From: Rosistilla ulvae
GTDB taxonomy: Bacteria > Planctomycetota > Planctomycetia > Pirellulales > Pirellulaceae
Length of the DNA stretch: 64,000 nucleotides
NCBI RefSeq assembly: GCF_007741475.1
Contig: NZ_CP036261.1
Coordinates: 4,341,798-4,405,797, forward strand
Direction of reading: 5' to 3'
Shown here: positions 1 to 64,000 of the stretch, in pieces
How positions within the stretch are numbered: position 1 is the first letter of the stretch
Layout: each line of letters begins with the position of its first letter
Made by a program: the position numbers and the translations under genes
Notes under the pieces: generated by a model
The model's input: only the letters and a program-made list of their open reading frames with translations
Database searches by the model: none
What the model was told of the DNA's origin: nothing

Positions 1-443
1 ACTCGCAGCACGGTCATCAATCCTTTGACCGCCATCGCGTAATTCGCTCGCATACCGCGAGTTTCCTTTCGGCTCCAGATCGCTTTCATAAATTCTTCCG
101 ACATCTCCATGCCCTGCATCTTCTGCGGGTAGCCTGGCGTCGCGAATTTCTCACTTCGTGAAGCGTCGACTTGCGGACGGCTACTGAGATTCGCGAGGTA
201 CTGATCGACCGAAGCGTCATCGCGCACTCGCGGTCCCACTTGTTTGACCATGTGGTTCATCATGTGACAATGGAAAATCCAATCGCCGGGGTTGTTGGCG
301 ATGAACTCAAAGCTTGATGCTTGAGCGACACCGACCAGTTCATTGTTACGTGGCACCCAGGCACTCTTGGGTATGCGAGCTCCTTCGTGACCGGTCACCC
401 AAAACGTGTGCCCATGCAGGTGAATCGTTCGAGATCCTCGATG
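1..443 (-). pseudogene. Multicopper oxidase C-terminal part, frameshifted or 5'-truncated
   Basis: The minus-strand translation runs off the left edge. It shows two copper-binding blocks of a type-3 multicopper oxidase: HLHGHTFWVTG, and about 50 residues later HCHMMNHM after FIANNPGDWIF. These blocks bind the type 1 and type 3 coppers of laccase/CopA-like enzymes, which oxidise Cu(I) or phenolics outside the cytoplasm. Family members exceed 400 residues, but this frame meets a TAA at 444-446 just upstream of the first histidine block, with no start codon between. Upstream DNA in another frame (to about 560) reads on openly towards the same block, so a single frameshift is the simplest explanation; a sequencing error would look the same. 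The family call is firm; the pseudogene status is likely. Confidence 0.65.
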
Positions 444-664
444 TTAACTCCGTCAGTGACAGCGACGACCGCAGCGAAGATTCGCAGCAAAGTGGAATCG
501 TCGAGTTGGCTGCTCAGTTGGATCGTCGCCCCTCCGAACGTCTTCGTCATTGCCTGAGGCTGCATGGGAAAATCGCATGGTCCGCCCTTAAGTCCTTCTC
601 TCTTCCGCAGCCGATCTGGGAGATGGTTTGCTTGATGAGAAGAGTGATTAAAGTTCGTCGCTAC

Positions 665-1216
665 CTAAACGATGAACCCGTTGGACAAGCTGCCGCTAGC
701 ACGCCGGGCGTAATACGAACGATCAATACCGTCGGGGCGCGAGTTGCTTGGTGGCGTGAGCGCCGACAACTCTGGAATATCGTCCGGGTAACTCATCAGT
801 GAAGCGAAGAGTTCAGGATCATTCTTCTGGCAGATGTCGATGATCCGCATCCAAGTAAGTCGCCATCGAACTAGATTCGCTGAATTCAATCCCATCACCG
901 CGATCACGCGGCGTGCTTCGTCGGTTGATCCTGAAAGTCGCCCATCGAGATGGACGCGAACAGCCGATTCCAGAAAATGTTGGGTTGGATCTGGAACCTG
1001 TCGTTGGCCTTTGCGGAGATTGCAGGCGTGACACGAGTAGACGAGATTGTCGTAATCCAAGCTCGCCTCTGGCGAACTAGCGACCGGCTCGAAATGGTCG
1101 AGGTCAAATTCACCTAGTCGCTTTCCCCACTGTTCGCGAACCAAACAGTAGACACAGCGAAATGAAAACTCGTCGCGTAACCATTGGCCTGAACGATTGG
1201 ACGTCCGAATAACCAC
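665..1216 (-). CDS. HNH endonuclease domain protein
   Basis: A 183-residue protein with an HNH nuclease fold: a first zinc knuckle FRCVYC near the N-terminus, the catalytic DLDHFEPV block, and NLVYSCHACNLRKG carrying the second CxxC. HNH enzymes cut DNA through a metal held by the histidines. The start is GTG at 1214-1216, because an in-frame stop lies just upstream and no better start is visible. It lies 59 bp downstream of, and on the same strand as, the small gene at 1276-1620, so the two are probably cotranscribed. Substrate and role are unknown; a toxin-like, restriction or mobile-element role are all possible. Confidence 0.8.
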   Translation of the reverse strand: MVIRTSNRSGQWLRDEFSFRCVYCLVREQWGKRLGEFDLDHFEPVASSPEASLDYDNLVYSCHACNLRKGQRQVPDPTQHFLESAVRVHLDGRLSGSTDEARRVIAVMGLNSANLVRWRLTWMRIIDICQKNDPELFASLMSYPDDIPELSALTPPSNSRPDGIDRSYYARRASGSLSNGFIV

Positions 1217-1275
1217 TCGGCCCGTGACGACGAACTAACGGTCCGCCGGGGTATGTAAACGCAAGCGGTGGCACG

Positions 1276-1620
1276 CTACGCATCCGGCCGAGAAATTAGC
1301 CGCTTGTGCAGCTTGAGAGATTCTTCCATCGGCGGCGATGCTATTTCATCGAAATGCTGCTCAGCGCCCCTTTGCAGACTCGCAAGCTCCGCACGTTCAG
1401 ACAGACTAATCGTGCCAGCAATTTCACGATCGATCAATTCGCAGCGACGGTCGTCTTTAGCCTGGGGCCACTTGGAATCGTCTCCGTTCGCACTTACTTC
1501 CTCAGAAACAAACCGCGTCACCGCTAGTCGGATCAATTGCGCAACGTCTTGCCCGGTCTCGTTGGCACGTTCGGTAAGACAATGCTGAATATCGGCAGGA
1601 AGATCAATTACATACTTCAT
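1276..1620 (-). CDS. Small ribbon-helix-helix-like protein, putative partner of the HNH gene
   Basis: 114 residues. The N-terminus (MKYVIDLPADIQHCLTERA, then DVAQLIRLAVTRFV) has the strand-helix-helix look of a CopG/Arc-type DNA-binding or antitoxin domain. The middle block (DRRCELIDREIAGTISLSE, followed by AELASLQRG) is a charged helical segment. I recall similar blocks in small planctomycete proteins encoded just before HNH nucleases, but that is memory, not a search. The gene precedes the HNH gene by 59 bp on the same strand. An antitoxin or regulator role is inference from fold and position only. Confidence 0.6.
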   Translation of the reverse strand: MKYVIDLPADIQHCLTERANETGQDVAQLIRLAVTRFVSEEVSANGDDSKWPQAKDDRRCELIDREIAGTISLSERAELASLQRGAEQHFDEIASPPMEESLKLHKRLISRPDA

Positions 1621-2185
1621 GCACCCATTGTATCACGGGAAACGGTCGAAAGACCAGCGATTACTACGGTGTCCACGCACGCTGGAAGCGTGACCCGACA
1701 TTTCCGCCAGCGAGAAAGGGATTTTGCGGTTTCCAGCCACCGCTGCTCAATAGTCCCCGATGGAACCTGAAGTAATGGACATCCACAAAATGATTGCCTT
1801 TGGGGAGGCGGTTGCCTTCGAATTGCGTAGCCAGGACGCCGCGGGATTAGCATACGTCTAGGCATCTTTTGCGGGGGGCTTGGAGATGTCTCGGCAAGCC
1901 AGGGGCGAGGTGATCGATCTCGACGAGGTGCAGATCGTGCGGCCGTTGCGCGAAGATATGCGAAGCTTGCCCCCTCCGAAGCTGTCGCACCGATTTTAGT
2001 TCGACGGCCCGACTGGTGCGACCTGGTCAAGCGATTCGCGCGACTGTACTAGCGGTCAGCCGGAACTGCGGAGAGTCTCTGCGCGGAACCCGCTCGACGC
2101 AGGCAGGCCCTGGATGCAAGCTCCCGTCAATCCGTTGAAAGGTCTATCCCAAAATCACTACCTTCCCGAGTGAGCTGCACTGCGG
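1621..2185. other. Non-coding stretch holding one copy of a dispersed repeat
   Basis: No convincing gene is seen; the open frames here lack family features. Positions 1777-1910 are a diverged copy of the inverted-repeat element at 6558-6689. The rest shows nothing recognisable. Confidence 0.5.
1777..1910 (+). repeat. Dispersed ~130-bp repeat, copy 1
   Basis: It starts with GGACATCCACAAAATGATTG and matches the element at 6558-6689 over its whole length by eye, including shared blocks GAATTGCGT, CCAGGACGC, GTCTAGGCAT and GATGTCTC. The ends form an imperfect inverted repeat (GACATCCACAA against a degenerate complement), poorer than in copy 2. No ORF is preserved between the copies, so it looks like a small non-autonomous element. 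Confidence 0.7.
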
Positions 2186-2380
2186 CTACTCCGCACCTTC
2201 AGCAGCCCATCCAATGACTCTCGACTCTCCAGAAAATGCTCGCTTTAGCTCTAAGAATGGTTGTCCCCAAAATGCAACTTTATAGACCACAGCATCCAGA
2301 TTAGATCGCATCCGGTCCGCAGCCGTCCAAAGCTTCTTGTCGAGGTCATTCAAGAACTGCTGCGCGTCCGATGCCGCCAT
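2186..2380 (-). pseudogene. hsdM: Remnant of type I restriction-modification methylase subunit HsdM (N-terminus)
   Basis: The first 27 or so residues (FLNDLDKKLWTAADRMRSNL then DAVVYK) match the conserved start of HsdM, the N6-adenine methylase subunit of type I restriction systems, where this block opens the N-terminal helical domain. After VYK the sequence no longer resembles HsdM and the frame ends at 64 residues; HsdM is normally about 500 residues. No methylase NPPF motif, hsdS or hsdR is visible nearby. I read it as a decayed remnant. Confidence 0.7.
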
Positions 2381-2762
2381 GATTCACTGTTCGCTGGGTA
2401 AAGAAGAACGAAAGCAGCGCGTGACGCATTCCCCTCTCGTAGTGTTGCCTTTGCACTGCAAGGATCGTATTGTGTACGTGCACCGCAAACAAGCAGGCTT
2501 CACACCGCTTGCAATATTGAACATCATATCGGCGAATCGACTGGCCCTGGAACGGTTGCCAAACCGTCGGAACGAATGAGCAATCGTCTAGTAGCGATCG
2601 GTCTATCCCGATGATCTCTCGGCATTGGGGACAGCTGTTGCAGGCTCAGGAACCTATTCCGGCGTGCGTTTCTTCGGCTGCTATGCGATGAAACATTGCA
2701 GCGTGGCATTTTGGGCAGAAGCGTAAGCTTGATTCCGCTAGCGATGGCGGTGGTCCTAACAT
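2346..2762 (-). pseudogene. Broken zinc-ribbon ORF upstream of the hsdM remnant
   Basis: A minus-strand frame from an ATG at 2762 reads CPKCHAAMFHR, then meets a TGA at 2646-2648, then continues open with CNSCPQC and YCKRCEAC to 2346. Three CxxC-type clusters in one frame across a single stop suggest a former zinc-ribbon protein. The 3' end overlaps the ATG of the hsdM remnant. No family was recognised. It could be chance, but repeated CxxC pairs in one frame are unusual for non-coding DNA. Confidence 0.35.
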
Positions 2763-2964
2763 GTTCGATTCTGTATCGGATATCAAGCGTTCGTAGCGAC
2801 TGCATCGCGATCGGTATTACCAGGCCGTTGGACAGCCGGGGCGGTATTGCTAAAAGAGTTTTCGAGCACCAGATATGAGAGTTGTGGTCGTGCCGCTTGG
2901 ATCTGGCAATTCTGGAAATCCAATCGTGCAGTAGTTCTTCCCCCAGATTTTTAAGACGAAAACG

Positions 2965-4089
2965 ATGTCAGAGTATCAATGGATTGAATTTCGTGCAGTG
3001 GACGGGCCGCTCGATGATGCAAGCTTGGAATTCATGCGCCAACAATCCACTCGAGCGGAGATTTCCCGTTGGTCATTCACAAACGAATATCACTTTGGCG
3101 ATTTTCGCGGTGATGTCGACCAGATGATGCGGCGTGGCTACGACGTTCATGTCCACTACGCCAACTATGGAATCCGGCGAGTCGCTTTCCGACTGCCCGA
3201 CGGGTTTCCTTTCGCCGATGCGATCAAACCCTATCTGTTCGAGGAGGGAATCTTTTGGGAACCCGATGGAACGGGGACAGCAGGAATTCTGACCTTGGAA
3301 CCAGAAGGCGACGCGGGGACCTGGGAATGGATGGAGGATGTCCAGAGTCTCGCTAGCGATTTGATTCCGATTCGTGAGATGTTGATCGTTGGTGATCTGC
3401 GACCGCTGTACATCGCGCATCTCGCATTCAATTGGGACGACGACGCGATTGAGCCGCCAGTACCAGCGGGACTTCGTGACCAACACTACGCGCTAGACCG
3501 GTTGCGCAGTTTTTACGAGATTGACCCGGACCTATTGTCGGTCGCGTCCGAAGCATCCCCTGAACAGAACAAGAGCGCAAGCGACGATTCCATGATCGAC
3601 AAATGGATGGCATCGCTCTCCAAGGCTGAACTTAGGGACAACCTACGGCGTTGCTTAGCCGAGCCGAACAACGCGTCATCTCATTTGCTCAGAACAATCC
3701 GCACCCAGGCGTCTGAGGCTCCAAACCTTGGAACTGGGGAGCGTACATTGGGACAATTGCGAGAGGCTGCGTCCAAAATCGAAGCCGAACGATTGCGAAT
3801 CCAACTTGCAGAGGCGGCAAAACGATCGGCAGAACAAAAAGCCGCAGCGGAGAAAGCACTCGAAAAACAATTGGCTTCAATCGCCGAAAATCCCGAACTT
3901 ACAATCGGTCGCATCGACAGCGCGATCTCCGAAAAAAACCGCCCCGCCTATCAGCGTGCAGCTAAGCAGCTGGGCTTGCTTGCTATGGCTTGCGGCAAAC
4001 CGATGGCGGATGCGAAAGCGGACGCGATTCGGCAAAAGTATCCCACACGCAGCGCATTGAGCAGTGAACTAAAAAAGGAAGGCTTCTAA
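2965..4089 (+). CDS. Conserved hypothetical protein with charged C-terminal coiled segment
   Basis: 374 residues. The first half starts MSEYQWIEFRAVDGPLDDA and contains SRWSFTNEYHFGDFRGD, the hallmark of a conserved bacterial family of unknown function that I recognise by pattern only. Residues 240-310 are rich in Ala, Glu, Lys and Gln (for example EAASKIEAERLRIQLAEAAK) and are likely an alpha-helical coiled coil. The C-terminus is a short lysine-rich region resembling small helical repeats. No signal peptide or membrane segment is seen, so it is probably cytoplasmic. No operon partner is evident: the next gene starts 580 bp away. Confidence 0.75.
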   Translation: MSEYQWIEFRAVDGPLDDASLEFMRQQSTRAEISRWSFTNEYHFGDFRGDVDQMMRRGYDVHVHYANYGIRRVAFRLPDGFPFADAIKPYLFEEGIFWEPDGTGTAGILTLEPEGDAGTWEWMEDVQSLASDLIPIREMLIVGDLRPLYIAHLAFNWDDDAIEPPVPAGLRDQHYALDRLRSFYEIDPDLLSVASEASPEQNKSASDDSMIDKWMASLSKAELRDNLRRCLAEPNNASSHLLRTIRTQASEAPNLGTGERTLGQLREAASKIEAERLRIQLAEAAKRSAEQKAAAEKALEKQLASIAENPELTIGRIDSAISEKNRPAYQRAAKQLGLLAMACGKPMADAKADAIRQKYPTRSALSSELKKEGF

Positions 4090-4672
4090 GGGACGGCTCA
4101 AAAATGACTTCCCGATTCAATCTTTCATAACGTGCCAATCGGATGTCTCGTTCTTGGCTGAAGTACGAACTGGAACCTTTAAGCTTAAGGGCCGGGTTTA
4201 ACCCGTTGTGAGGCAATTGTACTTCGAGAGCTTGGCGTCGTGCCGGATGTAGTCTCTGCTCAGCAATCGCTCGGTCGCCTGCACGCCACGCCGATAAATC
4301 CGTTTCGAGATTGCGACTTTCACCTGCAGCCCAGTGCTCGTGGCGGTTCGAGCAGGGCTGATCAGTGTTTGTGCTTAGGCAAATCAGCCGCCACGCGCTA
4401 GCGTCTGGTTCTCCAGGGAAACCGGACGCTAGCTCGTGGCGGCTGATACCTCAAATTGAAACACTGAATAGCCCTGGCCGTCCCTTAGCGATATCCCACG
4501 CAGTTTTTTTCCCGACCGCGAAATGATCCAGGGCGATGTCTCGAAGATTCTTAAGCCCCCCTCCCTTTTCCTGCGGAGGCTGAAATCCGCTAACGTATAC
4601 GGATTCCGCTTCGTCCAGCTCCTTAGATCGTCGCGACGGTCGCGACGATTCACCCCCAGCCAAGAACCCAAT
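4090..4672. other. Intergenic region containing a nested inverted-repeat element
   Basis: Apart from the element at 4354-4475 no gene or RNA is recognised. The in-frame extension of the symporter ORF upstream of 4673 is not convincing protein. Confidence 0.5.
4354..4475. repeat. Nested inverted-repeat element (MITE-like), copy 1
   Basis: The outer arms AGGGCTGATCAGTGTTT (4354-4370) and AAACACTGAATAGCCCT (4459-4475) are complementary at 15 of 17 positions. Inside lies a second, unrelated inverted repeat, 4383-4409 against 4421-4447, matching at 25 of 27 positions around a short loop. The same outer arms enclose a different inner palindrome at 35891-36022. No ORF is present, so mobilisation would need a transposase encoded elsewhere. 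Confidence 0.8.
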
Positions 4673-6544
4673 ATGATCCTAACCGCTATCGACTATGCGA
4701 TCATCGGTGCCTACTTCGCCATCACGATTGGGATCGGATTCTGGTTCCGCAATCGAGCCAGCAAGGACATTGCGGAGTATTTTGTCTCTGGACGGTCGTT
4801 GCCATGGTGGATTGCCGGGACGTCGATGGTCGCGACAACGTTTGCCGCAGATACGCCGTTGGCCGTAACTGGGCTTACGATTCAGCACGGTCTGGCCGGG
4901 AATTGGGTTTGGTGGTCGTTTGCGCTCGGTGGCATGATCACTGTTTTCGTTTATGCCAAGCTGTGGCGAAGGTCGGGCGTGATGACCGACGTCGAGCTCG
5001 TAGAGCTACGCTACTCGGGCAAATCGGCGGCCCTGCTGCGTGGTTCCCGGGCGATCTACGTCGCCCTGATCGTCAATCCGATCATCATCGGTTGGGTGAC
5101 GTCGGCGATGTTCATGGTGTTGGACGAAACTGTCTTGTTCGAACTGCCCGCGTCGACGCTCGAACAAACGGTATTCGGCGATAACGCGCTGTCGGTTCGG
5201 CCTTGGTTGATCATCGCTGGAACGCTGATGATGGTGGGCGTCTATGGGACGCTTTCGGGGATGTGGGGCGTTGCCGTCGCTGATGCGCTGCAATTCTGTC
5301 TCGCGATGTTCGGCTGTATTGCCTTGGCATGGCTGGCGATCGCGCACTTCGGTGGCGCTTCGCAATTGGAAGCCAAAGTGATCGAGAACTTTGGCGAGGG
5401 CGGCACGGCAGCGTTTGATTTGATCCCCGATTTTACAGGTGCCAACGCGTGGCTGCCGCTGCATGTATTTTTGTTGCTGCTGTTGGTGCAATGGTGGGCG
5501 ACATGGTATCCAGGCGCTGAACCCGGCGGTGGCGGATTTATCGTTCAGCGGATGGCGGCTTGCAAAGATGAACGTCATTCGCTGCTCGCGACGCTGTGGT
5601 TTCAGATCGCCCACTACTGTGTTCGTCCCTGGCCATGGTTAGTCGTAGCGCTGGCTGCGCTTGCGATGTACCCGGAACTGCGTCAAAGCGAACTTGCCGA
5701 TCCCGCTTTTAACTCTGGCGTCGGTTTTCCGAGAGTGATGCGCGACCTCAGTCCTCCGGGACTTCGCGGCCTGTTGACTGTCACGTTCTTCGCCGCGTTC
5801 ATGTCGACGCTCAGCACCCAAATGAACTGGGGCGCATCGTATTTAGTTCGCGATGTCTACCAGCGGTTTATGCGTCCCGACGCAACGGAAAAACAATTAA
5901 ACCGAGCGTCGCGTTATGCGTCGCTGATCGTGTTGATGGCCGGTGGCGTCGCGTCGGTGCTGATGTTTGGCCAATCGGTCGACGCTGCTTGGCGGTTGTT
6001 ATTGGCGCTGGGCGCTGGCACAGGAGCCGTTTTTATGCTGCGTTGGTTTTGGTGGCGGATCAACGCTTGGAGCGAGATCGTTTCGATGTTCGGATCGCTT
6101 CTGTTTTTCTTGACAGTCGAACCGATCGCGCTTGCCAGCGGACTGGTGTCCGCCGATGGCGGCGGCCCCATCTTAGGGCCGGAGGTCAAGATGTTTTCTG
6201 TTGCCGTGATGACGATCGCGCTGTGGGTGATCGTCACTTGGTTAACGCCCCCCGTCGATGACGCGACGCTCGATAGGTTCTTTCAAATGGTCAGGCCGGG
6301 CGGACCGTTTTGGAAGCCGGTCGCCGAACGCAATCCCAACGTCAAGGTCGATACCGACATTGGCCTTTCGATCCTAACCGCCCTCTCCGCAACGGGGATC
6401 GTTTACGCGGTGCTGCCGGGAATTGGGAACCTGATCTTTGGGCACTACCAAGCCGCGGCGCTGTGCGGCGGGATCGCCGCCATTTTGACAGCGATCGTTG
6501 CCGTTTTGGTGAAGCGATTGACACGAGTCGATTCTCATTCGTAG
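4673..6544 (+). CDS. Sodium:solute symporter (SSS family)
   Basis: 623 residues, a polytopic inner-membrane protein with about 13-14 hydrophobic segments. Features of the SSS (sodium/proline, sodium/glucose) family are EYFVSGRSLPWW followed by GTSMVATTFAADTPLAVTG near the N-terminus, and FMSTLSTQMNWGASYLVRD in a central helix, where family members place the Na2-site Ser/Thr residues. It should use the sodium gradient to import a small solute; the substrate cannot be told. I chose the ATG at 4673 because the protein then begins directly before the first membrane helix (MILTAIDYAIIGAYFAITIG). The 50 residues upstream of it in the open frame do not look like protein. Confidence 0.88.
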   Translation: MILTAIDYAIIGAYFAITIGIGFWFRNRASKDIAEYFVSGRSLPWWIAGTSMVATTFAADTPLAVTGLTIQHGLAGNWVWWSFALGGMITVFVYAKLWRRSGVMTDVELVELRYSGKSAALLRGSRAIYVALIVNPIIIGWVTSAMFMVLDETVLFELPASTLEQTVFGDNALSVRPWLIIAGTLMMVGVYGTLSGMWGVAVADALQFCLAMFGCIALAWLAIAHFGGASQLEAKVIENFGEGGTAAFDLIPDFTGANAWLPLHVFLLLLLVQWWATWYPGAEPGGGGFIVQRMAACKDERHSLLATLWFQIAHYCVRPWPWLVVALAALAMYPELRQSELADPAFNSGVGFPRVMRDLSPPGLRGLLTVTFFAAFMSTLSTQMNWGASYLVRDVYQRFMRPDATEKQLNRASRYASLIVLMAGGVASVLMFGQSVDAAWRLLLALGAGTGAVFMLRWFWWRINAWSEIVSMFGSLLFFLTVEPIALASGLVSADGGGPILGPEVKMFSVAVMTIALWVIVTWLTPPVDDATLDRFFQMVRPGGPFWKPVAERNPNVKVDTDIGLSILTALSATGIVYAVLPGIGNLIFGHYQAAALCGGIAAILTAIVAVLVKRLTRVDSHS

Positions 6545-7079
6545 GAGCAGCAGTAGGGGACATCCACAAAATGATTGCCTTTGGCGTGGCGGTTGGCCTC
6601 GAATTGCGTCGCCAGGACGCTGCGGGAAGAACGGGCGTCTAGGCATTTTACTGGGGGCTTGTTGATGTCTCCGCAGGACTGGGACGAGGCGAGCGTTCTG
6701 GTCGAGCGGTTTGTTCTTTCGTGTGACTCGACTCTGGGGGGCCATTTGTCGCCCCGTCCCATGCAAGTCTTGCTGCTGCCTACCGCAGCGATCGAGAGTC
6801 GTTCGCTCGGTTGCAGCTTAGAGGCAACCACGTCGGGTGCAAGTTGACGCGTCTTGAAGCAACTGACATTGGTGGTCGGGTGCAGGGCAGGAAGAACAAA
6901 CGCAGAGGCGCCGAGGACGCAGAGTGTCTTTCGCCCACGGCCCCTCTGCGATCACCGTGTCACCGCGTTGCGATTCAGTCATTTTCTTAAGTGGTGAAGC
7001 TAAGATTTGTATGAGGATCGCATCTTTCGAGGGCGCCATCGCTTCCCCACTCTGGGCGTTCTTGGTATTTTCGTGCTCT
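6545..7079. other. Intergenic region with dispersed repeat and hairpin
   Basis: It holds the repeat copy 6558-6689 and, at 6901-6950, a hairpin with 12-base arms (6901-6912 and 6939-6950, 11 of 12 complementary). Nothing else is recognised. Confidence 0.5.
6558..6689 (+). repeat. Dispersed ~130-bp repeat, copy 2
   Basis: Second copy of the element at 1777-1910. Its ends are complementary (GACATCCACAA near the left end, TTGTTGATGTC near the right, 10 of 11), giving terminal inverted repeats of a short MITE-like unit. It begins 13 bp after the symporter stop codon, so it may also act in the 3' end of that transcript. Confidence 0.7.
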
Positions 7080-8213
7080 ATGATTCCCAAGGACCCAACG
7101 ACAGACACTCGCGTACAAACCGTTTGCCTGATGGCATTGGCTGTCGTTGCAGTCACTTTCTCGATCTATTGGCTGCGCCCGGTGTTGGTGCCGCTGGTGG
7201 TTGCGCTCATTGTTGTCAGCGGCGTAAGCCCCATATTGACGACGCTGGAGAGACGCTTGGGCGTGAACCGGCTGATCGCCGCGGGGCTCACATTTGTCTC
7301 CGGCGTGGGGCTGATGATTGCGTTTGGCGTCTCCGTTTGGATGTCGATGGTCGATCTGAATGCCAATTCGGAAATGTATCGGATTCGCGTTCAAGAAATT
7401 GTCGACTGGGCCGAACTCCGCGTCGAAGAGATCGGCAGTCGCATCGAAAATGAAGTTGCTTCGTTTTTGCCTGCAAAGGAATTGTCAGTCGACGTAACCG
7501 AGTCGCCTGGAACCGTCAAAGCAAACGAGCCCCCTGCGCGAGACGCAAGCGAGTTTGTCGACGCATTTATCCGCGACGGGATCTCGATCATCTCCCAAGC
7601 CTTTATCAATCTTGTGTCGACGTGTGTCATCGTGATGATTTACGTCTTCTTTTTGTTGATCGGCACCCCGGCGGTCGGCGACGATTGGCCGATGGTGCGC
7701 GAGATCGATCAACAAATCCGTTCCTATCTGGGACTCAAGACGATCATTTCCGTCTTCACAGGATTGGCTTTTGGCATCGCGCTGCGGATGTTCGGCGTCC
7801 CCATGGCATTCACGTTTGGCGTGTTGGCGTTCCTGTTAAATTTCGTGCCAAACATTGGGCCGCTCGTTGCAAGCTTGCTTCCGATTCCACTGATCCTGCT
7901 CAATCCCGAAGGGAGCATCGGTTGGATGGCGTCAGCGATCGTTGTCACTTGTGGTATTCAGGTTATCAGTGGCAATTTGATCGAGCCGAAGATCATGGGG
8001 AATTCGTCGGACCTTCACCCTGTCACGGTGCTGGTTGCACTTATGTTTTGGGGAATGATGTGGGGAGTGATTGGGATGTTTCTCGCAACTCCCATTACTG
8101 CGGCCATGAAAATATTGCTGCAACGGATCGATTCAACCAGGCCGCTTGCGGATTTGATGGCTGGACGATTTGCAGCCTCCGGGGATGCAGAAGATCGCAA
8201 GTTGGTCGCGTGA
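7080..8213 (+). CDS. AI-2E family transporter (TqsA/PerM-type permease)
   Basis: 377 residues from the ATG at 7080. N-terminal hydrophobic helices (VCLMALAVVAVTFSIYWLRP, then PVLVPLVVALIVVSG) are followed by a soluble stretch (about residues 90-180) and a C-terminal membrane bundle. The C-terminus carries the family signature: FLLNFVPNIGPLVA, then EPKIMGNSSDLHPVTVL and ALMFWGMMWGVIGMFLATPI. Members include TqsA (autoinducer-2 export) and Na+(Li+)/H+ antiporters, so the substrate is open. The open frame extends upstream to 6924, but that part spans a hairpin repeat and is not hydrophobic. An ATG at 7011 is a possible alternative start. Confidence 0.85.
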   Translation: MIPKDPTTDTRVQTVCLMALAVVAVTFSIYWLRPVLVPLVVALIVVSGVSPILTTLERRLGVNRLIAAGLTFVSGVGLMIAFGVSVWMSMVDLNANSEMYRIRVQEIVDWAELRVEEIGSRIENEVASFLPAKELSVDVTESPGTVKANEPPARDASEFVDAFIRDGISIISQAFINLVSTCVIVMIYVFFLLIGTPAVGDDWPMVREIDQQIRSYLGLKTIISVFTGLAFGIALRMFGVPMAFTFGVLAFLLNFVPNIGPLVASLLPIPLILLNPEGSIGWMASAIVVTCGIQVISGNLIEPKIMGNSSDLHPVTVLVALMFWGMMWGVIGMFLATPITAAMKILLQRIDSTRPLADLMAGRFAASGDAEDRKLVA

Positions 8214-8421
8214 AAAGCGTCGGTCGCCCGGGGCTCTTTCGGCACGATGTTATTTGGCCAAGGAATCGCGTTCACGAAATTGATTGAACATGTGTTGTCC
8301 GATGTGAGCGGAAAACGTGCAGCTCGGGCAAGGGTTCCCCTGTACGATTGAGACGCGTGACCTATCCGGCGACGCTGTGAAGCCCCCTGTTGGTTTGTGT
8401 CTTCGCATTTACAATCGGGCC

Positions 8422-9246
8422 ATGTTTCAACTGCGCTGCACCGTCCGAGATTGCCAACAATTGCTTAAGCCATGTGAGCAAGGCCTGGTGTGCTGCGCTG
8501 GCCATCATTTTGATCAAGCCAAACAGGGCTATTGGAATCTCCTGCAACCTCAGGATAAGAAGTCGAAGAATCCTGGGGATTCGTTAGATGCTGTTTTGGC
8601 CAGGCACCGTTGGCTTCAACGTGGACACGCACTATCGCTGATCGAAACCCTGCGTCCGTGGCTCGCGGCGAACCGCACCGAGACAAATCTGAGAACGCTT
8701 GATCTCGGGTGTGGTGAAGGATCGTTTGGTCCTGCGTTGTTTGGCGACGACGCCGATTCGTACTGCGGTATCGACCTTTCCAAACGGGCTATCAAGTTGG
8801 CTGCACGCGGATGGCCTGCGGCGACTTGGGTGTTGGCGAACGCGGATCGCGAGCTGCCGGCGGCCGATCAAAGTGTTCAACGCGTGATCTCACTTTTCGG
8901 TCGGCGTCCGGTTTCAGAGATCTACCGCGTTCTTGCGCCCGGAGGGATCTGTGTGGTCGCCGTGCCGGGCGAAGATGATCTGATCGAACTTCGCGAGAAG
9001 GTCCAGCAAGCTGGCCATCGCCGCAGTCGTTGGGAATTGATTGCCGAGGAGATGACGGATGTCGGTCTTGAAGTCGTTGATCGGAAGCATTGGAACAACA
9101 ACGTCAAACTGGAGCCGGACGCGATCGCCGACGCGTTGGCAATGACGTACCGTGCGGTGCGACATTCCCAGAAGTCTCGCTTAGATGAAGTTCAGGCGAT
9201 GGACGTCACTCTGGCGGCAGATCTGCTCCTGTTGCGGCGAAATTAG
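8422..9246 (+). CDS. rlmA: RlmA-like 23S rRNA (guanine-N1)-methyltransferase
   Basis: 274 residues. An N-terminal zinc ribbon (RCTVRDCQQLLKPC, then VCCAGHHFD) is followed by QGYWNLLQP and SKNPGDSLDAVLARHRWL, both close to the RlmA pattern, and the SAM-binding motif LDLGCGEGSFGPAL. RlmA methylates the N1 of a guanine in domain II of 23S rRNA. The first cysteine pair is spaced CxxxxC rather than the usual CxxC. The start ATG at 8422 places the zinc ribbon at residue 4, as in the family; the upstream open frame adds unrelated residues. The gene is convergent with hrpB across the repeat array at 9256-9755. Confidence 0.85.
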   Translation: MFQLRCTVRDCQQLLKPCEQGLVCCAGHHFDQAKQGYWNLLQPQDKKSKNPGDSLDAVLARHRWLQRGHALSLIETLRPWLAANRTETNLRTLDLGCGEGSFGPALFGDDADSYCGIDLSKRAIKLAARGWPAATWVLANADRELPAADQSVQRVISLFGRRPVSEIYRVLAPGGICVVAVPGEDDLIELREKVQQAGHRRSRWELIAEEMTDVGLEVVDRKHWNNNVKLEPDAIADALAMTYRAVRHSQKSRLDEVQAMDVTLAADLLLLRRN

Positions 9247-9255
9247 ATTCACGCC

Positions 9256-9755
9256 GGTCCCATCCGGGGCGATCGACGTGGTTTGTCGCACGTTCTCGGG
9301 GCTTCCGCCCCGAGCTACCGACGTGGACTCCTCCGGAGTCATGAACACGAACCCGCCCCGGACGGGGCCGTCGTCGACCGAACCGGATCAACATGCATCG
9401 ATTCAGGACGGCCTCATCCGGGGCGATCGACGTGGTTTGTCACGCGTTCTCGGGGCTTCCGCCCCGAGCTACCGACGTGGACTCCTCCGGAGTCATGAAC
9501 ACGAAACGCCCCGGACGGGGCCGTCTTCGGTAGCTCGGGGCGTAAGCCCCGAGAAGGCATGCACGCATTGGACAAACCCGCCCCGGACGGGGCCGTCGTC
9601 GACCGAACCGGATCAACATGCATCGATTTAGGACGGCCCCATCCGGGGCCGTCGACGTGGTTTGCCACACGTTCTCGGGGCTTCCGCCCCGAGCTACCGA
9701 CGCGGACTCCTCCGGAGTCATGAATACGAAAACGCCCCGGACAGGGCCGCCTTAG
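9256..9755. repeat. Structured tandem repeat array between convergent genes
   Basis: Two and a half units follow each other (about 9256-9411, 9412-9636, 9637-9755). Each contains a block of strong palindromes: CTCGGGGC-TTCC-GCCCCGAG, GACTCC-TCC-GGAGTC and a GC-rich CCCCGGACGGGGCC block. The middle unit carries an extra inverted segment (about 9528-9556). The array fills the gap between the 3' ends of rlmA and hrpB. Open frames through it are by-products of its composition. Confidence 0.85.
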
Positions 9756-9775
9756 GTTGGCGGCCTATTTCTTTT
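9745..9775 (+). terminator. Putative intrinsic terminator for rlmA
   Basis: GGCCGCC (9745-9751) and GGCGGCC (9759-9765) pair around a 7-base loop and are followed on the plus strand by TATTTCTTTT. This is a reasonable rho-independent terminator for transcripts from rlmA through the repeat array. Its 3' part overlaps the hrpB stop codon on the other strand. Confidence 0.5.
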
Positions 9776-12497
9776 CGAGCCTGCGATGTTGCATGCCGTT
9801 GCGGGTCGCTTGGGCCGACAACGGATCCTCGGGCCAATGGTGCTTGGGGTATCGCCGGCGCAGCTCTTTGCGAACCACCGCGTAGGTCGTTCTCCAAAAG
9901 TTGGCGAGGTCGTCGGTGATCTGCTGGGGCCGTTGGTTGGGTCCCAGTAAATGCAATTGCAATGGAACGCGGCCGCCAGCGATCCGTGGCGTATCGGTCC
10001 ATCCAAACAGCTCTTGCAGTTTGACCCGCATCACCGGCGGCTTGTCCGGCGAGTATTCGATCCTCTGCCAATTGCCGCTGGGCACCTGCATCCGCACCGG
10101 CGCCTGACGCTCGATCGTTTGCTGCTGCTGGTAATCGAAGCTGCCCAGCAAATGGTCCAACCAAGGGGCGGAACGCAATTGTGCAAATGAGGTGCGAGAT
10201 TGGCAAAGCTCGCGCAGCACCTGGTTGATGCGGTCGTCGTCCAGCGGCGGCAATCCCAGGTCGGGGGCGTGGTTGTTGAGGAATGCAACGCGGTGGATCA
10301 ACCCAGCGACCTCAGGCTTGTCGGGTGGAAAGACGCGGGCATGATCGCGAGCGGCTTCGTCGTACAGCAACTGCGCGGACTCGGGCGAAGGCGTGCAAGC
10401 GATCGGCGCCTCCGACAGCAGCAGATCCGAAAAATAGAGGCAGCGCCGCATCTGCACGGCTTGCGATTGCGGATCAAAACGGGGCTGATCGACCCGCCGC
10501 ACCTGGTCGTCGTCCAACCAGCGAGCATCGATCTGCGTCGCCATGCGAACTTGAGCCTCCGTGCCCGATGCATCGACGTCCAGGCACAGAAACAATTCCG
10601 CGCGATCCGCCTGCGCTGTCGCCACGTGACAGGCGACCGATCCACGGTGCAACCGAACCCCGCGGCCACCGACCATCACGCCCTGCGCGCTGCCGGGAGA
10701 TCTGCGTCGGGCGACGCGATCGGGAAATGCGGCGAGCAAGGCACGGGCCAGCAAATCGGCGGCGATTGTCACGCCACTCGGCCGCTGCTGGCGCGGCGAC
10801 GACTTCGGCCCTCGCTGCACCAAGCGATCGGCGACCTTCCAGATCGTCTTCACCGCTCCCGGAGGCACCCGAACGTCGGCGTTGCCGTCCCGCAGGTCCT
10901 TGAGCATCTGCACGCGGAGAGCAACGTCACAGCTGCCGACATCCGCTCCCGTTGGCAATGAATCGCGATCAAACGGGCTGCGCTCGGTCAACAAAGCGGC
11001 AGCCAGAGCCGCATCGTCGGCGATCCCCAGCTGTTCGGCTTCGACGAGAAACCGGGCAAGTCGCGGCGACAGCGGTTGGGCCGCCATCTGTTTGCCCATC
11101 GACGTTACCACGCGATCGGCATCCACCGCGCCTAGCAACTCCAACAACCGGTACGCCCGGTCGACCGAATCCGAGCGAGGCGGCGTAAGCCAGGGAAAAT
11201 CGGTCGCGTCGCGTTCGCCCCAGGCGGCCAGCGTTAACGCAGCGCCGGAAAAGTCCGCTCGCAAGATTTCCGGCGAGTCGGCTGGAGGCCGCGTCCGCTG
11301 CAGCGTCTCGGGCCACAATCGCCGGCAGACACCCGGCTCGGTACGCCCGGCGCGCCCGGCCCGCTGCGTCGCCGAAGCCTGCGAGATGTTTTCGATCTGC
11401 AGCCGGGGCAGCCCGACGCGGTCGTCGTAACGCAACACGCGAGCCAACCCGCTGTCGATCACTCCGGTCACGCCTGGGATGGTGACCGAGGTTTCGGCGA
11501 CGTTGGTCGACAAGATTACTTTACGTTGGCCGCTGGCGGCGATCACACGGTCTTGCTGGTCGGGCCGCAGGTCGCCGTAAAGTTGCATCACCTGGCAATC
11601 GCCGGCCAAACCGGCTGCTTCGATCGCGTTCTGGGTGCGACGGATCTCCCCGACGCCGGGCAGGAAGACCAAGATATGTCCGGCCGTGCAACGCAACATC
11701 TCGGGCAACGCGGCCACCACCTGGTTTTCAATCCGATCGGTCGACAGATCGCTCGCATGCGAGATCGCGACGTCGAACGATCGCCCTCGACTCTCGATCC
11801 CCTCGGCATCCCCCAGGAACTCGACAATCGGCGCCGGTTGGAGCGTCGCCGACATGATCACCAGTCGCAGGTCGTCGCGCAGCGCGTGGCGGATGCGGCA
11901 CAGCATCCCCAGGGCGAGATCACCGTCGAGCGAGCGCTCGTGGAATTCGTCGAGGATAACGCAACCGACGTCCTCCAAAAGCGGATCGTCCTGCAGCCGA
12001 CGCAGCAACATGCCAGTTGTCATCGCGATCAAACGCGTCTCGTTGCCGACTTGGCGATCGAAGCGGACGTGATAGCCGACTTCGTTGCCAAGTTTCGACT
12101 GCCGCAGCGTTGCCAGCCGAGCGGCGGCGCTGCGTGCGGCCAAGCGACGCGGTTGGACCAACAGGATTTTACCTGGCTGACCGGCCGACAACTCGGAAGC
12201 GTCAGAATCCAACAGAGCCAACGGCACGCCGGTCGTCTTGCCCGCTCCCGGCGGCGCTTTAAGCACCACCGACCGGCCGCGAGCCAACGCCGCAAGGATT
12301 GCATCAACGCAATCGGCGATCGGCAATCGTTCTATTTCCGGGTCGGTAATGGTTTGAAACTCCGTTGCACTCAAGGAGTGCTGTGATTCTTTTCCAATGA
12401 ACGGCGAGACGCTAGCCGCCGGTAAGGAACCCAATTCATTGATGAGGGAAAAACCGGCGCCTAGCGCCTCGCCGCTCACGGATTTCGAGTGCGCCAC
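9765..12497 (-). CDS. hrpB: ATP-dependent helicase HrpB (DEAH/RHA family)
   Basis: The open frame is 910 residues, with similarity starting near residue 57 (ERLPIADCVDAI). Motifs in order: Walker A APPGAGKTT, motif Ia VQPRRLAARSAAARLA, motif II LDEFHERSLD, motif III MSATLQPAP, STNVAETSVTIPGVTGVIDSG, and motif VI QRAGRAGRTEPG, followed by a long HrpB-type C-terminal region. HrpB is a large RHA-type RNA/DNA helicase of unclear cellular role, about 810 residues in E. coli. The first ~40 residues contain no internal ATG and are largely encoded by an inverted repeat (12398-12478). True translation may therefore start further in, for instance at a TTG near 12366, or the repeat may have supplied a new N-terminus. 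The 3' end abuts the repeat array. Confidence 0.9.
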   Translation of the reverse strand: MAHSKSVSGEALGAGFSLINELGSLPAASVSPFIGKESQHSLSATEFQTITDPEIERLPIADCVDAILAALARGRSVVLKAPPGAGKTTGVPLALLDSDASELSAGQPGKILLVQPRRLAARSAAARLATLRQSKLGNEVGYHVRFDRQVGNETRLIAMTTGMLLRRLQDDPLLEDVGCVILDEFHERSLDGDLALGMLCRIRHALRDDLRLVIMSATLQPAPIVEFLGDAEGIESRGRSFDVAISHASDLSTDRIENQVVAALPEMLRCTAGHILVFLPGVGEIRRTQNAIEAAGLAGDCQVMQLYGDLRPDQQDRVIAASGQRKVILSTNVAETSVTIPGVTGVIDSGLARVLRYDDRVGLPRLQIENISQASATQRAGRAGRTEPGVCRRLWPETLQRTRPPADSPEILRADFSGAALTLAAWGERDATDFPWLTPPRSDSVDRAYRLLELLGAVDADRVVTSMGKQMAAQPLSPRLARFLVEAEQLGIADDAALAAALLTERSPFDRDSLPTGADVGSCDVALRVQMLKDLRDGNADVRVPPGAVKTIWKVADRLVQRGPKSSPRQQRPSGVTIAADLLARALLAAFPDRVARRRSPGSAQGVMVGGRGVRLHRGSVACHVATAQADRAELFLCLDVDASGTEAQVRMATQIDARWLDDDQVRRVDQPRFDPQSQAVQMRRCLYFSDLLLSEAPIACTPSPESAQLLYDEAARDHARVFPPDKPEVAGLIHRVAFLNNHAPDLGLPPLDDDRINQVLRELCQSRTSFAQLRSAPWLDHLLGSFDYQQQQTIERQAPVRMQVPSGNWQRIEYSPDKPPVMRVKLQELFGWTDTPRIAGGRVPLQLHLLGPNQRPQQITDDLANFWRTTYAVVRKELRRRYPKHHWPEDPLSAQATRNGMQHRRLEKK
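12398..12478. repeat. Inverted-repeat element overlapping the 5' end of hrpB
   Basis: Arms 12398-12423 and 12453-12478 are complementary at 23 of 26 positions, around a 29-base spacer. The arms share the GACGCTAGC/ACCGG core seen in the inner palindrome at 4383-4447, so both belong to one repeat family. The element falls inside the annotated hrpB open frame, encoding about residues 7-33. Confidence 0.75.
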
Positions 12498-13341
12498 CTC
12501 ACTAAATCACAGCCTCAGAGGGCCCTATATAAACAGCAAGCACGGAATTTTCTAGTTTCCCACGTGGGCATCACCCCGCGTGTTGAAGGGCCGCGCGGCC
12601 CGATGGGCTCGCGGTTAATCGAAAAAACAATATGACCTGCTTGGAAATAGATTTTATCGACCCGCAAATGCAAATCGTCAACTCAGGTGGCCGCTTCCCC
12701 GGTTCAATTCCCGAAGTTATTTACGGCTGTTGTGTTTGAAACGCAATTTGCCGTTAGTGCAAAACATTGCCACTGGACATAGCGTCGTGGGATACAAAAC
12801 GGAAAGCAGGTTCCGCTTGTTCGCTGTGTCGCGGAGGCCTTATCACCGCAGCAACGCGACTTGGTCTTTGCGATCCCAATGCCTCAACGCATCACATTGC
12901 AAATTTGATTGCACGATAACGCATCTGATTAACTTTTGTGATCTGTGCGTTGCTTCACTGCCCAATCATTGCGTCGTTGAGAGAATGCAATCGGCGTGTC
13001 GGCGATGGATTCGTACGCCTGCCCATTGTTTGCTGCCGAACCGTATTCGACGTGCCTGATCCTTGAAACGGTGTATTCGGTTGCTCGTTGGTGTTTGCGG
13101 TAGGCGGCGAATCGAGTGGTTCAGGTGAGCTACTCGACCAGCAGTCGAGGAACGAAATGCAAAAACATCGCGAAACGTGTCAAACGCTTGTTTTGAACAT
13201 CGTGGTTTCCAGCCCGGGGCGAGCGATGGTTGTTCGTCGGGGAAGAGTCTTGCTTACTTAGAGTCGCTATTTCCGTGAGGTCTCTCGCGGAAGCATCAAG
13301 GTCACCAAAACGTCGATCAGTCGAAAGGGAGTTGATTCGAA
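12498..13341. other. Non-coding stretch, nothing recognised
   Basis: Roughly 840 bp between hrpB and the DUF3179 gene, which diverge. The short open frames have no family features. Promoters for both genes are expected here, but none stands out. A tRNA-like T-loop string near 12697 does not fold into a tRNA. Confidence 0.5.
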
Positions 13342-14334
13342 ATGAGGATTCAGTCCGGACTTATCCGCAGCTTGCTGCTTTTCATTCCGTTTGCGATTGC
13401 AGGGGCATGGTCGTTGCAACGTCACATTGATAGTGACCAGCTGACTGTCCAGCCGGTTCAGCTTCGAGCGCAAGGGGGGATTGGGTTTAACTTGAGGCAA
13501 GCGACCATTCCGGTCCAAGAGATCCGCTCCGGTGGCCCTCCCAAAGACGGTATTCCTTCTCTCTCCAATCCGCGAATGGTGTCGGCTGCGGAAGCGACTT
13601 ACTTGCGAGCCAACGATCGTGTGATTGGCGTTGTGTTGGGTCGAGAAACGCGTGCCTATCCGCTCGCAATTTTGAACTATCACGAGATCATCAACGATCG
13701 CATCGGCGAACTACCGATCGCTGTGACCTATTGTCCGCTTTGTGACTCCGCAGTCGTTTTTGATCGTCGGACGTCGCTCGGAGAACTGGAATTTGGCGTC
13801 TCGGGATTGCTCTACAACAGCAACGTATTGATGTACGACCGGTCCGATACAGAGAGCCTCTGGTCGCAGTTGAAAGGCGAGGGCGTTTCGGGTCCCGGTG
13901 CGAGGATGAAGTTGACCGTTTTGCCGATGGAACTGACCACATGGGCTGCCTGGAAGAATCGCAATCCAAAGACAACGGTACTCTCACCCGAAACCGGTCA
14001 CAGGCGAAACTATCAAGCCAGTCCGTACACACGCTATTTCAATCAGCCCAACCTGATGTTCCCGGTAAAGCCGATCAGCAACTCGTTGCGCCTAAAAGAA
14101 AGTGTGCTGGGAGTTTGGGACGACGCCAACGCAATTGCGATTCCCATTTCTGCGTTTGGAGGGAAGTCGGTGCAAATCGAAAAGTCGCTCGGCAGTAGGA
14201 AATTCACAGTTGCCTTCGATGTCGAGGATCAAACGATCCGAGTCATTAAGGCGGATGTCGGGATTCAATGGATGAATACGTTTTGGTTCGCATGGTATGC
14301 GTTCCACCCTGAAACGGAGATCGCGGGTCGCTAA
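13342..14334 (+). CDS. DUF3179 domain-containing protein
   Basis: 330 residues with an N-terminal membrane anchor or signal segment (LLLFIPFAIAGAWSL, about residues 12-26). The DUF3179 core shows AYPLAILNYHEIINDRIG and TYCPLCDSAVVFDR (about residues 128-140), whose cysteine pair is the family hallmark, then FGVSGLLYNSNVLMYDR and ESLWSQ. The family is widespread in marine bacteria and archaea and its function is unknown; the cysteines suggest redox or metal chemistry outside the cytoplasm. A GGGAG element lies about 7 bases before the ATG (AAAGGGAGTTGATTCGAA). Confidence 0.88.
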   Translation: MRIQSGLIRSLLLFIPFAIAGAWSLQRHIDSDQLTVQPVQLRAQGGIGFNLRQATIPVQEIRSGGPPKDGIPSLSNPRMVSAAEATYLRANDRVIGVVLGRETRAYPLAILNYHEIINDRIGELPIAVTYCPLCDSAVVFDRRTSLGELEFGVSGLLYNSNVLMYDRSDTESLWSQLKGEGVSGPGARMKLTVLPMELTTWAAWKNRNPKTTVLSPETGHRRNYQASPYTRYFNQPNLMFPVKPISNSLRLKESVLGVWDDANAIAIPISAFGGKSVQIEKSLGSRKFTVAFDVEDQTIRVIKADVGIQWMNTFWFAWYAFHPETEIAGR

Positions 14335-14566
14335 CGTTGTGCTTCGCATCGCTCAACAACTGATTTCAAAACTTGCGAAACTTAACGTCGTCAGCGGAAA
14401 TGCCGACCGCCCTGCTCTCTTTCCGAAACCGTCACCGTCGATTCCAAACGAACTGGGTACCACAACTGTCTAGTTTCGCGTGTCGCCGTACAGCGCGTGT
14501 TGAACCCTCAATGCCATCGTTCTGACCATGACTTCGACATCGCTACATTCAACGCTTCGGCTAAAA

Positions 14567-14634
14567 CCCGGACAGAAAACCGCGTTTTAAAAATGTGGTG
14601 CCGAACCAACCAGAGGTTTTATGTCCCCTTCTAA
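14567..14634. repeat. ~70-bp hairpin repeat, copy A
   Basis: Arms CGGACAGAAAACC and GGTTTTATGTCC pair imperfectly; the loop side contains GGTGCCGA and CCAACC, shared with copy B at 14801-14877. It is followed at 14636-14664 by CCGAAGGCC and GGCCTTCGG, a perfect 9-bp stem. Confidence 0.65.
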
Positions 14635-14800
14635 GGCCGAAGGCCGGTACATGTGGGCCTTCGGTATGTGTCGGCCTCCGGACTGTTTGTTTGTTCGCAC
14701 ACGAGCAACCGGTGGCTCACGCCGCCGGCACTAGATTTGTCGGCCTCCGACCTGTGGCGCGGAGCCAGTGATTGGAGCACTTCAACTAAGCATCCAGTTC

Positions 14801-14877
14801 TAAAAGAGCCGGACAGAAAACTGGTTTCTTTAGAATGCGGTGCCGACCCAACCTGTGGTTTTCTGTTCGCTTCTAAA
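14801..14877. repeat. ~70-bp hairpin repeat, copy B
   Basis: Arms CGGACAGAAAAC (from 14810) and GTTTTCTGTTCG (to 14869) are complementary at 11 of 12 positions. The interior (TTTAGAATGCGGTGCCGA, then CCCAACCTGTGG) matches copy A with several changes, and both copies end with CTTCTAA. Confidence 0.7.
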
Positions 14878-15234
14878 TGTCTGTTGGGAGCGTGGTGCTT
14901 CGCTGGACGTCGGCGCGACGAGACATCCGAGTCTGTGTTGTTGGTAACGCAGAACACGAATATGGCGGAAGAGTCGACGCATACCAATGAGGATGAGTTC
15001 ACGCTTGTCAATCATCTTCAGCAGTCCGCGTAGTACGAACTCGGCATGCTCGATAGATCGGACACCAGCCTATCAATCCTGTCAGTAACAACTCGGTTTG
15101 CAACGCCAAGGCGCCCCCAGAGCTTCCAGACTGTTGAATTGATCAGACCCAAATGGTGAGAGTCATGAGGCACAGAGCGAGCTTGAGTCGCTGAAGTCGA
15201 TCAGGAAATGGGATTCGTCCGTGCGTGGGGTAAA

Positions 15235-16674
15235 TCAGATGGTGTTGCCGGGAGTGCGGATCACAAGATTACGAAGTTCCATCATGTCTTCCATCGCGAA
15301 TCGAACTCCTTCTCGTCCAAGACCGCTGTCTTTGACACCGCCGTAAGGCATGTTGTCCACGCGCCAACTCGGCACGTCACCGATCACCACACCGCCGACG
15401 TCCAACTCGTCCCAAGCCTGTTGGATCTTGTAGATGTCGCGTGTGAAAATGCCCGCTTGCAATCCGAACACGCTGTCGTTGACTTCATTCAATGCATCCT
15501 GAAAGTTGTTGAATCGGCTCATCACAGCGACTGGACCGAATGCCTCTTGCGTGCAAACGGCTTGGTCTTGGGGCACGTCTTCAAGCAACGTCGCGTGGAG
15601 CATCACGCCGTCTCGTTTTCCGCCGCAGAGAAGTTTTCCACCGGCCTGCACGGCAGTCGTGATCCACGATTCGAGCCGAGCGGCTTCCTGCTCGGAAATC
15701 ATGGGGCCGATGAACGTTGACTCTTCCTTCGGATCGCCAGCTATTAACGTGATGGTCGCCGCGACGAGCCGGTCGCGCAGTTCGTTGTAGATGCTGTCGT
15801 GGGCCAGGATGCGTTGCACGCCGATGCAACTCTGCCCCGATTGATAGAACGCGCCGAAGACAAGCCGCTGCGTCACGTCGTTCAAATCGGAATCGGCGTC
15901 CACGATACAGGCCGCGTTGCCGCCCAGTTCCAGCACAACCTTTTTCTTTCCAGCACGAGCCTTCAAATCCCAGCCGACGGCCGGCGAACCAGTGAAGCTA
16001 AGCAACTTCAAGCGATCGTCCATTGTGAACAAGTCAGCCCCGTCGCGGCGGCAAGGAAGGATCGAGAACGCGCCCTTGGGCAAGTCGGTTTCCGCGAGCA
16101 CCTCGCCAATGATTAACGCTCCGATCGGCGTGCGGCTGGCCGGCTTCAAGACAAACGGGCAACCGGCAGCGATCGCGGGGGCGACTTTATGAGCGGCAAG
16201 GTTCAACGGGAAGTTGAACGGCGAGATAAACGAACACGGGCCGATCGGCACTCGCTTGTACATCCCGCGATAGCCGCGTGCACGCGGTGAGATTTCTAGG
16301 TTCATAACTTCGCCGCCAATCCGCACCGACTCTTCCGCCGCAATGCGAAATGTATCGATCAGGCGAGACACTTCGCCACGACTATCTTTGATCGGCTTGC
16401 CCGCTTCGATGCACAGCGACATCGCCAGTTCTTCGGATCGCTCGGTGAATCGGGCCACACAATGGTTCAATACGTTTTGTCGTTCGTAAGGGGGCATGCG
16501 GCGCATCGGCTCGGCGGCTTGAACCGAGGCGGCAATCGCACGATCAATCGCCGCGGAGTCGGCCAATGCAACTTTCGTTGCAGCTTCACCTGTGTACTTG
16601 TCCGTTACGACCAGGTCCTGATTCGCAGCGACGGGTTCATTCGCAAGATAGTAGGGGTATGAGTTCGTTAGCAT
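15235..16674 (-). CDS. NAD(P)-dependent aldehyde dehydrogenase
   Basis: 479 residues from the ATG at 16674, preceded by a GGAG ribosome site. It has the ALDH superfamily active site: Asn in SPFNFPLN (residue 154), the general-base Glu249 in VVLELGGNAAC, and the nucleophile Cys283 in SGQSCIGVQR. Cofactor-binding FTGSPAVGW is also present. It oxidises an aldehyde to the acid in the cytoplasm; the substrate is not clear from sequence. It is the last of three genes on this strand after glutamate dehydrogenase and a thiamine-diphosphate enzyme, separated from the latter by 172 bp, so a shared pathway is possible but cotranscription is uncertain. Confidence 0.9.
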   Translation of the reverse strand: MLTNSYPYYLANEPVAANQDLVVTDKYTGEAATKVALADSAAIDRAIAASVQAAEPMRRMPPYERQNVLNHCVARFTERSEELAMSLCIEAGKPIKDSRGEVSRLIDTFRIAAEESVRIGGEVMNLEISPRARGYRGMYKRVPIGPCSFISPFNFPLNLAAHKVAPAIAAGCPFVLKPASRTPIGALIIGEVLAETDLPKGAFSILPCRRDGADLFTMDDRLKLLSFTGSPAVGWDLKARAGKKKVVLELGGNAACIVDADSDLNDVTQRLVFGAFYQSGQSCIGVQRILAHDSIYNELRDRLVAATITLIAGDPKEESTFIGPMISEQEAARLESWITTAVQAGGKLLCGGKRDGVMLHATLLEDVPQDQAVCTQEAFGPVAVMSRFNNFQDALNEVNDSVFGLQAGIFTRDIYKIQQAWDELDVGGVVIGDVPSWRVDNMPYGGVKDSGLGREGVRFAMEDMMELRNLVIRTPGNTI

Positions 16675-16846
16675 GGTTTCTCCGGAACTGGCATTTGGGT
16701 ATTCCTCGGTCGGGTACGATCTTGACCGCGGTCGAGGTCGTAGACGCATCCTATGTCAAATGTGCGTCGCTCTTGAATCGATTTTGCGGGCGGATTCGGT
16801 TTCAAACTGGCTCTCCTATTTGTATACAATGCGTTAACGGCATCAT

Positions 16847-18487
16847 TCAAATCTTGCTACTGAGTTCTCGAATCTCGTGATTCAAAATGCGATCGTTTTC
16901 GGAGTAATCGATGGGGACTTCGACCAGGTGGACGCCGGGCGAATTCAGGCAGCGGGACAGCAACGGCAGTAGTGCTTCACTCGACGCGACGCGATGCCCG
17001 TTTGCACCATAGGCTTCGGCGTACTTCACGAAGTCAGGGTTGCCGTAGTCCAGGCCAAAATTTTTCAACCCCATGTTCGTCTGCTTCCATTTGATCATCC
17101 CGTAGGCATCATCGCGGAGAACAAGGACGACGAGATCGAGCTTCAACCGCACCGCCGTTTCCAGTTCTTGTGAATTCATCATGAAGCCACCGTCGCCGCA
17201 GATCGCCATCACTTGCCGATCCGGATGAACCAGTTTGGCCGCCATCGCTGACGGCAGCCCGGCTCCCATCGTTGCCAGGGCGTTGTCGAGCAACACCGTG
17301 TTGGGCGCGGTTGCCTTGTAGTTTCGTGCGAACCAAATCTTATAGATACCGTTATCGAGTGCGATGATTCCGCGTTTTTGTATTGCTTGCCGGACGTCGG
17401 CAACTAGCCGTTGCGGATAGATCGGAAAACGATCATCGTCGGAACCTTGGGCAACGCTGGTCTCACCGGCTGTGCGAACGGTCATGAAGCGAGAGAAATC
17501 CCAGTGCGGCTGCGGCTCTAGCTGCTCCATCAACCGCCAGATGCTATTCGCGATATCGCCGACGACCTCGACTTGCGGAAAGTAGACCGGATCGACAGAG
17601 GCCGACGAGAAGTTGACATGGATGACCTTGACGCCTCCGGCGTGCATGAAGAACGGCGGCTTCTCGACCACGTCATGGCCGACGTTGATGATCAGGTCGG
17701 CCGCCTCGAACGCGCGGTGGACGAAGTCATTCGACGAAAGGGCTGTGTTGCCGAGAAACAACGGGTCTCGCTCGTCAATGACGCCTTTGCCCATCTGAGT
17801 CGTCGCGAAGGGAATACCCAACTTGGCAACCCACTTCCGCAGCATGTTGCATGTCCGTTTGCGGTTGGCTCCGGCCCCCACTAACAACAGGGGCGACTCG
17901 GCAGCACGGATCATCTCTACAGCCGCGTGGATGGATTTGTCTTCAGCGACCGGCCGCCGAACGAGACTGGCGGGGATCGGTTGCTCGTCGACCTGCTCGG
18001 CGGCGATGTCTTCCGGCAATTCGAGATGCACAGCGCCAGGTTTTTCTTCTTGTGCCAGACGCATCGCTTCGCGGACTCGCGATGGGATGTTGGCTCCGCT
18101 GACAAGTTGCCTCGTGTATTTCGTCAACGGACGCATCATGTCGACGATGTCAATGATCTGGAACTGACCTTGCTTACTCGTCTTGACCGGCTTTTGCCCC
18201 GTGATCATTAGCATCGGCATGCCGCCTAGCTGAGCGTATGCGGCGGCCGTTACTAGGTTTGTTGCCCCCGGCCCGAGCGTGGAAAGACAAACGCCCGATT
18301 TGCCCGTCAGGCGTCCATACGTTGCTGCCATGAAACCGGCAGCTTGCTCGTGTCGGGTGAGGATCAGCCGGATATTCGACCGCGACAGTGAATCGAGGAA
18401 ATCGAGGTTCTCTTCGCCTGGAATGCCGAAGACAAATTCGACGCCTTCGTTCTCCAGGGCTTTGACAAATAGATCAGACGCTTTCAT
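16847..18487 (-). CDS. Thiamine-diphosphate enzyme, acetolactate synthase large-subunit type
   Basis: 546 residues. The N-terminal pyrimidine domain carries the catalytic Glu47 (LILTRHEQAAGFMAATYGR) and LSTLGPGATNLVTA. The C-terminal PP domain has GDGGFMMNSQELETAV followed by LRDDAYGMIKWKQ, the thiamine-binding motif with Asp where biosynthetic synthases have Asn, closer to catabolic AlsS-type enzymes. The likely reaction is condensation of two pyruvates to acetolactate, but related enzymes decarboxylate other 2-oxo acids. No regulatory small subunit is adjacent, which also argues against the biosynthetic IlvB role. It starts 29 bp after the glutamate dehydrogenase stop, so the two are probably an operon. 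Confidence 0.82.
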   Translation of the reverse strand: MKASDLFVKALENEGVEFVFGIPGEENLDFLDSLSRSNIRLILTRHEQAAGFMAATYGRLTGKSGVCLSTLGPGATNLVTAAAYAQLGGMPMLMITGQKPVKTSKQGQFQIIDIVDMMRPLTKYTRQLVSGANIPSRVREAMRLAQEEKPGAVHLELPEDIAAEQVDEQPIPASLVRRPVAEDKSIHAAVEMIRAAESPLLLVGAGANRKRTCNMLRKWVAKLGIPFATTQMGKGVIDERDPLFLGNTALSSNDFVHRAFEAADLIINVGHDVVEKPPFFMHAGGVKVIHVNFSSASVDPVYFPQVEVVGDIANSIWRLMEQLEPQPHWDFSRFMTVRTAGETSVAQGSDDDRFPIYPQRLVADVRQAIQKRGIIALDNGIYKIWFARNYKATAPNTVLLDNALATMGAGLPSAMAAKLVHPDRQVMAICGDGGFMMNSQELETAVRLKLDLVVLVLRDDAYGMIKWKQTNMGLKNFGLDYGNPDFVKYAEAYGANGHRVASSEALLPLLSRCLNSPGVHLVEVPIDYSENDRILNHEIRELSSKI

Positions 18488-18516
18488 GGTGATTCCTGTT
18501 TGAGCAGTTCTTCGAT

Positions 18517-19884
18517 TTAGACGACGCCGTAAGCCAGCATGGCGTCGGCGACCTTGATGAACCCTGCAATATTTGCGCCAAGTACATAGTTTACAAATCC
18601 GTCGGTCTGACCATGCTCAACACACTTGTCGTGGATATCACGCATGATGGTCTTCAGCTTCTCGTCGACTTCTTCACGACTCCACGAAAGTCGCAGTGCG
18701 TTTTGGCTTTGCTCTAAACCCGAGACTGCAACACCGCCGGCATTCGCGGCTTTCGACGGAGCGTAAAGAATCCCGGCTCCTAAAAATGCATGAGCGCCCG
18801 CCAGTTCGGTAGGCATGTTGGCTCCCTCGCAGACAGCTTTGACTCCGTTGGCAATCAACGCTTTCGCATCGTCCAGACTGATCTCGTTCTGCGTGGCACA
18901 CGGAAAGGCGACATCGCACGGCACATTCCAAGGACGTTCTTCGGGAAGGAACGTGACGCCCTCGAACTTATCGGCATACTCCGCGATTCGTCCCCGACGC
19001 ACCTCCTTGAGATTTTTGATGAAAGCCAGTTTCTCGGCATCAATGCCCGCTGGATCGTGAATGAAGCCGGATGAATCGGACATGGCGACGACCCTTGCGC
19101 CCAGTTCGGTAGCCTTTTCAGCGGTGTAGATCGCGACGTTTCCAGATCCCGATACCACGCATGTCTTTTCCTTGAGACTGTCATCAATATGGTTGAGCAT
19201 GTTCTCACAAAAGTAGACGCATCCGTAACCGGTTGCCTCGGTCCTGACGAGACTGCCGCCGAAGGTCAGCCCCTTGCCGGTCAAGATACCCGCAAAGCGA
19301 TTTTCAAGTCGTTTGTATTGTCCAAACAGATAGCTGATCTCACGAGCCCCAACGCCGATATCTCCAGCCGGAACGTCCGTGTCTTCGCCAATGTGGCGAT
19401 GGAGTTCAATCATTAGCGAGTGACAGAATCGCATGACTTCGCGATCGCTCTTTCCCTTGGGGTTGAAGTTCGCGCCCCCTTTGGCCCCGCCCATCGGGAG
19501 CCCCGTCAGGCTATTCTTGAAGGTCTGCTCAAAGCCGAGGAACTTCAGGACGCTCAACGTCGCGTCGGGATGGAACCGCATTCCGCCTTTGTACGGGCCG
19601 ATCGAATTGTTGAATTGCACACGCCACGCCCGATTCGCTCGAATGTTGCCTGCGTCGTCTTCCCAAGTGACGCGGAAGATGACGATTCGATCCGGCTCTG
19701 TCATCCGTTCGAGTATCTGAGCATCTTTGTATTTGCGATGTTTTAGCACGAACGGCATGACGGTTTCGACGAACTCCCGCACCGCTTGATGAAACTCCAG
19801 TTCCCCGGGATTCCGACGTTCAAGCCCCTGCATGAAGCATTCGGTATCTGAGCACGTGTCGATCCAAGTGGCTTTGTTGGGCAT
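18517..19884 (-). CDS. gdhA: NADP-type glutamate dehydrogenase
   Basis: 455 residues from the ATG at 19884 (MPNKATWIDTCSD), with a GGAGA about a dozen bases upstream. It shows the hexameric GDH pattern: GPYKGGMRFHP, the catalytic-lysine region LPMGGAKGGANFNPKGKSD, PAGDIGVGAREISYLFGQYKR, and the Rossmann motif VVSGSGNVAIYTAEK. Length and motifs fit the small (~450-residue) GdhA class that aminates 2-oxoglutarate to glutamate with NADPH. It is first in the gdhA, thiamine-diphosphate enzyme, aldehyde dehydrogenase series and is divergent from the HEAT/thioredoxin gene. Confidence 0.93.
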   Translation of the reverse strand: MPNKATWIDTCSDTECFMQGLERRNPGELEFHQAVREFVETVMPFVLKHRKYKDAQILERMTEPDRIVIFRVTWEDDAGNIRANRAWRVQFNNSIGPYKGGMRFHPDATLSVLKFLGFEQTFKNSLTGLPMGGAKGGANFNPKGKSDREVMRFCHSLMIELHRHIGEDTDVPAGDIGVGAREISYLFGQYKRLENRFAGILTGKGLTFGGSLVRTEATGYGCVYFCENMLNHIDDSLKEKTCVVSGSGNVAIYTAEKATELGARVVAMSDSSGFIHDPAGIDAEKLAFIKNLKEVRRGRIAEYADKFEGVTFLPEERPWNVPCDVAFPCATQNEISLDDAKALIANGVKAVCEGANMPTELAGAHAFLGAGILYAPSKAANAGGVAVSGLEQSQNALRLSWSREEVDEKLKTIMRDIHDKCVEHGQTDGFVNYVLGANIAGFIKVADAMLAYGVV

Positions 19885-20676
19885 GGTGTTTCCAATCTCC
19901 GTGGTGATGGCTTGCCGTTTGGTGGACGTGTCTACCGGCCCCAACACTCCGCCGTAATTGACCGCGATGGGGCTCTGTGAAGTTGACGTGGGAAACGCAA
20001 GCTCCTTACAGCAAGATGCTCGGACGCGACTGGAATTCGCGGGAAATCTTAGGCAGACCTGTGTCGAGCGATCGAAAGCCTGTCTGTGCTTCGTGCTTTG
20101 AATCACTCAATTTGTCGCGGGGAATCATGATTTTGACGGAGCCGAATTGTTTGAGCGTCATTGACGCTCTCTCGCTTTCAGTACGGCCGGCGATATGTCA
20201 ATGACTGTATCGGTGCACCGGCTACACCACTTGGTGTTAGAAATCAAAGCTGTCTTGTCCTCTCAGTGGCGACTCCCCCGCTGAGCGGACCAACTTTAGC
20301 TGGGCGCGGTTGAGGTCAAGTTCCTCTAGCTGAGTGGCGTAGCTTTGGTACTGAATGAGCCGTTGACGATTGGCGAGGCGGTGTTGTTGCCTGCTTCTTG
20401 GCAACTGGAACTGCCAGGAAATGCGTCACAGCGGTGCCTGTCGTTGAGCCGTCGTCTGTGAGCACACACACACAGCCAGCAATCCGCTGCAACGTATAAT
20501 CAAGGCCACTCGCGGCAACGACATCTACCTGAGTTCAAGAAGAGGAAGCATTGAGAATGCAAAAAACATTGGGTTCGGCAGTATCGATCGACCGACGCAG
20601 ACACACCACCGTCGGCGGGCTCGACAACGGAGTGAAGCCTGTTTTGGGCAAGCGTGAAAATCGGAAAGATCCAGCA
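19885..20676. other. Divergent intergenic region, nothing recognised
   Basis: About 790 bp between the divergent gdhA and HEAT/thioredoxin genes. It should contain both promoters, but no clear box, riboswitch or repeat was found. A short CA tract (ACACACACACA) lies near 20465. Confidence 0.45.
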
Positions 20677-21822
20677 ATGGTTTCTCACTCGAATTTGTCG
20701 TACGTCGCTTTCATCGTGATCGCATTGTCGACGGGCACTGATGTGGCTGGCCAAACAGCCGCGATCTTCGATCGTGTTAACACACATGAGTTTCAGCCGC
20801 TTAATGAAGATGGATCGTTTACAAATGATCGTGTCTTAGCGAAGAATGGCGTTAGCGACCTCGCGAACGATGATTGGAAGGTCCGCCTGTTGGCAATCCG
20901 TGACTTGACACGTTCGCTGCCCAAACAACTGGATGCCGTCGTAGCGGGGCTGGAGCACAACGATCCGCACGTACGGCAAATTGCGGCAGCAGCATTAGGA
21001 ATCGCGCGTCAAAAGGAGGCTGCCAGTGCGTTACAAAATGTTTTGGAGGCCGACCCAATGGCACTTGTTCGTTCGCAGGCGGCGATGTCGCTAGGCCAAT
21101 TGGAGTCGGTGGAGTCGCTTGAATTGTTACGCCAGGTTTTTGAACGAGACAAATCGCGTGACGTTCGACACCAATCCGAACTAGCGATTGACCAGATCGA
21201 GAAGCGGCTGGGGGCGACAGAGATGCAACTTGCCGCCTTCCGAGCATTGGACGAGGCTTCGTTTAAACAAGTTCAAGTCGGCCAGCCTGCTCCGGATTTC
21301 ACATTAAGTGACAGCGAGGGAAATCCGTGGCAACTGAGTCGTGCTGGCAACGGAAAATGGACAGTGCTGATTTGGATCTTCGCCGATTGGTGTCCCGTTT
21401 GTCACGGAGAGTTTAAAGAATTGATGTCGATGAAAAAGGAGTTTGATGAAGCCAATGCTGTGGTTGCAACGATCGAGTGTCACGATCTCTATCGCTGTCG
21501 ATTGATGGTTGGAAAGGAAAAAGATGCAGACTACTGGTTTTCGAAAGCTTCGTTTCAGCAGAAATATCTGCGATCCGTCTGGTGGCCCCACTTAAGCGAT
21601 CTGGCTGGTGGGGTAGGTGCTCAGTACGGCGTCGACCCGATGTCATTTGCCGTGCACGCCGAGTATGTAAACAGACCGTCCACAATCATCATCGATCCGG
21701 AAGGACGCGTGCGTCTCACCTACTACGGGACATTCTGGGGCGATCGTCCGTCACTGCATGAAACACTAGAGATGATCAAGTCAGAAGAATTTAGCTTTGA
21801 GCATCCCCGACGTCTCAAGTAG
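20677..21822 (+). CDS. Secreted HEAT-repeat protein with thioredoxin/AhpC-TSA domain
   Basis: 381 residues from the ATG at 20677, with GGAAAG upstream. An N-terminal signal segment (LSYVAFIVIALSTGTDVAG) is followed by HEAT-like helical repeats (VRLLAIRDLTRSL; DPHVRQIAAAALGIAR; ALVRSQAAMSLGQLE; RDVRHQSELAIDQIE). A peroxiredoxin-like thioredoxin fold (VGQPAPDFTLSDSEGNPW) comes next, with the CxxC site in FADWCPVCHGEF. The protein is probably exported and acts as a thiol-disulfide or redox protein whose HEAT part binds a partner. An extra pair of cysteines (ECHDLYRC) lies about 30 residues after the active site. The upstream 42 residues of the open frame do not look like protein. Confidence 0.82.
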   Translation: MVSHSNLSYVAFIVIALSTGTDVAGQTAAIFDRVNTHEFQPLNEDGSFTNDRVLAKNGVSDLANDDWKVRLLAIRDLTRSLPKQLDAVVAGLEHNDPHVRQIAAAALGIARQKEAASALQNVLEADPMALVRSQAAMSLGQLESVESLELLRQVFERDKSRDVRHQSELAIDQIEKRLGATEMQLAAFRALDEASFKQVQVGQPAPDFTLSDSEGNPWQLSRAGNGKWTVLIWIFADWCPVCHGEFKELMSMKKEFDEANAVVATIECHDLYRCRLMVGKEKDADYWFSKASFQQKYLRSVWWPHLSDLAGGVGAQYGVDPMSFAVHAEYVNRPSTIIIDPEGRVRLTYYGTFWGDRPSLHETLEMIKSEEFSFEHPRRLK

Positions 21823-21896
21823 GGCGTTTTCGTACGGGTTCGATGTTTCCAACCGACGCACGCAACTCGGGTCAACCACACGTTCGATGAATAAGA

Positions 21897-22229
21897 GTGT
21901 CCAATACGACCGATCGTTTCCCAAAAGTTGCCGCCAGTTCGGTACCGCGGCTGCCAACGGAACAAATATTTGAGGTCGATCGTGCCATGATCGAGGACTA
22001 TGGGATTGAGTTGCTGCAAATGATGGAACACGCAGGCCGCGGTTTGGCCCGACAAGCTTCCACTCGATTCTTGGACGATTCGCTTCACGGCAAGAATGTG
22101 ATTGTTCTCGCAGGCAAAGGCGGTAATGGCGTTGGTGCATTGGTTGCCGCGCGGCGACTCCACTGTTGGGGAGCGAACGATTCCGTATCCTTCCCCTTAT
22201 CCCGCAAGATTCGTTTACCCGTCGTTTAG
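21897..22229 (+). pseudogene. Truncated NAD(P)H-hydrate epimerase (YjeF N-terminal domain)
   Basis: 110 residues from a GTG. IFEVDRAMIEDYGIELLQMMEHAGRGLA and VIVLAGKGGNGVGALVAARRL match the first third of YjeF_N/AIBP epimerases, which repair hydrated NAD(P)H by interconverting its epimers. The family domain is about 220 residues; here the frame leaves the family after CWGAN and stops at 22229. A frame change around 22165-22190 or a deletion is likely. The conserved GGNGGG loop is GGNGVG here. Confidence 0.7.
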
Positions 22230-22377
22230 ACGTGCGAGGCGAAACCCTGTTTCTTTGACCTAACGCAGCGTTTGAAGGAACACGTAAAACTTCGGTTAAA
22301 GTTCCTCTGAGGGAGGCTCGGCGCCTCGCGTACTACTGTCGCAGCGGCTCCTTCTATCCCGTGGCATCGTCGACACG

Positions 22378-25122
22378 TCAGTCGGGAAACGGGGACGCAT
22401 TGGTGAGTTGGGTGATCGCATCGCGAGTTCGAGTTACTAGAGGGTGATCGGAGTATTCTCCGTCGATTGTATCGAGATCAGCCTTCGCGTTTGCGATGGC
22501 GTCTTTCGCCCTTCCAGGATTTCCCCACTGTCGGTACAGCGTTGCTTGGCTTCGGTACAGCATCGCACGCCAACAACGATGTCGAACGCTGTCAGGCCAT
22601 GTTTGAATGAGCCAGGTTTGCAACCGAATCGCCTCGCTGAGCATCGCGTCCGCCTCATCGAACTGATCTTGGCTTCTCGCGATTGCGAAAATCTTGTGCC
22701 GCAGGTGAACTTCAGATGCCTGGAACAAAGCGTTGTTGGGATTTATGGTTCGCAGCTTGCCAAGTTCGTCTAACGCTTCGCGCAGTCGCTGCGAGACTTC
22801 GTGCGTTCGAGCTGGCGAGCGGAGTCCGCGAACGTTTACGTCGGCCAGCGTTGCGACCAATTCGAACCGCACGTTGGTATCGTCCGGCGTTGCGTACAGC
22901 TGGTCGCGTAAGATCGAAACGGCTTCGCGAAAATCACGACGTTTCCCGTTCCCGGCGTAGCGGAACTCGTCAAGAGTTTCGGAGGAACCGCGTGCGGAGT
23001 TGGGGGAATCGAAAGTCTTGACGACTTCCGCTACGGGCCGGGTGGAGCGGGATCTGGCGAGTAGGCTTCTTGCGTGCAGGATATTGATTGTTGCAGATTG
23101 CTGCTGCGAGTCTTTTAAGCTCTGCAAAATCTCGATCGCGCGACTGATGTGCGAGAGATCGGCCGCTCTTTGTTCGACGGTAAGCGATTCGCCACGGCGG
23201 TGTTGTGGCGGTCGATTTCCCAAACTCAGATGTGCCCGAGCGAGTTCGATCCGGCCCGCGATGTTGGAACCGTCCAGTATCGATGCGGCTTCGATAGCTG
23301 ATTCGTAGCACGCGTTTGCCAGCTCACGGCGGAACTCGCCAGCGTGCATCTCGCCGAGGTCGTTGTTCAACCTAGCGAGTCTCAAGTACAAATCATCGTG
23401 GGGAATCGCAGGGTAGCGGAAGTCGTCAAGACTTTCGTCCGTCGGGCTCGCGGGTTGTGGTTGACGAATGTCTTGTTGGTTTGAGGTGCGAGTGGAGGAT
23501 TGTCGAAAGTCTTGACGACTTCCACTACGACGGTCGGGTGTTTGACGAAAGTCTAGACGACTTCCGCTACGGTTGAGCAGGGAGACACTGGCATTTAGCG
23601 TTTCGATGCTGTCGGGCGTTCGACCCAATGCGTGTTGAATACGCGCAAGCTGGATGCTGGCGTCCACCATTTGCAGAATGATGTCGGGGCGAGTCGGCGA
23701 TTGCCGCGACAGTCGTTCATAGATGGGTTGCAGGCGTTCCAAAATCTTCGCTGAAACGGGCGAGGGTTCGAGTCCGACGTTTGGGAGCGAGTCGTCATCG
23801 AACGAATCGTCGATAGCGATACTGGACGAAGCTGGCGTTCCGGACACCACGTCGACAATTCCATCGAGCGATTGTAGCGCAAGGTCGACGGTTTGCTCCG
23901 ATGTTTTCAAAGCGATGACGGAGCGTTGGTTCGCCGCTGATGTGATTGCGTAAGCAATCGTCGAGACGATCGTCGCTGCCAATAGTGCGACCGCAGCGAC
24001 TGTGATCGCGGCCGCCAGCTTCGGATTGCGTCCCGCCCAGCGAACAAGGCGGCCCGCAACGGAGATCTTGCGAGCATGAATCGGTTGATCCGAGAGGAAT
24101 CGCCCGAGATCGTCGCGCAAATCGGCTGCCGACTGATACCTCAGATCGGGATCGACTTGGATCGCCTTGGAGACAATCGTGGCAAGATCGATTGGAACGT
24201 CGGAGCGAATCGCTTGGATCGACTGCAGGCGAGGATTGGTGATGGAACCGATCAGATGTTCGGCGTCGCTCTCCTCAAACGCCGGTCGTCCAGCGAGCAA
24301 TTCGTACAGCGTTAGACCGATCGCGTAGACATCGCCTCGCTGGTCGGAAATTCCTGCGAATCGTTCGGGAGCCATGTAGCGCAGGCTGCCGCTGACGCTG
24401 CGTGAGTTTGTGAGATCGGTTCCGACGTTCTTTGCCAATCCAAAATCGGTGACTTGCGCCGTACCATCTGCTTCGATCAGGATGTTGGCGGGTTTGATGT
24501 CGCGGTGGAGCACACCGCTGGCGTGCGAATAGGCGATCGCATCTGCTACCTGCTGACCGATGCGGGCTGCGTCGGTACAAGACGTCGTACGACCGTTCGC
24601 GATCACCGTGTCGAGCGACTCACCATCGATCAATTGCATGACTAGATAGTGCGAACCGTCGGACTCACCGGTTCCATAAATCGGCACGATGTTGGTGTGA
24701 TGCATCGCGGCGGCGGTTGTCGCTTCGGTGCGAAACCTCGCGAGTGCCTCGTCGTCCAGCAGGCTTTGCTTCGGCAGCACTTTGATGGCAACGGTACGGT
24801 CGAGCGATTGTTGATGGGCTTCAAAGACAATTCCCATTCCGCCGCGACCGATTTCGCGAACGATACGAAAGTCGCCGAGTTGCGAAAGGACGCGGCCCGC
24901 AAGAGTTGCACTTCCGTCTTCGGCGACCTGTTCACCGATCTTTATCCGTTCAATCGAGGCAACGAGCGGAAACATTCGGCGAATCGAATCGCTTAACTCA
25001 GGATGTCGATGCGCGTATTCCTCCACCGTCGGTCGATCACCTTCGCGATAACGGGCGATAAAGTCGCTCGCGAGGACATCGACGATTTCCAAAACGTCGT
25101 CGGTCGTGTCGGATATTTCCAT
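22378..25122 (-). CDS. Membrane-anchored Ser/Thr protein kinase with repeat-encoded inserts
   Basis: 914 residues. Kinase domain at about 85-345: glycine loop IGRGGMGIVF (91-100), Lys114 in VAIKVL, catalytic HRDIKPAN (206-213), DFG (226-228), APE (251-253). A single membrane helix lies at about 369-392, followed by a ~500-residue region likely outside the cytoplasm with helical, TPR-like content. This is the PknB-like architecture common in planctomycetes. Five copies of the 25-bp hairpin repeat lie in the 3' half and are translated in frame: residues 517-570 (SGSRQDFR-, DFRQ- and ESLDDFRY-type peptides) and 696-722 (VAEVVKTF, ETLDEFRY). These peptides look like insertions in the sensor part; the kinase core is untouched. 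It is third in line after the sigma factor and EF-hand genes on the same strand. Confidence 0.9.
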   Translation of the reverse strand: MEISDTTDDVLEIVDVLASDFIARYREGDRPTVEEYAHRHPELSDSIRRMFPLVASIERIKIGEQVAEDGSATLAGRVLSQLGDFRIVREIGRGGMGIVFEAHQQSLDRTVAIKVLPKQSLLDDEALARFRTEATTAAAMHHTNIVPIYGTGESDGSHYLVMQLIDGESLDTVIANGRTTSCTDAARIGQQVADAIAYSHASGVLHRDIKPANILIEADGTAQVTDFGLAKNVGTDLTNSRSVSGSLRYMAPERFAGISDQRGDVYAIGLTLYELLAGRPAFEESDAEHLIGSITNPRLQSIQAIRSDVPIDLATIVSKAIQVDPDLRYQSAADLRDDLGRFLSDQPIHARKISVAGRLVRWAGRNPKLAAAITVAAVALLAATIVSTIAYAITSAANQRSVIALKTSEQTVDLALQSLDGIVDVVSGTPASSSIAIDDSFDDDSLPNVGLEPSPVSAKILERLQPIYERLSRQSPTRPDIILQMVDASIQLARIQHALGRTPDSIETLNASVSLLNRSGSRLDFRQTPDRRSGSRQDFRQSSTRTSNQQDIRQPQPASPTDESLDDFRYPAIPHDDLYLRLARLNNDLGEMHAGEFRRELANACYESAIEAASILDGSNIAGRIELARAHLSLGNRPPQHRRGESLTVEQRAADLSHISRAIEILQSLKDSQQQSATINILHARSLLARSRSTRPVAEVVKTFDSPNSARGSSETLDEFRYAGNGKRRDFREAVSILRDQLYATPDDTNVRFELVATLADVNVRGLRSPARTHEVSQRLREALDELGKLRTINPNNALFQASEVHLRHKIFAIARSQDQFDEADAMLSEAIRLQTWLIQTWPDSVRHRCWRAMLYRSQATLYRQWGNPGRAKDAIANAKADLDTIDGEYSDHPLVTRTRDAITQLTNASPFPD
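22957..23034. repeat. Hairpin repeat pair inside the kinase gene
   Basis: The forward copy 22957-22981 (stem AACTC/GAGTT) faces the reverse copy 23010-23034 (subtype AAGTC/GACTT). Both are read through in frame as kinase residues 696-722. Confidence 0.9.
23413..23570. repeat. Three hairpin repeats inside the kinase gene
   Basis: Copies lie at 23413-23437 (forward), 23504-23528 (reverse, one change in the outer arm) and 23546-23570 (reverse, changed loop). All are the AAGTC/GACTT subtype. They encode part of kinase residues 517-570. Confidence 0.9.
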
Positions 25123-25184
25123 TCAGCGAGTCGCAATGAAGCGTTGCATATCAGTTCTCTAGTACGGTGATCGGAATATCAATC

Positions 25185-25382
25185 GTAGCGGAAGTCGTCA
25201 AGACTTTCGTGGGTGTTACATTTACCGTAGCGGAAGTCGTCAAGACTTTCGCGGCGGATCGTCAAACTCCGAAACTCTTGACGAGTTCCGCTACGAAGAT
25301 TCTGGTTGACGTCGAAACTCTTGACGAGTTCCGCTACCTGGAGGGACGCAAATCTAACGAAACTCTTGATGAGTTCCGCTAC
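25185..25382. repeat. Cluster of five hairpin repeats upstream of the kinase gene
   Basis: Forward copies at 25185 and 25227 (AAGTC/GACTT subtype) are followed by reverse copies at 25270, 25313 and 25358 (AACTC/GAGTT subtype; the last has one loop change). The cluster fills almost the whole 271-bp gap between the EF-hand gene and the kinase gene and would lie in the 5' leader of the kinase message. Confidence 0.92.
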
Positions 25383-25393
25383 GCAAATATTAC

Positions 25394-27307
25394 CTACCTT
25401 CTCCGGCCGCCGGGGAAATGAGTTCGACCATTGACCATGCCGGCCGTTGGATCCTGTTCGAGCCAGATGGTGAATTCTTGCTCAACCGCTTTGCACCAGC
25501 CCTCTTTCTTGTTGCAGGCGAAGTACTGAATCTCCACCTTGATCGGTTTGCCGGCTTCCCAGTTCTGCACGTCGAGCAAGAACTCGCGCGGTTCGGTGTC
25601 CGATTCCACGTTCAGCTTTTTTGCTTCGGCCATCGCTGGTGTCACCGTTACGCCACCGGCGGTGACGCGATATCGCGGCGGTGAAGCCAGGTTGTTCCAT
25701 TCAGCTCCCAGCACCGGATCCTGACGAAAGCCGAGGTACAGTTTTCCGGTGCCGGTCTTCAACAGTTGTTGATCGGCTTCGGGACGCAGCTTGGCGTAGC
25801 GGCTGGATTTGGCAAAGTTTGAAGAAAGCAGATCTTTGACGTTCAATGCTTCTCCACCGGCGGCGACTTTCAAAGGGACGGCGATTCCGTCGACCGACTT
25901 GCGTTCGACCAGCATGTCCGCAGGGGACGTTTTGTGCCGTCCAAACTGTGGCAGATTCAGATCCGCGACCGTTGTGATTTTTGGGGAAGGACCGACCAGT
26001 TTTTCCAACGACTCTCGCAGGCTAGAACCTCGTCCCCACGAATCGCGATGGACAATCTTGCCGTCGCGATCGAAGACGAACTGTGAGTTTGGCGTCATTC
26101 CGAAATGCTGTTTCATCTCGTTGTCCATCGTGTCGGTCAGCCACGGGATCGATGTCTGCAGCAACTCTTTTGCGTGCTCAACCTGAGCGAACCGTTCCTG
26201 AATCGATGTCGGCTGAACGAAGCCCCAGTTCTCAGGATGGGTTAGCGATTGATACAAGAAGTAGAACTGCACTCCTTTGTCAGCGTAATCTGCGGCGACC
26301 GCTTCGATCTCCGGATACGAATTGCGGTACTCGGGACAAGTCAAACAACCGCCCACGATCACTGTGTACTCTGCGTCGAAGATGCTGTTAGCAGCGACCA
26401 GTTCGCGATCCGTATTATACAGCTGTAGAGATTCCGGCAGCGTCGAGCCTACCGTAAACTTCTCTTGGAATTCCGTATCGCGGGGGCGAACTTTGTCGCG
26501 AGGTCGGCCGCCACCGCGAGCTGCCTGCCCGCCACCGCCGCGTTGTCGCGACTCTCGCTGTCCTTGCATTCCGGTCTCTCCTCTGCCTTCGCGAGCTCGA
26601 GCTTGGGTTGGAGCATTTTTTACAGGCTGCCCACCTTCGGGATTGAGTTGGTTGCGACGAAATTGAGCCGCCAGTACGACCAGCTCCTTTTCGTCGAGTG
26701 ATCCGCTCTTGTCTGCGTCGGCGATTGCAAAAGCTTCGAGCATGTGGTCGGGCAATTCGTCCAGTGCGATCGAGCCGTCATTGTTTGCGTCGAGCGTCAT
26801 GATCTGCGCGACGAACGCAGCATCTGCTTGTCCCGGATCGCCACCGCGCCCGCCGCCTCCACCGGGAGGCCCTCCATTTCCGGGACGGCCGCCGCCTCCC
26901 GGACCACGCACGCCAGCTTGACCTCGTCCAACTCCCATTGCGTCACCGCGTCCTCCCCCGCCGCCTCGAGGTCTGCCCGCGGCTCCCCGCTGGCCCATTG
27001 CCGCAGGTCCACCGGGACCTCCGGCGGGGCGAAATTCATCGCCGCCGATCTTCCCGTCCTTGTTTCGATCCAGCTTCAACAGTGAAGCCGCCGCATCCCT
27101 AATTTCCGCTTTCGATAGCTCTCCATCTCTGTTGGTATCGAAGATCGCAACCCATGGGGGCTGCTGACCGCCCTGTTGGCCCCCCATTCCGGCGCCACCC
27201 TGCCCTCGACCGGCTCGCTCCCTTCCCGGTGGCTGAGCGCTTGCCAGCGAATCGCTCAGCAGGAACGCGAAACAAAACAGCGGAACAATTAATCGAAAAC
27301 GTCGCAT
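25394..27307 (-). CDS. Secreted EF-hand protein with thioredoxin-like region
   Basis: 637 residues. A signal peptide (RLIVPLFCFAFLLSDSLASA) is followed by four EF-hand loops: DTNRDGELSKAE (57-68), DRNKDGKIGGDE (80-91), DANNDGSIALDE (173-184) and DADKSGSLDEKE (197-208). Long Gly/Arg/Pro-rich linkers lie between the pairs (about 95-160) and after them (220-275). The second half resembles a thioredoxin-like domain: YTVIVGGCLTCPEY with a CxxC, then a cis-Pro-like NSQFVFDRDGKIVHRD. The C-terminus is a beta-rich segment with two further cysteines (FACNKKEGWC). It is probably periplasmic, calcium-binding and perhaps a redox protein. It lies between the sigma factor and kinase genes on the same strand and has no internal hairpin repeats. 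Confidence 0.82.
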   Translation of the reverse strand: MRRFRLIVPLFCFAFLLSDSLASAQPPGRERAGRGQGGAGMGGQQGGQQPPWVAIFDTNRDGELSKAEIRDAAASLLKLDRNKDGKIGGDEFRPAGGPGGPAAMGQRGAAGRPRGGGGGRGDAMGVGRGQAGVRGPGGGGRPGNGGPPGGGGGRGGDPGQADAAFVAQIMTLDANNDGSIALDELPDHMLEAFAIADADKSGSLDEKELVVLAAQFRRNQLNPEGGQPVKNAPTQARAREGRGETGMQGQRESRQRGGGGQAARGGGRPRDKVRPRDTEFQEKFTVGSTLPESLQLYNTDRELVAANSIFDAEYTVIVGGCLTCPEYRNSYPEIEAVAADYADKGVQFYFLYQSLTHPENWGFVQPTSIQERFAQVEHAKELLQTSIPWLTDTMDNEMKQHFGMTPNSQFVFDRDGKIVHRDSWGRGSSLRESLEKLVGPSPKITTVADLNLPQFGRHKTSPADMLVERKSVDGIAVPLKVAAGGEALNVKDLLSSNFAKSSRYAKLRPEADQQLLKTGTGKLYLGFRQDPVLGAEWNNLASPPRYRVTAGGVTVTPAMAEAKKLNVESDTEPREFLLDVQNWEAGKPIKVEIQYFACNKKEGWCKAVEQEFTIWLEQDPTAGMVNGRTHFPGGRRR

Positions 27308-27410
27308 TGAGCTGGCTCACTATCTGGGGTTTCGGAATGACCTACGGAACTAAACCCCGCCGCCGCGACAGATCTACTGACAATTGAAAAGTTTTTCCGC
27401 CCGCCCCCGC

Positions 27411-27496
27411 GTAGCGGAAGTCGTCAAGACTTTCGTTGGCCACAGTAAAACCTGACAATAAAGAGAGTGGTCGAAACTCTTGACGAGTTCCGCTAC
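27411..27496. repeat. Hairpin repeat pair at the 3' end of the sigma factor gene
   Basis: The forward copy 27411-27435 (AAGTC/GACTT) faces the reverse copy 27472-27496 (AACTC/GAGTT). The sigma factor stop codon (TAG, minus strand 27495-27493) is the TAG of the GTAGCGG arm in the second copy. Confidence 0.92.
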
Positions 27497-28095
27497 GAGA
27501 GCGCTTCCAGGACGACGCGGAGGCGTTCCAACGCTCGCATGTAGCGGATGCTTGCCGCCTTCGGCTTGATGTTCAATTCAATCGCCACTTCCTGATTTGT
27601 TAGCTCTTCAAAATGCCGCAGCGCCAGAACTTCACGGTCGATGTCGTTCATGTTTGCGAGCGCTCGCCGCACTTCGTCGATCAGTTCCCCGCGAACCGCA
27701 GCTTGGCTGGGCGAGGTCATGTGGGCGATGAAACGCTGCGAAAGGCAAAGCGATGTGTTGCCCCACACGTTGTTGCCGGCTGGGGCGGCCTCTCGCGAAG
27801 CGTTTCGCGATTCGGTTCCCAGATGCGTGCGATGGATTTTGCTGAGCGTCTGGCCGGTTACTAGTCGCAGCCACAGGAACAGCGACGGGAAGTCGCCGTC
27901 GATGTAGTGGCGAAGTCGCTTCTCTGCCTCGAGAAAGACTTCTTGCACCACGTCATCGGGATCGACGCGGCCACGAATTTTGTCGCGGAGGCGAAAGTGG
28001 ACGATCTGCCAAATTCGCGGCCGATGCAGAGTGAACAACTCGCCAAACGCGGCGGTGTCGCCATGTTTGAGTCGTTCTTCGAGGTCGTCGGCCAT
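27493..28095 (-). CDS. ECF-type RNA polymerase sigma factor
   Basis: 200 residues. Region 2 shows WQIVHFRLRDKIRGRVDPDDVVQEVFLEA, with the DPDDVVQE promoter-melting/core-binding block typical of planctomycete ECF factors. Region 4 shows IDREVLALRHFEELTNQEVAIELNIKPKAASIRYMRALERLR, a helix-turn-helix that reads the -35 element. The linker is longer than in standard ECF factors. It is collinear with the EF-hand and kinase genes downstream, which suggests the kinase signals through or is controlled by this factor; that is inference. The stop codon lies inside a hairpin repeat. Confidence 0.92.
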   Translation of the reverse strand: MADDLEERLKHGDTAAFGELFTLHRPRIWQIVHFRLRDKIRGRVDPDDVVQEVFLEAEKRLRHYIDGDFPSLFLWLRLVTGQTLSKIHRTHLGTESRNASREAAPAGNNVWGNTSLCLSQRFIAHMTSPSQAAVRGELIDEVRRALANMNDIDREVLALRHFEELTNQEVAIELNIKPKAASIRYMRALERLRVVLEALS

Positions 28096-28162
28096 AAATT
28101 TTTTCAGATAGCCAGTAGATCGTTCGGAGAACGCGGGTTTATGAGTTCAGGAATCAGCAGTT

Positions 28163-28235
28163 GAGGCGGAAGCCGTTGAGACTTCCGAACATGATTCCTG
28201 GATTGAACCACGAAACTCTCGACGAGTTCCGCGAC
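28163..28235. repeat. Degenerate hairpin repeat pair between sigma factor and sulfatase
   Basis: A diverged forward copy at about 28165-28187 (GCGGAAGCCGTTGAGACTTC) faces a reverse copy at 28211-28235 (AACTC/GAGTT subtype, changed loop). It lies in the 171-bp divergent promoter region. Confidence 0.75.
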
Positions 28236-28266
28236 GCCACGCCCATTCTACCAGCGAACAACGACA

Positions 28267-31200
28267 ATGAAACCAATCCTATCGCTCCTTACGCTCCGCA
28301 CATCCGCTCTTCTTATGCTGCCTGCGTTGGCCGGACTGTTGGAATGCAGCACCGCATCGGCGCAGCGCGATCAGGCTGACGCAACGCCGCCGCAAAAGAA
28401 CGTCGTGATCCTGTTAGCCGATGATCTGGGATGGGGCGACGTCGGTTTTCATGGAGGAGTTGCCGAGACGCCCAACATCGATCGACTGGCAAGCGAAGGG
28501 CTGGAGTTGGACCGCTTCTACGCCTACCCAGCCTGCAGTCCAGCTCGGGCCGCGATGCTGACCGGGCGTTTTCCGCATCGTTACGGAATTACCGGACCGG
28601 TTCGTCCCCGGGACGAGGGGCTGCCGATGAGCGAACGATTACTGGTAGCCGACTTCCAGGACGCCGGTTACCAAACCGCATTGGTTGGGAAGTGGCACTT
28701 GAGCCGCTCGACAGACGTGGCGCACAACCCCGCTCGTCGCGGCTTCGACCACTTCTACGGTTTCCTGGATGCTTCGATCGACTACTACAAACACACAAAC
28801 GGACGAGGCCAGATCGACTGGCAGCGAAATGGCCAGGCGGTCGAAGAAGAGGGCTACGCCACCGACCTGCTGACTCGTGAAGCGATCCGGATCATCGAAA
28901 CCCGCCGTAGCGGAAGTCGTCAAGACTTTCGTCCCAGCAACCGGACTGGAAACCGTCAAGACGCTCGACAAGGAACGGAGTCGACCGAAACTCTTGACGA
29001 GTTCCGCTACGGGGGAAAGCCGTTGTGTATGGTGGTTGCCTACAACGCTCCGCACAGTCCATTTCAAGCTCCCGAGCACCTGATTGCCAAGTACCGCGGT
29101 CGACTCGATGAACGCAGTGCGACATATGCCGCGATGATCGAATCGATGGATCAAGGAATCGGGAAGATCATGACCGCCATCGAGAGGCAGGGGATGCGCG
29201 ACGATACGATCATCGTATTTGCATCGGACAACGGCGCGGCGCGGATGGGAACCAACGCTCCGCTGCGTGGACAGAAGCGGCAGGTTTATGACGGAGCGAT
29301 TCGCGTTCCCTGCATCATTCATGCACCCGGCATCGTGAAGCCAGGGACCGTGTCAGATCAGATGATCGCAATCCATGATCTCCTGCCAACCTTGGCCGGC
29401 GCCGTCGGTGTCCAACTCGGCACCGGTAGCGGAAGTCGTCAAGACTTTCGGCGGTCCGATAAAACCGGAACTCTTGACGAGTTCCGCGACAAGCCGCTCG
29501 ACGGCGAAAACCTGTGGCCCAATCTTGTCAGCGGGCGATCCAAACCACGCCAAATCGTGATCGCCGAAGAAGACTTCGCGATCTTTCAAGACAGCTGGAA
29601 ACTGATCCAATCCGCTGCGGGAGTGGAGCTTTACGACATCGTCGCCGATCCTAGCGAACAGCAGAACCTCGCTCAACGCCACAGCAAAATCGTTGCCGAC
29701 TTGTTAGGCGAGCTGACGGAGTTCAAACAACAAGTCGCCGCCGACCAACCTGCAACCCCCGTCGTAGCGGAAGTCGTCAAGAGTTTCGACACACCATCGA
29801 AACTCTCCACGAGTTCCGCTACGGAGAGGAGTGTCGTCGAAGGATCGTCGCTGGCTGGTGTGCAGCTTCAAGGCGATGCGGACTTTGGAATCTTGGGAAA
29901 CCGCCTGACGGAATCGAACGGTAAAGGAATTCGGTTGATGTCGGCGGTCGATCTCAACGGCGACAAGCAGTTGGCCGGTGAAGCTTCCATCGTCAGCAAC
30001 GATATCAAGCCGGCAGACCGCTGGTACCGCTTCGACATTCTCGGCATGGCTCAAGACGGTTTTGCTGTCGACAAAGACAACTTGTATTTGAAGGTCGAGT
30101 TTTTCCAGAAGGGACGCAATGGTTCGTTGGACTTTATCAAGACGCGGGTTTACCCGCAGGTTGTCCAAGAGCGAAAAGACTTTAAAGATGAAGGGACCAA
30201 TGCGAGCCTTGGGCTGGGAACGTGGCGCACCTACGCGATGGATTTCCGGACTCCCTTCGCTGAGATCGATTCGGTCAAGTTGAGCGTCGGATTCACCGAT
30301 GGAACCGGCAAAGGGAAGCAGTCCGAGTTCTGGGTAAACTCGGTCAACCTGCAACCGATTCCAGTACCCGCCGAGTACGAAGCGCCAGCCAACGCTGAAC
30401 GACAATTCCCGCAGCCCGATCCGAATTCGCTTGTGGCACTTGGCGGACGCTGGTACTTCGATTCGCAAGGCGGAGCGAAGCGACTTCCCAAGCAGTTCGA
30501 TTACACCAATGCCGATCAGTTGCTTTACAAATCGGATCGCTTTGAGGCTCCGTTTGCGGGGAACATGTCGTCGTGGCTGCGAGCCGGCTATAAAGATTTT
30601 GAAGGCAACATCGTCGAGAAGGACGAGCCCAAGCCCTACGCCGTTGTCATTTCGGTGACGAAAGATCACATCGTGATGCGAAGTCGCAATCTGCCAAACC
30701 ATCCGACCGCGACCTTCCCCGACAAGTGGCGCATGCTGGACGGGAATCCCTCCTACATCCAAGAGAAGGCGAACACTTGGTACTTGCCTAAGGAACCGAA
30801 GATGGCGTCCGATCCGATCGCGATGGACGACAAGAACGCCAACGGGGCTTTGCCAATGGGCCCCATCGGCGTCGCCACGAATGGAGTGATCTTCTTCAAT
30901 CCGTTTGACCACATTTTCGAGACCGATGCGGTTTGGCGATTGGATCGTTGCTGTGGCCACCCAAGTCCACAGAGTGCGTATCACTATCACAAGTATCCAG
31001 TTTGTGTGAAGACGCCGTGGAGCGACGAAGGCAAGATGCACTCATCGGTGATTGGATTTGCGTTCGACGGCCTGCCTGTCTACGGACCTTATGAAGCCGA
31101 TGGTTTGTTGGCGAAAGACAATCGACAAAACCCACTCAACGATTTCAACTTGCACGAAGACGCAATCCGCGGCCCACACTATCACGTGACGCCTGGGAAA

Positions 31201-31272
31201 TTCCCCCACATCATCGGCGGTTATTGGGGCGAGCTCGATCCAATGAACGGTCGAGGCCGCCGAGCCAGGTAA
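28267..31272 (+). CDS. Secreted sulfatase fused to a YHYH domain, with repeat-encoded inserts
   Basis: 1001 residues. A signal peptide (LLMLPALAGLLECSTASAQ) precedes a type I sulfatase: VVILLADDLGWGDVGFHGG binds calcium, and CSPARAAMLTG carries Cys90, expected to mature to formylglycine. GKWHL and FASDNGA also fit. It should hydrolyse sulfate esters, probably of algal polysaccharides, outside the cytoplasm. A middle beta-rich region (about 525-690) is followed by a C-terminal YHYH domain (YHYHKYPVC, IGFAFDGLPVYGP, GPHYHVT). Six hairpin repeat copies are translated in frame at residues 213-248, 386-408 and 499-519, giving SGSRQDFR, ETLDEFRY and VAEVVKSF peptides inside the sulfatase part, in regions away from the motifs listed. 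Whether the enzyme tolerates them is untested. Confidence 0.9.
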   Translation: MKPILSLLTLRTSALLMLPALAGLLECSTASAQRDQADATPPQKNVVILLADDLGWGDVGFHGGVAETPNIDRLASEGLELDRFYAYPACSPARAAMLTGRFPHRYGITGPVRPRDEGLPMSERLLVADFQDAGYQTALVGKWHLSRSTDVAHNPARRGFDHFYGFLDASIDYYKHTNGRGQIDWQRNGQAVEEEGYATDLLTREAIRIIETRRSGSRQDFRPSNRTGNRQDARQGTESTETLDEFRYGGKPLCMVVAYNAPHSPFQAPEHLIAKYRGRLDERSATYAAMIESMDQGIGKIMTAIERQGMRDDTIIVFASDNGAARMGTNAPLRGQKRQVYDGAIRVPCIIHAPGIVKPGTVSDQMIAIHDLLPTLAGAVGVQLGTGSGSRQDFRRSDKTGTLDEFRDKPLDGENLWPNLVSGRSKPRQIVIAEEDFAIFQDSWKLIQSAAGVELYDIVADPSEQQNLAQRHSKIVADLLGELTEFKQQVAADQPATPVVAEVVKSFDTPSKLSTSSATERSVVEGSSLAGVQLQGDADFGILGNRLTESNGKGIRLMSAVDLNGDKQLAGEASIVSNDIKPADRWYRFDILGMAQDGFAVDKDNLYLKVEFFQKGRNGSLDFIKTRVYPQVVQERKDFKDEGTNASLGLGTWRTYAMDFRTPFAEIDSVKLSVGFTDGTGKGKQSEFWVNSVNLQPIPVPAEYEAPANAERQFPQPDPNSLVALGGRWYFDSQGGAKRLPKQFDYTNADQLLYKSDRFEAPFAGNMSSWLRAGYKDFEGNIVEKDEPKPYAVVISVTKDHIVMRSRNLPNHPTATFPDKWRMLDGNPSYIQEKANTWYLPKEPKMASDPIAMDDKNANGALPMGPIGVATNGVIFFNPFDHIFETDAVWRLDRCCGHPSPQSAYHYHKYPVCVKTPWSDEGKMHSSVIGFAFDGLPVYGPYEADGLLAKDNRQNPLNDFNLHEDAIRGPHYHVTPGKFPHIIGGYWGELDPMNGRGRRAR
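28907..29010. repeat. Hairpin repeat pair 1 inside the sulfatase gene
   Basis: Forward 28907-28931 (AAGTC/GACTT), reverse 28986-29010 (AACTC/GAGTT). Between them a weaker third copy is visible (GGAAACCGTCAAGACGCTCG). The 104 bp are in frame and encode about residues 213-248. Confidence 0.92.
29426..29490. repeat. Hairpin repeat pair 2 inside the sulfatase gene
   Basis: Forward 29426-29450 (AAGTC/GACTT), reverse 29466-29490 (AACTC/GAGTT, with two outer-arm changes). It is in the same reading phase as pair 1 and encodes SGSRQDFR and TLDEFRDK. Confidence 0.92.
29764..29822. repeat. Hairpin repeat pair 3 inside the sulfatase gene
   Basis: The forward copy 29764-29788 is a hybrid (AAGTC on one side, GAGTT on the other); the reverse copy 29798-29822 is AACTC/GAGTT with a changed loop. 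It is read in a different phase from pairs 1 and 2, giving VAEVVKSF and KLSTSSATE. Confidence 0.9.
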
Positions 31273-31284
31273 ATCCGCCCCTTC

Positions 31285-31382
31285 GTAGCGGAACTCGTCA
31301 AGAGTTTCGTTGCCACGGCCCCTTCGTAGCGGAACTCGTCGAGAGTTTCGTTGCGTTCGAAAGTCTTGACGACTTCCGCTAC
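31285..31382. repeat. Three hairpin repeats downstream of the sulfatase gene
   Basis: Forward copies 31285-31309 and 31326-31350 (AACTC/GAGTT) are followed by a reverse copy 31358-31382 (AAGTC/GACTT). They begin 13 bp after the sulfatase stop and would fold in the 3' end of its transcript. The rest of the gap to 31584 shows nothing. Confidence 0.92.
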
Positions 31383-31584
31383 GAGGCCGTTTGCAAGATC
31401 GCATCGCTTGTTGGCGTCTCGCGCTCACAGAGCCCGCCGTTTGACTGGGCAACGAGGGCCGCACGCTTGCCCAGATTCATTTGCGGCAGAGGCCGCTATG
31501 TCTTTTGGCATCGGGATTGCTCTACCTTCTCCACCTTTCGGGTCTGCATCGCGGTCCGACGTCCACATTCCAGGGAGCAAGAAG

Positions 31585-31803
31585 ATGAGCCGAGAATTCC
31601 AAAAGAATCAGTCCGTCCAGTGGAACTTCGGTTCCGGTGTGGGCAAGGGGAAGATCAAAGACGCGTTTGAAAGCAAGGTCACGCGAACCATCAAGGGGAG
31701 CGAAGTGACGCGAAATGCAACGGATGAGGAACCGGCTTATCTGATCCAACAGAACGATGGCGACGAGGTGCTGAAGAGACAAAGCGAGTTAACGCAGGCT
31801 TAG
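31585..31803 (+). CDS. DUF2945 (HVA1 / TUDOR-like) small protein
   Basis: 72 residues. MSREFQKNQSVQWNFGSGVGKGKIKDAF, then EPAYLIQQNDGDEVLKRQSEL, matches the DUF2945 pattern: an SH3/Tudor-like barrel that opens with a hydrophobic pair before Trp and closes with a Lys-x-x-Ser-x-Leu helix. Function is unknown. The ATG at 31585 follows a good GGGAGCAAG site; the long open frame upstream of it runs through hairpin repeats and is not used. Confidence 0.8.
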   Translation: MSREFQKNQSVQWNFGSGVGKGKIKDAFESKVTRTIKGSEVTRNATDEEPAYLIQQNDGDEVLKRQSELTQA

Positions 31804-31900
31804 TTTTGCGGTTCTATCCGTCTGTCGATTTGCGTGAGTTTCATGCTGTTTGGGACTTGTGGCGAAAACGATCACGGCGATCACTGACTTGGAATGTTGG

Positions 31901-33154
31901 ATGGATGTACGAGACAAACTGCAGGTTTTGGCCGACGCTGCGAAGTACGACGCTTCGTGCGCCAGTAGCGGTGCGAAGACCACACGACCGGGCAGCACGA
32001 TTGGCAGTACCGAGGGGATGGGGATTTGCCACAGCTACACGCCCGATGGACGCTGTGTCTCGCTGCTGAAAATCCTGCTGACCAACTACTGCATCTATGA
32101 CTGCCAGTACTGCGTCAATCGCATCTCCAGCGACACCCCGCGGGCTCGGTTCACTGTCGACGAAGTTGTCTCGCTGACGATGGAGTTCTACAAACGCAAC
32201 TACATCGAAGGACTGTTCCTCAGCTCGGGAATCATTCAAACTTCCGACTACACGATGGAGCAATTGATCGCTGTCGCCAAGAAATTGCGGACGGAACAAC
32301 GTTACGGCGGCTACATCCATTTGAAGACGATCCCCAACGCGTCGCAGTCGCTGATCGAGGAAGCGGGCTTGTGGGCCGATCGCTTGAGCGTCAACATCGA
32401 ACTGCCGACCGAAGGAGATCTCTACAAGTTGGCTCCCGAGAAAAAGAAGCCTCAAATTGAAGGTGCGATGGCGGGCATTCGCGACAAGATCGACGAGACA
32501 AAGCAGGAGCAAAAAGCCGGATTCAAGCCGCCGCGATTCACGCCCGCCGGCCAAAGCACACAGATGATCGTCGGTGCGACCGACGCGCCCGATGTCGAAG
32601 TGCTCAAGACGGCTTCGCAACTCTACAGCGTGCAGAACCTACGACGAGTCTATTATTCGGCCTACAGTCCCATACCGCATGCCGACGCGAGACTTCCCGG
32701 CCAGTCGCCTCCGTTGGTTCGCGAGCATCGCCTCTACCAAGCCGATTGGCTGATCCGTTTCTATGGTTTCGACGCTAGCGAAATCGTAGCCGAGGCGGAC
32801 CAGAATCTTTCGCTAGACATCGATCCGAAACTCGCCTGGGCACTGGCAAACCGGCACTACTTTCCAGTCGACGTGAACAAGGCCAGCCGCGAAGAGCTGC
32901 TGCGAGTTCCAGGGATTGGTGCGAGGAACGTCAAACGCATCTTGAACATCCGTCGCTTTCAGTCGCTCGCCAGCGGCGACATGAAGAAGTTGCGAGTCGC
33001 CTGGAATCGCGCCAAGTTCTTCGTCTTGACCGCGAATCACAACCCCGCGTTATTGAATCTGGACAAGCTGGATCTGCGTTCCAAGGCGGAACCAAAAACG
33101 AAGCAGTTGATGCTGTTCGACGCCGCCAGTTCGGCGCTCTCCGGAGAAGTCTAG
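31901..33154 (+). CDS. Radical SAM protein linked to UDG (putative DNA modification/repair)
   Basis: 417 residues from the ATG at 31901 (MDVRDKLQVLADAAKYDASC); a TTG 51 bp upstream is less likely. The radical SAM iron-sulfur motif is CIYDCQYC (CxxxCxxC) after LLKILLTNY. The barrel continues with EGLFLSSGI, GYIHLKTIP and RLSVNIELPTE. The C-terminus has a helix-hairpin-helix DNA-binding motif (VDVNKASREELLRVPGIGAR). This is the family known as rSAM_link_UDG (TIGR03916), nearly always next to a uracil-DNA glycosylase-like gene, as here with a 70-bp gap. The reaction is not established. Confidence 0.9.
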   Translation: MDVRDKLQVLADAAKYDASCASSGAKTTRPGSTIGSTEGMGICHSYTPDGRCVSLLKILLTNYCIYDCQYCVNRISSDTPRARFTVDEVVSLTMEFYKRNYIEGLFLSSGIIQTSDYTMEQLIAVAKKLRTEQRYGGYIHLKTIPNASQSLIEEAGLWADRLSVNIELPTEGDLYKLAPEKKKPQIEGAMAGIRDKIDETKQEQKAGFKPPRFTPAGQSTQMIVGATDAPDVEVLKTASQLYSVQNLRRVYYSAYSPIPHADARLPGQSPPLVREHRLYQADWLIRFYGFDASEIVAEADQNLSLDIDPKLAWALANRHYFPVDVNKASREELLRVPGIGARNVKRILNIRRFQSLASGDMKKLRVAWNRAKFFVLTANHNPALLNLDKLDLRSKAEPKTKQLMLFDAASSALSGEV

Positions 33155-33224
33155 GCTCAGTGCGGCCGCATTCCATCGGCCATAAACAAGATGCCTCACG
33201 CCGCGTCCCGCTGAAAGTTTCCCC

Positions 33225-34628
33225 ATGCAATCCATTCACGTCGATACCTTTGACGACTGGCGCGACGCAGCGCGGCGTCTGTTGGCGTCGGGCGTTTCAC
33301 CGACCGACGTGCAATGGATCGGGGGGACAGAGCGATCTCTGTTCGATGACGAGCCGTCGCCAACCGCTGCGGATCTTGGTGGAGAAGGCACAACGCCAAG
33401 CGTTCCTAAAGCGTTTTTAGAGCTCGCCCGATATGTCGCCAGCCATCGCGAATCGGGCCGTTGGTCGTTGCTTTATCGAACGTTGTGGCGGCTGACTCAC
33501 GGTGAACGTCATCTGTTGGAAGTGACAACCGACGACGATGTGTACAGGTTGACGCAAATGCGAAAAGCGGTCAGCCGAGACATCCACAAGATGAAAGCGT
33601 TTGTGCGGTTTCGAAAAGTCGATACCATCGACGCGGAGGAGCAGTTTGTCGCGTGGCACCGATCCGACCACCGGATACTTAGGTTGGCCGCTCCATTTTT
33701 TGCACGTCGTTTCAGTGGCATGCATTGGTCGATCTTAACGCCTGACGAATCGGTGACTTGGGATCAGACTTCATTGCACTACGGACCGGGAGTGCCCGCG
33801 TCGGAAGCTCCCAGCGAGGATGCGTTGGAGGATCTTTGGAAGGCGTATTATGCATCGATCTTTAACCCAGCACGCGTCAAGGTCGCGGCGATGAAGCGCG
33901 AGATGCCGGTCCGACACTGGCCCACGCTGCCCGAGGCAGAACTGATCGACGATCTATTGCGAGAGGCTCCGGCACGCGCCGACGCGATGATTCAAACCAA
34001 CGAAGGCTTTGCGGAAACAGCAGCGCACTTTATGCCCGAGCATGGCGACTTGGTGTCGCTGCGTCAGGCGGCGTCCACCTGCCGTGCCTGTCCGTTGCAC
34101 CAGTGCGCCACGCAAACGGTGTTTGGCGAAGGTTCGCCAACCGCCCGCATCGTGCTGGTCGGTGAGCAGCCAGGCGACCGCGAAGATATCGAGGGGCATC
34201 CGTTTGTCGGACCGGCGGGCAAGCTGCTCGACGAGGCGTTGAAACAAGCGGGGATCGAGCGTCGCGAAGTTTACATCACCAACGTTGTTAAACACTTCAA
34301 ATTTAGGGAAACCGAGACGCCGCGCGGCAAGCGGCGTTTGCATCAGAAACCGGATTCGCGAGAGATCTACGCCTGTCGGCCTTGGTTGGAAGCGGAGCTT
34401 GCCGCGATCGGTCCCCAGGTGATTGTTTGTCTGGGAGCAACCGCGGCCCAAGCGTTGTTTGGACGCGACTTTGCCATCACGAAAGATCGAGGAAACGTGA
34501 TGCGAACCGATTGGTGCGACATCACGATCGCAACTTGGCATCCGGCAGCGATTCTGCGGATGCAAGATGCGGCGCGACAATCGCAGATGCGGACGCAGCT
34601 TGTCGAAGACCTGGCATCGGTTAAGTAG
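33225..34628 (+). CDS. UdgX-type uracil-DNA binding protein with N-terminal TIGR03915 domain
   Basis: 467 residues, a fusion of two parts. Residues 1-250 match the DNA-metabolism domain linked to the radical SAM gene (SLLYRTLWRLTHGERHLLE, RRDIHKMKAFVRF-like block, FNPARVKVAAMKREMP). Residues 270-467 are a family 4-like uracil-DNA glycosylase: CRACPLHQCATQTVFGEG with iron-sulfur cysteines, GEQPGDREDIEGHPFVGPAG, NVVKHFKF, and KRRLH with a His at about 373. In UdgX the KRRIH histidine forms a covalent bond with DNA at the uracil site, so this protein may do the same. It is paired with the radical SAM gene just upstream. Confidence 0.9.
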   Translation: MQSIHVDTFDDWRDAARRLLASGVSPTDVQWIGGTERSLFDDEPSPTAADLGGEGTTPSVPKAFLELARYVASHRESGRWSLLYRTLWRLTHGERHLLEVTTDDDVYRLTQMRKAVSRDIHKMKAFVRFRKVDTIDAEEQFVAWHRSDHRILRLAAPFFARRFSGMHWSILTPDESVTWDQTSLHYGPGVPASEAPSEDALEDLWKAYYASIFNPARVKVAAMKREMPVRHWPTLPEAELIDDLLREAPARADAMIQTNEGFAETAAHFMPEHGDLVSLRQAASTCRACPLHQCATQTVFGEGSPTARIVLVGEQPGDREDIEGHPFVGPAGKLLDEALKQAGIERREVYITNVVKHFKFRETETPRGKRRLHQKPDSREIYACRPWLEAELAAIGPQVIVCLGATAAQALFGRDFAITKDRGNVMRTDWCDITIATWHPAAILRMQDAARQSQMRTQLVEDLASVK

Positions 34629-34708
34629 CGGTTCGATGGGGGAACTGGTTTGCTCGCGACTCGGGGGGGAGTTCGCCGGAAGGCTCGACTCCAGCTCTCG
34701 CACCGGGA

Positions 34709-35299
34709 TTAGAGATACGCCTCGATCGCTTCGGCGAGCGCTTCGGCAATCGTGTCTTTGTAACGCTCGTCTTTTAGCCTTTTTTCATCCGATTCGGCGT
34801 TTGTCTTTCCGGGGCCGGTGATGAAGCTGATTTCCACCAAACAACGAGCCGTCTTGGCGACGTGATTCTGTGGGTTTAAAACGCCCAGTCGTCGCTCATC
34901 TTTGATGCCGCGGTCGCGATACCCCGTGGCACCGACCGTCGCTTTCTGAATCAGTTTGGCTAACGCGTACGACTTCTCCGGCGGCCGCGTGCCTGGCCAG
35001 ACAAGTGTTTCGGTTCCCTGCACACTTGGATTGGAAAAGCCGTTGAAGTGGATCGAAAGAAAGACATCCGCCGCTGCGTCTCGAGCAACGTGAGCTCGCG
35101 CCGCAATCCCGACGTTCACATCGGTCTGTCGCGTCATCCGCACGTCGTGCATCGCCGACAGGATTCGCTGCACCCGTTTAGCGAAGTCCAAGGTGAGGTC
35201 TTTCTCGAGCGTCCCCTCCGGCGCGGTGGCATTGTTGGCGGAGGATCCGCCTACTTTCGTGTCACCGCCGTGTCCGGCGTCGATCACGATAATCGCCAT
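34709..35299 (-). CDS. N-acetylmuramoyl-L-alanine amidase (Amidase_3)
   Basis: 196 residues from the ATG at 35299 (MAIIVIDAGHGG). Zinc ligands of the Amidase_3 fold are visible: His in DAGHGG, Glu in GTLEKDLTL and His in FLSIHFNG, with the catalytic Glu in CLVEISFI. The enzyme cleaves the amide bond between muramic acid and the stem peptide of peptidoglycan. No signal peptide or SH3/AMIN domain is seen, so export or a lytic/recycling role is unclear. A start 30 bp upstream adds ten polar residues and is less likely. It is convergent with the UdgX gene. Confidence 0.88.
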   Translation of the reverse strand: MAIIVIDAGHGGDTKVGGSSANNATAPEGTLEKDLTLDFAKRVQRILSAMHDVRMTRQTDVNVGIAARAHVARDAAADVFLSIHFNGFSNPSVQGTETLVWPGTRPPEKSYALAKLIQKATVGATGYRDRGIKDERRLGVLNPQNHVAKTARCLVEISFITGPGKTNAESDEKRLKDERYKDTIAEALAEAIEAYL

Positions 35300-35386
35300 A
35301 ACTTCTTGCCTTGTTTCGTGCGGTTTCATGCCTGTCGGACACTTCCGTCATCGCCGGTTGGAAACCGGATCGGGGCGGTGGAGCAA

Positions 35387-35686
35387 TCAAAGATTCCCAT
35401 TGGTTACGCTGTCGATTTTATCCTGCATCGTTTGGTCGCGGTCGGTGCGTGTTCCGACCTTGATGCTTGTCGTGATGCGCGGCGCCCCCATCGCATGAAC
35501 ACGCTGGTGGCAATGCTTGATCGCGGCAAACACATCATCCCAGTCACCCTCGATATTTGTGCCGTAGGCGTGAAGCTGGTGTTCCAGCCCAGCATCTTGC
35601 AAGACCTTCTGACATTCGGCTACGTACTTGCTGACCGAAACGCCAACTCCCATCGGAACGACGCACAGATCGACGATTACTTTCAT
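35387..35686 (-). CDS. MTH1187 family thiamine-binding protein
   Basis: 99 residues from the ATG at 35686. MKVIVDLCVVPMGVGVSVSKYVAECQKVL and LHAYGTNIEGDWDDVFAAIKHCHQ fit the MTH1187/YkoF-like ferredoxin fold; IEGDWDDV is its most conserved stretch. Related proteins bind thiamine or hydroxymethylpyrimidine and form dimers or tetramers. The open frame extends 72 residues upstream of the Met, but that part does not match the family. It lies 87 bp upstream of the amidase gene on the same strand. Confidence 0.82.
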   Translation of the reverse strand: MKVIVDLCVVPMGVGVSVSKYVAECQKVLQDAGLEHQLHAYGTNIEGDWDDVFAAIKHCHQRVHAMGAPRITTSIKVGTRTDRDQTMQDKIDSVTNGNL

Positions 35687-36487
35687 TTCAATTGATTCCC
35701 CAAGGCACCGGCCTTGTCTTCGGTATTCAAGTTGGATCGTCCGCATCCGGCTGGTTTCGACGGCAAGCACATCTGCGGATCGGATCATCGCAACCCAACG
35801 GTAGGCGAGATCGTGAGCGTAGTCAAAAAATGGTCCCCCGTCTTCCCGTATGCCGTTTGGGCAAATCAACGGCGAGGACGCGTCAAGGGCAGGGCTGATC
35901 AATTTTTCAAACTGGAGCGTCTCAGGAAATGGTAACCCGAAGCGTAAGCGAGGAATTCACACGGCGCCTCGCTTACGCGTCGGGTTACCAAGAGTGCCTA
36001 ACTCCAAACACTGAACGCCCCTGGCGTCAGGGGACCGGTGACAGGAATTCTGCCGCCGTTACGATATGTTGGCTGAGACCGCGCCGTTATCTCGATCCAC
36101 GGCACCCACAAAAGCCCCGACCGCGAGTTGCAAACTCGCCGCGAATACAGCTTAAACATTCTGCACCATCTCGCCCCGTCACGGTTTAGATTGGGCAAGC
36201 AGTATCTATAGAAACACTTGTGTAGTTTTGCTTCGCAACACGAGTCGTTTTACCGCAAATGTCATCGCAGACCTAGAAAAAACTGGTATGTGGCGTGCTC
36301 AGCCGCAGGCGTTCGTTCTCATCCGTGGCCGCGAGTCGATGATCCGCGGCTTGATTAGAAAAATACAGATTTCTTGTGTTGGCCTCCCCACTCTAACTAT
36401 TAAACTCGTCTACTCGCTCCCATTGGAACTAGTTGACGATGTGGCGCCGATGACGACCGTGCTGGCTAAGACCCCCCAAGGCGCAAG
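35687..36487. other. Intergenic region with nested inverted-repeat element
   Basis: Contains the element at 35891-36022. The remainder, including the region upstream of the giant gene, shows no recognisable gene, RNA or strong promoter. Confidence 0.5.
35891..36022. repeat. Nested inverted-repeat element (MITE-like), copy 2
   Basis: The outer arms start AGGGCTGATCA and end AACACTGAACGCCCCT, as at 4354-4475. The inner palindrome is different: 35931-35953 and 35967-35989 (GGTAACCCGA... / ...TCGGGTTACC) are complementary at 22 of 23 positions. No ORF is present. Confidence 0.82.
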
Positions 36488-39400
36488 ATGCTCTCTGCGA
36501 AAAAATATATCGATGGCTTCACTTCACGAATTTTCGAAAAGCGTAAGGCGAGGGCACTTCGCACCGCGTCGCGAACACGTCGCCGGCTGGGTTTACTGGA
36601 ACAACTGGAAGATCGACGGCTGCTGGCGTTGCTTACGCCGGGCAACGTCGCCGAGCTGATCGCCAACATCAACACGGCCAACGCGAATGGTGAGAACGAC
36701 ACCATCGATCTGGGGGGGCAGACGTTTACGCTGAGCCAGGTCGACAATTCTGATAGCGTTTTCGGTAGCGGTGCGAACGGATTGCCGAGACTTCTGAGTG
36801 ACGGTGGACATCGGCTCACGATTCAGGATGGAGCCATCGTTCGAGACCAGTCGCAGGGAAGTCCGCAGTTTCGACTTCTTGAAGTGACGTCTGGGGCCGA
36901 CGTTCAGATTGTCAATCTGACCCTCACCGGAGGGCAAACAGTGAATGGTGGAGGCGTTCTGAACAGCGGCCGGATGAATTTCATCGGCAGCACCGTTTCC
37001 CAAAACTCAGCAACACTCCACGGAGGTGGAATCTTCAATTCCGGAAGATTGACTTTGAGCGACACGACGCTCGTCGGCAACGACGCGGATCTTGACGGCG
37101 GAGGAATTGAGAGTGAGCAGGGGAGACTCAGCGTTGTGAACAGCACGTTGTCGGGTAATGTCGCTGGCCGGAACGGGGGCGCCATTGACGTGTTGGGCGG
37201 CACGCAGGCTATTGTCAGTCAGAGCACCATCGCCGGAAACTCGGCATCCGGCGATGGCGCGTTCTTCATCAACAACGGATCGCTAGCGATTCAAAACACC
37301 CTCCTCTCCGGAAACACAGGGGGCGATGGCTCGATAATCAACGGAGGGACCATTTCCGGCAGCAACAATCTGGCGGACGACGCGAGCTTCCCCGGTCGCA
37401 TTGCCGCAGTGACCAACTTCGAACCCACCCTTGCCGACAACGGCGGTCCCACGCTGACGCACGCGATTCTGGCGGGCAGCAACGCGATTGACATGGGCGA
37501 CAACGCGTTGGCCATCAATCCCGGAGCCGACGCCATGATCGGCGGAGGCGACGACACACCGCTGGCCACCGATCAACGCGGCACCGGCTTCGCCCGAATT
37601 CTGTTCGGAACGGTGGATATCGGGGCGTTTGAAGCCCCTGAAGCTCCGAGCCTGGTCGTGACGACGGATCAGGACGTCACGGACAACACCGACGGGCTCA
37701 CCAGTCTGCGTGAAGCGATTGCGTTTGCGAACCTCACTCCGAACACGCTGGATGAAATCACGTTCGGTGGCGACGGAACAGGTGGCACAACCAACTTCAC
37801 CGATGGTACGGCGGATATTATCACGCTGGGTGGCACACAGCTCGGCATTTCGTCTGACCTCACCATCACCGGCCCCGGATCCGACCTGCTGACCGTGAGC
37901 GGCGATGACTCCAGCCGAGTGTTCAACATCGCCGACGGTGATCACGACGTGACATTCGATTCGCTCTCGATCGCGGACGGGCGAAGAAGCAGCTCCACAG
38001 ACGGGGCAGGCATTCAGAACAATTCGCACGGGCAGATTTTGATCACGGATACCGTGCTGACATCCAATGTTGGTGGGAGTGGCGCTGCGGTCTCTTCGCA
38101 GGACGGCGATTTGACGGTGCGCGACTCGCAATTCATCGACAACCAGTCGGCCGCGGGTGGCGCGGCGATCACGGTCACGCACAACCCTAATTTTGCAACA
38201 GCCCCAGCGACGCACGTCATTATCGAACGCACAACGTTTCGCGAGAATCGATCGACCAACGACGTCAACGGCGGCGGCGGTGTCCTGCTGAATTCCGTTA
38301 ACGGCGGGCAAATGACGGCGATCATCGCGGATTCCACGTTTGTCGACAACATCGGAGCCGGTGATGCCGGAGCACTTTGGAATCGCATTCCAGACATCGG
38401 CACGCTGACCACGATCGTCACTAACAGCACCTTCTCCGGCAACTCCGCCCTTCGCGGCGGGGCGATTCAAAATCAGGGGACGCTGACTCTGGTGAATTCG
38501 ACCGTCGTCAATAACGACGCCACTGGCGGTGCAAGCCCCGACGGCGGCGGTATACTCACCACCAACACCAACCTGACACTCGTCAACTCGATTGTCGCCG
38601 GCAACACGACTGGCGGAGCAACACCCGACGACATTAGCGGAACGATCGACACCACGAACTCCGCATCCAACATCGTCGGCGATGCGGGATCAGCCGGAGG
38701 ACTCACAGACGGCACGAACAACAACCAGGTCAGTGTTTTGATCACCGATGTGATCGACACAACCCTCGCCGACAACGGCGGCCCCACACTGACGCATGCC
38801 CTGATCGCCGGTTCCCCCGCCATCAACGCTGGCGACAATGCACTTGCCACCGGTGATGGGACGACCGGCGGCACGCAACTGTCCACCGACCAGCGTGGCA
38901 CCGGGTTTGCCCGAATCCTCAATGGCACGGTCGATATCGGGGCGTTTGAGGGTTTTGTCGAAGCCCCCAGTCTGGTTGTGACCACGGCCAGCGATGTCGT
39001 CGACAACACCGACTTCCTGACCAGCCTGAGGGAAGCGATTGCGTTTGCAAATCTCACCCCCGACACGCTCGATGAAATCACCTTTGGAGGAGATGGCACA
39101 GGCGGAACCACCAATTTCACCGATGCCATCCCGGATGTGATCACGCTCGGCGGCACGCAACTGACGATCTCCTCCGACATCACCATCAACGGGCCGAGTG
39201 CTGACCTGTTGACGGTGAGTGGCGATGATGCGTCACGGGTGTTCAACATCGCCAACGGCGATCATGACGTGACATTTGATTCACTCACAATCGCCGACGG
39301 ATTCACAAACACTGTTGCAGATGGGGCTGGCATTCTGAACACCTCGTCGGGCATGATTCAGCTTCTGAATGGGGCGGTGGTGGATAACACCTCTGGCAGT

Positions 39401-42400
39401 GACGGAGGCGGAATCCTCTCGTCAAATGGAACCCTCTTGATTCGGGATTCCAGATTCGCGGGCAATTCATCGCACGCCTTTGGAGGTGCAATCCGTGTGA
39501 ACGCCATTGGGATCAGTTCCACGTTGGTTGTTGAGCGTTCCACATTTGAGAACAACACATCGACGTTGAATGGATCGGGCGGAATTCATCTCAATGCTGT
39601 CAACTCCGGGAGCATTACCGCGACAATTAGCGATTCGACGTTTGTGGGAAATACCGCATCGACTTCCCCCAGTGGTCTAGGCGGAGCGATTGAGAACCGT
39701 CAATTCGGAAGTGGCAGTGCTGTGACAACGATCATCAACTCGACGTTCTCTGGAAACTCAGCCCGAAGAGGTGGGGCGATCTACAACAACGAAGGCACAC
39801 TGACGGTGATCAATTCGACCGTCGTCAATAACGACGCCACTGGCGGTGCAAGCCCCGGCGGCGGCGGTATACTCACCACCAACACCAACCTGACACTCGT
39901 CAACTCGATTGTCGCCGGCAACACGACTGGCGGAGCAACACCCGACGACATTAGCGGAACGATCGACACCACGAACTCCGCATCCAACATCGTCGGCGAT
40001 GCGGGATCAGCCGGAGGACTCACAGACGGCACGAACAACAACCAGGTCAGTGTTTTGATCACCGATGTGATCCACACAACCCTCGCCGACAACGGCGGCC
40101 CCACGCTGACGCATGCCCTGATCGCCGGTTCCCCCGCCATCAACGCTGGCGACAATGCACTTGCCACCGGTGATGGGACGACCGGCGGCACGCAACTGTC
40201 CACCGACCAGCGTGGCACCGGGTTTGCCCGAATCCTCAATGGCACGGTCGATATCGGGGCGTTTGAGGGTTTTGTCGAAGCCCCCAGTCTGGTTGTGACC
40301 ACGGCCAGCGATGTCGTCGACAACACCGACTTCCTGACCAGCCTGAGGGAAGCGATTGCGTTTGCAAATCTCACCCCCGACACGCTCGATGAAATCACCT
40401 TTGGAGGAGATGGCACAGGCGGAACCACCAACTTCACCGATGCCACGCCCGACACGATCACCCTGGGCGGCACGCAGCTCGATATCTCCTCCGACATCAC
40501 CATCAGCGGCCCCGGATCCGACCTGCTGACCGTCAGCGGCAACAACGCCAGCCGTGTGTTCGACATTGCAGGTGGCGATCACGACGTGACGCTCGATTCG
40601 CTGACGATTGCGGAGGGAAACACCGGGTATGGGGATGGCGGTGGAATACGGAATCGGTCGACCGGCACGGTGACGATCAGCGACGCGGTCGTGTCCGACA
40701 GCAGGGGGCAAGACGGTGCAGGCATCTACCAGGAGAACGGCACACTCCACTTGGAACGCACCACGGTCCGCGACAACAAGGCGACGTTCGGTGGCGGGAT
40801 GCTTATCGACGGCGGCAATGTGTCGCTGGTCGACAGTTGGGTGGCCAGTAATACGGCCGAAGGTCATAATAGTGCCGGCGGCGGAATTCGCGTCTATGCC
40901 GGAACGCTTACGGTGGTCGGCAGCACGATTTCCGGGAACAGGATAGAGAATGTTGGTCTTCCGGATTATGGCGGTGGGATGAGTATTAGGTCGGCCGGCA
41001 CCGTTGTCATCATCAACAGCACCGTCTCCGGCAACAGGGGGGGGGCTGGTGGTGGCGGGATCAACAGCAACGGATCGCTGACCATGGTCAACTCGACAGT
41101 GACCGGTAATACCGCTGTCAATGGCGGGGGCATTGCACGGGGTATCGGGACGACCACGATCATCAACAGCATCGTGGCGGGCAACACGGCGACAATCGGC
41201 ACCGCCCCGGACGTCTGGGGCACCTTCGTCGGCGACGCCAACAACCTGATCGGCGATACTACCGACAGCACCGGCTTCACCGGCAGCGACATCACCGCAG
41301 TTGACGTCACCACCGTCATCGACACAACCCTCGCCGACAACGGCGGCCCCACACCGACGCACGCCCTGATCACAGGTTCTCCCGCCATTGACGCCGGAGA
41401 CAACGATCTGTCCACCGAAGACGGCACTGCGACTGGCAACGCCCTCACCACCGACCAGCGCGGCACCGGGTTTGACCGCATTGTCGGCGGGACAGTGGAT
41501 ATCGGAGCGTTTGAAGCGGCAACTCCCGCAACCGCGGACGTGAACCTGTCACTCAGCAGCAACGTGGGCAGCGAAGCCGGTGAAACCGTCATCACGGTCA
41601 TCGCCACGGCGGATGCCGTCGTCAGCGCCGAGCAAACCGTGACGGTCAATGTCACCGGCATCGGCATCACGTCGGACGACTTCGATCAACTCACGGCCAC
41701 CATCACCATTGCGGCTGGATCGAACACCGGCACGGCGGATTTCACCATTGAAAATGATACGCTGGTCGAACCGACCGAAACGGCGACCTTTAATCTCTCG
41801 AATCCCTCGGCGGGTCTGACGCTGGGCGCGACCACGTCGGGCACCGTTGCGATCACCGACAACGATTCGTACGACACGGAAGTCACGCTTGTTTCAGGTG
41901 TGTTGACGATTCAGGATATCAACGGCGGCACGTCCAACGATGACTTGACGCTCAGCTATGCTGCGGGCACCTACACACTTACCGACAATGGTGGATTGAC
42001 TATCAATGCGCCGATTGCCGGAGCCACGGGCGACGGCACCAGCACCGTCACATTTTCCGGTACCGACGTAACCGGCATCGTGTTTGATACGCTGGGTGGC
42101 GATGACACGATCACCGTCGATAGTGTTCAGGCGGCGTTGTCTGGTGGGTTCACCATTACCGGGGGAACAGGTTTCGACCGGGCGGTTGTGAACGGCACGA
42201 TCGCCACCACCGGGATCGGAGCGGTGAACATCACGACTTCGGGACCAATTGTCCTAAACAGTGGTTCCAGCGTTACGACAGTCAACGGCGGCATTACGCT
42301 GAATGCGAATTCCGCAGGTGCTCAAACGGCGCGCTTCATCGGGTTGGACGCGAACAACGCCCTGATTCAAACGACGGGAACTGGCAATATCCAGCTACTG

Positions 42401-45400
42401 GGCCACGGCGCAGCCACTGACAGTGGCACCTCGGACCTTTACGGCGTCGACCTGCGAGGCGGAACTCGTGTCCGTTCGACAGCGACCGGTTCCAGTGCGG
42501 GAATGATCACGATCACCGGGTCCGGCGGAAATGCGGCGTCCAATAATTTCGGCGTGCGAATTCTAGGCAGCACCACGAACGTCAGCAGTGTCGATGGCGA
42601 CATCCTGATCACCGGGGCGGGCGGCAACGGATCGAGCTTGTACAATCATGGTATTTTAGCGAGTGGCGGAAGAATCGAATCGACAGGTGCAGGGGAGAAC
42701 GCAGCCTCGATCATCATCACCGGAACCGGCGGCCGCGGCCCGACTGAAGATGACGGTGTGCGAATCAATGGTTTTCAGGTAAGCAGCGTAGCTGGCGAGA
42801 TCACGATCACTGGCACTGGCAACGGAGAAGCACCTGATTTCCGGGCCAGTGGCGCCAGCATTATCGGCGGCGGGACCGCCACGGGCGCGATCACGATCAA
42901 CGCCAATTCGATCGCGTTGCAGGGCACCACCAATGTTCAGTCGACCGCTGCGTTGACCATCCGGCCTCGCACGGCGGGTACGACCATCGGCATCGGCGGC
43001 GGCACGGGCGACCTGAACCTCGACGACACGGAACTGGGAATGCTCAGCGACGGTTTCAGCAGCATCACGATCGGCGATGCCAGCAGCGGTGACATCGACA
43101 TCAACACCGCGACATTCCATGACGCGTTGAACCTGATCACCGGCGGTGAGGTCCATGATCTTACTGGCGCAGATCTCAACATGTCCGGTGGCGACACCGT
43201 AACCGTTGATGGCACGGTGGCTCCCGGTCAATCGCCCGGAATTCTTAGTGTCACTGGTAACTTTGCCTTTGCTGATAACAGCACCTACGAAGTCGAGATC
43301 AATGGTAATTCACCGGGCACGTCGTACGATCAGATCGACGCGACGGGGGCCGTTTCAATCGGATCGGGCGTTGCTCTGGATCTGGGCGGACTTGCTGGAT
43401 TTGTGGGCAGCCGCGTAGGAGGCGAATCATTTAAAATCATCAATCGCACCGGCGGCACGGGCACATTCGATGGACTGCCTGAAGGTGCCACGATCAGCAA
43501 CTTCTTTAGCGGTGACGGTGGTAGGGCACCGCTCGATGCAACGATCACTTATCAAGGTGGTGATGGGGACGACGTAGTACTGACGGTCATCCACCCCGAA
43601 GCTGACCTTTCGGTCACCGTGGATGATGGTCAAACCACAGCGATCCCTGGTGATCCCGTCACTTACACCATTTTCGTCACCAACGATGGCCCCTACTTCG
43701 GATCTCTTCTGTCAATTCTCAGTACATTGCCAGCCAGCCTGACGGGGGTAAGTGTTGCCAGCATCACGCCAACTGGCGGAACTTCTGGCATCACGGACAA
43801 TTCTTCTGGAAACGAACTCGATATCGATGTCGTTAAAATGCCTGTTAGCGGCACACTCACCATTACAGTGACGGGCACCATTGATCCCGGTGTCACGGGC
43901 TCTCTGGATGTCACGGTGAATGTTCCGTATCCCAATGACCCCGTCACTGGCAATAATACGGCAACCGATACGAACACGATCGCCTCTGCGGAAACCCCCA
44001 GCCTGGTCGTGACCACTGACGCGGACATCGAAGATGAGTTCGACGGACTCACCAGCCTGCGGGAAGCGATTGCGTTTGCGAACTCCAATCCCGACGCCAG
44101 TACAATCACGTTTGGCGGAGACGGCACCGGCGGCACCACCAATTTCACCGATGCCATCCCGGATGTGATCACGCTGGGCGGTACCGAGTTGACGATCTCG
44201 TCCGACATCACCATCAACGGGCCGAGTGCTGACCTGTTGACGGTGAGTGGCGATGATGCGTCAAGGGTGTTCAACATCGCCAACGGCGATCATGACGTGA
44301 CATTTGATTCGCTGACCATCGCGGATGGAAAGACGGACCACTTAAATCGTGATGGTGCGGGCATTCGGAGCAATTCGCACGGGCAGATTTCGATCACTAA
44401 TGCTGTGTTGTCCTCGAATGCTGGGGTAGAAAGCGGCGCGGTCTCTTCGCTGGACGGCGATTTGACGGTGCGCGACTCGCAATTTATCGACAACCAGTCG
44501 GACGGGCTTGGCGCGGCGATCACGGTCACGCACAACCCTAATTTTGCAACAGTCCCGGCGACGCACGTCATTATCGAACGCACAACGTTTCGCGAGAATC
44601 GATCGACCAACAACGTCACCGGCGGCGGCGGTGTCGTGCTGAATTCCGTTAACGGCGGGCAAATGACGGCGATCATCGCGGATTCCACGTTTGTCGACAA
44701 CATCGGAGCCGGTGATGCCGGAGCACTTTGGAATCGCATTCCAGACATCGGCACGCTGACCACGATCGTCACTAACAGCACCTTCTCCGGCAACTCCGCC
44801 CGTCGCGGCGGGGCGATTCAAAATCTGGGGACGCTGACTCTGGTGAATTCGACCGTCGTCAATAACGACGCCACTGGCGGTGCAAGCCCCGACGGCGGCG
44901 GTATACTCACCACCAACACCAACCTGACACTCGTCAACTCGATTGTCGCCGGCAACACGACTGGCGGAGCAACACCCGACGACATTAGCGGAACGATCGA
45001 CACCACGAACTCCGCATCCAACATCGTCGGCGATGCGGGATCAGCCGGAGGACTCACAGACGGCACGAACAACAACCAGGTCAGTGTTTTGATCACCGAT
45101 GTGATCGACACAACCCTCGCCAACAACGGCGGCCCCACGCTGACGCATGCCCTGATCGCCGGTTCCCCCGCCATCAACGCTGGCGACAATGCACTTGCCA
45201 CCGGTGATGGGACGACCGGCGGCACGCAACTGTCCACCGATCAACGCGGCACCGGGTTTGCCCGAATCCTCAATGGCACGGTCGATATCGGGGCGTTTGA
45301 GGGTTTTGTCGAAGCCCCCAGTCTGGTTGTGACCACGGCCAGCGATGTCGTCGACAACACCGACTTCCTGACCAGCCTGAGGGAAGCGATTGCGTTTGCA

Positions 45401-48400
45401 AATCTCACCCCCGACACGCTCGATGAAATCACCTTTGGAGGAGATGGCACAGGCGGAACCACCAATTTCACCGATGCCATCCCGGATGTGATCACGCTCG
45501 GCGGCACGCAACTGACGATCTCCTCCGACATCACCATCAACGGGCCGAGTGCTGACCTGTTGACGGTGAGTGGCGATGATGCGTCACGGGTGTTCAACAT
45601 CGCCAACGGCGATCATGACGTGACATTTGATTCACTCACAATCGCCGACGGATTCACAAACACTGTTGCAGATGGGGCTGGCATTCTGAACACCTCGTCG
45701 GGCATGATTCAGCTTCTGAATGGGGCGGTGGTGGATAACACCTCTGGCAGTGACGGAGGCGGAATCCTCTCGTCAAATGGAACCCTCTTGATTCGGGATT
45801 CCAGATTCGCGGGCAATTCATCGCACGCCTTTGGAGGTGCAATCCGTGTGAACGCCATTGGGATCAGTTCCACGTTGGTTGTTGAGCGTTCCACATTTGA
45901 GAACAACACATCGACGTTGAATGGATCGGGCGGAATTCATCTCAATGCTGTCAACTCCGGGAGCATTACCGCGACAATTAGCGATTCGACGTTTGTGGGA
46001 AATACCGCATCGACTTCCCCCAGTGGTCTAGGCGGAGCGATTGAGAACCGTCAATTCGGAAGTGGCAGTGCTGTGACAACGATCATCAACTCGACGTTCT
46101 CTGGAAACTCAGCCCGAAGAGGTGGGGCGATCTACAACAACGAAGGCACACTGACGGTGATCAATTCGACCGTCGTCAATAACGACGCCACTGGCGGTGC
46201 AAGCCCCGACGGCGGCGGTATACTCACCACCAACACCAACCTGACACTCGTCAACTCGATTGTCGCCGGCAACACGACTGGCGGAGCAACACCCGACGAC
46301 ATTAGCGGAACGATCGACACCACGAACTCCGCATCCAACATCGTCGGCGATGCGGGATCAGCCGGAGGACTCACAGACGGCACGAACAACAACCAGGTCA
46401 GTGTTTTGATCACCGATGTGATCGACACAACCCTCGCCAACACTGGCGGAGCAACACCCGACGACATTAGCGGAACGATCGACACCACGAACTCCGCATC
46501 CAACATCGTCGGCGATGCGGGATCAGCCGGAGGACTCACAGACGGCACGAACAACAACCAGGTCAGTGTTTTGATCACCGATGTGATCGACACAACCCTC
46601 GCCAACAACGGCGGCCCCACGCTGACGCATGCCCTGATGATCGACACCACGAACTCCGCATCCAACATCGTCGGCGATGCGGGATCAGCCGGAGGACTCA
46701 CAGACGGCACGAACAACAACCAGGTCAGTGTTTTGATCACCGATGTGATCGACACAACCCTCGCCAACAACGGCGGCCCCACGCTGACGCATGCCCTGAT
46801 CGCCGGTTCCCCCGCCATCAACGCTGGCGACAATGCACTTGCCACCGGTGATGGGACGACCGGCGGCACGCAACTGTCCACCGATCAACGCGGCACCGGG
46901 TTTGACCGCATCATCGGGGACACGGTGGATATCGGTGCGTTTGAATCTTCAGTACCCCGAATATCGGTCAGCCTTGCTAACGGCGTGGATACGGCGTTTC
47001 CTGGTGAGCTGATCTTCTACGACGTCGACCTTCAAGGCTCCTCAGAAATTGTCGACTTCACGGTGACTGTCAATGGCATCACCTATGACAACCTCCCAGC
47101 TGGAGTTTTCAGCGTCCCCGTCGATGCTCCGACCACTCCGGGGCCGTTCACCACGACGATCCAGGTCGATGGCAACTACATCGACGGCACGACACCAAAA
47201 ACCGTCGAGGAAGCGTTGATCGTGGAAACACAAATCCTAAGTCCTGCCGAAGTGAACTTGAGCCTCAGCACCAACAGCGGAGCGGAAGCCGATGAAACCG
47301 AGATCACGGTCACGGCAATGGCCGATTCAACGGTCGTCGGTGACCAATGGGTCAATCTGGGCGTCAGCAATGGCGCAATCACGGCAGGTGACTACTCGCT
47401 CACCGACGACGATCCCAACACGTCGGGGATTCAAATACTGATACCCGATGGTCAGTCCAGCGGCAGCGTGACGTTTACCGTCACCGACGATGACTTGGTC
47501 GAAGCGCTGGAAACCGCGACATTGACGATTTCCGCCCCCTCCAGCGGATTGACCCTGGGCAGCACGCCAATCCAGGACATCCAGATCACCGATAACGACT
47601 TTGCCACACTGTCGATCGAAGCCGCAGAGATTCTCGAAGGCGACAGCGGCACGACTCTGCTGGAATTCACCGTTACGCTCGACGGCAAGTTGTCCGAAGG
47701 CATCAGTCCAGGGTATGAGACCGTCGATGGCTCGGCATCTGGAGGTTTTGTAACCGGCTCAGATTTCCAGCCTGCAGATACTCACGTCCAATTCGATCCG
47801 TCGAACTCTGCGACACAGCAGAAAACCTTTACGATCACAATCAATGGTGACACGGATGTCGAACAGGATGAGACGTTCTTCGTCGATCTGTCGCCTCAAT
47901 TCGGTACGGGCGGTCAAGATATTCGCGTCGTCCCTGGTAAAGGTCGCGCGACCGGGACGATTCTGAATGACGATGTTCAAACCGGTCCTCAACTGTTCTT
48001 TAAAGAGGTGCTCGACGAGCGTGTCTGGTTGGGCGTCAATGACATCTCGCCCGACGGCATCATCGTCTTCGCGTGGGGGACCGAAACCGGCGAGACCTAC
48101 CTGCCTCAGTATGGAGTGACGCTGGGCATTGCCAATGCGACACTTATTTCATTGGCCGAAGGGGGCGCCGACGGCACGACGTCGGGAATCATTCCGATTC
48201 CCTTTACCCCCGAAGGTCAAGCTTACCTGTTCCAAGCCTTTGAGATGGCTCCCAATCCGCAGGTAACCAACGTCTTGCCGCTGAACATCGCCGGTTCGCC
48301 GGTGGTCGTGATGCCGAACAACGCCGCTCCAGAACCGGTCGCGGAACTCCCCAACTTCACCGCAACGGTCGGGAAGCCCTTCGAATTCGATATCGCCGAC

Positions 48401-49108
48401 GATCCCTTCGTCGATCCCGATTCGGAAACGCCGTTGTTCTACAACGCCCGTCAAACCGATGGATCGCCGCTACCCGAATGGCTCGACTTTGATCCGGCGA
48501 ACCTCTCGTTCCACAGCAACGCGATCCCGGAATCGGGCCAATGGTCGATCACGGTTACCGCAACGGATCGCGGCACCCCGGTTCAATTCAGCAGCACCAC
48601 GTTTGTGTTGCGCGCGATTGCCGATCGGAGCGTTTGGCAAAACCGTTCGGAAGCTGTCGATGTCAATGGCGATGGTAACACGACGCCCGTCGATGCCTTG
48701 ATCGTCCTGAATCACTTGAACTCCGTGGACGATACCGCGCTTTCGGCGCAGCGTGCCGACGGCGAATTCCAGATCGACGTCAACGGCGACCATCAGGTGA
48801 CTCCTATCGATGCCTTGCGCGTCCTCAATTGGTTGAATCAGTCGACCGCGGCTTCCAACGTATTGGTGGCACCGTCGGGAGAGTATCACGGCGACGAAGA
48901 GGAGCATGCAGAATCGGCGAACTTGAACGATGCCGCGTTTGCGAACGCACCAAAGATTGGCTCCCTTGACAGTTTCTCGGTTGCCACAGCGTTTTCCCCA
49001 GTGCACGACGGAGCGAACGTCGACGAAGTCGATGACCAAGACGACCAGCAGGAGAGCAAAGAGGAATACGAGGAACGCGTCGATAAGATTTTCGCCGACG
49101 TTTTCTAG
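36488..49108 (+). CDS. Giant surface protein: beta-helix cassettes, Calx-beta, DUF11, dockerin
   Basis: 4206 residues. The N-terminus RRRLGLLEQLEDRRLLA is the Arg-rich LEDRRLLA-type leader of planctomycete surface proteins. Then come right-handed beta-helix regions rich in NSTVSGN/GGGI repeats. Five cassettes begin SLVVTT...SLREAIAFAN (near residues 387, 827, 1267, 2507 and 2945). The cassettes end with DNGGPTLTHALIAGSPA and TDQRGTGFARI...VDIGAFE, a choice-of-anchor Q-like pattern; the last cassette copy is rearranged. Calx-beta domains lie at about 1681-1795, 3588-3700 and 3706-3825; a DUF11 domain at about 2371-2500. An Ig/cadherin-like domain at 3948-4045 precedes a dockerin at 4048-4118 (DVNGDGNTTPVDALIVLN, DVNGDHQVTPIDALRVLN). 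The end is an acidic tail with EEYEERVDKIFADVF. It is likely an exported adhesin or matrix protein held by a cohesin-like partner. Confidence 0.88.
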   Translation: MLSAKKYIDGFTSRIFEKRKARALRTASRTRRRLGLLEQLEDRRLLALLTPGNVAELIANINTANANGENDTIDLGGQTFTLSQVDNSDSVFGSGANGLPRLLSDGGHRLTIQDGAIVRDQSQGSPQFRLLEVTSGADVQIVNLTLTGGQTVNGGGVLNSGRMNFIGSTVSQNSATLHGGGIFNSGRLTLSDTTLVGNDADLDGGGIESEQGRLSVVNSTLSGNVAGRNGGAIDVLGGTQAIVSQSTIAGNSASGDGAFFINNGSLAIQNTLLSGNTGGDGSIINGGTISGSNNLADDASFPGRIAAVTNFEPTLADNGGPTLTHAILAGSNAIDMGDNALAINPGADAMIGGGDDTPLATDQRGTGFARILFGTVDIGAFEAPEAPSLVVTTDQDVTDNTDGLTSLREAIAFANLTPNTLDEITFGGDGTGGTTNFTDGTADIITLGGTQLGISSDLTITGPGSDLLTVSGDDSSRVFNIADGDHDVTFDSLSIADGRRSSSTDGAGIQNNSHGQILITDTVLTSNVGGSGAAVSSQDGDLTVRDSQFIDNQSAAGGAAITVTHNPNFATAPATHVIIERTTFRENRSTNDVNGGGGVLLNSVNGGQMTAIIADSTFVDNIGAGDAGALWNRIPDIGTLTTIVTNSTFSGNSALRGGAIQNQGTLTLVNSTVVNNDATGGASPDGGGILTTNTNLTLVNSIVAGNTTGGATPDDISGTIDTTNSASNIVGDAGSAGGLTDGTNNNQVSVLITDVIDTTLADNGGPTLTHALIAGSPAINAGDNALATGDGTTGGTQLSTDQRGTGFARILNGTVDIGAFEGFVEAPSLVVTTASDVVDNTDFLTSLREAIAFANLTPDTLDEITFGGDGTGGTTNFTDAIPDVITLGGTQLTISSDITINGPSADLLTVSGDDASRVFNIANGDHDVTFDSLTIADGFTNTVADGAGILNTSSGMIQLLNGAVVDNTSGSDGGGILSSNGTLLIRDSRFAGNSSHAFGGAIRVNAIGISSTLVVERSTFENNTSTLNGSGGIHLNAVNSGSITATISDSTFVGNTASTSPSGLGGAIENRQFGSGSAVTTIINSTFSGNSARRGGAIYNNEGTLTVINSTVVNNDATGGASPGGGGILTTNTNLTLVNSIVAGNTTGGATPDDISGTIDTTNSASNIVGDAGSAGGLTDGTNNNQVSVLITDVIHTTLADNGGPTLTHALIAGSPAINAGDNALATGDGTTGGTQLSTDQRGTGFARILNGTVDIGAFEGFVEAPSLVVTTASDVVDNTDFLTSLREAIAFANLTPDTLDEITFGGDGTGGTTNFTDATPDTITLGGTQLDISSDITISGPGSDLLTVSGNNASRVFDIAGGDHDVTLDSLTIAEGNTGYGDGGGIRNRSTGTVTISDAVVSDSRGQDGAGIYQENGTLHLERTTVRDNKATFGGGMLIDGGNVSLVDSWVASNTAEGHNSAGGGIRVYAGTLTVVGSTISGNRIENVGLPDYGGGMSIRSAGTVVIINSTVSGNRGGAGGGGINSNGSLTMVNSTVTGNTAVNGGGIARGIGTTTIINSIVAGNTATIGTAPDVWGTFVGDANNLIGDTTDSTGFTGSDITAVDVTTVIDTTLADNGGPTPTHALITGSPAIDAGDNDLSTEDGTATGNALTTDQRGTGFDRIVGGTVDIGAFEAATPATADVNLSLSSNVGSEAGETVITVIATADAVVSAEQTVTVNVTGIGITSDDFDQLTATITIAAGSNTGTADFTIENDTLVEPTETATFNLSNPSAGLTLGATTSGTVAITDNDSYDTEVTLVSGVLTIQDINGGTSNDDLTLSYAAGTYTLTDNGGLTINAPIAGATGDGTSTVTFSGTDVTGIVFDTLGGDDTITVDSVQAALSGGFTITGGTGFDRAVVNGTIATTGIGAVNITTSGPIVLNSGSSVTTVNGGITLNANSAGAQTARFIGLDANNALIQTTGTGNIQLLGHGAATDSGTSDLYGVDLRGGTRVRSTATGSSAGMITITGSGGNAASNNFGVRILGSTTNVSSVDGDILITGAGGNGSSLYNHGILASGGRIESTGAGENAASIIITGTGGRGPTEDDGVRINGFQVSSVAGEITITGTGNGEAPDFRASGASIIGGGTATGAITINANSIALQGTTNVQSTAALTIRPRTAGTTIGIGGGTGDLNLDDTELGMLSDGFSSITIGDASSGDIDINTATFHDALNLITGGEVHDLTGADLNMSGGDTVTVDGTVAPGQSPGILSVTGNFAFADNSTYEVEINGNSPGTSYDQIDATGAVSIGSGVALDLGGLAGFVGSRVGGESFKIINRTGGTGTFDGLPEGATISNFFSGDGGRAPLDATITYQGGDGDDVVLTVIHPEADLSVTVDDGQTTAIPGDPVTYTIFVTNDGPYFGSLLSILSTLPASLTGVSVASITPTGGTSGITDNSSGNELDIDVVKMPVSGTLTITVTGTIDPGVTGSLDVTVNVPYPNDPVTGNNTATDTNTIASAETPSLVVTTDADIEDEFDGLTSLREAIAFANSNPDASTITFGGDGTGGTTNFTDAIPDVITLGGTELTISSDITINGPSADLLTVSGDDASRVFNIANGDHDVTFDSLTIADGKTDHLNRDGAGIRSNSHGQISITNAVLSSNAGVESGAVSSLDGDLTVRDSQFIDNQSDGLGAAITVTHNPNFATVPATHVIIERTTFRENRSTNNVTGGGGVVLNSVNGGQMTAIIADSTFVDNIGAGDAGALWNRIPDIGTLTTIVTNSTFSGNSARRGGAIQNLGTLTLVNSTVVNNDATGGASPDGGGILTTNTNLTLVNSIVAGNTTGGATPDDISGTIDTTNSASNIVGDAGSAGGLTDGTNNNQVSVLITDVIDTTLANNGGPTLTHALIAGSPAINAGDNALATGDGTTGGTQLSTDQRGTGFARILNGTVDIGAFEGFVEAPSLVVTTASDVVDNTDFLTSLREAIAFANLTPDTLDEITFGGDGTGGTTNFTDAIPDVITLGGTQLTISSDITINGPSADLLTVSGDDASRVFNIANGDHDVTFDSLTIADGFTNTVADGAGILNTSSGMIQLLNGAVVDNTSGSDGGGILSSNGTLLIRDSRFAGNSSHAFGGAIRVNAIGISSTLVVERSTFENNTSTLNGSGGIHLNAVNSGSITATISDSTFVGNTASTSPSGLGGAIENRQFGSGSAVTTIINSTFSGNSARRGGAIYNNEGTLTVINSTVVNNDATGGASPDGGGILTTNTNLTLVNSIVAGNTTGGATPDDISGTIDTTNSASNIVGDAGSAGGLTDGTNNNQVSVLITDVIDTTLANTGGATPDDISGTIDTTNSASNIVGDAGSAGGLTDGTNNNQVSVLITDVIDTTLANNGGPTLTHALMIDTTNSASNIVGDAGSAGGLTDGTNNNQVSVLITDVIDTTLANNGGPTLTHALIAGSPAINAGDNALATGDGTTGGTQLSTDQRGTGFDRIIGDTVDIGAFESSVPRISVSLANGVDTAFPGELIFYDVDLQGSSEIVDFTVTVNGITYDNLPAGVFSVPVDAPTTPGPFTTTIQVDGNYIDGTTPKTVEEALIVETQILSPAEVNLSLSTNSGAEADETEITVTAMADSTVVGDQWVNLGVSNGAITAGDYSLTDDDPNTSGIQILIPDGQSSGSVTFTVTDDDLVEALETATLTISAPSSGLTLGSTPIQDIQITDNDFATLSIEAAEILEGDSGTTLLEFTVTLDGKLSEGISPGYETVDGSASGGFVTGSDFQPADTHVQFDPSNSATQQKTFTITINGDTDVEQDETFFVDLSPQFGTGGQDIRVVPGKGRATGTILNDDVQTGPQLFFKEVLDERVWLGVNDISPDGIIVFAWGTETGETYLPQYGVTLGIANATLISLAEGGADGTTSGIIPIPFTPEGQAYLFQAFEMAPNPQVTNVLPLNIAGSPVVVMPNNAAPEPVAELPNFTATVGKPFEFDIADDPFVDPDSETPLFYNARQTDGSPLPEWLDFDPANLSFHSNAIPESGQWSITVTATDRGTPVQFSSTTFVLRAIADRSVWQNRSEAVDVNGDGNTTPVDALIVLNHLNSVDDTALSAQRADGEFQIDVNGDHQVTPIDALRVLNWLNQSTAASNVLVAPSGEYHGDEEEHAESANLNDAAFANAPKIGSLDSFSVATAFSPVHDGANVDEVDDQDDQQESKEEYEERVDKIFADVF
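38500..40090 (+). repeat. Long internal repeat of the giant gene, copy 1
   Basis: This ~1.6-kb stretch recurs at about 44851-46441 with an offset of 6351 bp (2117 codons). By eye only scattered single-base differences are present (for example near 38776, 38890 and 39857). An offset divisible by three keeps the frame. Confidence 0.85.
44851..46441 (+). repeat. Long internal repeat of the giant gene, copy 2
   Basis: Near-identical to 38500-40090. The beta-helix block at 45652-46140 matches 39301-39789 without any difference I could see. Near-identity over this length points to recent duplication or gene conversion within the gene. Confidence 0.85.
46277..46800 (+). repeat. Tandem in-frame partial duplications in the giant gene
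   Basis: The segment 46277-46441 is repeated at 46442-46606 (165 bp, 55 codons), and a 162-bp offset copy follows from about 46640. The protein therefore contains NSASNIVGDAGSAGG three times in a row, with joins TTLANTGGATPDD and THALMIDTTNSA that break the cassette pattern. The joins look like recombination or replication slippage, or a misassembly of repeated DNA. Confidence 0.85.
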
Positions 49109-50375
49109 TTCGACCTCCTGGAACCGGTGGCAAACGGGAGACGTCTGGCTTGTTCTCCCGTAACTCTCCCCCACGGAAGCGAAAGACACGCGACCGGTTG
49201 CGATCGAGAAAGGCACAACAAGTCGGGACGCCGGCGGCGGCATCCCATACGGCGTTCCGACATGTTGATTCCCAACGCGTTAAAAAAACGCATCGAGACG
49301 CATGACCTGTATTGGACCTTGGTGCATCCGGATCGACACCGGTCAATGCCGGACGTGCCGTGTCTAAGATGAGGGAAATCCGCTGGCATAACGCCCCGAA
49401 TTCCGCAGACGAATGAACACGAAACCGTCGCAGGGCAGACGGAAATCGCTGCCGCGTCCGAACCTGTCCTGAGGGGCGAAGCTCCGATCCATTGCAATCG
49501 CCCAGGCCAAAGCGTGACGAGCCCCCACGAGCGAAGCGCCGGCTTGGGTTTGGTGCGACAAATAATCGAACGTAGGACCAACGGTCCGGCGATTTTTTCT
49601 TGAACGCTTCGATGCTGACTCCTCTTGAATGCTCCGAACCGATACCACTTGAAACACGATTTCTAATCCGCCGATTGCGTCGGCTAATCACGATCGTTCT
49701 GCCCGCGAATAACGCAAAGTTACGCGAAACAAAGGGGTGCTGAAGGAGGACTGTTTGCCTAACACAGGTCAATGCGAAATGCTGGCAAGTGGAACCAAGT
49801 CCTCCCGACCGGCGCCCAGCGAGAAGCTCCGCTCCAACAGTAACCGTGGCAGATCCTGCGCGTCGAACAACCAAATCGTGTCGCCGTCATCACCGCGACA
49901 AGCCACCATTTCCGCTCTCACTAACTCAGCGGATAAGCATCTGCATTCCACGGGGCCTTTCAACCGTATTTTGTCATGTCATCCAAATGTGGCTGCATCG
50001 AGAATACACGTCTATCCGTCAACAGGATGTCCACGTCCACTGAATGGGCCCCAACGCGGGGAACCACGCATCCGACCGCGAATTGATCATGCTCCAACTC
50101 CTCAACACGGCAGCGGATGCACGATCCGCTGCATCCGGAACCTGCGTTTAACACGACTCGTGACGCTTCCGCGATGTCAACGCTGCGATATCGTTGGATC
50201 GCGTGCTTGGAATCGGATGAACGATTGTTGCCAGCCAGTCCACTAAACGTGCCTGCAACCATGGCATTGTGGGGTTGGGTGACAGCAAAACCGACGTACG
50301 TTCCTTCTCAAACTATCCTAGCGAAGGGGGCCTCTGTGTGCGGGGACGTCTTTCACCGCAATGGTGGTTTTTTTA
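49109..50375. other. Long non-coding stretch after the giant gene
   Basis: About 1.27 kb without a convincing gene on either strand. The only structure noted is an inverted repeat at 49222-49233 / 49250-49261 (11 of 12 complementary), 113 bp after the giant gene, which could help end its transcript although no T-run follows. Confidence 0.5.
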
Positions 50376-50403
50376 TTGACAGCACCAACAGTGCTGGTAC
50401 ACT
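50376..50403 (+). promoter_or_regulatory. Sigma70-type promoter with overlapping palindromic operator
   Basis: TTGACA at 50376-50381 and TACACT at 50398-50403 are separated by 16 bp. Between them ACCAACAGTGCTGGT (50384-50398) is a near-perfect palindrome. It lies about 125 bp upstream of the GntR-type regulator gene, so repression of the regulator's own promoter is a natural inference; the long leader leaves this open. Confidence 0.45.
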
Positions 50404-50527
50404 CCGGGGGCACCTGAGTGCTCCCCAGCGGTGGGGTCCCGCGCGGCGTCGCCACCTGCCGGGGCACATTCTTCCGTAGAGCGATGATCGCAACTTCGGC
50501 TAAGGCTAAGTATTGAGGACGTGTGTC

Positions 50528-51184
50528 GTGCCAATAGAATCATCAACCCAAGCAACTCCAACGAAGGCACGCCGGATATTCCTGGATCTACGTTCGAAGA
50601 TTCTCAGCGGGCAAATGGTTGCCGACACCCGCTTAACCCTACGCCCTATTGCTGGCGAATACGGAACGGGAATTAATGCTGCGTCCGAGGCGATCAAGGC
50701 GTTGGCTGCTGAGGGGTTGGTTCGCTTGGAGGGCAAGTCGGGGGCACGTGTCATCACGCGAGACCTGAATCGCGTCCGCAGCGAAGGGGTGCTACGCATG
50801 GCAATCGAATGTGAAGCGGCCCGGCGATGCGCTGAACGTGTCGACAACGTGCAGCTTTCGGTGTTGCGTGGGCTCGCTGACAAGGTCGACCGGCTGTTTG
50901 CTGCTGGCGATGACCTCAAGGGCTGTCGCAACGCAGACATTGCGTTCCATCGAACCATTGTTGAGTTCTGTGGTGTGCCCGAGCTGTGGCCTTCGTTAAT
51001 GCCATTGCTGGATAGATTGGTGACCTTGGATCAAACCGAAAACCGGACAACCGAAATACCGGGTCAAAAACACATAGAGGTTTATGAGGGGCTGAAGTCC
51101 CGCGATCCAGAACAGGCTGCAATTGCAATGCGCCAACATCTGGAACACTCATTGAGTATGGCCCTCGCATCATTTTACACCTAA
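50528..51184 (+). CDS. GntR-family transcriptional regulator (FCD type)
   Basis: 218 residues from a GTG at 50528 with GAGG nine bases upstream; a TTG at 50513 is the other option. The N-terminal winged helix reads KARRIFLDLRSKILSGQM, then TLRPIAGEYGTGINAASEAIKALAAEGLVRLEGKSGARVI, the GntR pattern. The C-terminal all-helical effector domain (RMAIECEAARRCAERV; ADIAFHRTIVEFCG; EVYEGLKSRDPEQAAIAMRQHLEHSL) fits FCD, with metal-ligand-like Asp and His residues (DIAFH, RQHLEH). Such regulators sense small organic acids or sugars acids; the effector here is unknown. A palindromic operator candidate lies upstream. Confidence 0.88.
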   Translation: MPIESSTQATPTKARRIFLDLRSKILSGQMVADTRLTLRPIAGEYGTGINAASEAIKALAAEGLVRLEGKSGARVITRDLNRVRSEGVLRMAIECEAARRCAERVDNVQLSVLRGLADKVDRLFAAGDDLKGCRNADIAFHRTIVEFCGVPELWPSLMPLLDRLVTLDQTENRTTEIPGQKHIEVYEGLKSRDPEQAAIAMRQHLEHSLSMALASFYT

Positions 51185-51401
51185 GTTGTTGATCGCAATT
51201 CGACGCACTGTCCGCGTCCACGCTGCCACCGCAAAAACTACCAGAATCGCAAGATTCTGGCCCACCAATCCACCCTCCATAAGGTACCGCGAACTGCATC
51301 GCTCGGCGTGTGTTCCCGCTTCGCCAGAGTCAATCGCGCATTGAATCCAATTCATATTTTGTTGCTTCTATTCAGTAATAGCAAATTGAGGAGATTGACG
51401 T

Positions 51402-52394
51402 ATGTATGTTTGCACGAATCGAAAACGAACAGCGTTTACTTTGGTAGAGCTGTTGGTTGTGATTGCGATTATCGGCATTTTGGTTGGGCTGTTGTTGCCC
51501 GCGGTCCAGCAAGCACGCGAGGCGGCGCGGCGCATGCAATGTTCGAACCGTTTGAAACAGACGGCTTTGGCGTTGCACAATTATGAATCGAGCTATGGGC
51601 GAATGCCTCCTGGGTGTGTTGGGACAACGATATTTAGTCAACCTCAATACCCAACCGGGCCCGATTCAGGGAAATTCCACAGTCGCCTTGGTTGGATTAC
51701 ATTGTTGTTGCCCTACATCGAACAGGGGCCAATGGCTGATATGATTGCAAATCACAACCCCAACGGAGAGTTACCGCTTTACTGGAACGGCGCAAGCGGC
51801 GGTATTGAAACACTGTTTTGTCCAAGCGATCCTGGGGCTGGGAAAACAGAGTACCTCCGTGCTGTTGGTCCCGTTGACGTGAGGGAATCGACTTTCAGCA
51901 ACTACGTCGGCTGCCAAGGATCTACGGGAACAATGGTGGGAACGGATGTGACAGGTTCAAGATTAGATGGGATCTTCATTCCAAGACATGGCACCAAGTT
52001 TCGTGATATTACCGATGGCACCTCCAACACGTTGATGCTCAGTGAAATACTGTTGCCTGAGAATAACACCTCCAGTTCCAATATTGGTAACGCTTCCGAT
52101 TGGCGCGGACTTGTCTGGAATGTTTTCGGTCCAACAGTTTTGTTCAGCACACGGAATCCGCCCAACACACGTTCGGCGGACCGAATGGTACGTTGCAGCA
52201 ATCCTCAACGAACGCCATGTGTCGTCACCGGAACCTCCTCGAGCCAATATCTTCATGCTCGGAGTATGCATCCCGGGGGAATCCAGGGTGCGTTGGCGGA
52301 CGGGTCAGTCCGTTTTATTGCCGAAACGATTTCAACGACGACATACCGCCATTTCGGAAGTCGCAACGACGGAAATGTCCTGGAGCCGTTTTAG
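51402..52394 (+). CDS. DUF1559 domain-containing pseudopilin-like protein
   Basis: 330 residues. The N-terminal type II pseudopilin methylation/transmembrane segment is RTAFTLVELLVVIAIIGILV, followed by PAVQQAREAARRMQCSNRLKQ and ALHNYES, the start of DUF1559. The C-terminal HPGGIQGALADGSVRFI is the conserved H-x-G...DGSVRF box. This family is hugely expanded in planctomycetes and is exported by a type II-like or pilus-like pathway; its role is unknown. A strong GAGGAG precedes the ATG. A small lipoprotein gene follows 180 bp downstream, the common arrangement. Confidence 0.93.
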   Translation: MYVCTNRKRTAFTLVELLVVIAIIGILVGLLLPAVQQAREAARRMQCSNRLKQTALALHNYESSYGRMPPGCVGTTIFSQPQYPTGPDSGKFHSRLGWITLLLPYIEQGPMADMIANHNPNGELPLYWNGASGGIETLFCPSDPGAGKTEYLRAVGPVDVRESTFSNYVGCQGSTGTMVGTDVTGSRLDGIFIPRHGTKFRDITDGTSNTLMLSEILLPENNTSSSNIGNASDWRGLVWNVFGPTVLFSTRNPPNTRSADRMVRCSNPQRTPCVVTGTSSSQYLHARSMHPGGIQGALADGSVRFIAETISTTTYRHFGSRNDGNVLEPF

Positions 52395-52575
52395 TAGATG
52401 TTCTTCCCATTGGAAAAACATGAACTGCTAAATGTGGCCCCCCCACACCGTCGGCGTAGCGCCTGCGCGGAGTTTGTTGCAGGCGGCTACTAAACTCGCA
52501 GTGAACGGATTGTGAGTATCGAATATTGAAATGTGTTTCAGTTGAAATTGAGTTGTCTTCTAAGGAAATGTCGCG

Positions 52576-52989
52576 GTGATTAAAAATTGGAAATCGACAA
52601 TGTTATCCGTCATAGCTTTACTGCTTGGGTGTGAACATTCTGAACTCCCTGTCCAGCCTGGGATGACAATCGTAACTGGGACCGTAACCTTTGACCAACA
52701 ACCCTTGGAGTATGGGCAAATTTCCTTTATCCCCAACGACCCAGGTGACCACCATGTACCAGACGGGGAGTTCATCGCAGCGATCGAGTCAGGGCGATTT
52801 GAAATCGAGGTACTTCCGGGTACTCATCGAGTGGAAATTGTCAAAAACGAAGACTTGGACCCCGACGATCCCGGCAATACTCGCCAGGTGATTTCGGAAC
52901 GGTATAACGCCAACAGCGAACTAACCGCAACCGTTGAGATGAATTCGGGCACCGATCTTGCTTTTGCATTGGTGTCAGCGAACGAGTAG
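52576..52989 (+). CDS. Small lipoprotein with carboxypeptidase-regulatory-like fold
   Basis: 137 residues from a GTG at 52576, preceded by AAGGAA. MIKNWKSTMLSVIALLLGC is a lipoprotein signal with Cys19 as the lipidation site. The rest (VTGTVTFDQQPLEYGQISFIPND, ESGRFEIEVLPGTHRVEI) is a beta-sandwich of the type found in small planctomycete lipoproteins encoded after DUF1559 genes. An ATG at 52600 is possible but would shorten the charged part of the signal peptide. Confidence 0.8.
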   Translation: MIKNWKSTMLSVIALLLGCEHSELPVQPGMTIVTGTVTFDQQPLEYGQISFIPNDPGDHHVPDGEFIAAIESGRFEIEVLPGTHRVEIVKNEDLDPDDPGNTRQVISERYNANSELTATVEMNSGTDLAFALVSANE

Positions 52990-53368
52990 CTGGAACTCGA
53001 TTGTCTGCACTACATGTCGACCGATACTTAATACAACGGTTGCGAACCGTTGGTAGGGCACGGCGGATGTAATCCAATCGTCACATCGCTTTCCGCTGTA
53101 TTTTGTGAATCGATTGCGCCGTCTCGCCCCTGGCAGCCGGTTGCTTTATTTTCGATGAACTCGTCCGATATTTTAGGCATCGCGACGGTCGCACGGTCCA
53201 CCAGCGACCGGTGGGACGTTTGGACTCGGCTGCGTGATTCCTGCTCCGCAACAAGGCGGCAGGTTTGGTAGTACACAGGTATCGATTACGAGCCCTGAAG
53301 GACGAGAATTTCGCCTAGGCCTGGCGAAATCGAAATATTGGTTCGGGTAATCCGCATTTATTCGCGCG
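52990..53368. other. Non-coding stretch, nothing recognised
   Basis: About 380 bp between the lipoprotein and the dipeptidase genes, which converge. No repeat, RNA or terminator of clear form is seen. Confidence 0.4.
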
Positions 53369-54223
53369 TTAGATCGATGTCGTCGCACGTTGCGTTGCTG
53401 CGGCGATCTCTTGCTCGATCGCGTCGAGAGGATTCAGGGGACGAAGTGGTTCGTCGTACGGAGTGACTCGATTGGTTTGCGGATCCCAATGAACTGGTCC
53501 GTAGCGAGCGGGAGCGGGGTGACCACTGAGGATGTTTCCCATCGCATCGCCTTGGTTGTAGTGCCAGAACTCGAACGGGAAGTGCATGAAGCCGTGGGCT
53601 TCCATGAGCGCGGTGATCTCCAATCGGTTCTGCAGATCATCGGCTTCGATAAACGGCGACCGCATCGGCGTTCGCTCGCTCATCTCCAGGTAAGGATTGC
53701 CACGCCAGACCTCGCTGCCGTCGTCGCGGCGGAAAACTGAGATATCGACAGCCGATCCCGACATGTGCGTCCCGATTTTCGGAATGTTCGCGATCAAGAC
53801 CGTCGCCCGGCGAAAGACAAGTTCCGTCGGAGGCAGCTGGCCGTCGTTTTCCCAGATGCACTTCTTCAGGATCGCATCAAACAACTCCGGCTTGCGGACC
53901 AACTGACTCTGCATATCCTGCGATCGATAGCCATCTTCGATCTTCAAAATCCAGCCGCGATCGTTCATCGCACGACCGATGTCCATCAGTTTGTTGACCA
54001 ACCCTTCGCGGATGAAAAAGACTCGCTCGAGTTCGCCAGCGATCTTCGATTCAGAGAACTGCATCTCGATACCCGCTCGTTCCGCCGCATCGGGCAGCGA
54101 CGCGAAGCCCTCGCCACATTCGTGAACCTCGAAGGGGATGACCTGTTGGATCAGGTCGTAGCCCAGCTGCATTTGCTGAGCCCAATAGTCACGTCGCGAA
54201 GGGACGGCCGAAATTGTCTTCAA
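53369..54223 (-). CDS. M15-family D-Ala-D-Ala dipeptidase (VanX/DdpX-like)
   Basis: 284 residues. The M15 zinc site is visible: GTHMSGSAVDIS gives His and Asp ligands (the SxHxxGxAxD pattern with Thr for Ser) and EFWHY gives the catalytic Glu and the second His. KIEDGYRSQDMQ supplies the substrate-binding Arg. VanX-type enzymes split D-Ala-D-Ala; in non-resistant bacteria such enzymes recycle peptidoglycan. No signal peptide is obvious, which suits a cytoplasmic dipeptidase. No vanR/S/H/A genes are nearby, so resistance is not implied. The next gene on the same strand ends 72 bp upstream. Confidence 0.85.
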   Translation of the reverse strand: MKTISAVPSRRDYWAQQMQLGYDLIQQVIPFEVHECGEGFASLPDAAERAGIEMQFSESKIAGELERVFFIREGLVNKLMDIGRAMNDRGWILKIEDGYRSQDMQSQLVRKPELFDAILKKCIWENDGQLPPTELVFRRATVLIANIPKIGTHMSGSAVDISVFRRDDGSEVWRGNPYLEMSERTPMRSPFIEADDLQNRLEITALMEAHGFMHFPFEFWHYNQGDAMGNILSGHPAPARYGPVHWDPQTNRVTPYDEPLRPLNPLDAIEQEIAAATQRATTSI

Positions 54224-54295
54224 TGGATCAATCCGTGATGTCGATTTAAGTTGTGGTGTCGTGAATGTTGGTTGTTTAACGGCCAGACGATGGTG

Positions 54296-55963
54296 TTATG
54301 GCGATTCTGTTTTAGCAAGCTGCTCGATTTCCTCATGCGTCAACGCACGATTGTAGACTCGAAGATCGCTCATCTTGCCGTTGAAGTAATCGTGCGCGCC
54401 GAAGCCGATCTGAAGCGGGCGGTCGTTTGAAATGTTGTAATCGTTCTCTTCATAAACAGCCGACGTTGCGACTTGCTTGCCGTTGACATGCAGCCGCAAT
54501 TGCTTCCCGTCGCGTACCGCGGCCAAATGCACCCAACCGCTTGGCAAGGCATGATCGTAGCTGACGTTGCGGCCGATCTCGATGGAATGTACACGCCCCG
54601 AAGGCAACGTCCCGGCGAACAACCGCCCCTGGAATACGGCCATCGTCCACGTGCGGCGGTAGCGGATATCGGGTGTGTGATCCAGGCGTCCGACTTGCGT
54701 CCAATTTGGTTCGTCGAAGCGATAGACTTCGGCCAGAGGCAAGGTGCCGCCATACATCTTGCCGTTGTAGACCATCAACGGCATCGTCTCCAACTCTTCG
54801 CCCAACTGCCCCGCGGAAAGCCAGTTCTTGCCGCCGCCCCATCGGAAGACTTTCGCGTTAGGCCACTCGCTGACATACAAATCGCCACGGTGCGTTGCGA
54901 AGCCATACGTTTGATTGGCACCTTCTAAGATGCCCAGGTGTTCCCACCGCTCGCCATCGTAACGATAGACGGCTCCTTCGTCGTATCCGCTGGCGAAGAT
55001 CGCACCGTTGTAGACCGTCAGCGATTCGACCCGCTTACCGTCGGGCGTGCCGCACGACGTCCACTCGGTTCCACCTTCGTAGCGAAAGAAGCCAGCGGGA
55101 GCGTACAGCGAACCGGCGTACAGCTTTCCGCGATAGACAACCAAGCCGTTGATCGCTTCGGTCTCGGGCAACGTGCCGCAATAGGTCCAACGGTCATCGC
55201 CATCGTAGCGATAAACTTTACCGCCGAGATTGGGGTTCTCCGATTCTTCCAACGACGATCCGCCCAAGCGATACTTGCTGACACCGGCGTACAGCTTGCC
55301 GTCGTAGACAGCGAACGCCGAGACCGCGTTGCATTTGTCGGGACTTCCACAATCGGTCCATGTTTTCCCGTCGTAGCGAAACACGCGTCCCGATTGCGTC
55401 GGGCCAGCTTCGCATGTTCCCGCAAACAACTGTCCCTGGTAGACCGCCATTCCAAAGATCATCACCGCGTTGCCGAGCTGCCCATGATCGGTCCACTGGT
55501 CAACAGACGATCCGTTGTCGATGCCGAAGTGCAGATGGCGATCGTTTGCTTGCGACGAAGTGACGCCCGAGTAGTTCTGGATGCTGAAGTTGAACCCACG
55601 TCGGCTGACCGGATCATATTTACTGACAAGATCGCCTAGCACGTCATCTAATTCCGCGGCGGTATTCACCCACATGCCGATTGAAAAATCGTTCCCTGAA
55701 AAATCGAGCGACGGGCTGTCAGCGACTTCGACATAACTTTTGCGGCCATCAAAACCGCCCGCCGTCTCCGCTTTGCCATCGCGCCCGGAGGCCTTGAGAT
55801 CGACGCCACGATTTGTTCCGTGGTTCTCATGCTCGGAGTGATCAGCAACATCGCCCGACAGTTTCCAGTGTCCGACAGGTCCCGGCGGATCAGCCAACGC
55901 AGAGGCTGTACAAAAGCTGCTCACGCAGAGGATCGCCGGAAACAGTTTCTGTCGCACAGTCAT
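54296..55963 (-). CDS. Secreted LamG protein split by a seven-repeat beta-propeller
   Basis: 555 residues from the ATG at 55963, preceded by AAGGAG. A signal peptide (LFPAILCVSSFCTASALA) is followed by the first part of a LamG/concanavalin fold (VGHWKLSGDVADHSEHENHG, DFSIGMWVNTA, HLHFGIDNG). It breaks off near residue 150 and resumes near residue 470 with SGWVHLAAVRDGKQLRLHVNGK and LQIGFGAHDYFNGKMSDLRVYNRAL. Between them are seven similar units of about 40 residues with the pattern VYxGKLYAG...VYRYDGxxWxxCG, most likely a seven-bladed beta-propeller. It is probably a carbohydrate-binding surface protein. The propeller sits where one strand connection of the LamG sandwich would be. Confidence 0.85.
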   Translation of the reverse strand: MTVRQKLFPAILCVSSFCTASALADPPGPVGHWKLSGDVADHSEHENHGTNRGVDLKASGRDGKAETAGGFDGRKSYVEVADSPSLDFSGNDFSIGMWVNTAAELDDVLGDLVSKYDPVSRRGFNFSIQNYSGVTSSQANDRHLHFGIDNGSSVDQWTDHGQLGNAVMIFGMAVYQGQLFAGTCEAGPTQSGRVFRYDGKTWTDCGSPDKCNAVSAFAVYDGKLYAGVSKYRLGGSSLEESENPNLGGKVYRYDGDDRWTYCGTLPETEAINGLVVYRGKLYAGSLYAPAGFFRYEGGTEWTSCGTPDGKRVESLTVYNGAIFASGYDEGAVYRYDGERWEHLGILEGANQTYGFATHRGDLYVSEWPNAKVFRWGGGKNWLSAGQLGEELETMPLMVYNGKMYGGTLPLAEVYRFDEPNWTQVGRLDHTPDIRYRRTWTMAVFQGRLFAGTLPSGRVHSIEIGRNVSYDHALPSGWVHLAAVRDGKQLRLHVNGKQVATSAVYEENDYNISNDRPLQIGFGAHDYFNGKMSDLRVYNRALTHEEIEQLAKTESP

Positions 55964-56396
55964 CGCAAGATGCTCCTTCAAGGGTAAGTCTCGTTGTCGT
56001 CTGGGCACCGACTATAACCGCTTCGCAAGACCGATGCGATCAACGTGCGTTGTGCCCTCTGGACAAATTCGCGTTTCGATTTGCAGTATCCACAGGCACG
56101 CACAAACGGTTCGAAGCATCGCGGATATCACTGCAAAACGACAATGCCGCGTTGCTCCCCCGTGACACCCGCGCAAGGATACACAGCGCGCAGCTCACCG
56201 TCTCTCCAGCGATCTATTCACAGGGCCAAAGGACAGGCGATTTGCCCAGTCGTGCGACCGGAACAACGGGCTGAGTACACATGGGGACAGCTCGATCTTC
56301 CGGCTCCTGAGTTCGAACTGGCGTTTCGAAAGCGTTGACCAACACAGACGGTGTGAGGGACAAATCGAGAGGCGCAGCAACGGCAGGAGCGGAAAC
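55964..56396. other. Non-coding stretch, nothing recognised
   Basis: About 430 bp upstream of the LamG gene. Its promoter should be here, but no clear box was found. Confidence 0.4.
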
Positions 56397-56759
56397 TCAC
56401 GCCGGTTCGGCGAGTACTTTTCCGGTTCGGGCGTCCACGCGGTGCAGTCGACTCACATCTCCCAATGCCCCATCGACGTATTTTAAGGAGACCAACCAAT
56501 ACGGACTGTCGGGCACATTCGCCGCCACCATCTCTCGAAGGATTTCCGGATCATGGACACCGTTTTCGCTGTACAGTTTTGCGTAGAACTCCTGTTCACG
56601 ACGAAGCTTCGGCGTATCGATAAAGACAGCGGAACACTTGGTGCCTGGCGGAACGTTGCCGAAGTGATCGATCACAATCATGATCGCGGCTTTTTGATCG
56701 ATTTCTCTGCTCGTCAACTCTCGCTCCTGACGCTCGACAACTGCGCAACTGAAAACCAC
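56397..56759 (-). CDS. Small hypothetical protein
   Basis: 120 residues from a GTG. After a short hydrophobic N-terminus (VVFSCAVV) the protein is soluble, with FYAKLYSENGVHDPEILREMV and SPYWLVSLKYVDG and an end VHRVDA-like block DARTGKVL that recalls PepSY-type exported proteins. No family was recognised. The N-terminal Cys could be a lipoprotein site, but the signal is weak. The start is uncertain. Confidence 0.45.
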   Translation of the reverse strand: MVFSCAVVERQERELTSREIDQKAAIMIVIDHFGNVPPGTKCSAVFIDTPKLRREQEFYAKLYSENGVHDPEILREMVAANVPDSPYWLVSLKYVDGALGDVSRLHRVDARTGKVLAEPA

Positions 56760-56934
56760 AGCCCGCTCCGTAGACCGTGCTGGTTTTATCGCAGTTTACC
56801 ACAAACCGTATGCAAGCCAGAGTGAGGCTTCGCGGCCACGGACAGGCCGCCTTTGTGAGAGACACCATCATGCAGACGTACAGACTGCTCTCACGGAGGC
56901 ACTGAGTTTTGGTGGCGCGGTATTGAGCTATGGA

Positions 56935-59178
56935 TCAGCATTCGTTAACGCTTACCGACGGCGGGCGCTTGGTGGTCCAGGCGGTCCGTTTGGCGGTCAT
57001 TTCCAGATGCAGGGTCGCGCCTGCGGCGATGTCTTGCCAGCGAAGGTAGGGACGCTGTAGCGGTTTGCCGTTGAGTGTGGCTGAGGCGACGTATTTACGC
57101 TCCGCCGACGTTTCCGGTGCTTCGATCGTGAAGATGCTGCCGTTCCCTAGCCGCAATTGGCTGCGTGTAAAGATTGGCGACCCGATCAGGTAGACGTTCT
57201 GGCCGGCGACGGGAAACAGGCCAATCGCGTTCCAGACATACCAGGAACTCATCGCTCCCGAATCGTCATTCCCAACCATCCCACCGGGACTGTCACCGTA
57301 CATTTGAGCCATCCCCGCACGAACGATCTCGCAGGTCCGATCGTGACGACCGGCATAGACGTAGGCGTACGGAACTTCCATATCCGGTTCGTTGTTCAAA
57401 CCTTCAAATCGCCCCAACGCGTAACCTTCGGCCATCTCTTCGGCCGACGGTTGGCGACCGGGGATCGAAACGTCAGGAGCCCCGAATCCGAAGAACCGAT
57501 CGAGATCGGCGACGAATTTTTCGTCCCCACCATGCAACGCGATCCGCCCCGCCATGTCGTGCAACAAACGGAAACTGTAGTTCCAGAGCGTCCCCTCGTA
57601 ATAAGTCGATTCACGCAGCAGCCCATTGTCGTCATAAGCGTTGGACCAGCGGCCCGCCAGCCGCATCATCTTCGTCGCTGTCGCGTCGTCGCCAATGCTT
57701 TGAGCAACTTGCGCGGTGCAGTAACAACCGTAAGCCAAGTCGAGCGTATGCGTGATCGGATGGACGACTCCGTCTTGCAAAAAGGCTTCTCCATACGCGC
57801 GGCCAGCATCTTTCCACATCATCGTCACGGCACGGTCCCAATCGATTCCCTCCAAACCGCGGTTGAAGGCGTCGGCGATCACGACATGCGCCAGCGCACT
57901 GGCCTGATGGGCGAAACGGTCGTACCCGCGTGCGAGTCGATAACCGATCGGGAAATTGCCTTCCATTTCGACGACTGTCAGCATCGAGTTGATCAAATCG
58001 GCACCGTGTTGCGGGAAGAGTGACAGGACCAGCGGCAGCTGTGTCTTGTACATGTCCCACATCGTGCTGAAGTCGAAATAGAAGGGACCGTCCCAGGGCC
58101 AAAACGGCGATTCGTCATTCGCTTCGCACGGCTTGATCAAGCTGTGATAAAGAGCCGAATAGAAGACGCGACGTTCGGTTTCGGTACCGCCGCTGACGTC
58201 GATTCGACCGAGCTTGTCGTCCCAACACGACTCCGTCACGGTCCGAGCGGAGTCGAAATCGCGTGCTCCACCGGACAGACTTCGCCACGCTTGTTGTCGA
58301 CTGCGGAAGGAGAAGGCGACGTGAACTTCGACAACTTGTCCCTCTTCGGTTGGACCGCTGAAAACGACTCCAAAGGGTTGATAGTTCGATTCGCGAATGT
58401 AGTCGTACGACTTTTCACGCTCGCCGGTCAACGGTTCCCCCGCCACCCAAAGGCTCGACTCAAAATCGGCGGGACCAAAGCCATGCACCTCCACGGCGGC
58501 CCGAATCGGCAGCCCTTCCATCGTCACGCAAGCTTCAGCGGTCCGCGTGCCGAGCAACCGAAATTCGGCGCGCAGAGGAATCGTTCTGCCATCTTCGATA
58601 TGAATTCCGCCGTGCGAAAAATCGACCGCCAAAGACGCACGTTCCGACTTGGGAAAGGTATAGCGATGAACGGCGCCGCGCGGCGTTACGGTGATCTCCG
58701 CCCGGATCCCTGACTTGTCCAAGCGGCATGCGTAGTAACCGGGCGATGCCTGTTCATCCAACACTTCCCAAGCCGTTCCCAACGCACCGAGCCCACCGAT
58801 TTCCGCTGTCAGCGGCGTGACGCGACAGTAGTTGTAGTACTTGCGAATCGCGCCGACACCGGAGGGCTGGAAATGGGTGAAGCCGGAGACGAGCATCCGA
58901 TCGATAAACGGCACCGGCTTGCCTTCGAGCGATTTCCCATAGCGGCCATACCCGGTCGGATAACCGCCGGTGTAGGCCGTCGCGCTGACGGTCCCCATCG
59001 GCCGACAAGCCCCCGGATGCGTATTGCCGACTTGTGGTTTGGGCCACCACCACTTCGCCGCCAAACCTGTCGGCGGAGGAAGATCCACCGGCTCGGTACC
59101 GATGAAGGGATTCACGCAATCGCGTGGCCGCGCGGGCTCATACGTCGATCGCTCCGCCTCGCGATTCTCTTCAAGCAT
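56935..59178 (-). CDS. GH92 family glycosidase (alpha-mannosidase type)
   Basis: 747 residues. It shows GH92 features in order: VNPFIGTEPVDLPPP, NTHPGACRPMGTVSATAYTGGYPTG with the family's GNTxPGA block, and GFTHFQPSG. Later come FSTMWDMYKTQLPL with the catalytic-domain WD, the acidic NEPDMEVPYAYVYAGR, and GNDDSGAMSSWYVWNAIGLFPV (GNDDxGxMSxWY). GH92 enzymes are calcium-dependent exo-alpha-mannosidases with inverting mechanism. No signal peptide is apparent at this start; the first 15 residues are polar, so a cytoplasmic enzyme or a different start should be considered. It is followed on the same strand by the small hypothetical gene. Confidence 0.88.
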   Translation of the reverse strand: MLEENREAERSTYEPARPRDCVNPFIGTEPVDLPPPTGLAAKWWWPKPQVGNTHPGACRPMGTVSATAYTGGYPTGYGRYGKSLEGKPVPFIDRMLVSGFTHFQPSGVGAIRKYYNYCRVTPLTAEIGGLGALGTAWEVLDEQASPGYYACRLDKSGIRAEITVTPRGAVHRYTFPKSERASLAVDFSHGGIHIEDGRTIPLRAEFRLLGTRTAEACVTMEGLPIRAAVEVHGFGPADFESSLWVAGEPLTGEREKSYDYIRESNYQPFGVVFSGPTEEGQVVEVHVAFSFRSRQQAWRSLSGGARDFDSARTVTESCWDDKLGRIDVSGGTETERRVFYSALYHSLIKPCEANDESPFWPWDGPFYFDFSTMWDMYKTQLPLVLSLFPQHGADLINSMLTVVEMEGNFPIGYRLARGYDRFAHQASALAHVVIADAFNRGLEGIDWDRAVTMMWKDAGRAYGEAFLQDGVVHPITHTLDLAYGCYCTAQVAQSIGDDATATKMMRLAGRWSNAYDDNGLLRESTYYEGTLWNYSFRLLHDMAGRIALHGGDEKFVADLDRFFGFGAPDVSIPGRQPSAEEMAEGYALGRFEGLNNEPDMEVPYAYVYAGRHDRTCEIVRAGMAQMYGDSPGGMVGNDDSGAMSSWYVWNAIGLFPVAGQNVYLIGSPIFTRSQLRLGNGSIFTIEAPETSAERKYVASATLNGKPLQRPYLRWQDIAAGATLHLEMTAKRTAWTTKRPPSVSVNEC

Positions 59179-59235
59179 CAGTCTTCGTCGTTCTCAAAAA
59201 AGGGTGGCCGGTAGGGAAACATCGGGCGGGGCGGA

Positions 59236-60552
59236 TTACGCAACCGCGCGAATCGCCGGTGCGGAAAGCAACCGATCGAGGATCACGGCGCGGTCGAAAC
59301 GCCGAGCGTATTGCTGCGCCGCTCGCGACAAACCGCCACGATCCCAGTCGGACATCGACGCCACCAAGTTCAACTTGGACGTCAGATCGGCAACGTCGCC
59401 GGCAGCATGATACAGGCAGTGGTCCCCCGTCGCTTCGGGGATCCCGCCGGTTCGCGTCGTGATCACCGGTCCCAGCCCTCCCGACAGCATCGCCTCGGCA
59501 ATTGCGATCCCAAACGTCTCGGTGAATTCGGGACGCGGTTTACTCGGCAGGCAATAAGCATAACAGCTGTGCATCAGCGCCAACTTTTCTTCGTCTCCAA
59601 CGTCATCGAAGAAGCGAATGTTGGGATCGCCAGCGGCGAGTTCGATCAAACGGTCGGCATCGGGGCCGGTGCCACAGATCGCTAACACCTTATTGCCATA
59701 AAGTTGACTGGCCCGATAGGCGTGAATCAGATCGTCCACACCCTTTGCTTTGCTCAGGCGACTGAGGAACAGTAGAAATCCATCGGACGAGAGACCGCGA
59801 CCTGCGAGCACGCTGGCGTTTTCATCCGCTTGCTCAGCGACACTCAAGTAGACGCTGGTATCGATTGCGGGATAGCTGATCCGGACCCGCGATTCCAGTT
59901 GGTAGGCGAACGTTGTCTTCAGTCGCTCGTCGACCTGTTGGCCCGCTTCGATGATCAACTTCCGCGTGTATTCGCTGACGGCAACCGGCAGATCGTGGGC
60001 AAGGTAGTTTTGTAGGACGATCGCGGCGGCGCCAAGCTGTCCAGTGGAGAGAGCGTTTGCGACAACGTTCGTTACATCCGAACCGACAGCTTCGGCGATC
60101 GTCGCGGGAGCTTCTCGCGTTCCCATGCCGCGAAGCGTTTCCACACTTTGCATCACCATCTGGCCATGCGGCACGAGGTATAAATTCATGATCGCGGTGC
60201 GTCCAGGCAATCGATTCACAAGATCGATCAAGTGACCTGCGATCGCATAGCCGAGTCGACCGTCGAGAACTTTGTAGTCTCCCACCGGTTCGGGACGATC
60301 GACGAAGATCCCCGGCGAGTAGGGAGCGACTGAATCCAGGGGCTTCAGCGGCAGTCCCGATTCGGCCAAGACATCCAACGGGTAGCTGACGATATGGACG
60401 TTTTCGATCCCCGCGGCGCGAGCGGCTTCGGCAAGATTGCGAGCTTCGGTCGAGTGTCCGCAGATAATCGGATCGGCGCGAACAACGAGGATCAGATTAC
60501 GATATGGAATACCGCTTGTTTTCGACATCGTATTCCAGTTTGCGTAAGGCAT
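59236..60552 (-). CDS. Glycosyltransferase family 4-type protein
   Basis: 438 residues from the ATG at 60552, with GGGAG eight bases upstream. The C-terminal GT-B half has LFLSRLSKAKGVDDLIHAY, LAICGTGPDADRL, the donor-binding EXFGIAIAEAMLSGGLGPVITTRTGGIPE (written here by its key ETFGIAIAEAM), and DVGDEEKLALM. It should transfer a sugar from a nucleotide donor; acceptor unknown. The N-terminal half has VVRADPIICGHSTEARNLAEAA, the acceptor side of the fold. It lies directly upstream of the GH92 gene on the same strand with a 57-bp gap, so the two are probably one operon for glycan handling. Confidence 0.87.
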   Translation of the reverse strand: MPYANWNTMSKTSGIPYRNLILVVRADPIICGHSTEARNLAEAARAAGIENVHIVSYPLDVLAESGLPLKPLDSVAPYSPGIFVDRPEPVGDYKVLDGRLGYAIAGHLIDLVNRLPGRTAIMNLYLVPHGQMVMQSVETLRGMGTREAPATIAEAVGSDVTNVVANALSTGQLGAAAIVLQNYLAHDLPVAVSEYTRKLIIEAGQQVDERLKTTFAYQLESRVRISYPAIDTSVYLSVAEQADENASVLAGRGLSSDGFLLFLSRLSKAKGVDDLIHAYRASQLYGNKVLAICGTGPDADRLIELAAGDPNIRFFDDVGDEEKLALMHSCYAYCLPSKPRPEFTETFGIAIAEAMLSGGLGPVITTRTGGIPEATGDHCLYHAAGDVADLTSKLNLVASMSDWDRGGLSRAAQQYARRFDRAVILDRLLSAPAIRAVA

Positions 60553-60846
60553 GCGTACAACTCCCGTTAGCAAAGACAGGAACGAATCGAATGAGCACCC
60601 CGTGCACCCATTGGCCAGCAAATCCGCCCGTGGTCGATATCAGGCAAAAGGCAACTTCCGCGCCAGTCCCATTACATCGCCGTCATTGCGTCGGCAAGAT
60701 TCGTTCCAACCCCATGTGTGAACGCCACTTACAGCCGCAGATCAAAATGCAGCCGACAGAACGCAGTTCGTCAAATCCACGGCTCGTGCCTAACAAGTAG
60801 GCACCCGCTGCGTTATCCGAGTTCCATTAACGACCTGCGATGCCCC

Positions 60847-60917
60847 GTAGTGGACGAGGTAACGAGTCCCAACTCAACCGGCGTTGCCGTCGCGTTTACA
60901 AGGGGACTCGTGACCTC
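60847..60917 (+). repeat. Left part of palindromic repeat interrupted by the IS element
   Basis: It begins GTAGTGGACGAGGTAACGAG and reaches AGGGGACTCGTGACCTC. The remaining arm continues after the IS at 62461-62480. Rejoined, the element is about 80 bp with ends complementary over some 24 bases, the same family as 62549-62626. Confidence 0.85.
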
Positions 60918-62460
60918 CTGTTGATTACCCACAAGTCGCCGCAAAAACAGCTCGTTCTGGCACGGTATTTGCGCTTGTAGTATTTCATTTTGCACAATGA
61001 AATCTCAAGGTGAAAGCATGCAACCGACCAGTATCGCATACGAATTTCAAGATATTCAACTTGGAGACAAACGTCTCAACGATCGAGCCGAAGCGTTGCT
61101 CGCCTCGCTGGCGGCCAACCCTTCGGCCAGTATCAACGAAGCTTGCAGTGGCTGGGACGAAACCAAAGCCGCCTACCGTCTATTCGATAACCCCAACGTC
61201 GATCCCGAAGCCATTCTCGGGGCTCACGCTGAAAAGACACTCCAACGAATCAAAGCCCAAGACACCGTTTGCATCGCACAAGATACCACCGAACTGGACT
61301 ACACCGCGCATCCGCCCGAAGGCGTCCGCAATCTCGATCGCTTAGGCCGCCGTGGACTTTACGATCATTCCCACATCGCCTTCACGCCGGAGAAACTTTG
61401 TCTCGGGGTGGTCGGTGTTAAGTTCTACGATCGCGACAAAGAAGCGCTCGGCACCAGCAAGAAGCGAGAAGGCCAACCCCTACACACCGGCGAAGGGCAA
61501 CGATGGCTCGATGGTTACCGCAAGGCCTGCGAGATCGCCGGAAAATGTCCTGAAACTCAGATCGTTTCGCTGGCCGATCGCGAAGGAGACATCTACGACA
61601 TTTTCGTCGAAGCCGATCAGCATGAAACACCGGCTCAGTTCGTCATTCGCTCGCAGCGAAAACGCTCGTTGCCGGAGAAAGACCCCGATGGCGGGCCTGC
61701 GGCTTATAAGAAAATGCGTGCCGAAATCGCATCCGCCCAGCCGGTCGCTTACCGCGAAGTCCAGCTTCCCCAAACGCCCGAGCGAACCAAAGGATCAGGA
61801 AACAAACAACACCCCGGCCGTGAAGCACGCACTGCGAAGTTAGAAATTCGAGCGAAGCGGATGACTCTTCGTGCGCCACACAACAAGCAGTCTTCGATGC
61901 CGCCGGTCGAGATCAGTGTCGTTTGGGTGAGCGAGATCGATGGCCCAGGCGACGGAACCGAAGTCGACTGGCTATTACTGAGTTCTCTGCCGGTCGACAC
62001 GATTGCCCAGACGCTGCGGATTGTGGATTTGTATGTGGCTCGTTGGCCAATCGAAGTATTCTTTCGAGTTTTCAAAACTGGCTGCCGGGTCGAAGAGATT
62101 CAACTCGAAGCGAGAGACCGACTGATCCGCGCGTTGATGTTTTACAAAGTGATCGCATGGCGGATCATGTTTGTGACCTTCTTAGGCCGCGAGTGTCCAG
62201 AGCTTCCCTGTGATGTCGTCTTCAGCGAAGCGGAATGGAAGTCGGTCTGGAAAGTGGTGAAAAAGACGGCTCCCCCAAAGCAAGCTCCTGAGCTGTCACA
62301 ATTCATCCCGGTCCTTGCGACCCTTGGCGGCTACAATCACCGCGAAGGCGACGGTCCGCCGGGAGCCGAAGTGATCTGGCGAGGCACGCGGCGAATGCTC
62401 GACTTCGCCCTCTGCTGGCAAGCCTTCGGACCAGACCAATGACTTGTGGGTAATCGACAG
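60918..62460 (+). mobile_element. IS4-family insertion sequence, complete
   Basis: Terminal inverted repeats 60918-60937 and 62441-62460 match at 19 of 20 positions (core GATTACCCACAAGTC). The element is 1543 bp with one transposase gene whose stop codon overlaps the right repeat. It is flanked by a direct 11-bp target duplication CTCGTGACCTC (60907-60917 and 62461-62471). Intact ends, ORF and duplication indicate a recent, possibly still active insertion. Confidence 0.93.
60997..62442 (+). CDS. IS4-family (Tn5-like) transposase
   Basis: 481 residues. The N-terminal DNA-binding domain shows EFQDIQLGDKRLNDRAEALL and SINEACSGWDETKAAYRLFDN, as in Tn5-type transposases. The DDE catalytic core shows the first Asp in CIAQDTTELDY, the second in VSLADREGDIYD, and the Glu in YVARWPIEVFFRVFKTG, which is the Y-x2-R-x3-E-x6-K signature with small changes. 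It cuts and joins the IS ends. The ATG at 60997 is used; a second ATG at 61018 is also possible. Confidence 0.93.
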   Translation: MKSQGESMQPTSIAYEFQDIQLGDKRLNDRAEALLASLAANPSASINEACSGWDETKAAYRLFDNPNVDPEAILGAHAEKTLQRIKAQDTVCIAQDTTELDYTAHPPEGVRNLDRLGRRGLYDHSHIAFTPEKLCLGVVGVKFYDRDKEALGTSKKREGQPLHTGEGQRWLDGYRKACEIAGKCPETQIVSLADREGDIYDIFVEADQHETPAQFVIRSQRKRSLPEKDPDGGPAAYKKMRAEIASAQPVAYREVQLPQTPERTKGSGNKQHPGREARTAKLEIRAKRMTLRAPHNKQSSMPPVEISVVWVSEIDGPGDGTEVDWLLLSSLPVDTIAQTLRIVDLYVARWPIEVFFRVFKTGCRVEEIQLEARDRLIRALMFYKVIAWRIMFVTFLGRECPELPCDVVFSEAEWKSVWKVVKKTAPPKQAPELSQFIPVLATLGGYNHREGDGPPGAEVIWRGTRRMLDFALCWQAFGPDQ

Positions 62461-62548
62461 CTCGTGACCTCGTCCACTACGAAGAACGACGAAGATGCAG
62501 TTGGCGACAAACAGGCCGGTGAAATCTGTACGCGGCGAATACCTGCGG

Positions 62549-62626
62549 GTTGGACGAGGTCACGCGTCCCATCGAAACCGGCGTTTCTTTTGTGGTTTCA
62601 AGGGGACTCGTGACCTCGTCCACTAC
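62549..62626 (+). repeat. Intact palindromic repeat downstream of the IS
   Basis: The ends GTTGGACGAGGTCACGCGTC and ACTCGTGACCTCGTCCACTA are complementary with few mismatches, and an AACCGGCG block lies inside, as in the copy split by the IS (60847-60917 plus 62472-62480). Confidence 0.85.
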
Positions 62627-62943
62627 TGCCGCCTTCGTTCCAATGGCGATACTTTCGTACTGTGCGCTGCAGCGTTCCTAGAAAACGACGCAGCCCACTT
62701 TGTCTGGAAAGTCGAATCCGTCGAACTGCGGCGTTGGGGAAGGGAGCGTAGTTGCGATCCGTAGCGAGGTGGTTCGCATAAGCCACGATCAAACTGCTGC
62801 GAAGACGCAATCCCCGCAGGCGTCATTTTCGTTTAGAATTTTCGACGGCGCCCAAATGAAGCGATCGCAATCGAGGGCCAACGGTCGCTACCCTTTGCTT
62901 GAGACGCTTTTCCAGAAGTCTGAGGACGGCAAAAACAGCTGTG
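62627..62943. other. Non-coding stretch upstream of pnuC
   Basis: About 320 bp. No NAD-related riboswitch or clear promoter could be recognised by eye. Confidence 0.4.
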
Positions 62944-63525
62944 ATGAACTTGATCGAACTTACCGCGACCGGATTCGGTTTCCTGTGCGTCCTGCTAACG
63001 ATTCGTCGCAGCGTTTGGTGTTGGCCGACCGGCTTGATTCAGGTCCTGCTGTTCATCATCATTTTTTACGATGCGAAACTCTATTCGGATTTGGTGCTGC
63101 ATGTGATTTACGTCGGACTGCAGTTTTATGGTTGGTACTGCTGGACTCGTGATGATGCGGGGGATGATAACCTGATCGTAAAATCGCTTCCGATGTCGTG
63201 GCTTGTGGGTTGGATCGCCGTCACGGTTATTGGAACCGTTTCCGTTGGCTGGGCAATGGCGAGATGGACAGATGCCTCGCTCCCCTATCCCGACGCATTT
63301 ACAACGGTGGCCAGTCTTATCGCTCAGCTATTGCTGGCTCGACGGTATTTTCAAAATTGGGGATTCTGGATCTGCGTCGATTGCGTTGCGATCTGGGTCT
63401 ACTATACGAAAGACCTCCACGCGACCGCAGTGCTCTACACTGCGTTTCTGATTCTCGCCACCATCGGCTTCCTAACTTGGAACAAGCAGCGACGGAAACA
63501 GGAAATCGAGGCGATCGCAGCATGA
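62944..63525 (+). CDS. pnuC: Nicotinamide mononucleotide/riboside transporter PnuC
   Basis: 193 residues from the ATG at 62944, an inner-membrane protein with about seven helices. The PnuC family pattern includes [65 protein letters not shown] (the substrate-site WxxW-D region) and [17 protein letters not shown]. It imports nicotinamide riboside by facilitated diffusion, trapped by phosphorylation inside. Its stop codon overlaps the start of nadR (ATGA), so the two are translationally coupled. The open frame begins 45 bp earlier at a TTG, but the ATG gives the normal length. Confidence 0.9.
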
Positions 63526-64000
63526 CATTGGGCTTAACGTTAGGTAAATATGCACCGTTGCATCGGGGGCACCAAATGGTCATCGAGCGAGCGATTGCCG
63601 AGAATGATCACGTGATCGTGGTGATCTACGACGCTCCGGAAGTCACGTCGGTCCCCTTAGGAACGCGAGCCGCTTGGATTGAGACGTTGTACCCGAGCGT
63701 CGAGGTCGTGCTGGCCACCGATGGCCCGACCATGGTTGGGGATGCTCCCGAAATCACCGCCCTTCACGACGCCTACTTGTGCCGGTTGCTCACCGGACGG
63801 GACGTTACGCGTTTCTACAGTAGCGAATTTTATGGCAGGCATGTGAGTCAAGCGTTGGGAGCGATCGACTGTCGCGTGGATGAAGCCCGAACACGGATCC
63901 CAATTTCGGGGACCGCGATTCGCGAAGCCCCCTATCGGTACCGCAGTTTCCTGGCTCCGATCGTTTATCGCGACCTTATTGAGAAGGTTGTCTTTCTCGG
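63522..64000 (+). CDS. nadR: NadR-type NMN adenylyltransferase, 5' part (runs off the window)
   Basis: About 159 residues are visible. The nucleotidyltransferase motifs are [17 protein letters not shown] (GxxxPxHxGH) and [11 protein letters not shown] (ISxTxxR). The window ends at EKVVFLG, where NadR proteins begin the Walker A of their C-terminal ribosylnicotinamide kinase domain, so a bifunctional NadR is expected but not seen. NMN plus ATP gives NAD. The ATG overlaps the pnuC stop codon, and the pair forms an NR/NMN salvage operon. No N-terminal DNA-binding domain is present, unlike the enterobacterial protein. Confidence 0.88.

What the first reader, a model, noticed from the sequence alone, without database searches (positions are those of the whole stretch)
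22957..31382. REPIN-like hairpin repeat family with covarying stems, 23 copies in 8.5 kb
A 25-bp unit (GTAGCGG arm, then stem AAGTC, loop GTCAA, stem GACTT, then TCG) occurs 23 times between 22957 and 31382 and was not seen elsewhere in the window. Two subtypes exist, AAGTC/GACTT and AACTC/GAGTT: the G-C pair is swapped for C-G, so the stem is kept. That is covariation, the mark of selection on structure. There are about 11 copies of each plus one hybrid. In eight of nine close inverted pairs, one copy is (or is nearest to) one subtype and its partner the other, so each arm folds best on itself. This resembles REP/BIME or REPIN pairs, but here the units also sit in genes. No RAYT-type transposase was found in the window.
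Basis: partly seen in the sequence, partly recalled or inferred. Interest (0 to 1): 0.87.

Follow-up and report, generated by a model that had tools for sequence, protein, structure and literature searches.

The report
Paired hairpin repeats in planctomycete genomes
A short hairpin-forming DNA repeat, found in two matched versions that are nearly always used as an opposite pair, has spread through many genomes of one family of planctomycete bacteria and in this window sits inside two genes without breaking them; it looks like a new member of a known class of bacterial repeats.

Summary
Confirmed: 23 copies of GTAGCGGAASTCGTCAAGASTTTCG lie in 8.5 kb (22 at no more than 2 mismatches, one at 6), 11 of each stem subtype plus a hybrid; 22 of the genome's 49 copies are here. 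The family occurs in 83 of 241 genomes searched, up to 616 copies. It is a GTAG-tagged REP family in head-to-head doublets (REPIN/BIME). Subtype pairing is real: 120 of 130 doublets are opposite, 8 same, 2 broken; direct neighbours share subtype (15 of 15 typed). Stem pair 10-20 is Watson-Crick in 457 of 467 copies, 228 expected, but essentially as two old alleles. 'Each arm folds best on itself' fails: the inter-arm hairpin remains the predicted fold in 13 of 13 opposite doublets tested; the swap cuts its longest perfect run from 25 to 9 bp. Copies sit in frame in a kinase and a sulfatase; a relative lacks four of the five inserts. Copies are gained and lost locally. No cognate RAYT was identified. 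Unlike-paired and intragenic GTAG REPs are already described (PMC3733652): a new member of a known kind.

The parts
22957..22981 (+). REP copy, AACTC/GAGTT subtype; in kinase gene
23010..23034 (-). REP copy, AAGTC/GACTT subtype; head-to-head partner of 22957
23413..23437 (+). REP copy, AAGTC/GACTT; in kinase gene
23504..23528 (-). REP copy, AAGTC/GACTT; same-subtype pair with 23413
23546..23570 (-). REP copy, AAGTC/GACTT; direct neighbour of 23504
25185..25209 (+). REP copy, AAGTC/GACTT; intergenic group
25227..25251 (+). REP copy, AAGTC/GACTT; intergenic group
25270..25294 (-). REP copy, AACTC/GAGTT; partner of 25227
25313..25337 (-). REP copy, AACTC/GAGTT; direct neighbour
25358..25382 (-). 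REP copy, AACTC/GAGTT; direct neighbour
27411..27435 (+). REP copy, AAGTC/GACTT; intergenic
27472..27496 (-). REP copy, AACTC/GAGTT; partner of 27411; the matching copy in G002 is cut by an IS
28163..28187 (+). degenerate REP copy (6 mismatches), nearest AAGTC/GACTT
28211..28235 (-). REP copy, AACTC/GAGTT; partner of 28163
28907..28931 (+). REP copy, AAGTC/GACTT; in frame in sulfatase gene
28986..29010 (-). REP copy, AACTC/GAGTT; partner of 28907
29426..29450 (+). REP copy, AAGTC/GACTT; in frame in sulfatase gene
29466..29490 (-). REP copy, AACTC/GAGTT; partner of 29426
29764..29788 (+). REP copy, hybrid stem (AAGTC/GAGTT, G-G mismatch); in frame in sulfatase gene
29798..29822 (-). REP copy, AACTC/GAGTT; partner of 29764
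31285..31309 (+). REP copy, AACTC/GAGTT; just after the sulfatase stop
31326..31350 (+). REP copy, AACTC/GAGTT; direct neighbour at 41 bp
31358..31382 (-). REP copy, AAGTC/GACTT; partner of 31326
22378..25122 (-). Ser/Thr protein kinase gene (914 aa) carrying two in-frame REP insert sites that are absent from the G014 orthologue
   Evidence: Pfam PF00069; alignment
25394..27307 (-). EF-hand/redoxin-like gene between two REP groups (no copy inside)
27493..28095 (-). sigma-70 family (ECF-like) sigma factor gene beside the repeats
28267..31272 (+). sulfatase + YHYH gene (1001 aa) carrying three in-frame REP pairs; two are cleanly absent from the G014 orthologue

Best explanation
The units are a GTAG-tagged REP family of the planctomycete family to which this genome belongs (named hits: Rubripirellula, Stieleria, Neorhodopirellula and uncultured Pirellulaceae/Planctomycetes). 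The spreading unit is an oriented head-to-head REP doublet (REPIN/BIME unit), 63-78 bp between the GTAG ends in 84 named doublets found with a pattern limited to spacers of 5-35 nt, 57-116 bp in this window, made as a rule of one AAGTC/GACTT arm and one AACTC/GAGTT arm. SHOWN: structure, subtype rule, taxonomic spread, absence from four in-gene sites in a relative, local gain and loss of copies between sister species. INFERRED: the doublets arose by RAYT (TnpA-REP)-type single-strand transposition, in which the GTAG foot plus hairpin is the recognised site; the subtype swap lets each arm keep its own hairpin while the two arms cannot form a perfect 25-bp palindrome (longest perfect run 9 bp), which would spare the doublet from hairpin nucleases and deletion. 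The dense cluster here is an older local expansion (partly shared with G002), tolerated in genes because the unit leaves four of six reading frames open.
For: GTAG intact in 428 of 467 distinct copies, loop GTCAA or GCCAA in 419. Copies in 83 of 241 genomes, 24 of 68 genera, reversed control 0. 130 distinct head-to-head doublets from 118 named contig stretches: 120 opposite, 8 same, 2 broken stem; all 120 opposite ones have a longest inter-arm run of 9 bp, all 8 same ones 25. In 15 of 15 organisms of the first 80 loci opposite doublets are the majority, 8 of them with a single doublet. In an unselected 0.8 Mb of G191: of 7 close head-to-head pairs 6 opposite and 1 untyped; direct neighbours 6 of 6 same. 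In two genomes the spacer is conserved: about 19 nt in one MAG, 14 nt in R. obstinata, read in the direction fixed by the subtypes. One doublet in G000 and G001 is an alternating array of 8 REPs in G002. G014 orthologues lack inserts s1, s2, k1, k2 (net +102, +63, +144, +78 nt). Extra units in G002 inside the sulfatase are spaced 36, 39, 45, 45, 33 nt (all multiples of 3), after the stop 41, 41, 41.
Against: No cognate RAYT shown: none of 37 fetched Y1_Tnp loci (of 45 hits in 7 genomes) has the repeat within the flanks held (1.5 kb at most) at up to 6 mismatches, although the four own-genome loci examined have other inverted hairpin repeats beside or around the gene. All 5 PF01797 loci of G191 (597 copies) and all 8 of G014 (406 copies) lack it in the flanks held. 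The only tight association, a 225-227 aa RAYT relative with a doublet 26 bp past its stop in sister species G123/G134, is weak: the doublet density makes chance plausible (own estimate), its closest relatives in five other genomes lack the repeat, and its Tyr motif reads F in all seven members read (by motif position, not by alignment). No clean recent insertion was caught: the one empty site (G002 against G000/G001) keeps GTAGCGGAAA and can be a deletion scar at GGAA as well as a target. Spacers are not conserved in every genome (ACE_PLA12; window). The nuclease argument was not tested.
Confidence: 0.85

Rival explanations
1. Non-mobile local minisatellite: the cluster grew only by tandem duplication and gene conversion within this region and is not a transposing unit.
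For: 22 of 49 genomic copies are in 8.5 kb; gain and loss between G000, G001 and G002 is local; direct neighbours share subtype.
Against: Copies are dispersed by the hundred in relatives (up to 616), and doublets of the same architecture lie on many different contigs; tandem duplication alone does not make dispersed head-to-head doublets of unlike arms.
Confidence: 0.08
2. The opposite-subtype pairing is only descent: the founder doublet happened to have two differing arms and all others are copies, with no selection for unlike arms.
For: The two alleles are shared across genera, so the number of independent changes is small; in two genomes spacer and subtype order are linked.
Against: 8 same-subtype doublets exist and have perfectly matching 25-bp arms, so conversion seems possible yet rare; 4 of these 8 have spacers of 25 nt or more against 10 of 120 opposite ones, but 3 of those 4 come from one MAG; two copies in G014 carry a third pairing state, T-A, and each still faces a differing partner. 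This is thin evidence.
Confidence: 0.45
3. RNA-level element: the hairpins act as transcript stabilisers or terminators and are kept for that.
For: G-T at stem pair 7-23 in 179 of 467 copies would pair as G-U in RNA; three copies lie just after the sulfatase stop.
Against: On the other strand the same pair is C-A; 11 of 22 copies here are inside ORFs, 6 in sense and 5 in antisense orientation; the base after the hairpin is mostly G (328 of 467), not a T-run.
Confidence: 0.1

Closest known systems
GTAG-tagged REP families (Di Nocera et al. 2013, PMC3733652; abstract, sections 5 and 14 and passages read)
   Same: GTAG foot, stems mostly 6-9 bp, short loop, subfamilies with alternative complementary stem bases, G-T pairs, head-to-head dimers, dimers of unlike members, groups reiterated in tandem, some copies in genes, presence in the PVC group including R. 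baltica
   Different: Loop GYCAA and stem CGRAASTC; whether it equals one of the R. baltica families of their Figure 1 could not be checked (figures and supplements not readable here)
REPIN of Pseudomonas fluorescens SBW25 (Bertels and Rainey 2011, PMC3116915; passages read)
   Same: two inverted REPs plus spacer as the spreading unit, tandem clusters of near-identical units
   Different: there the organisation is described as symmetrical; here the arms differ by one swapped stem pair; no RAYT partner found here
E. coli BIME of y and z REPs (PMC8266576; passages read)
   Same: mosaics of two unlike REPs (y-z1, y-z2), GTAG foot
   Different: y, z1 and z2 differ in length (35, 29, 37 nt) and share a bulge; here the arms have equal length and differ by a single compensated pair
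Rickettsia palindromic elements (as described in PMC3733652 passages)
   Same: in-frame inserts in genes that likely encode functional proteins
   Different: CGTC-tagged, not GTAG

Membership tests
GTAG REP family | GTAG (or GTRG) at the 5' foot of a short palindrome | tested here: met
   428 of 467 distinct copies with intact GTAG directly before the stem
GTAG REP family | high copy number, dispersed | tested here: met
   49 copies in own genome; up to 616 in relatives
GTAG REP family | mostly extragenic | tested here: met
   30 of 43 copies outside simple ORF calls that cover about 0.9 of 0.8 Mb of G191; in the window, however, 11 of 22 are inside ORFs
REPIN / BIME | two REPs in inverted (head-to-head) orientation with a spacer as the unit | tested here: met
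   9 pairs in the window, one with the degenerate copy 28163; 130 doublets; 7 close head-to-head pairs, 6 direct, no tail-to-tail in unselected G191 DNA
REPIN / BIME | arrays of alternating units | tested here: met
   G002 C1:2468539-2468904, 8 REPs alternating
REPtron (RAYT with its own REPs) | a Y1/HUH RAYT gene flanked by the same repeat in the own genome | tested here: not met
   7 Y1_Tnp loci, none with the repeat in 1.5 kb flanks
REPtron (RAYT with its own REPs) | same, in relatives | tested here: inconclusive
   only the G123/G134 orthologous pair has it directly beside the gene, with Phe at the Tyr motif; not all hits were examined (47 of 60, 30 of 38 plus 2)
RAYT-mobilised element | cleavage of the single-stranded GTAG hairpin by a RAYT | not testable with these tools
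   needs biochemistry

The most novel reading that the evidence does not exclude
The two subtypes are a selected device: a single compensated base-pair swap lets a REPIN keep two working hairpins yet never form a perfect long palindrome, so its near-universal use (120 of 130 doublets, at least 15 organisms) reflects purifying selection by hairpin nucleases, which would answer the open question why REP dimers are so often made of unlike members.
Probability: 0.35. Interest if true: 0.6.

Novelty: new member of a known kind. Interest (0 to 1): 0.42.

Why it matters
Di Nocera et al. write that the preference of REP dimers for unlike partners has no obvious explanation and suggest that it may protect them from enzymatic clearance, naming SbcCD (PMC3733652, section 14, read). 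Here the unlike partners differ by exactly one swapped stem pair, in 120 of 130 doublets from at least 15 organisms, with a few same-subtype doublets as natural controls. That makes the idea directly testable with two-base changes. The locus also shows doublets in frame in a sulfatase and a kinase, and extra units there in steps that are multiples of three.

Tried and rejected
Cognate RAYT: PF01797 searches of the own genome, six relatives and eight high-copy genomes; flanks scanned. Not every hit was examined: 7 of 7, 32 of 38, 47 of 60, 30 of the matches. The G123/G134 candidate looked good at first and was downgraded (closest relatives without the repeat, Phe for Tyr, high doublet density). 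Two further G134 Y1 loci have a decayed pair about 310 bp (L258) and about 2.2 kb (L252) away; by my own estimate, one doublet per 25 kb, that is about what chance gives.

Clean empty sites: 14 loci were tested by joined 100-nt flanks; six of the 14 sites were then aligned: one ambiguous empty site, two with shortened or decayed copies, one with the same pair in both genomes, two with another element nested in a REP. The other eight were not aligned. The sulfatase site 3 is not a clean gain (147 against 138 nt).

'Each arm folds best on itself' was tested by DNA-parameter folding of 17 doublets (13 opposite, 1 hybrid, 3 same; 8 of the window's 9) and not upheld. Promoter, terminator and RNA-family searches were not run.

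Scripts that failed: one search stopped on an error after part of its output and was redone; one search printed nothing and was replaced; one search printed its counts for G191 and the 80 loci, then stopped before the window count. In one search my motif finder found no protein in 31 of 43 loci, so the Phe statement rests on 7 loci (L266-L272) against Tyr at the motif in L287, L290, L022 and L023, without an alignment.
Full report
Observation. The 25-bp unit occurs 23 times in 22957-31382 (22 at up to 2 mismatches to the nearer subtype, one at 6), with 11 copies of each stem subtype and one hybrid. It is absent from the rest of the window apart from a 7-mismatch hit. In the whole genome (one contig, 7,475,804 bases) there are 49 copies at up to 3 mismatches, 22 of them here; the reversed pattern gives none.

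Spread. The relaxed pattern at up to 1 mismatch occurs in 83 of 241 genomes of the family and 24 of 68 genera, reversed control 0 in the rows shown. The two species of the same genus have 17 and 58 copies at up to 3 mismatches.

Architecture. Doublets are oriented. In one MAG the spacer is about 19 nt and close to GTCGTTTAGGCGATGCAGC from the AACTC arm to the AAGTC arm, and its complement when the order is reversed; R. obstinata often has a 14-nt spacer of its own; in others (ACE_PLA12, this window) spacers differ. Over all 118 stretches, 130 distinct doublets: 120 opposite, 8 same, 2 with a broken stem. By organism, in the first 80 loci, 15 of 15 have a majority of opposite doublets; 8 of the 15 have only one doublet and one MAG gives 40 of the 84. 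The pattern of that scan asks for near-consensus arms and a spacer of 5-35 nt but leaves the subtype bases free. In an unselected 0.8 Mb of G191, with up to 4 mismatches outside the variable columns, 43 copies: 7 close head-to-head pairs (6 opposite, 1 with an untyped arm), 6 direct neighbours (6 same subtype), no tail-to-tail; reversed control 0. In the 80 loci: head-to-head 87 opposite, 8 same, 2 untyped; direct 9 same, 1 untyped; tail-to-tail 1 opposite; reversed control 1 against 208 copies.

Covariation. In 467 distinct copies at up to 3 mismatches, pair 10-20 is G-C 239, C-G 215, T-A 3, and 10 are not Watson-Crick; 228 Watson-Crick would be expected if the sides were independent. This is strong as a constraint but is mainly two alleles shared across genera, so it stands for few events. 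Pair 7-23 is A-T 270, G-T 179, C-T 9, G-C 7, others 2: not covariation. The other stem pairs hardly vary.

Folding. Making the arms alike lowers the energy by a further 7.8 kcal/mol in 12 of the 13 (6.7 in the other). The exact effect of the swap is that the perfect 25-bp inter-arm match becomes runs of 9, 9 and 5.

Genes. Pfam: kinase PF00069, EF-hand and redoxin, sigma-70 regions, sulfatase plus YHYH. Copies are read in frame, as RSGSRQDFR, VAEVVK(S/T)F, E(T/S)LD(E/D)FRY or KLSTSSAT. The G014 orthologues lack sulfatase inserts 1 and 2 and both kinase inserts (net 102, 63, 144 and 78 nt); insert 3 lies in a linker that cannot be aligned cleanly. The G002 sulfatase has the same three sites with extra units at 36, 39, 45, 45 and 33 nt, all multiples of three, while after the stop codon the steps are 41 nt (two of the units after the stop have 3 and 5 mismatches). 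In G191 the family is mainly extragenic (30 of 43 copies outside simple ORF calls).

Dynamics. At one locus G000 and G001 have one doublet and G002 an alternating array of eight REPs. G002 C1:6501631-6501744 (three REPs) is absent in G000 and G001, which show GTAGCGGAAA at the join; this is either a GTAG target or a deletion at GGAA. At another site G002 has four REPs, G001 one plus a remnant and G000 a remnant; at a third G001 has lost most of a pair that G000 and G002 keep.

Transposase. Seven Y1_Tnp hits in the own genome, none in the window. None of 37 fetched loci (of 45 hits in seven genomes) has the repeat in its flanks, while the four own-genome loci examined have other inverted hairpin repeats beside or around the gene. 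In eight high-copy genomes 47 of 60 hits were examined, and the two G014 hits left over; only the orthologous G123/G134 RAYT relative has a doublet directly after its stop (26 bp). A family-wide search with that protein finds relatives in 163 of 241 genomes, none close in the own genome (best E 1.0e-7); 28 further relatives have no copy in the flanks held; and its tyrosine motif is FVESHP or FIESHP in all seven members read. I do not count it as the cognate enzyme.

Prior knowledge. GTAG REP families, their subfamilies with alternative complementary stem bases, dimers of unlike members, intragenic copies and occurrence in Planctomycetes are in PMC3733652 (abstract, sections 5 and 14, passages). 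REPIN definition: PMC3116915 (passages). REP recognition by TnpA-REP: PMC8266576 (passages). Distribution of Y1 proteins, with a class found mainly in Planctomycetes, Acidobacteria and Proteobacteria: PMC6006769 (passages). ISs targeting REPs, including an IS4-family member: PMC1525189 (passages). Literature searches. I did not find this sequence named in what I read; the R. baltica families of Figure 1 could not be seen.

Verdict. Real, family-wide, and of a known kind. The specific value is the single compensated swap as a clean natural experiment on why REP dimers are so often made of unlike members.

Noticed in passing
window 60918-62460 (ORF 60997-62442); ends in G000, G001, G002: An IS4/Tn5-like insertion sequence (ends CTGTYGATTACCCACAAGTC; 27 ends in G000, 34 in G002, 4 in G001 at up to 2 mismatches) sits, in 24 of 27 distinct end contexts read (of 65 ends), at GAGGTNACGAG or its complement (one end with a one-base variant), the apex of a second GTAG-tagged repeat (GTAGTGGACGAGGTNACGAGTCC); 11-bp target duplications are seen, also in the window. 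REP-targeting by an IS4-family element is known (PMC1525189).
   Followed up: partly
L096 8420-10113 (G002), compare window 12370-27496: One copy of that IS abuts the REP of the present family at CTCTTGACGAG; on its other side follows the match to window 9755-12370, so about 15 kb of the window (including the kinase and EF-hand genes) is missing at this place in G002; a deletion between IS copies is likely.
   Followed up: partly
L339 about 1976-2088 (G000 C1:794.98-795.09 kb) and L379 about 1351-1465 (G002 C1:3132.85-3132.96 kb): Another palindromic element of about 110 nt with an end CTGTTGATTTAAT is nested inside the hairpin of a REP of this family at two different sites; its end resembles that of the IS above.
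   Followed up: no
L246, L247 (G134, G123): A RAYT relative beside a UPF0301/YqgE-like gene (recalled name) has Phe where the tyrosine of the Y motif is expected, suggesting a catalytically altered, domesticated protein.
   Followed up: partly
L017-L020 (own genome): Four RAYT-like genes each have a different family of inverted hairpin repeats beside or around them, 28 and 42 inverted pairs within 3.3 kb in two of them.
   Followed up: no
G014 C2:41089-42096: A direct array of ten copies of this REP at a period of about 109 bp, all one subtype.
   Followed up: no
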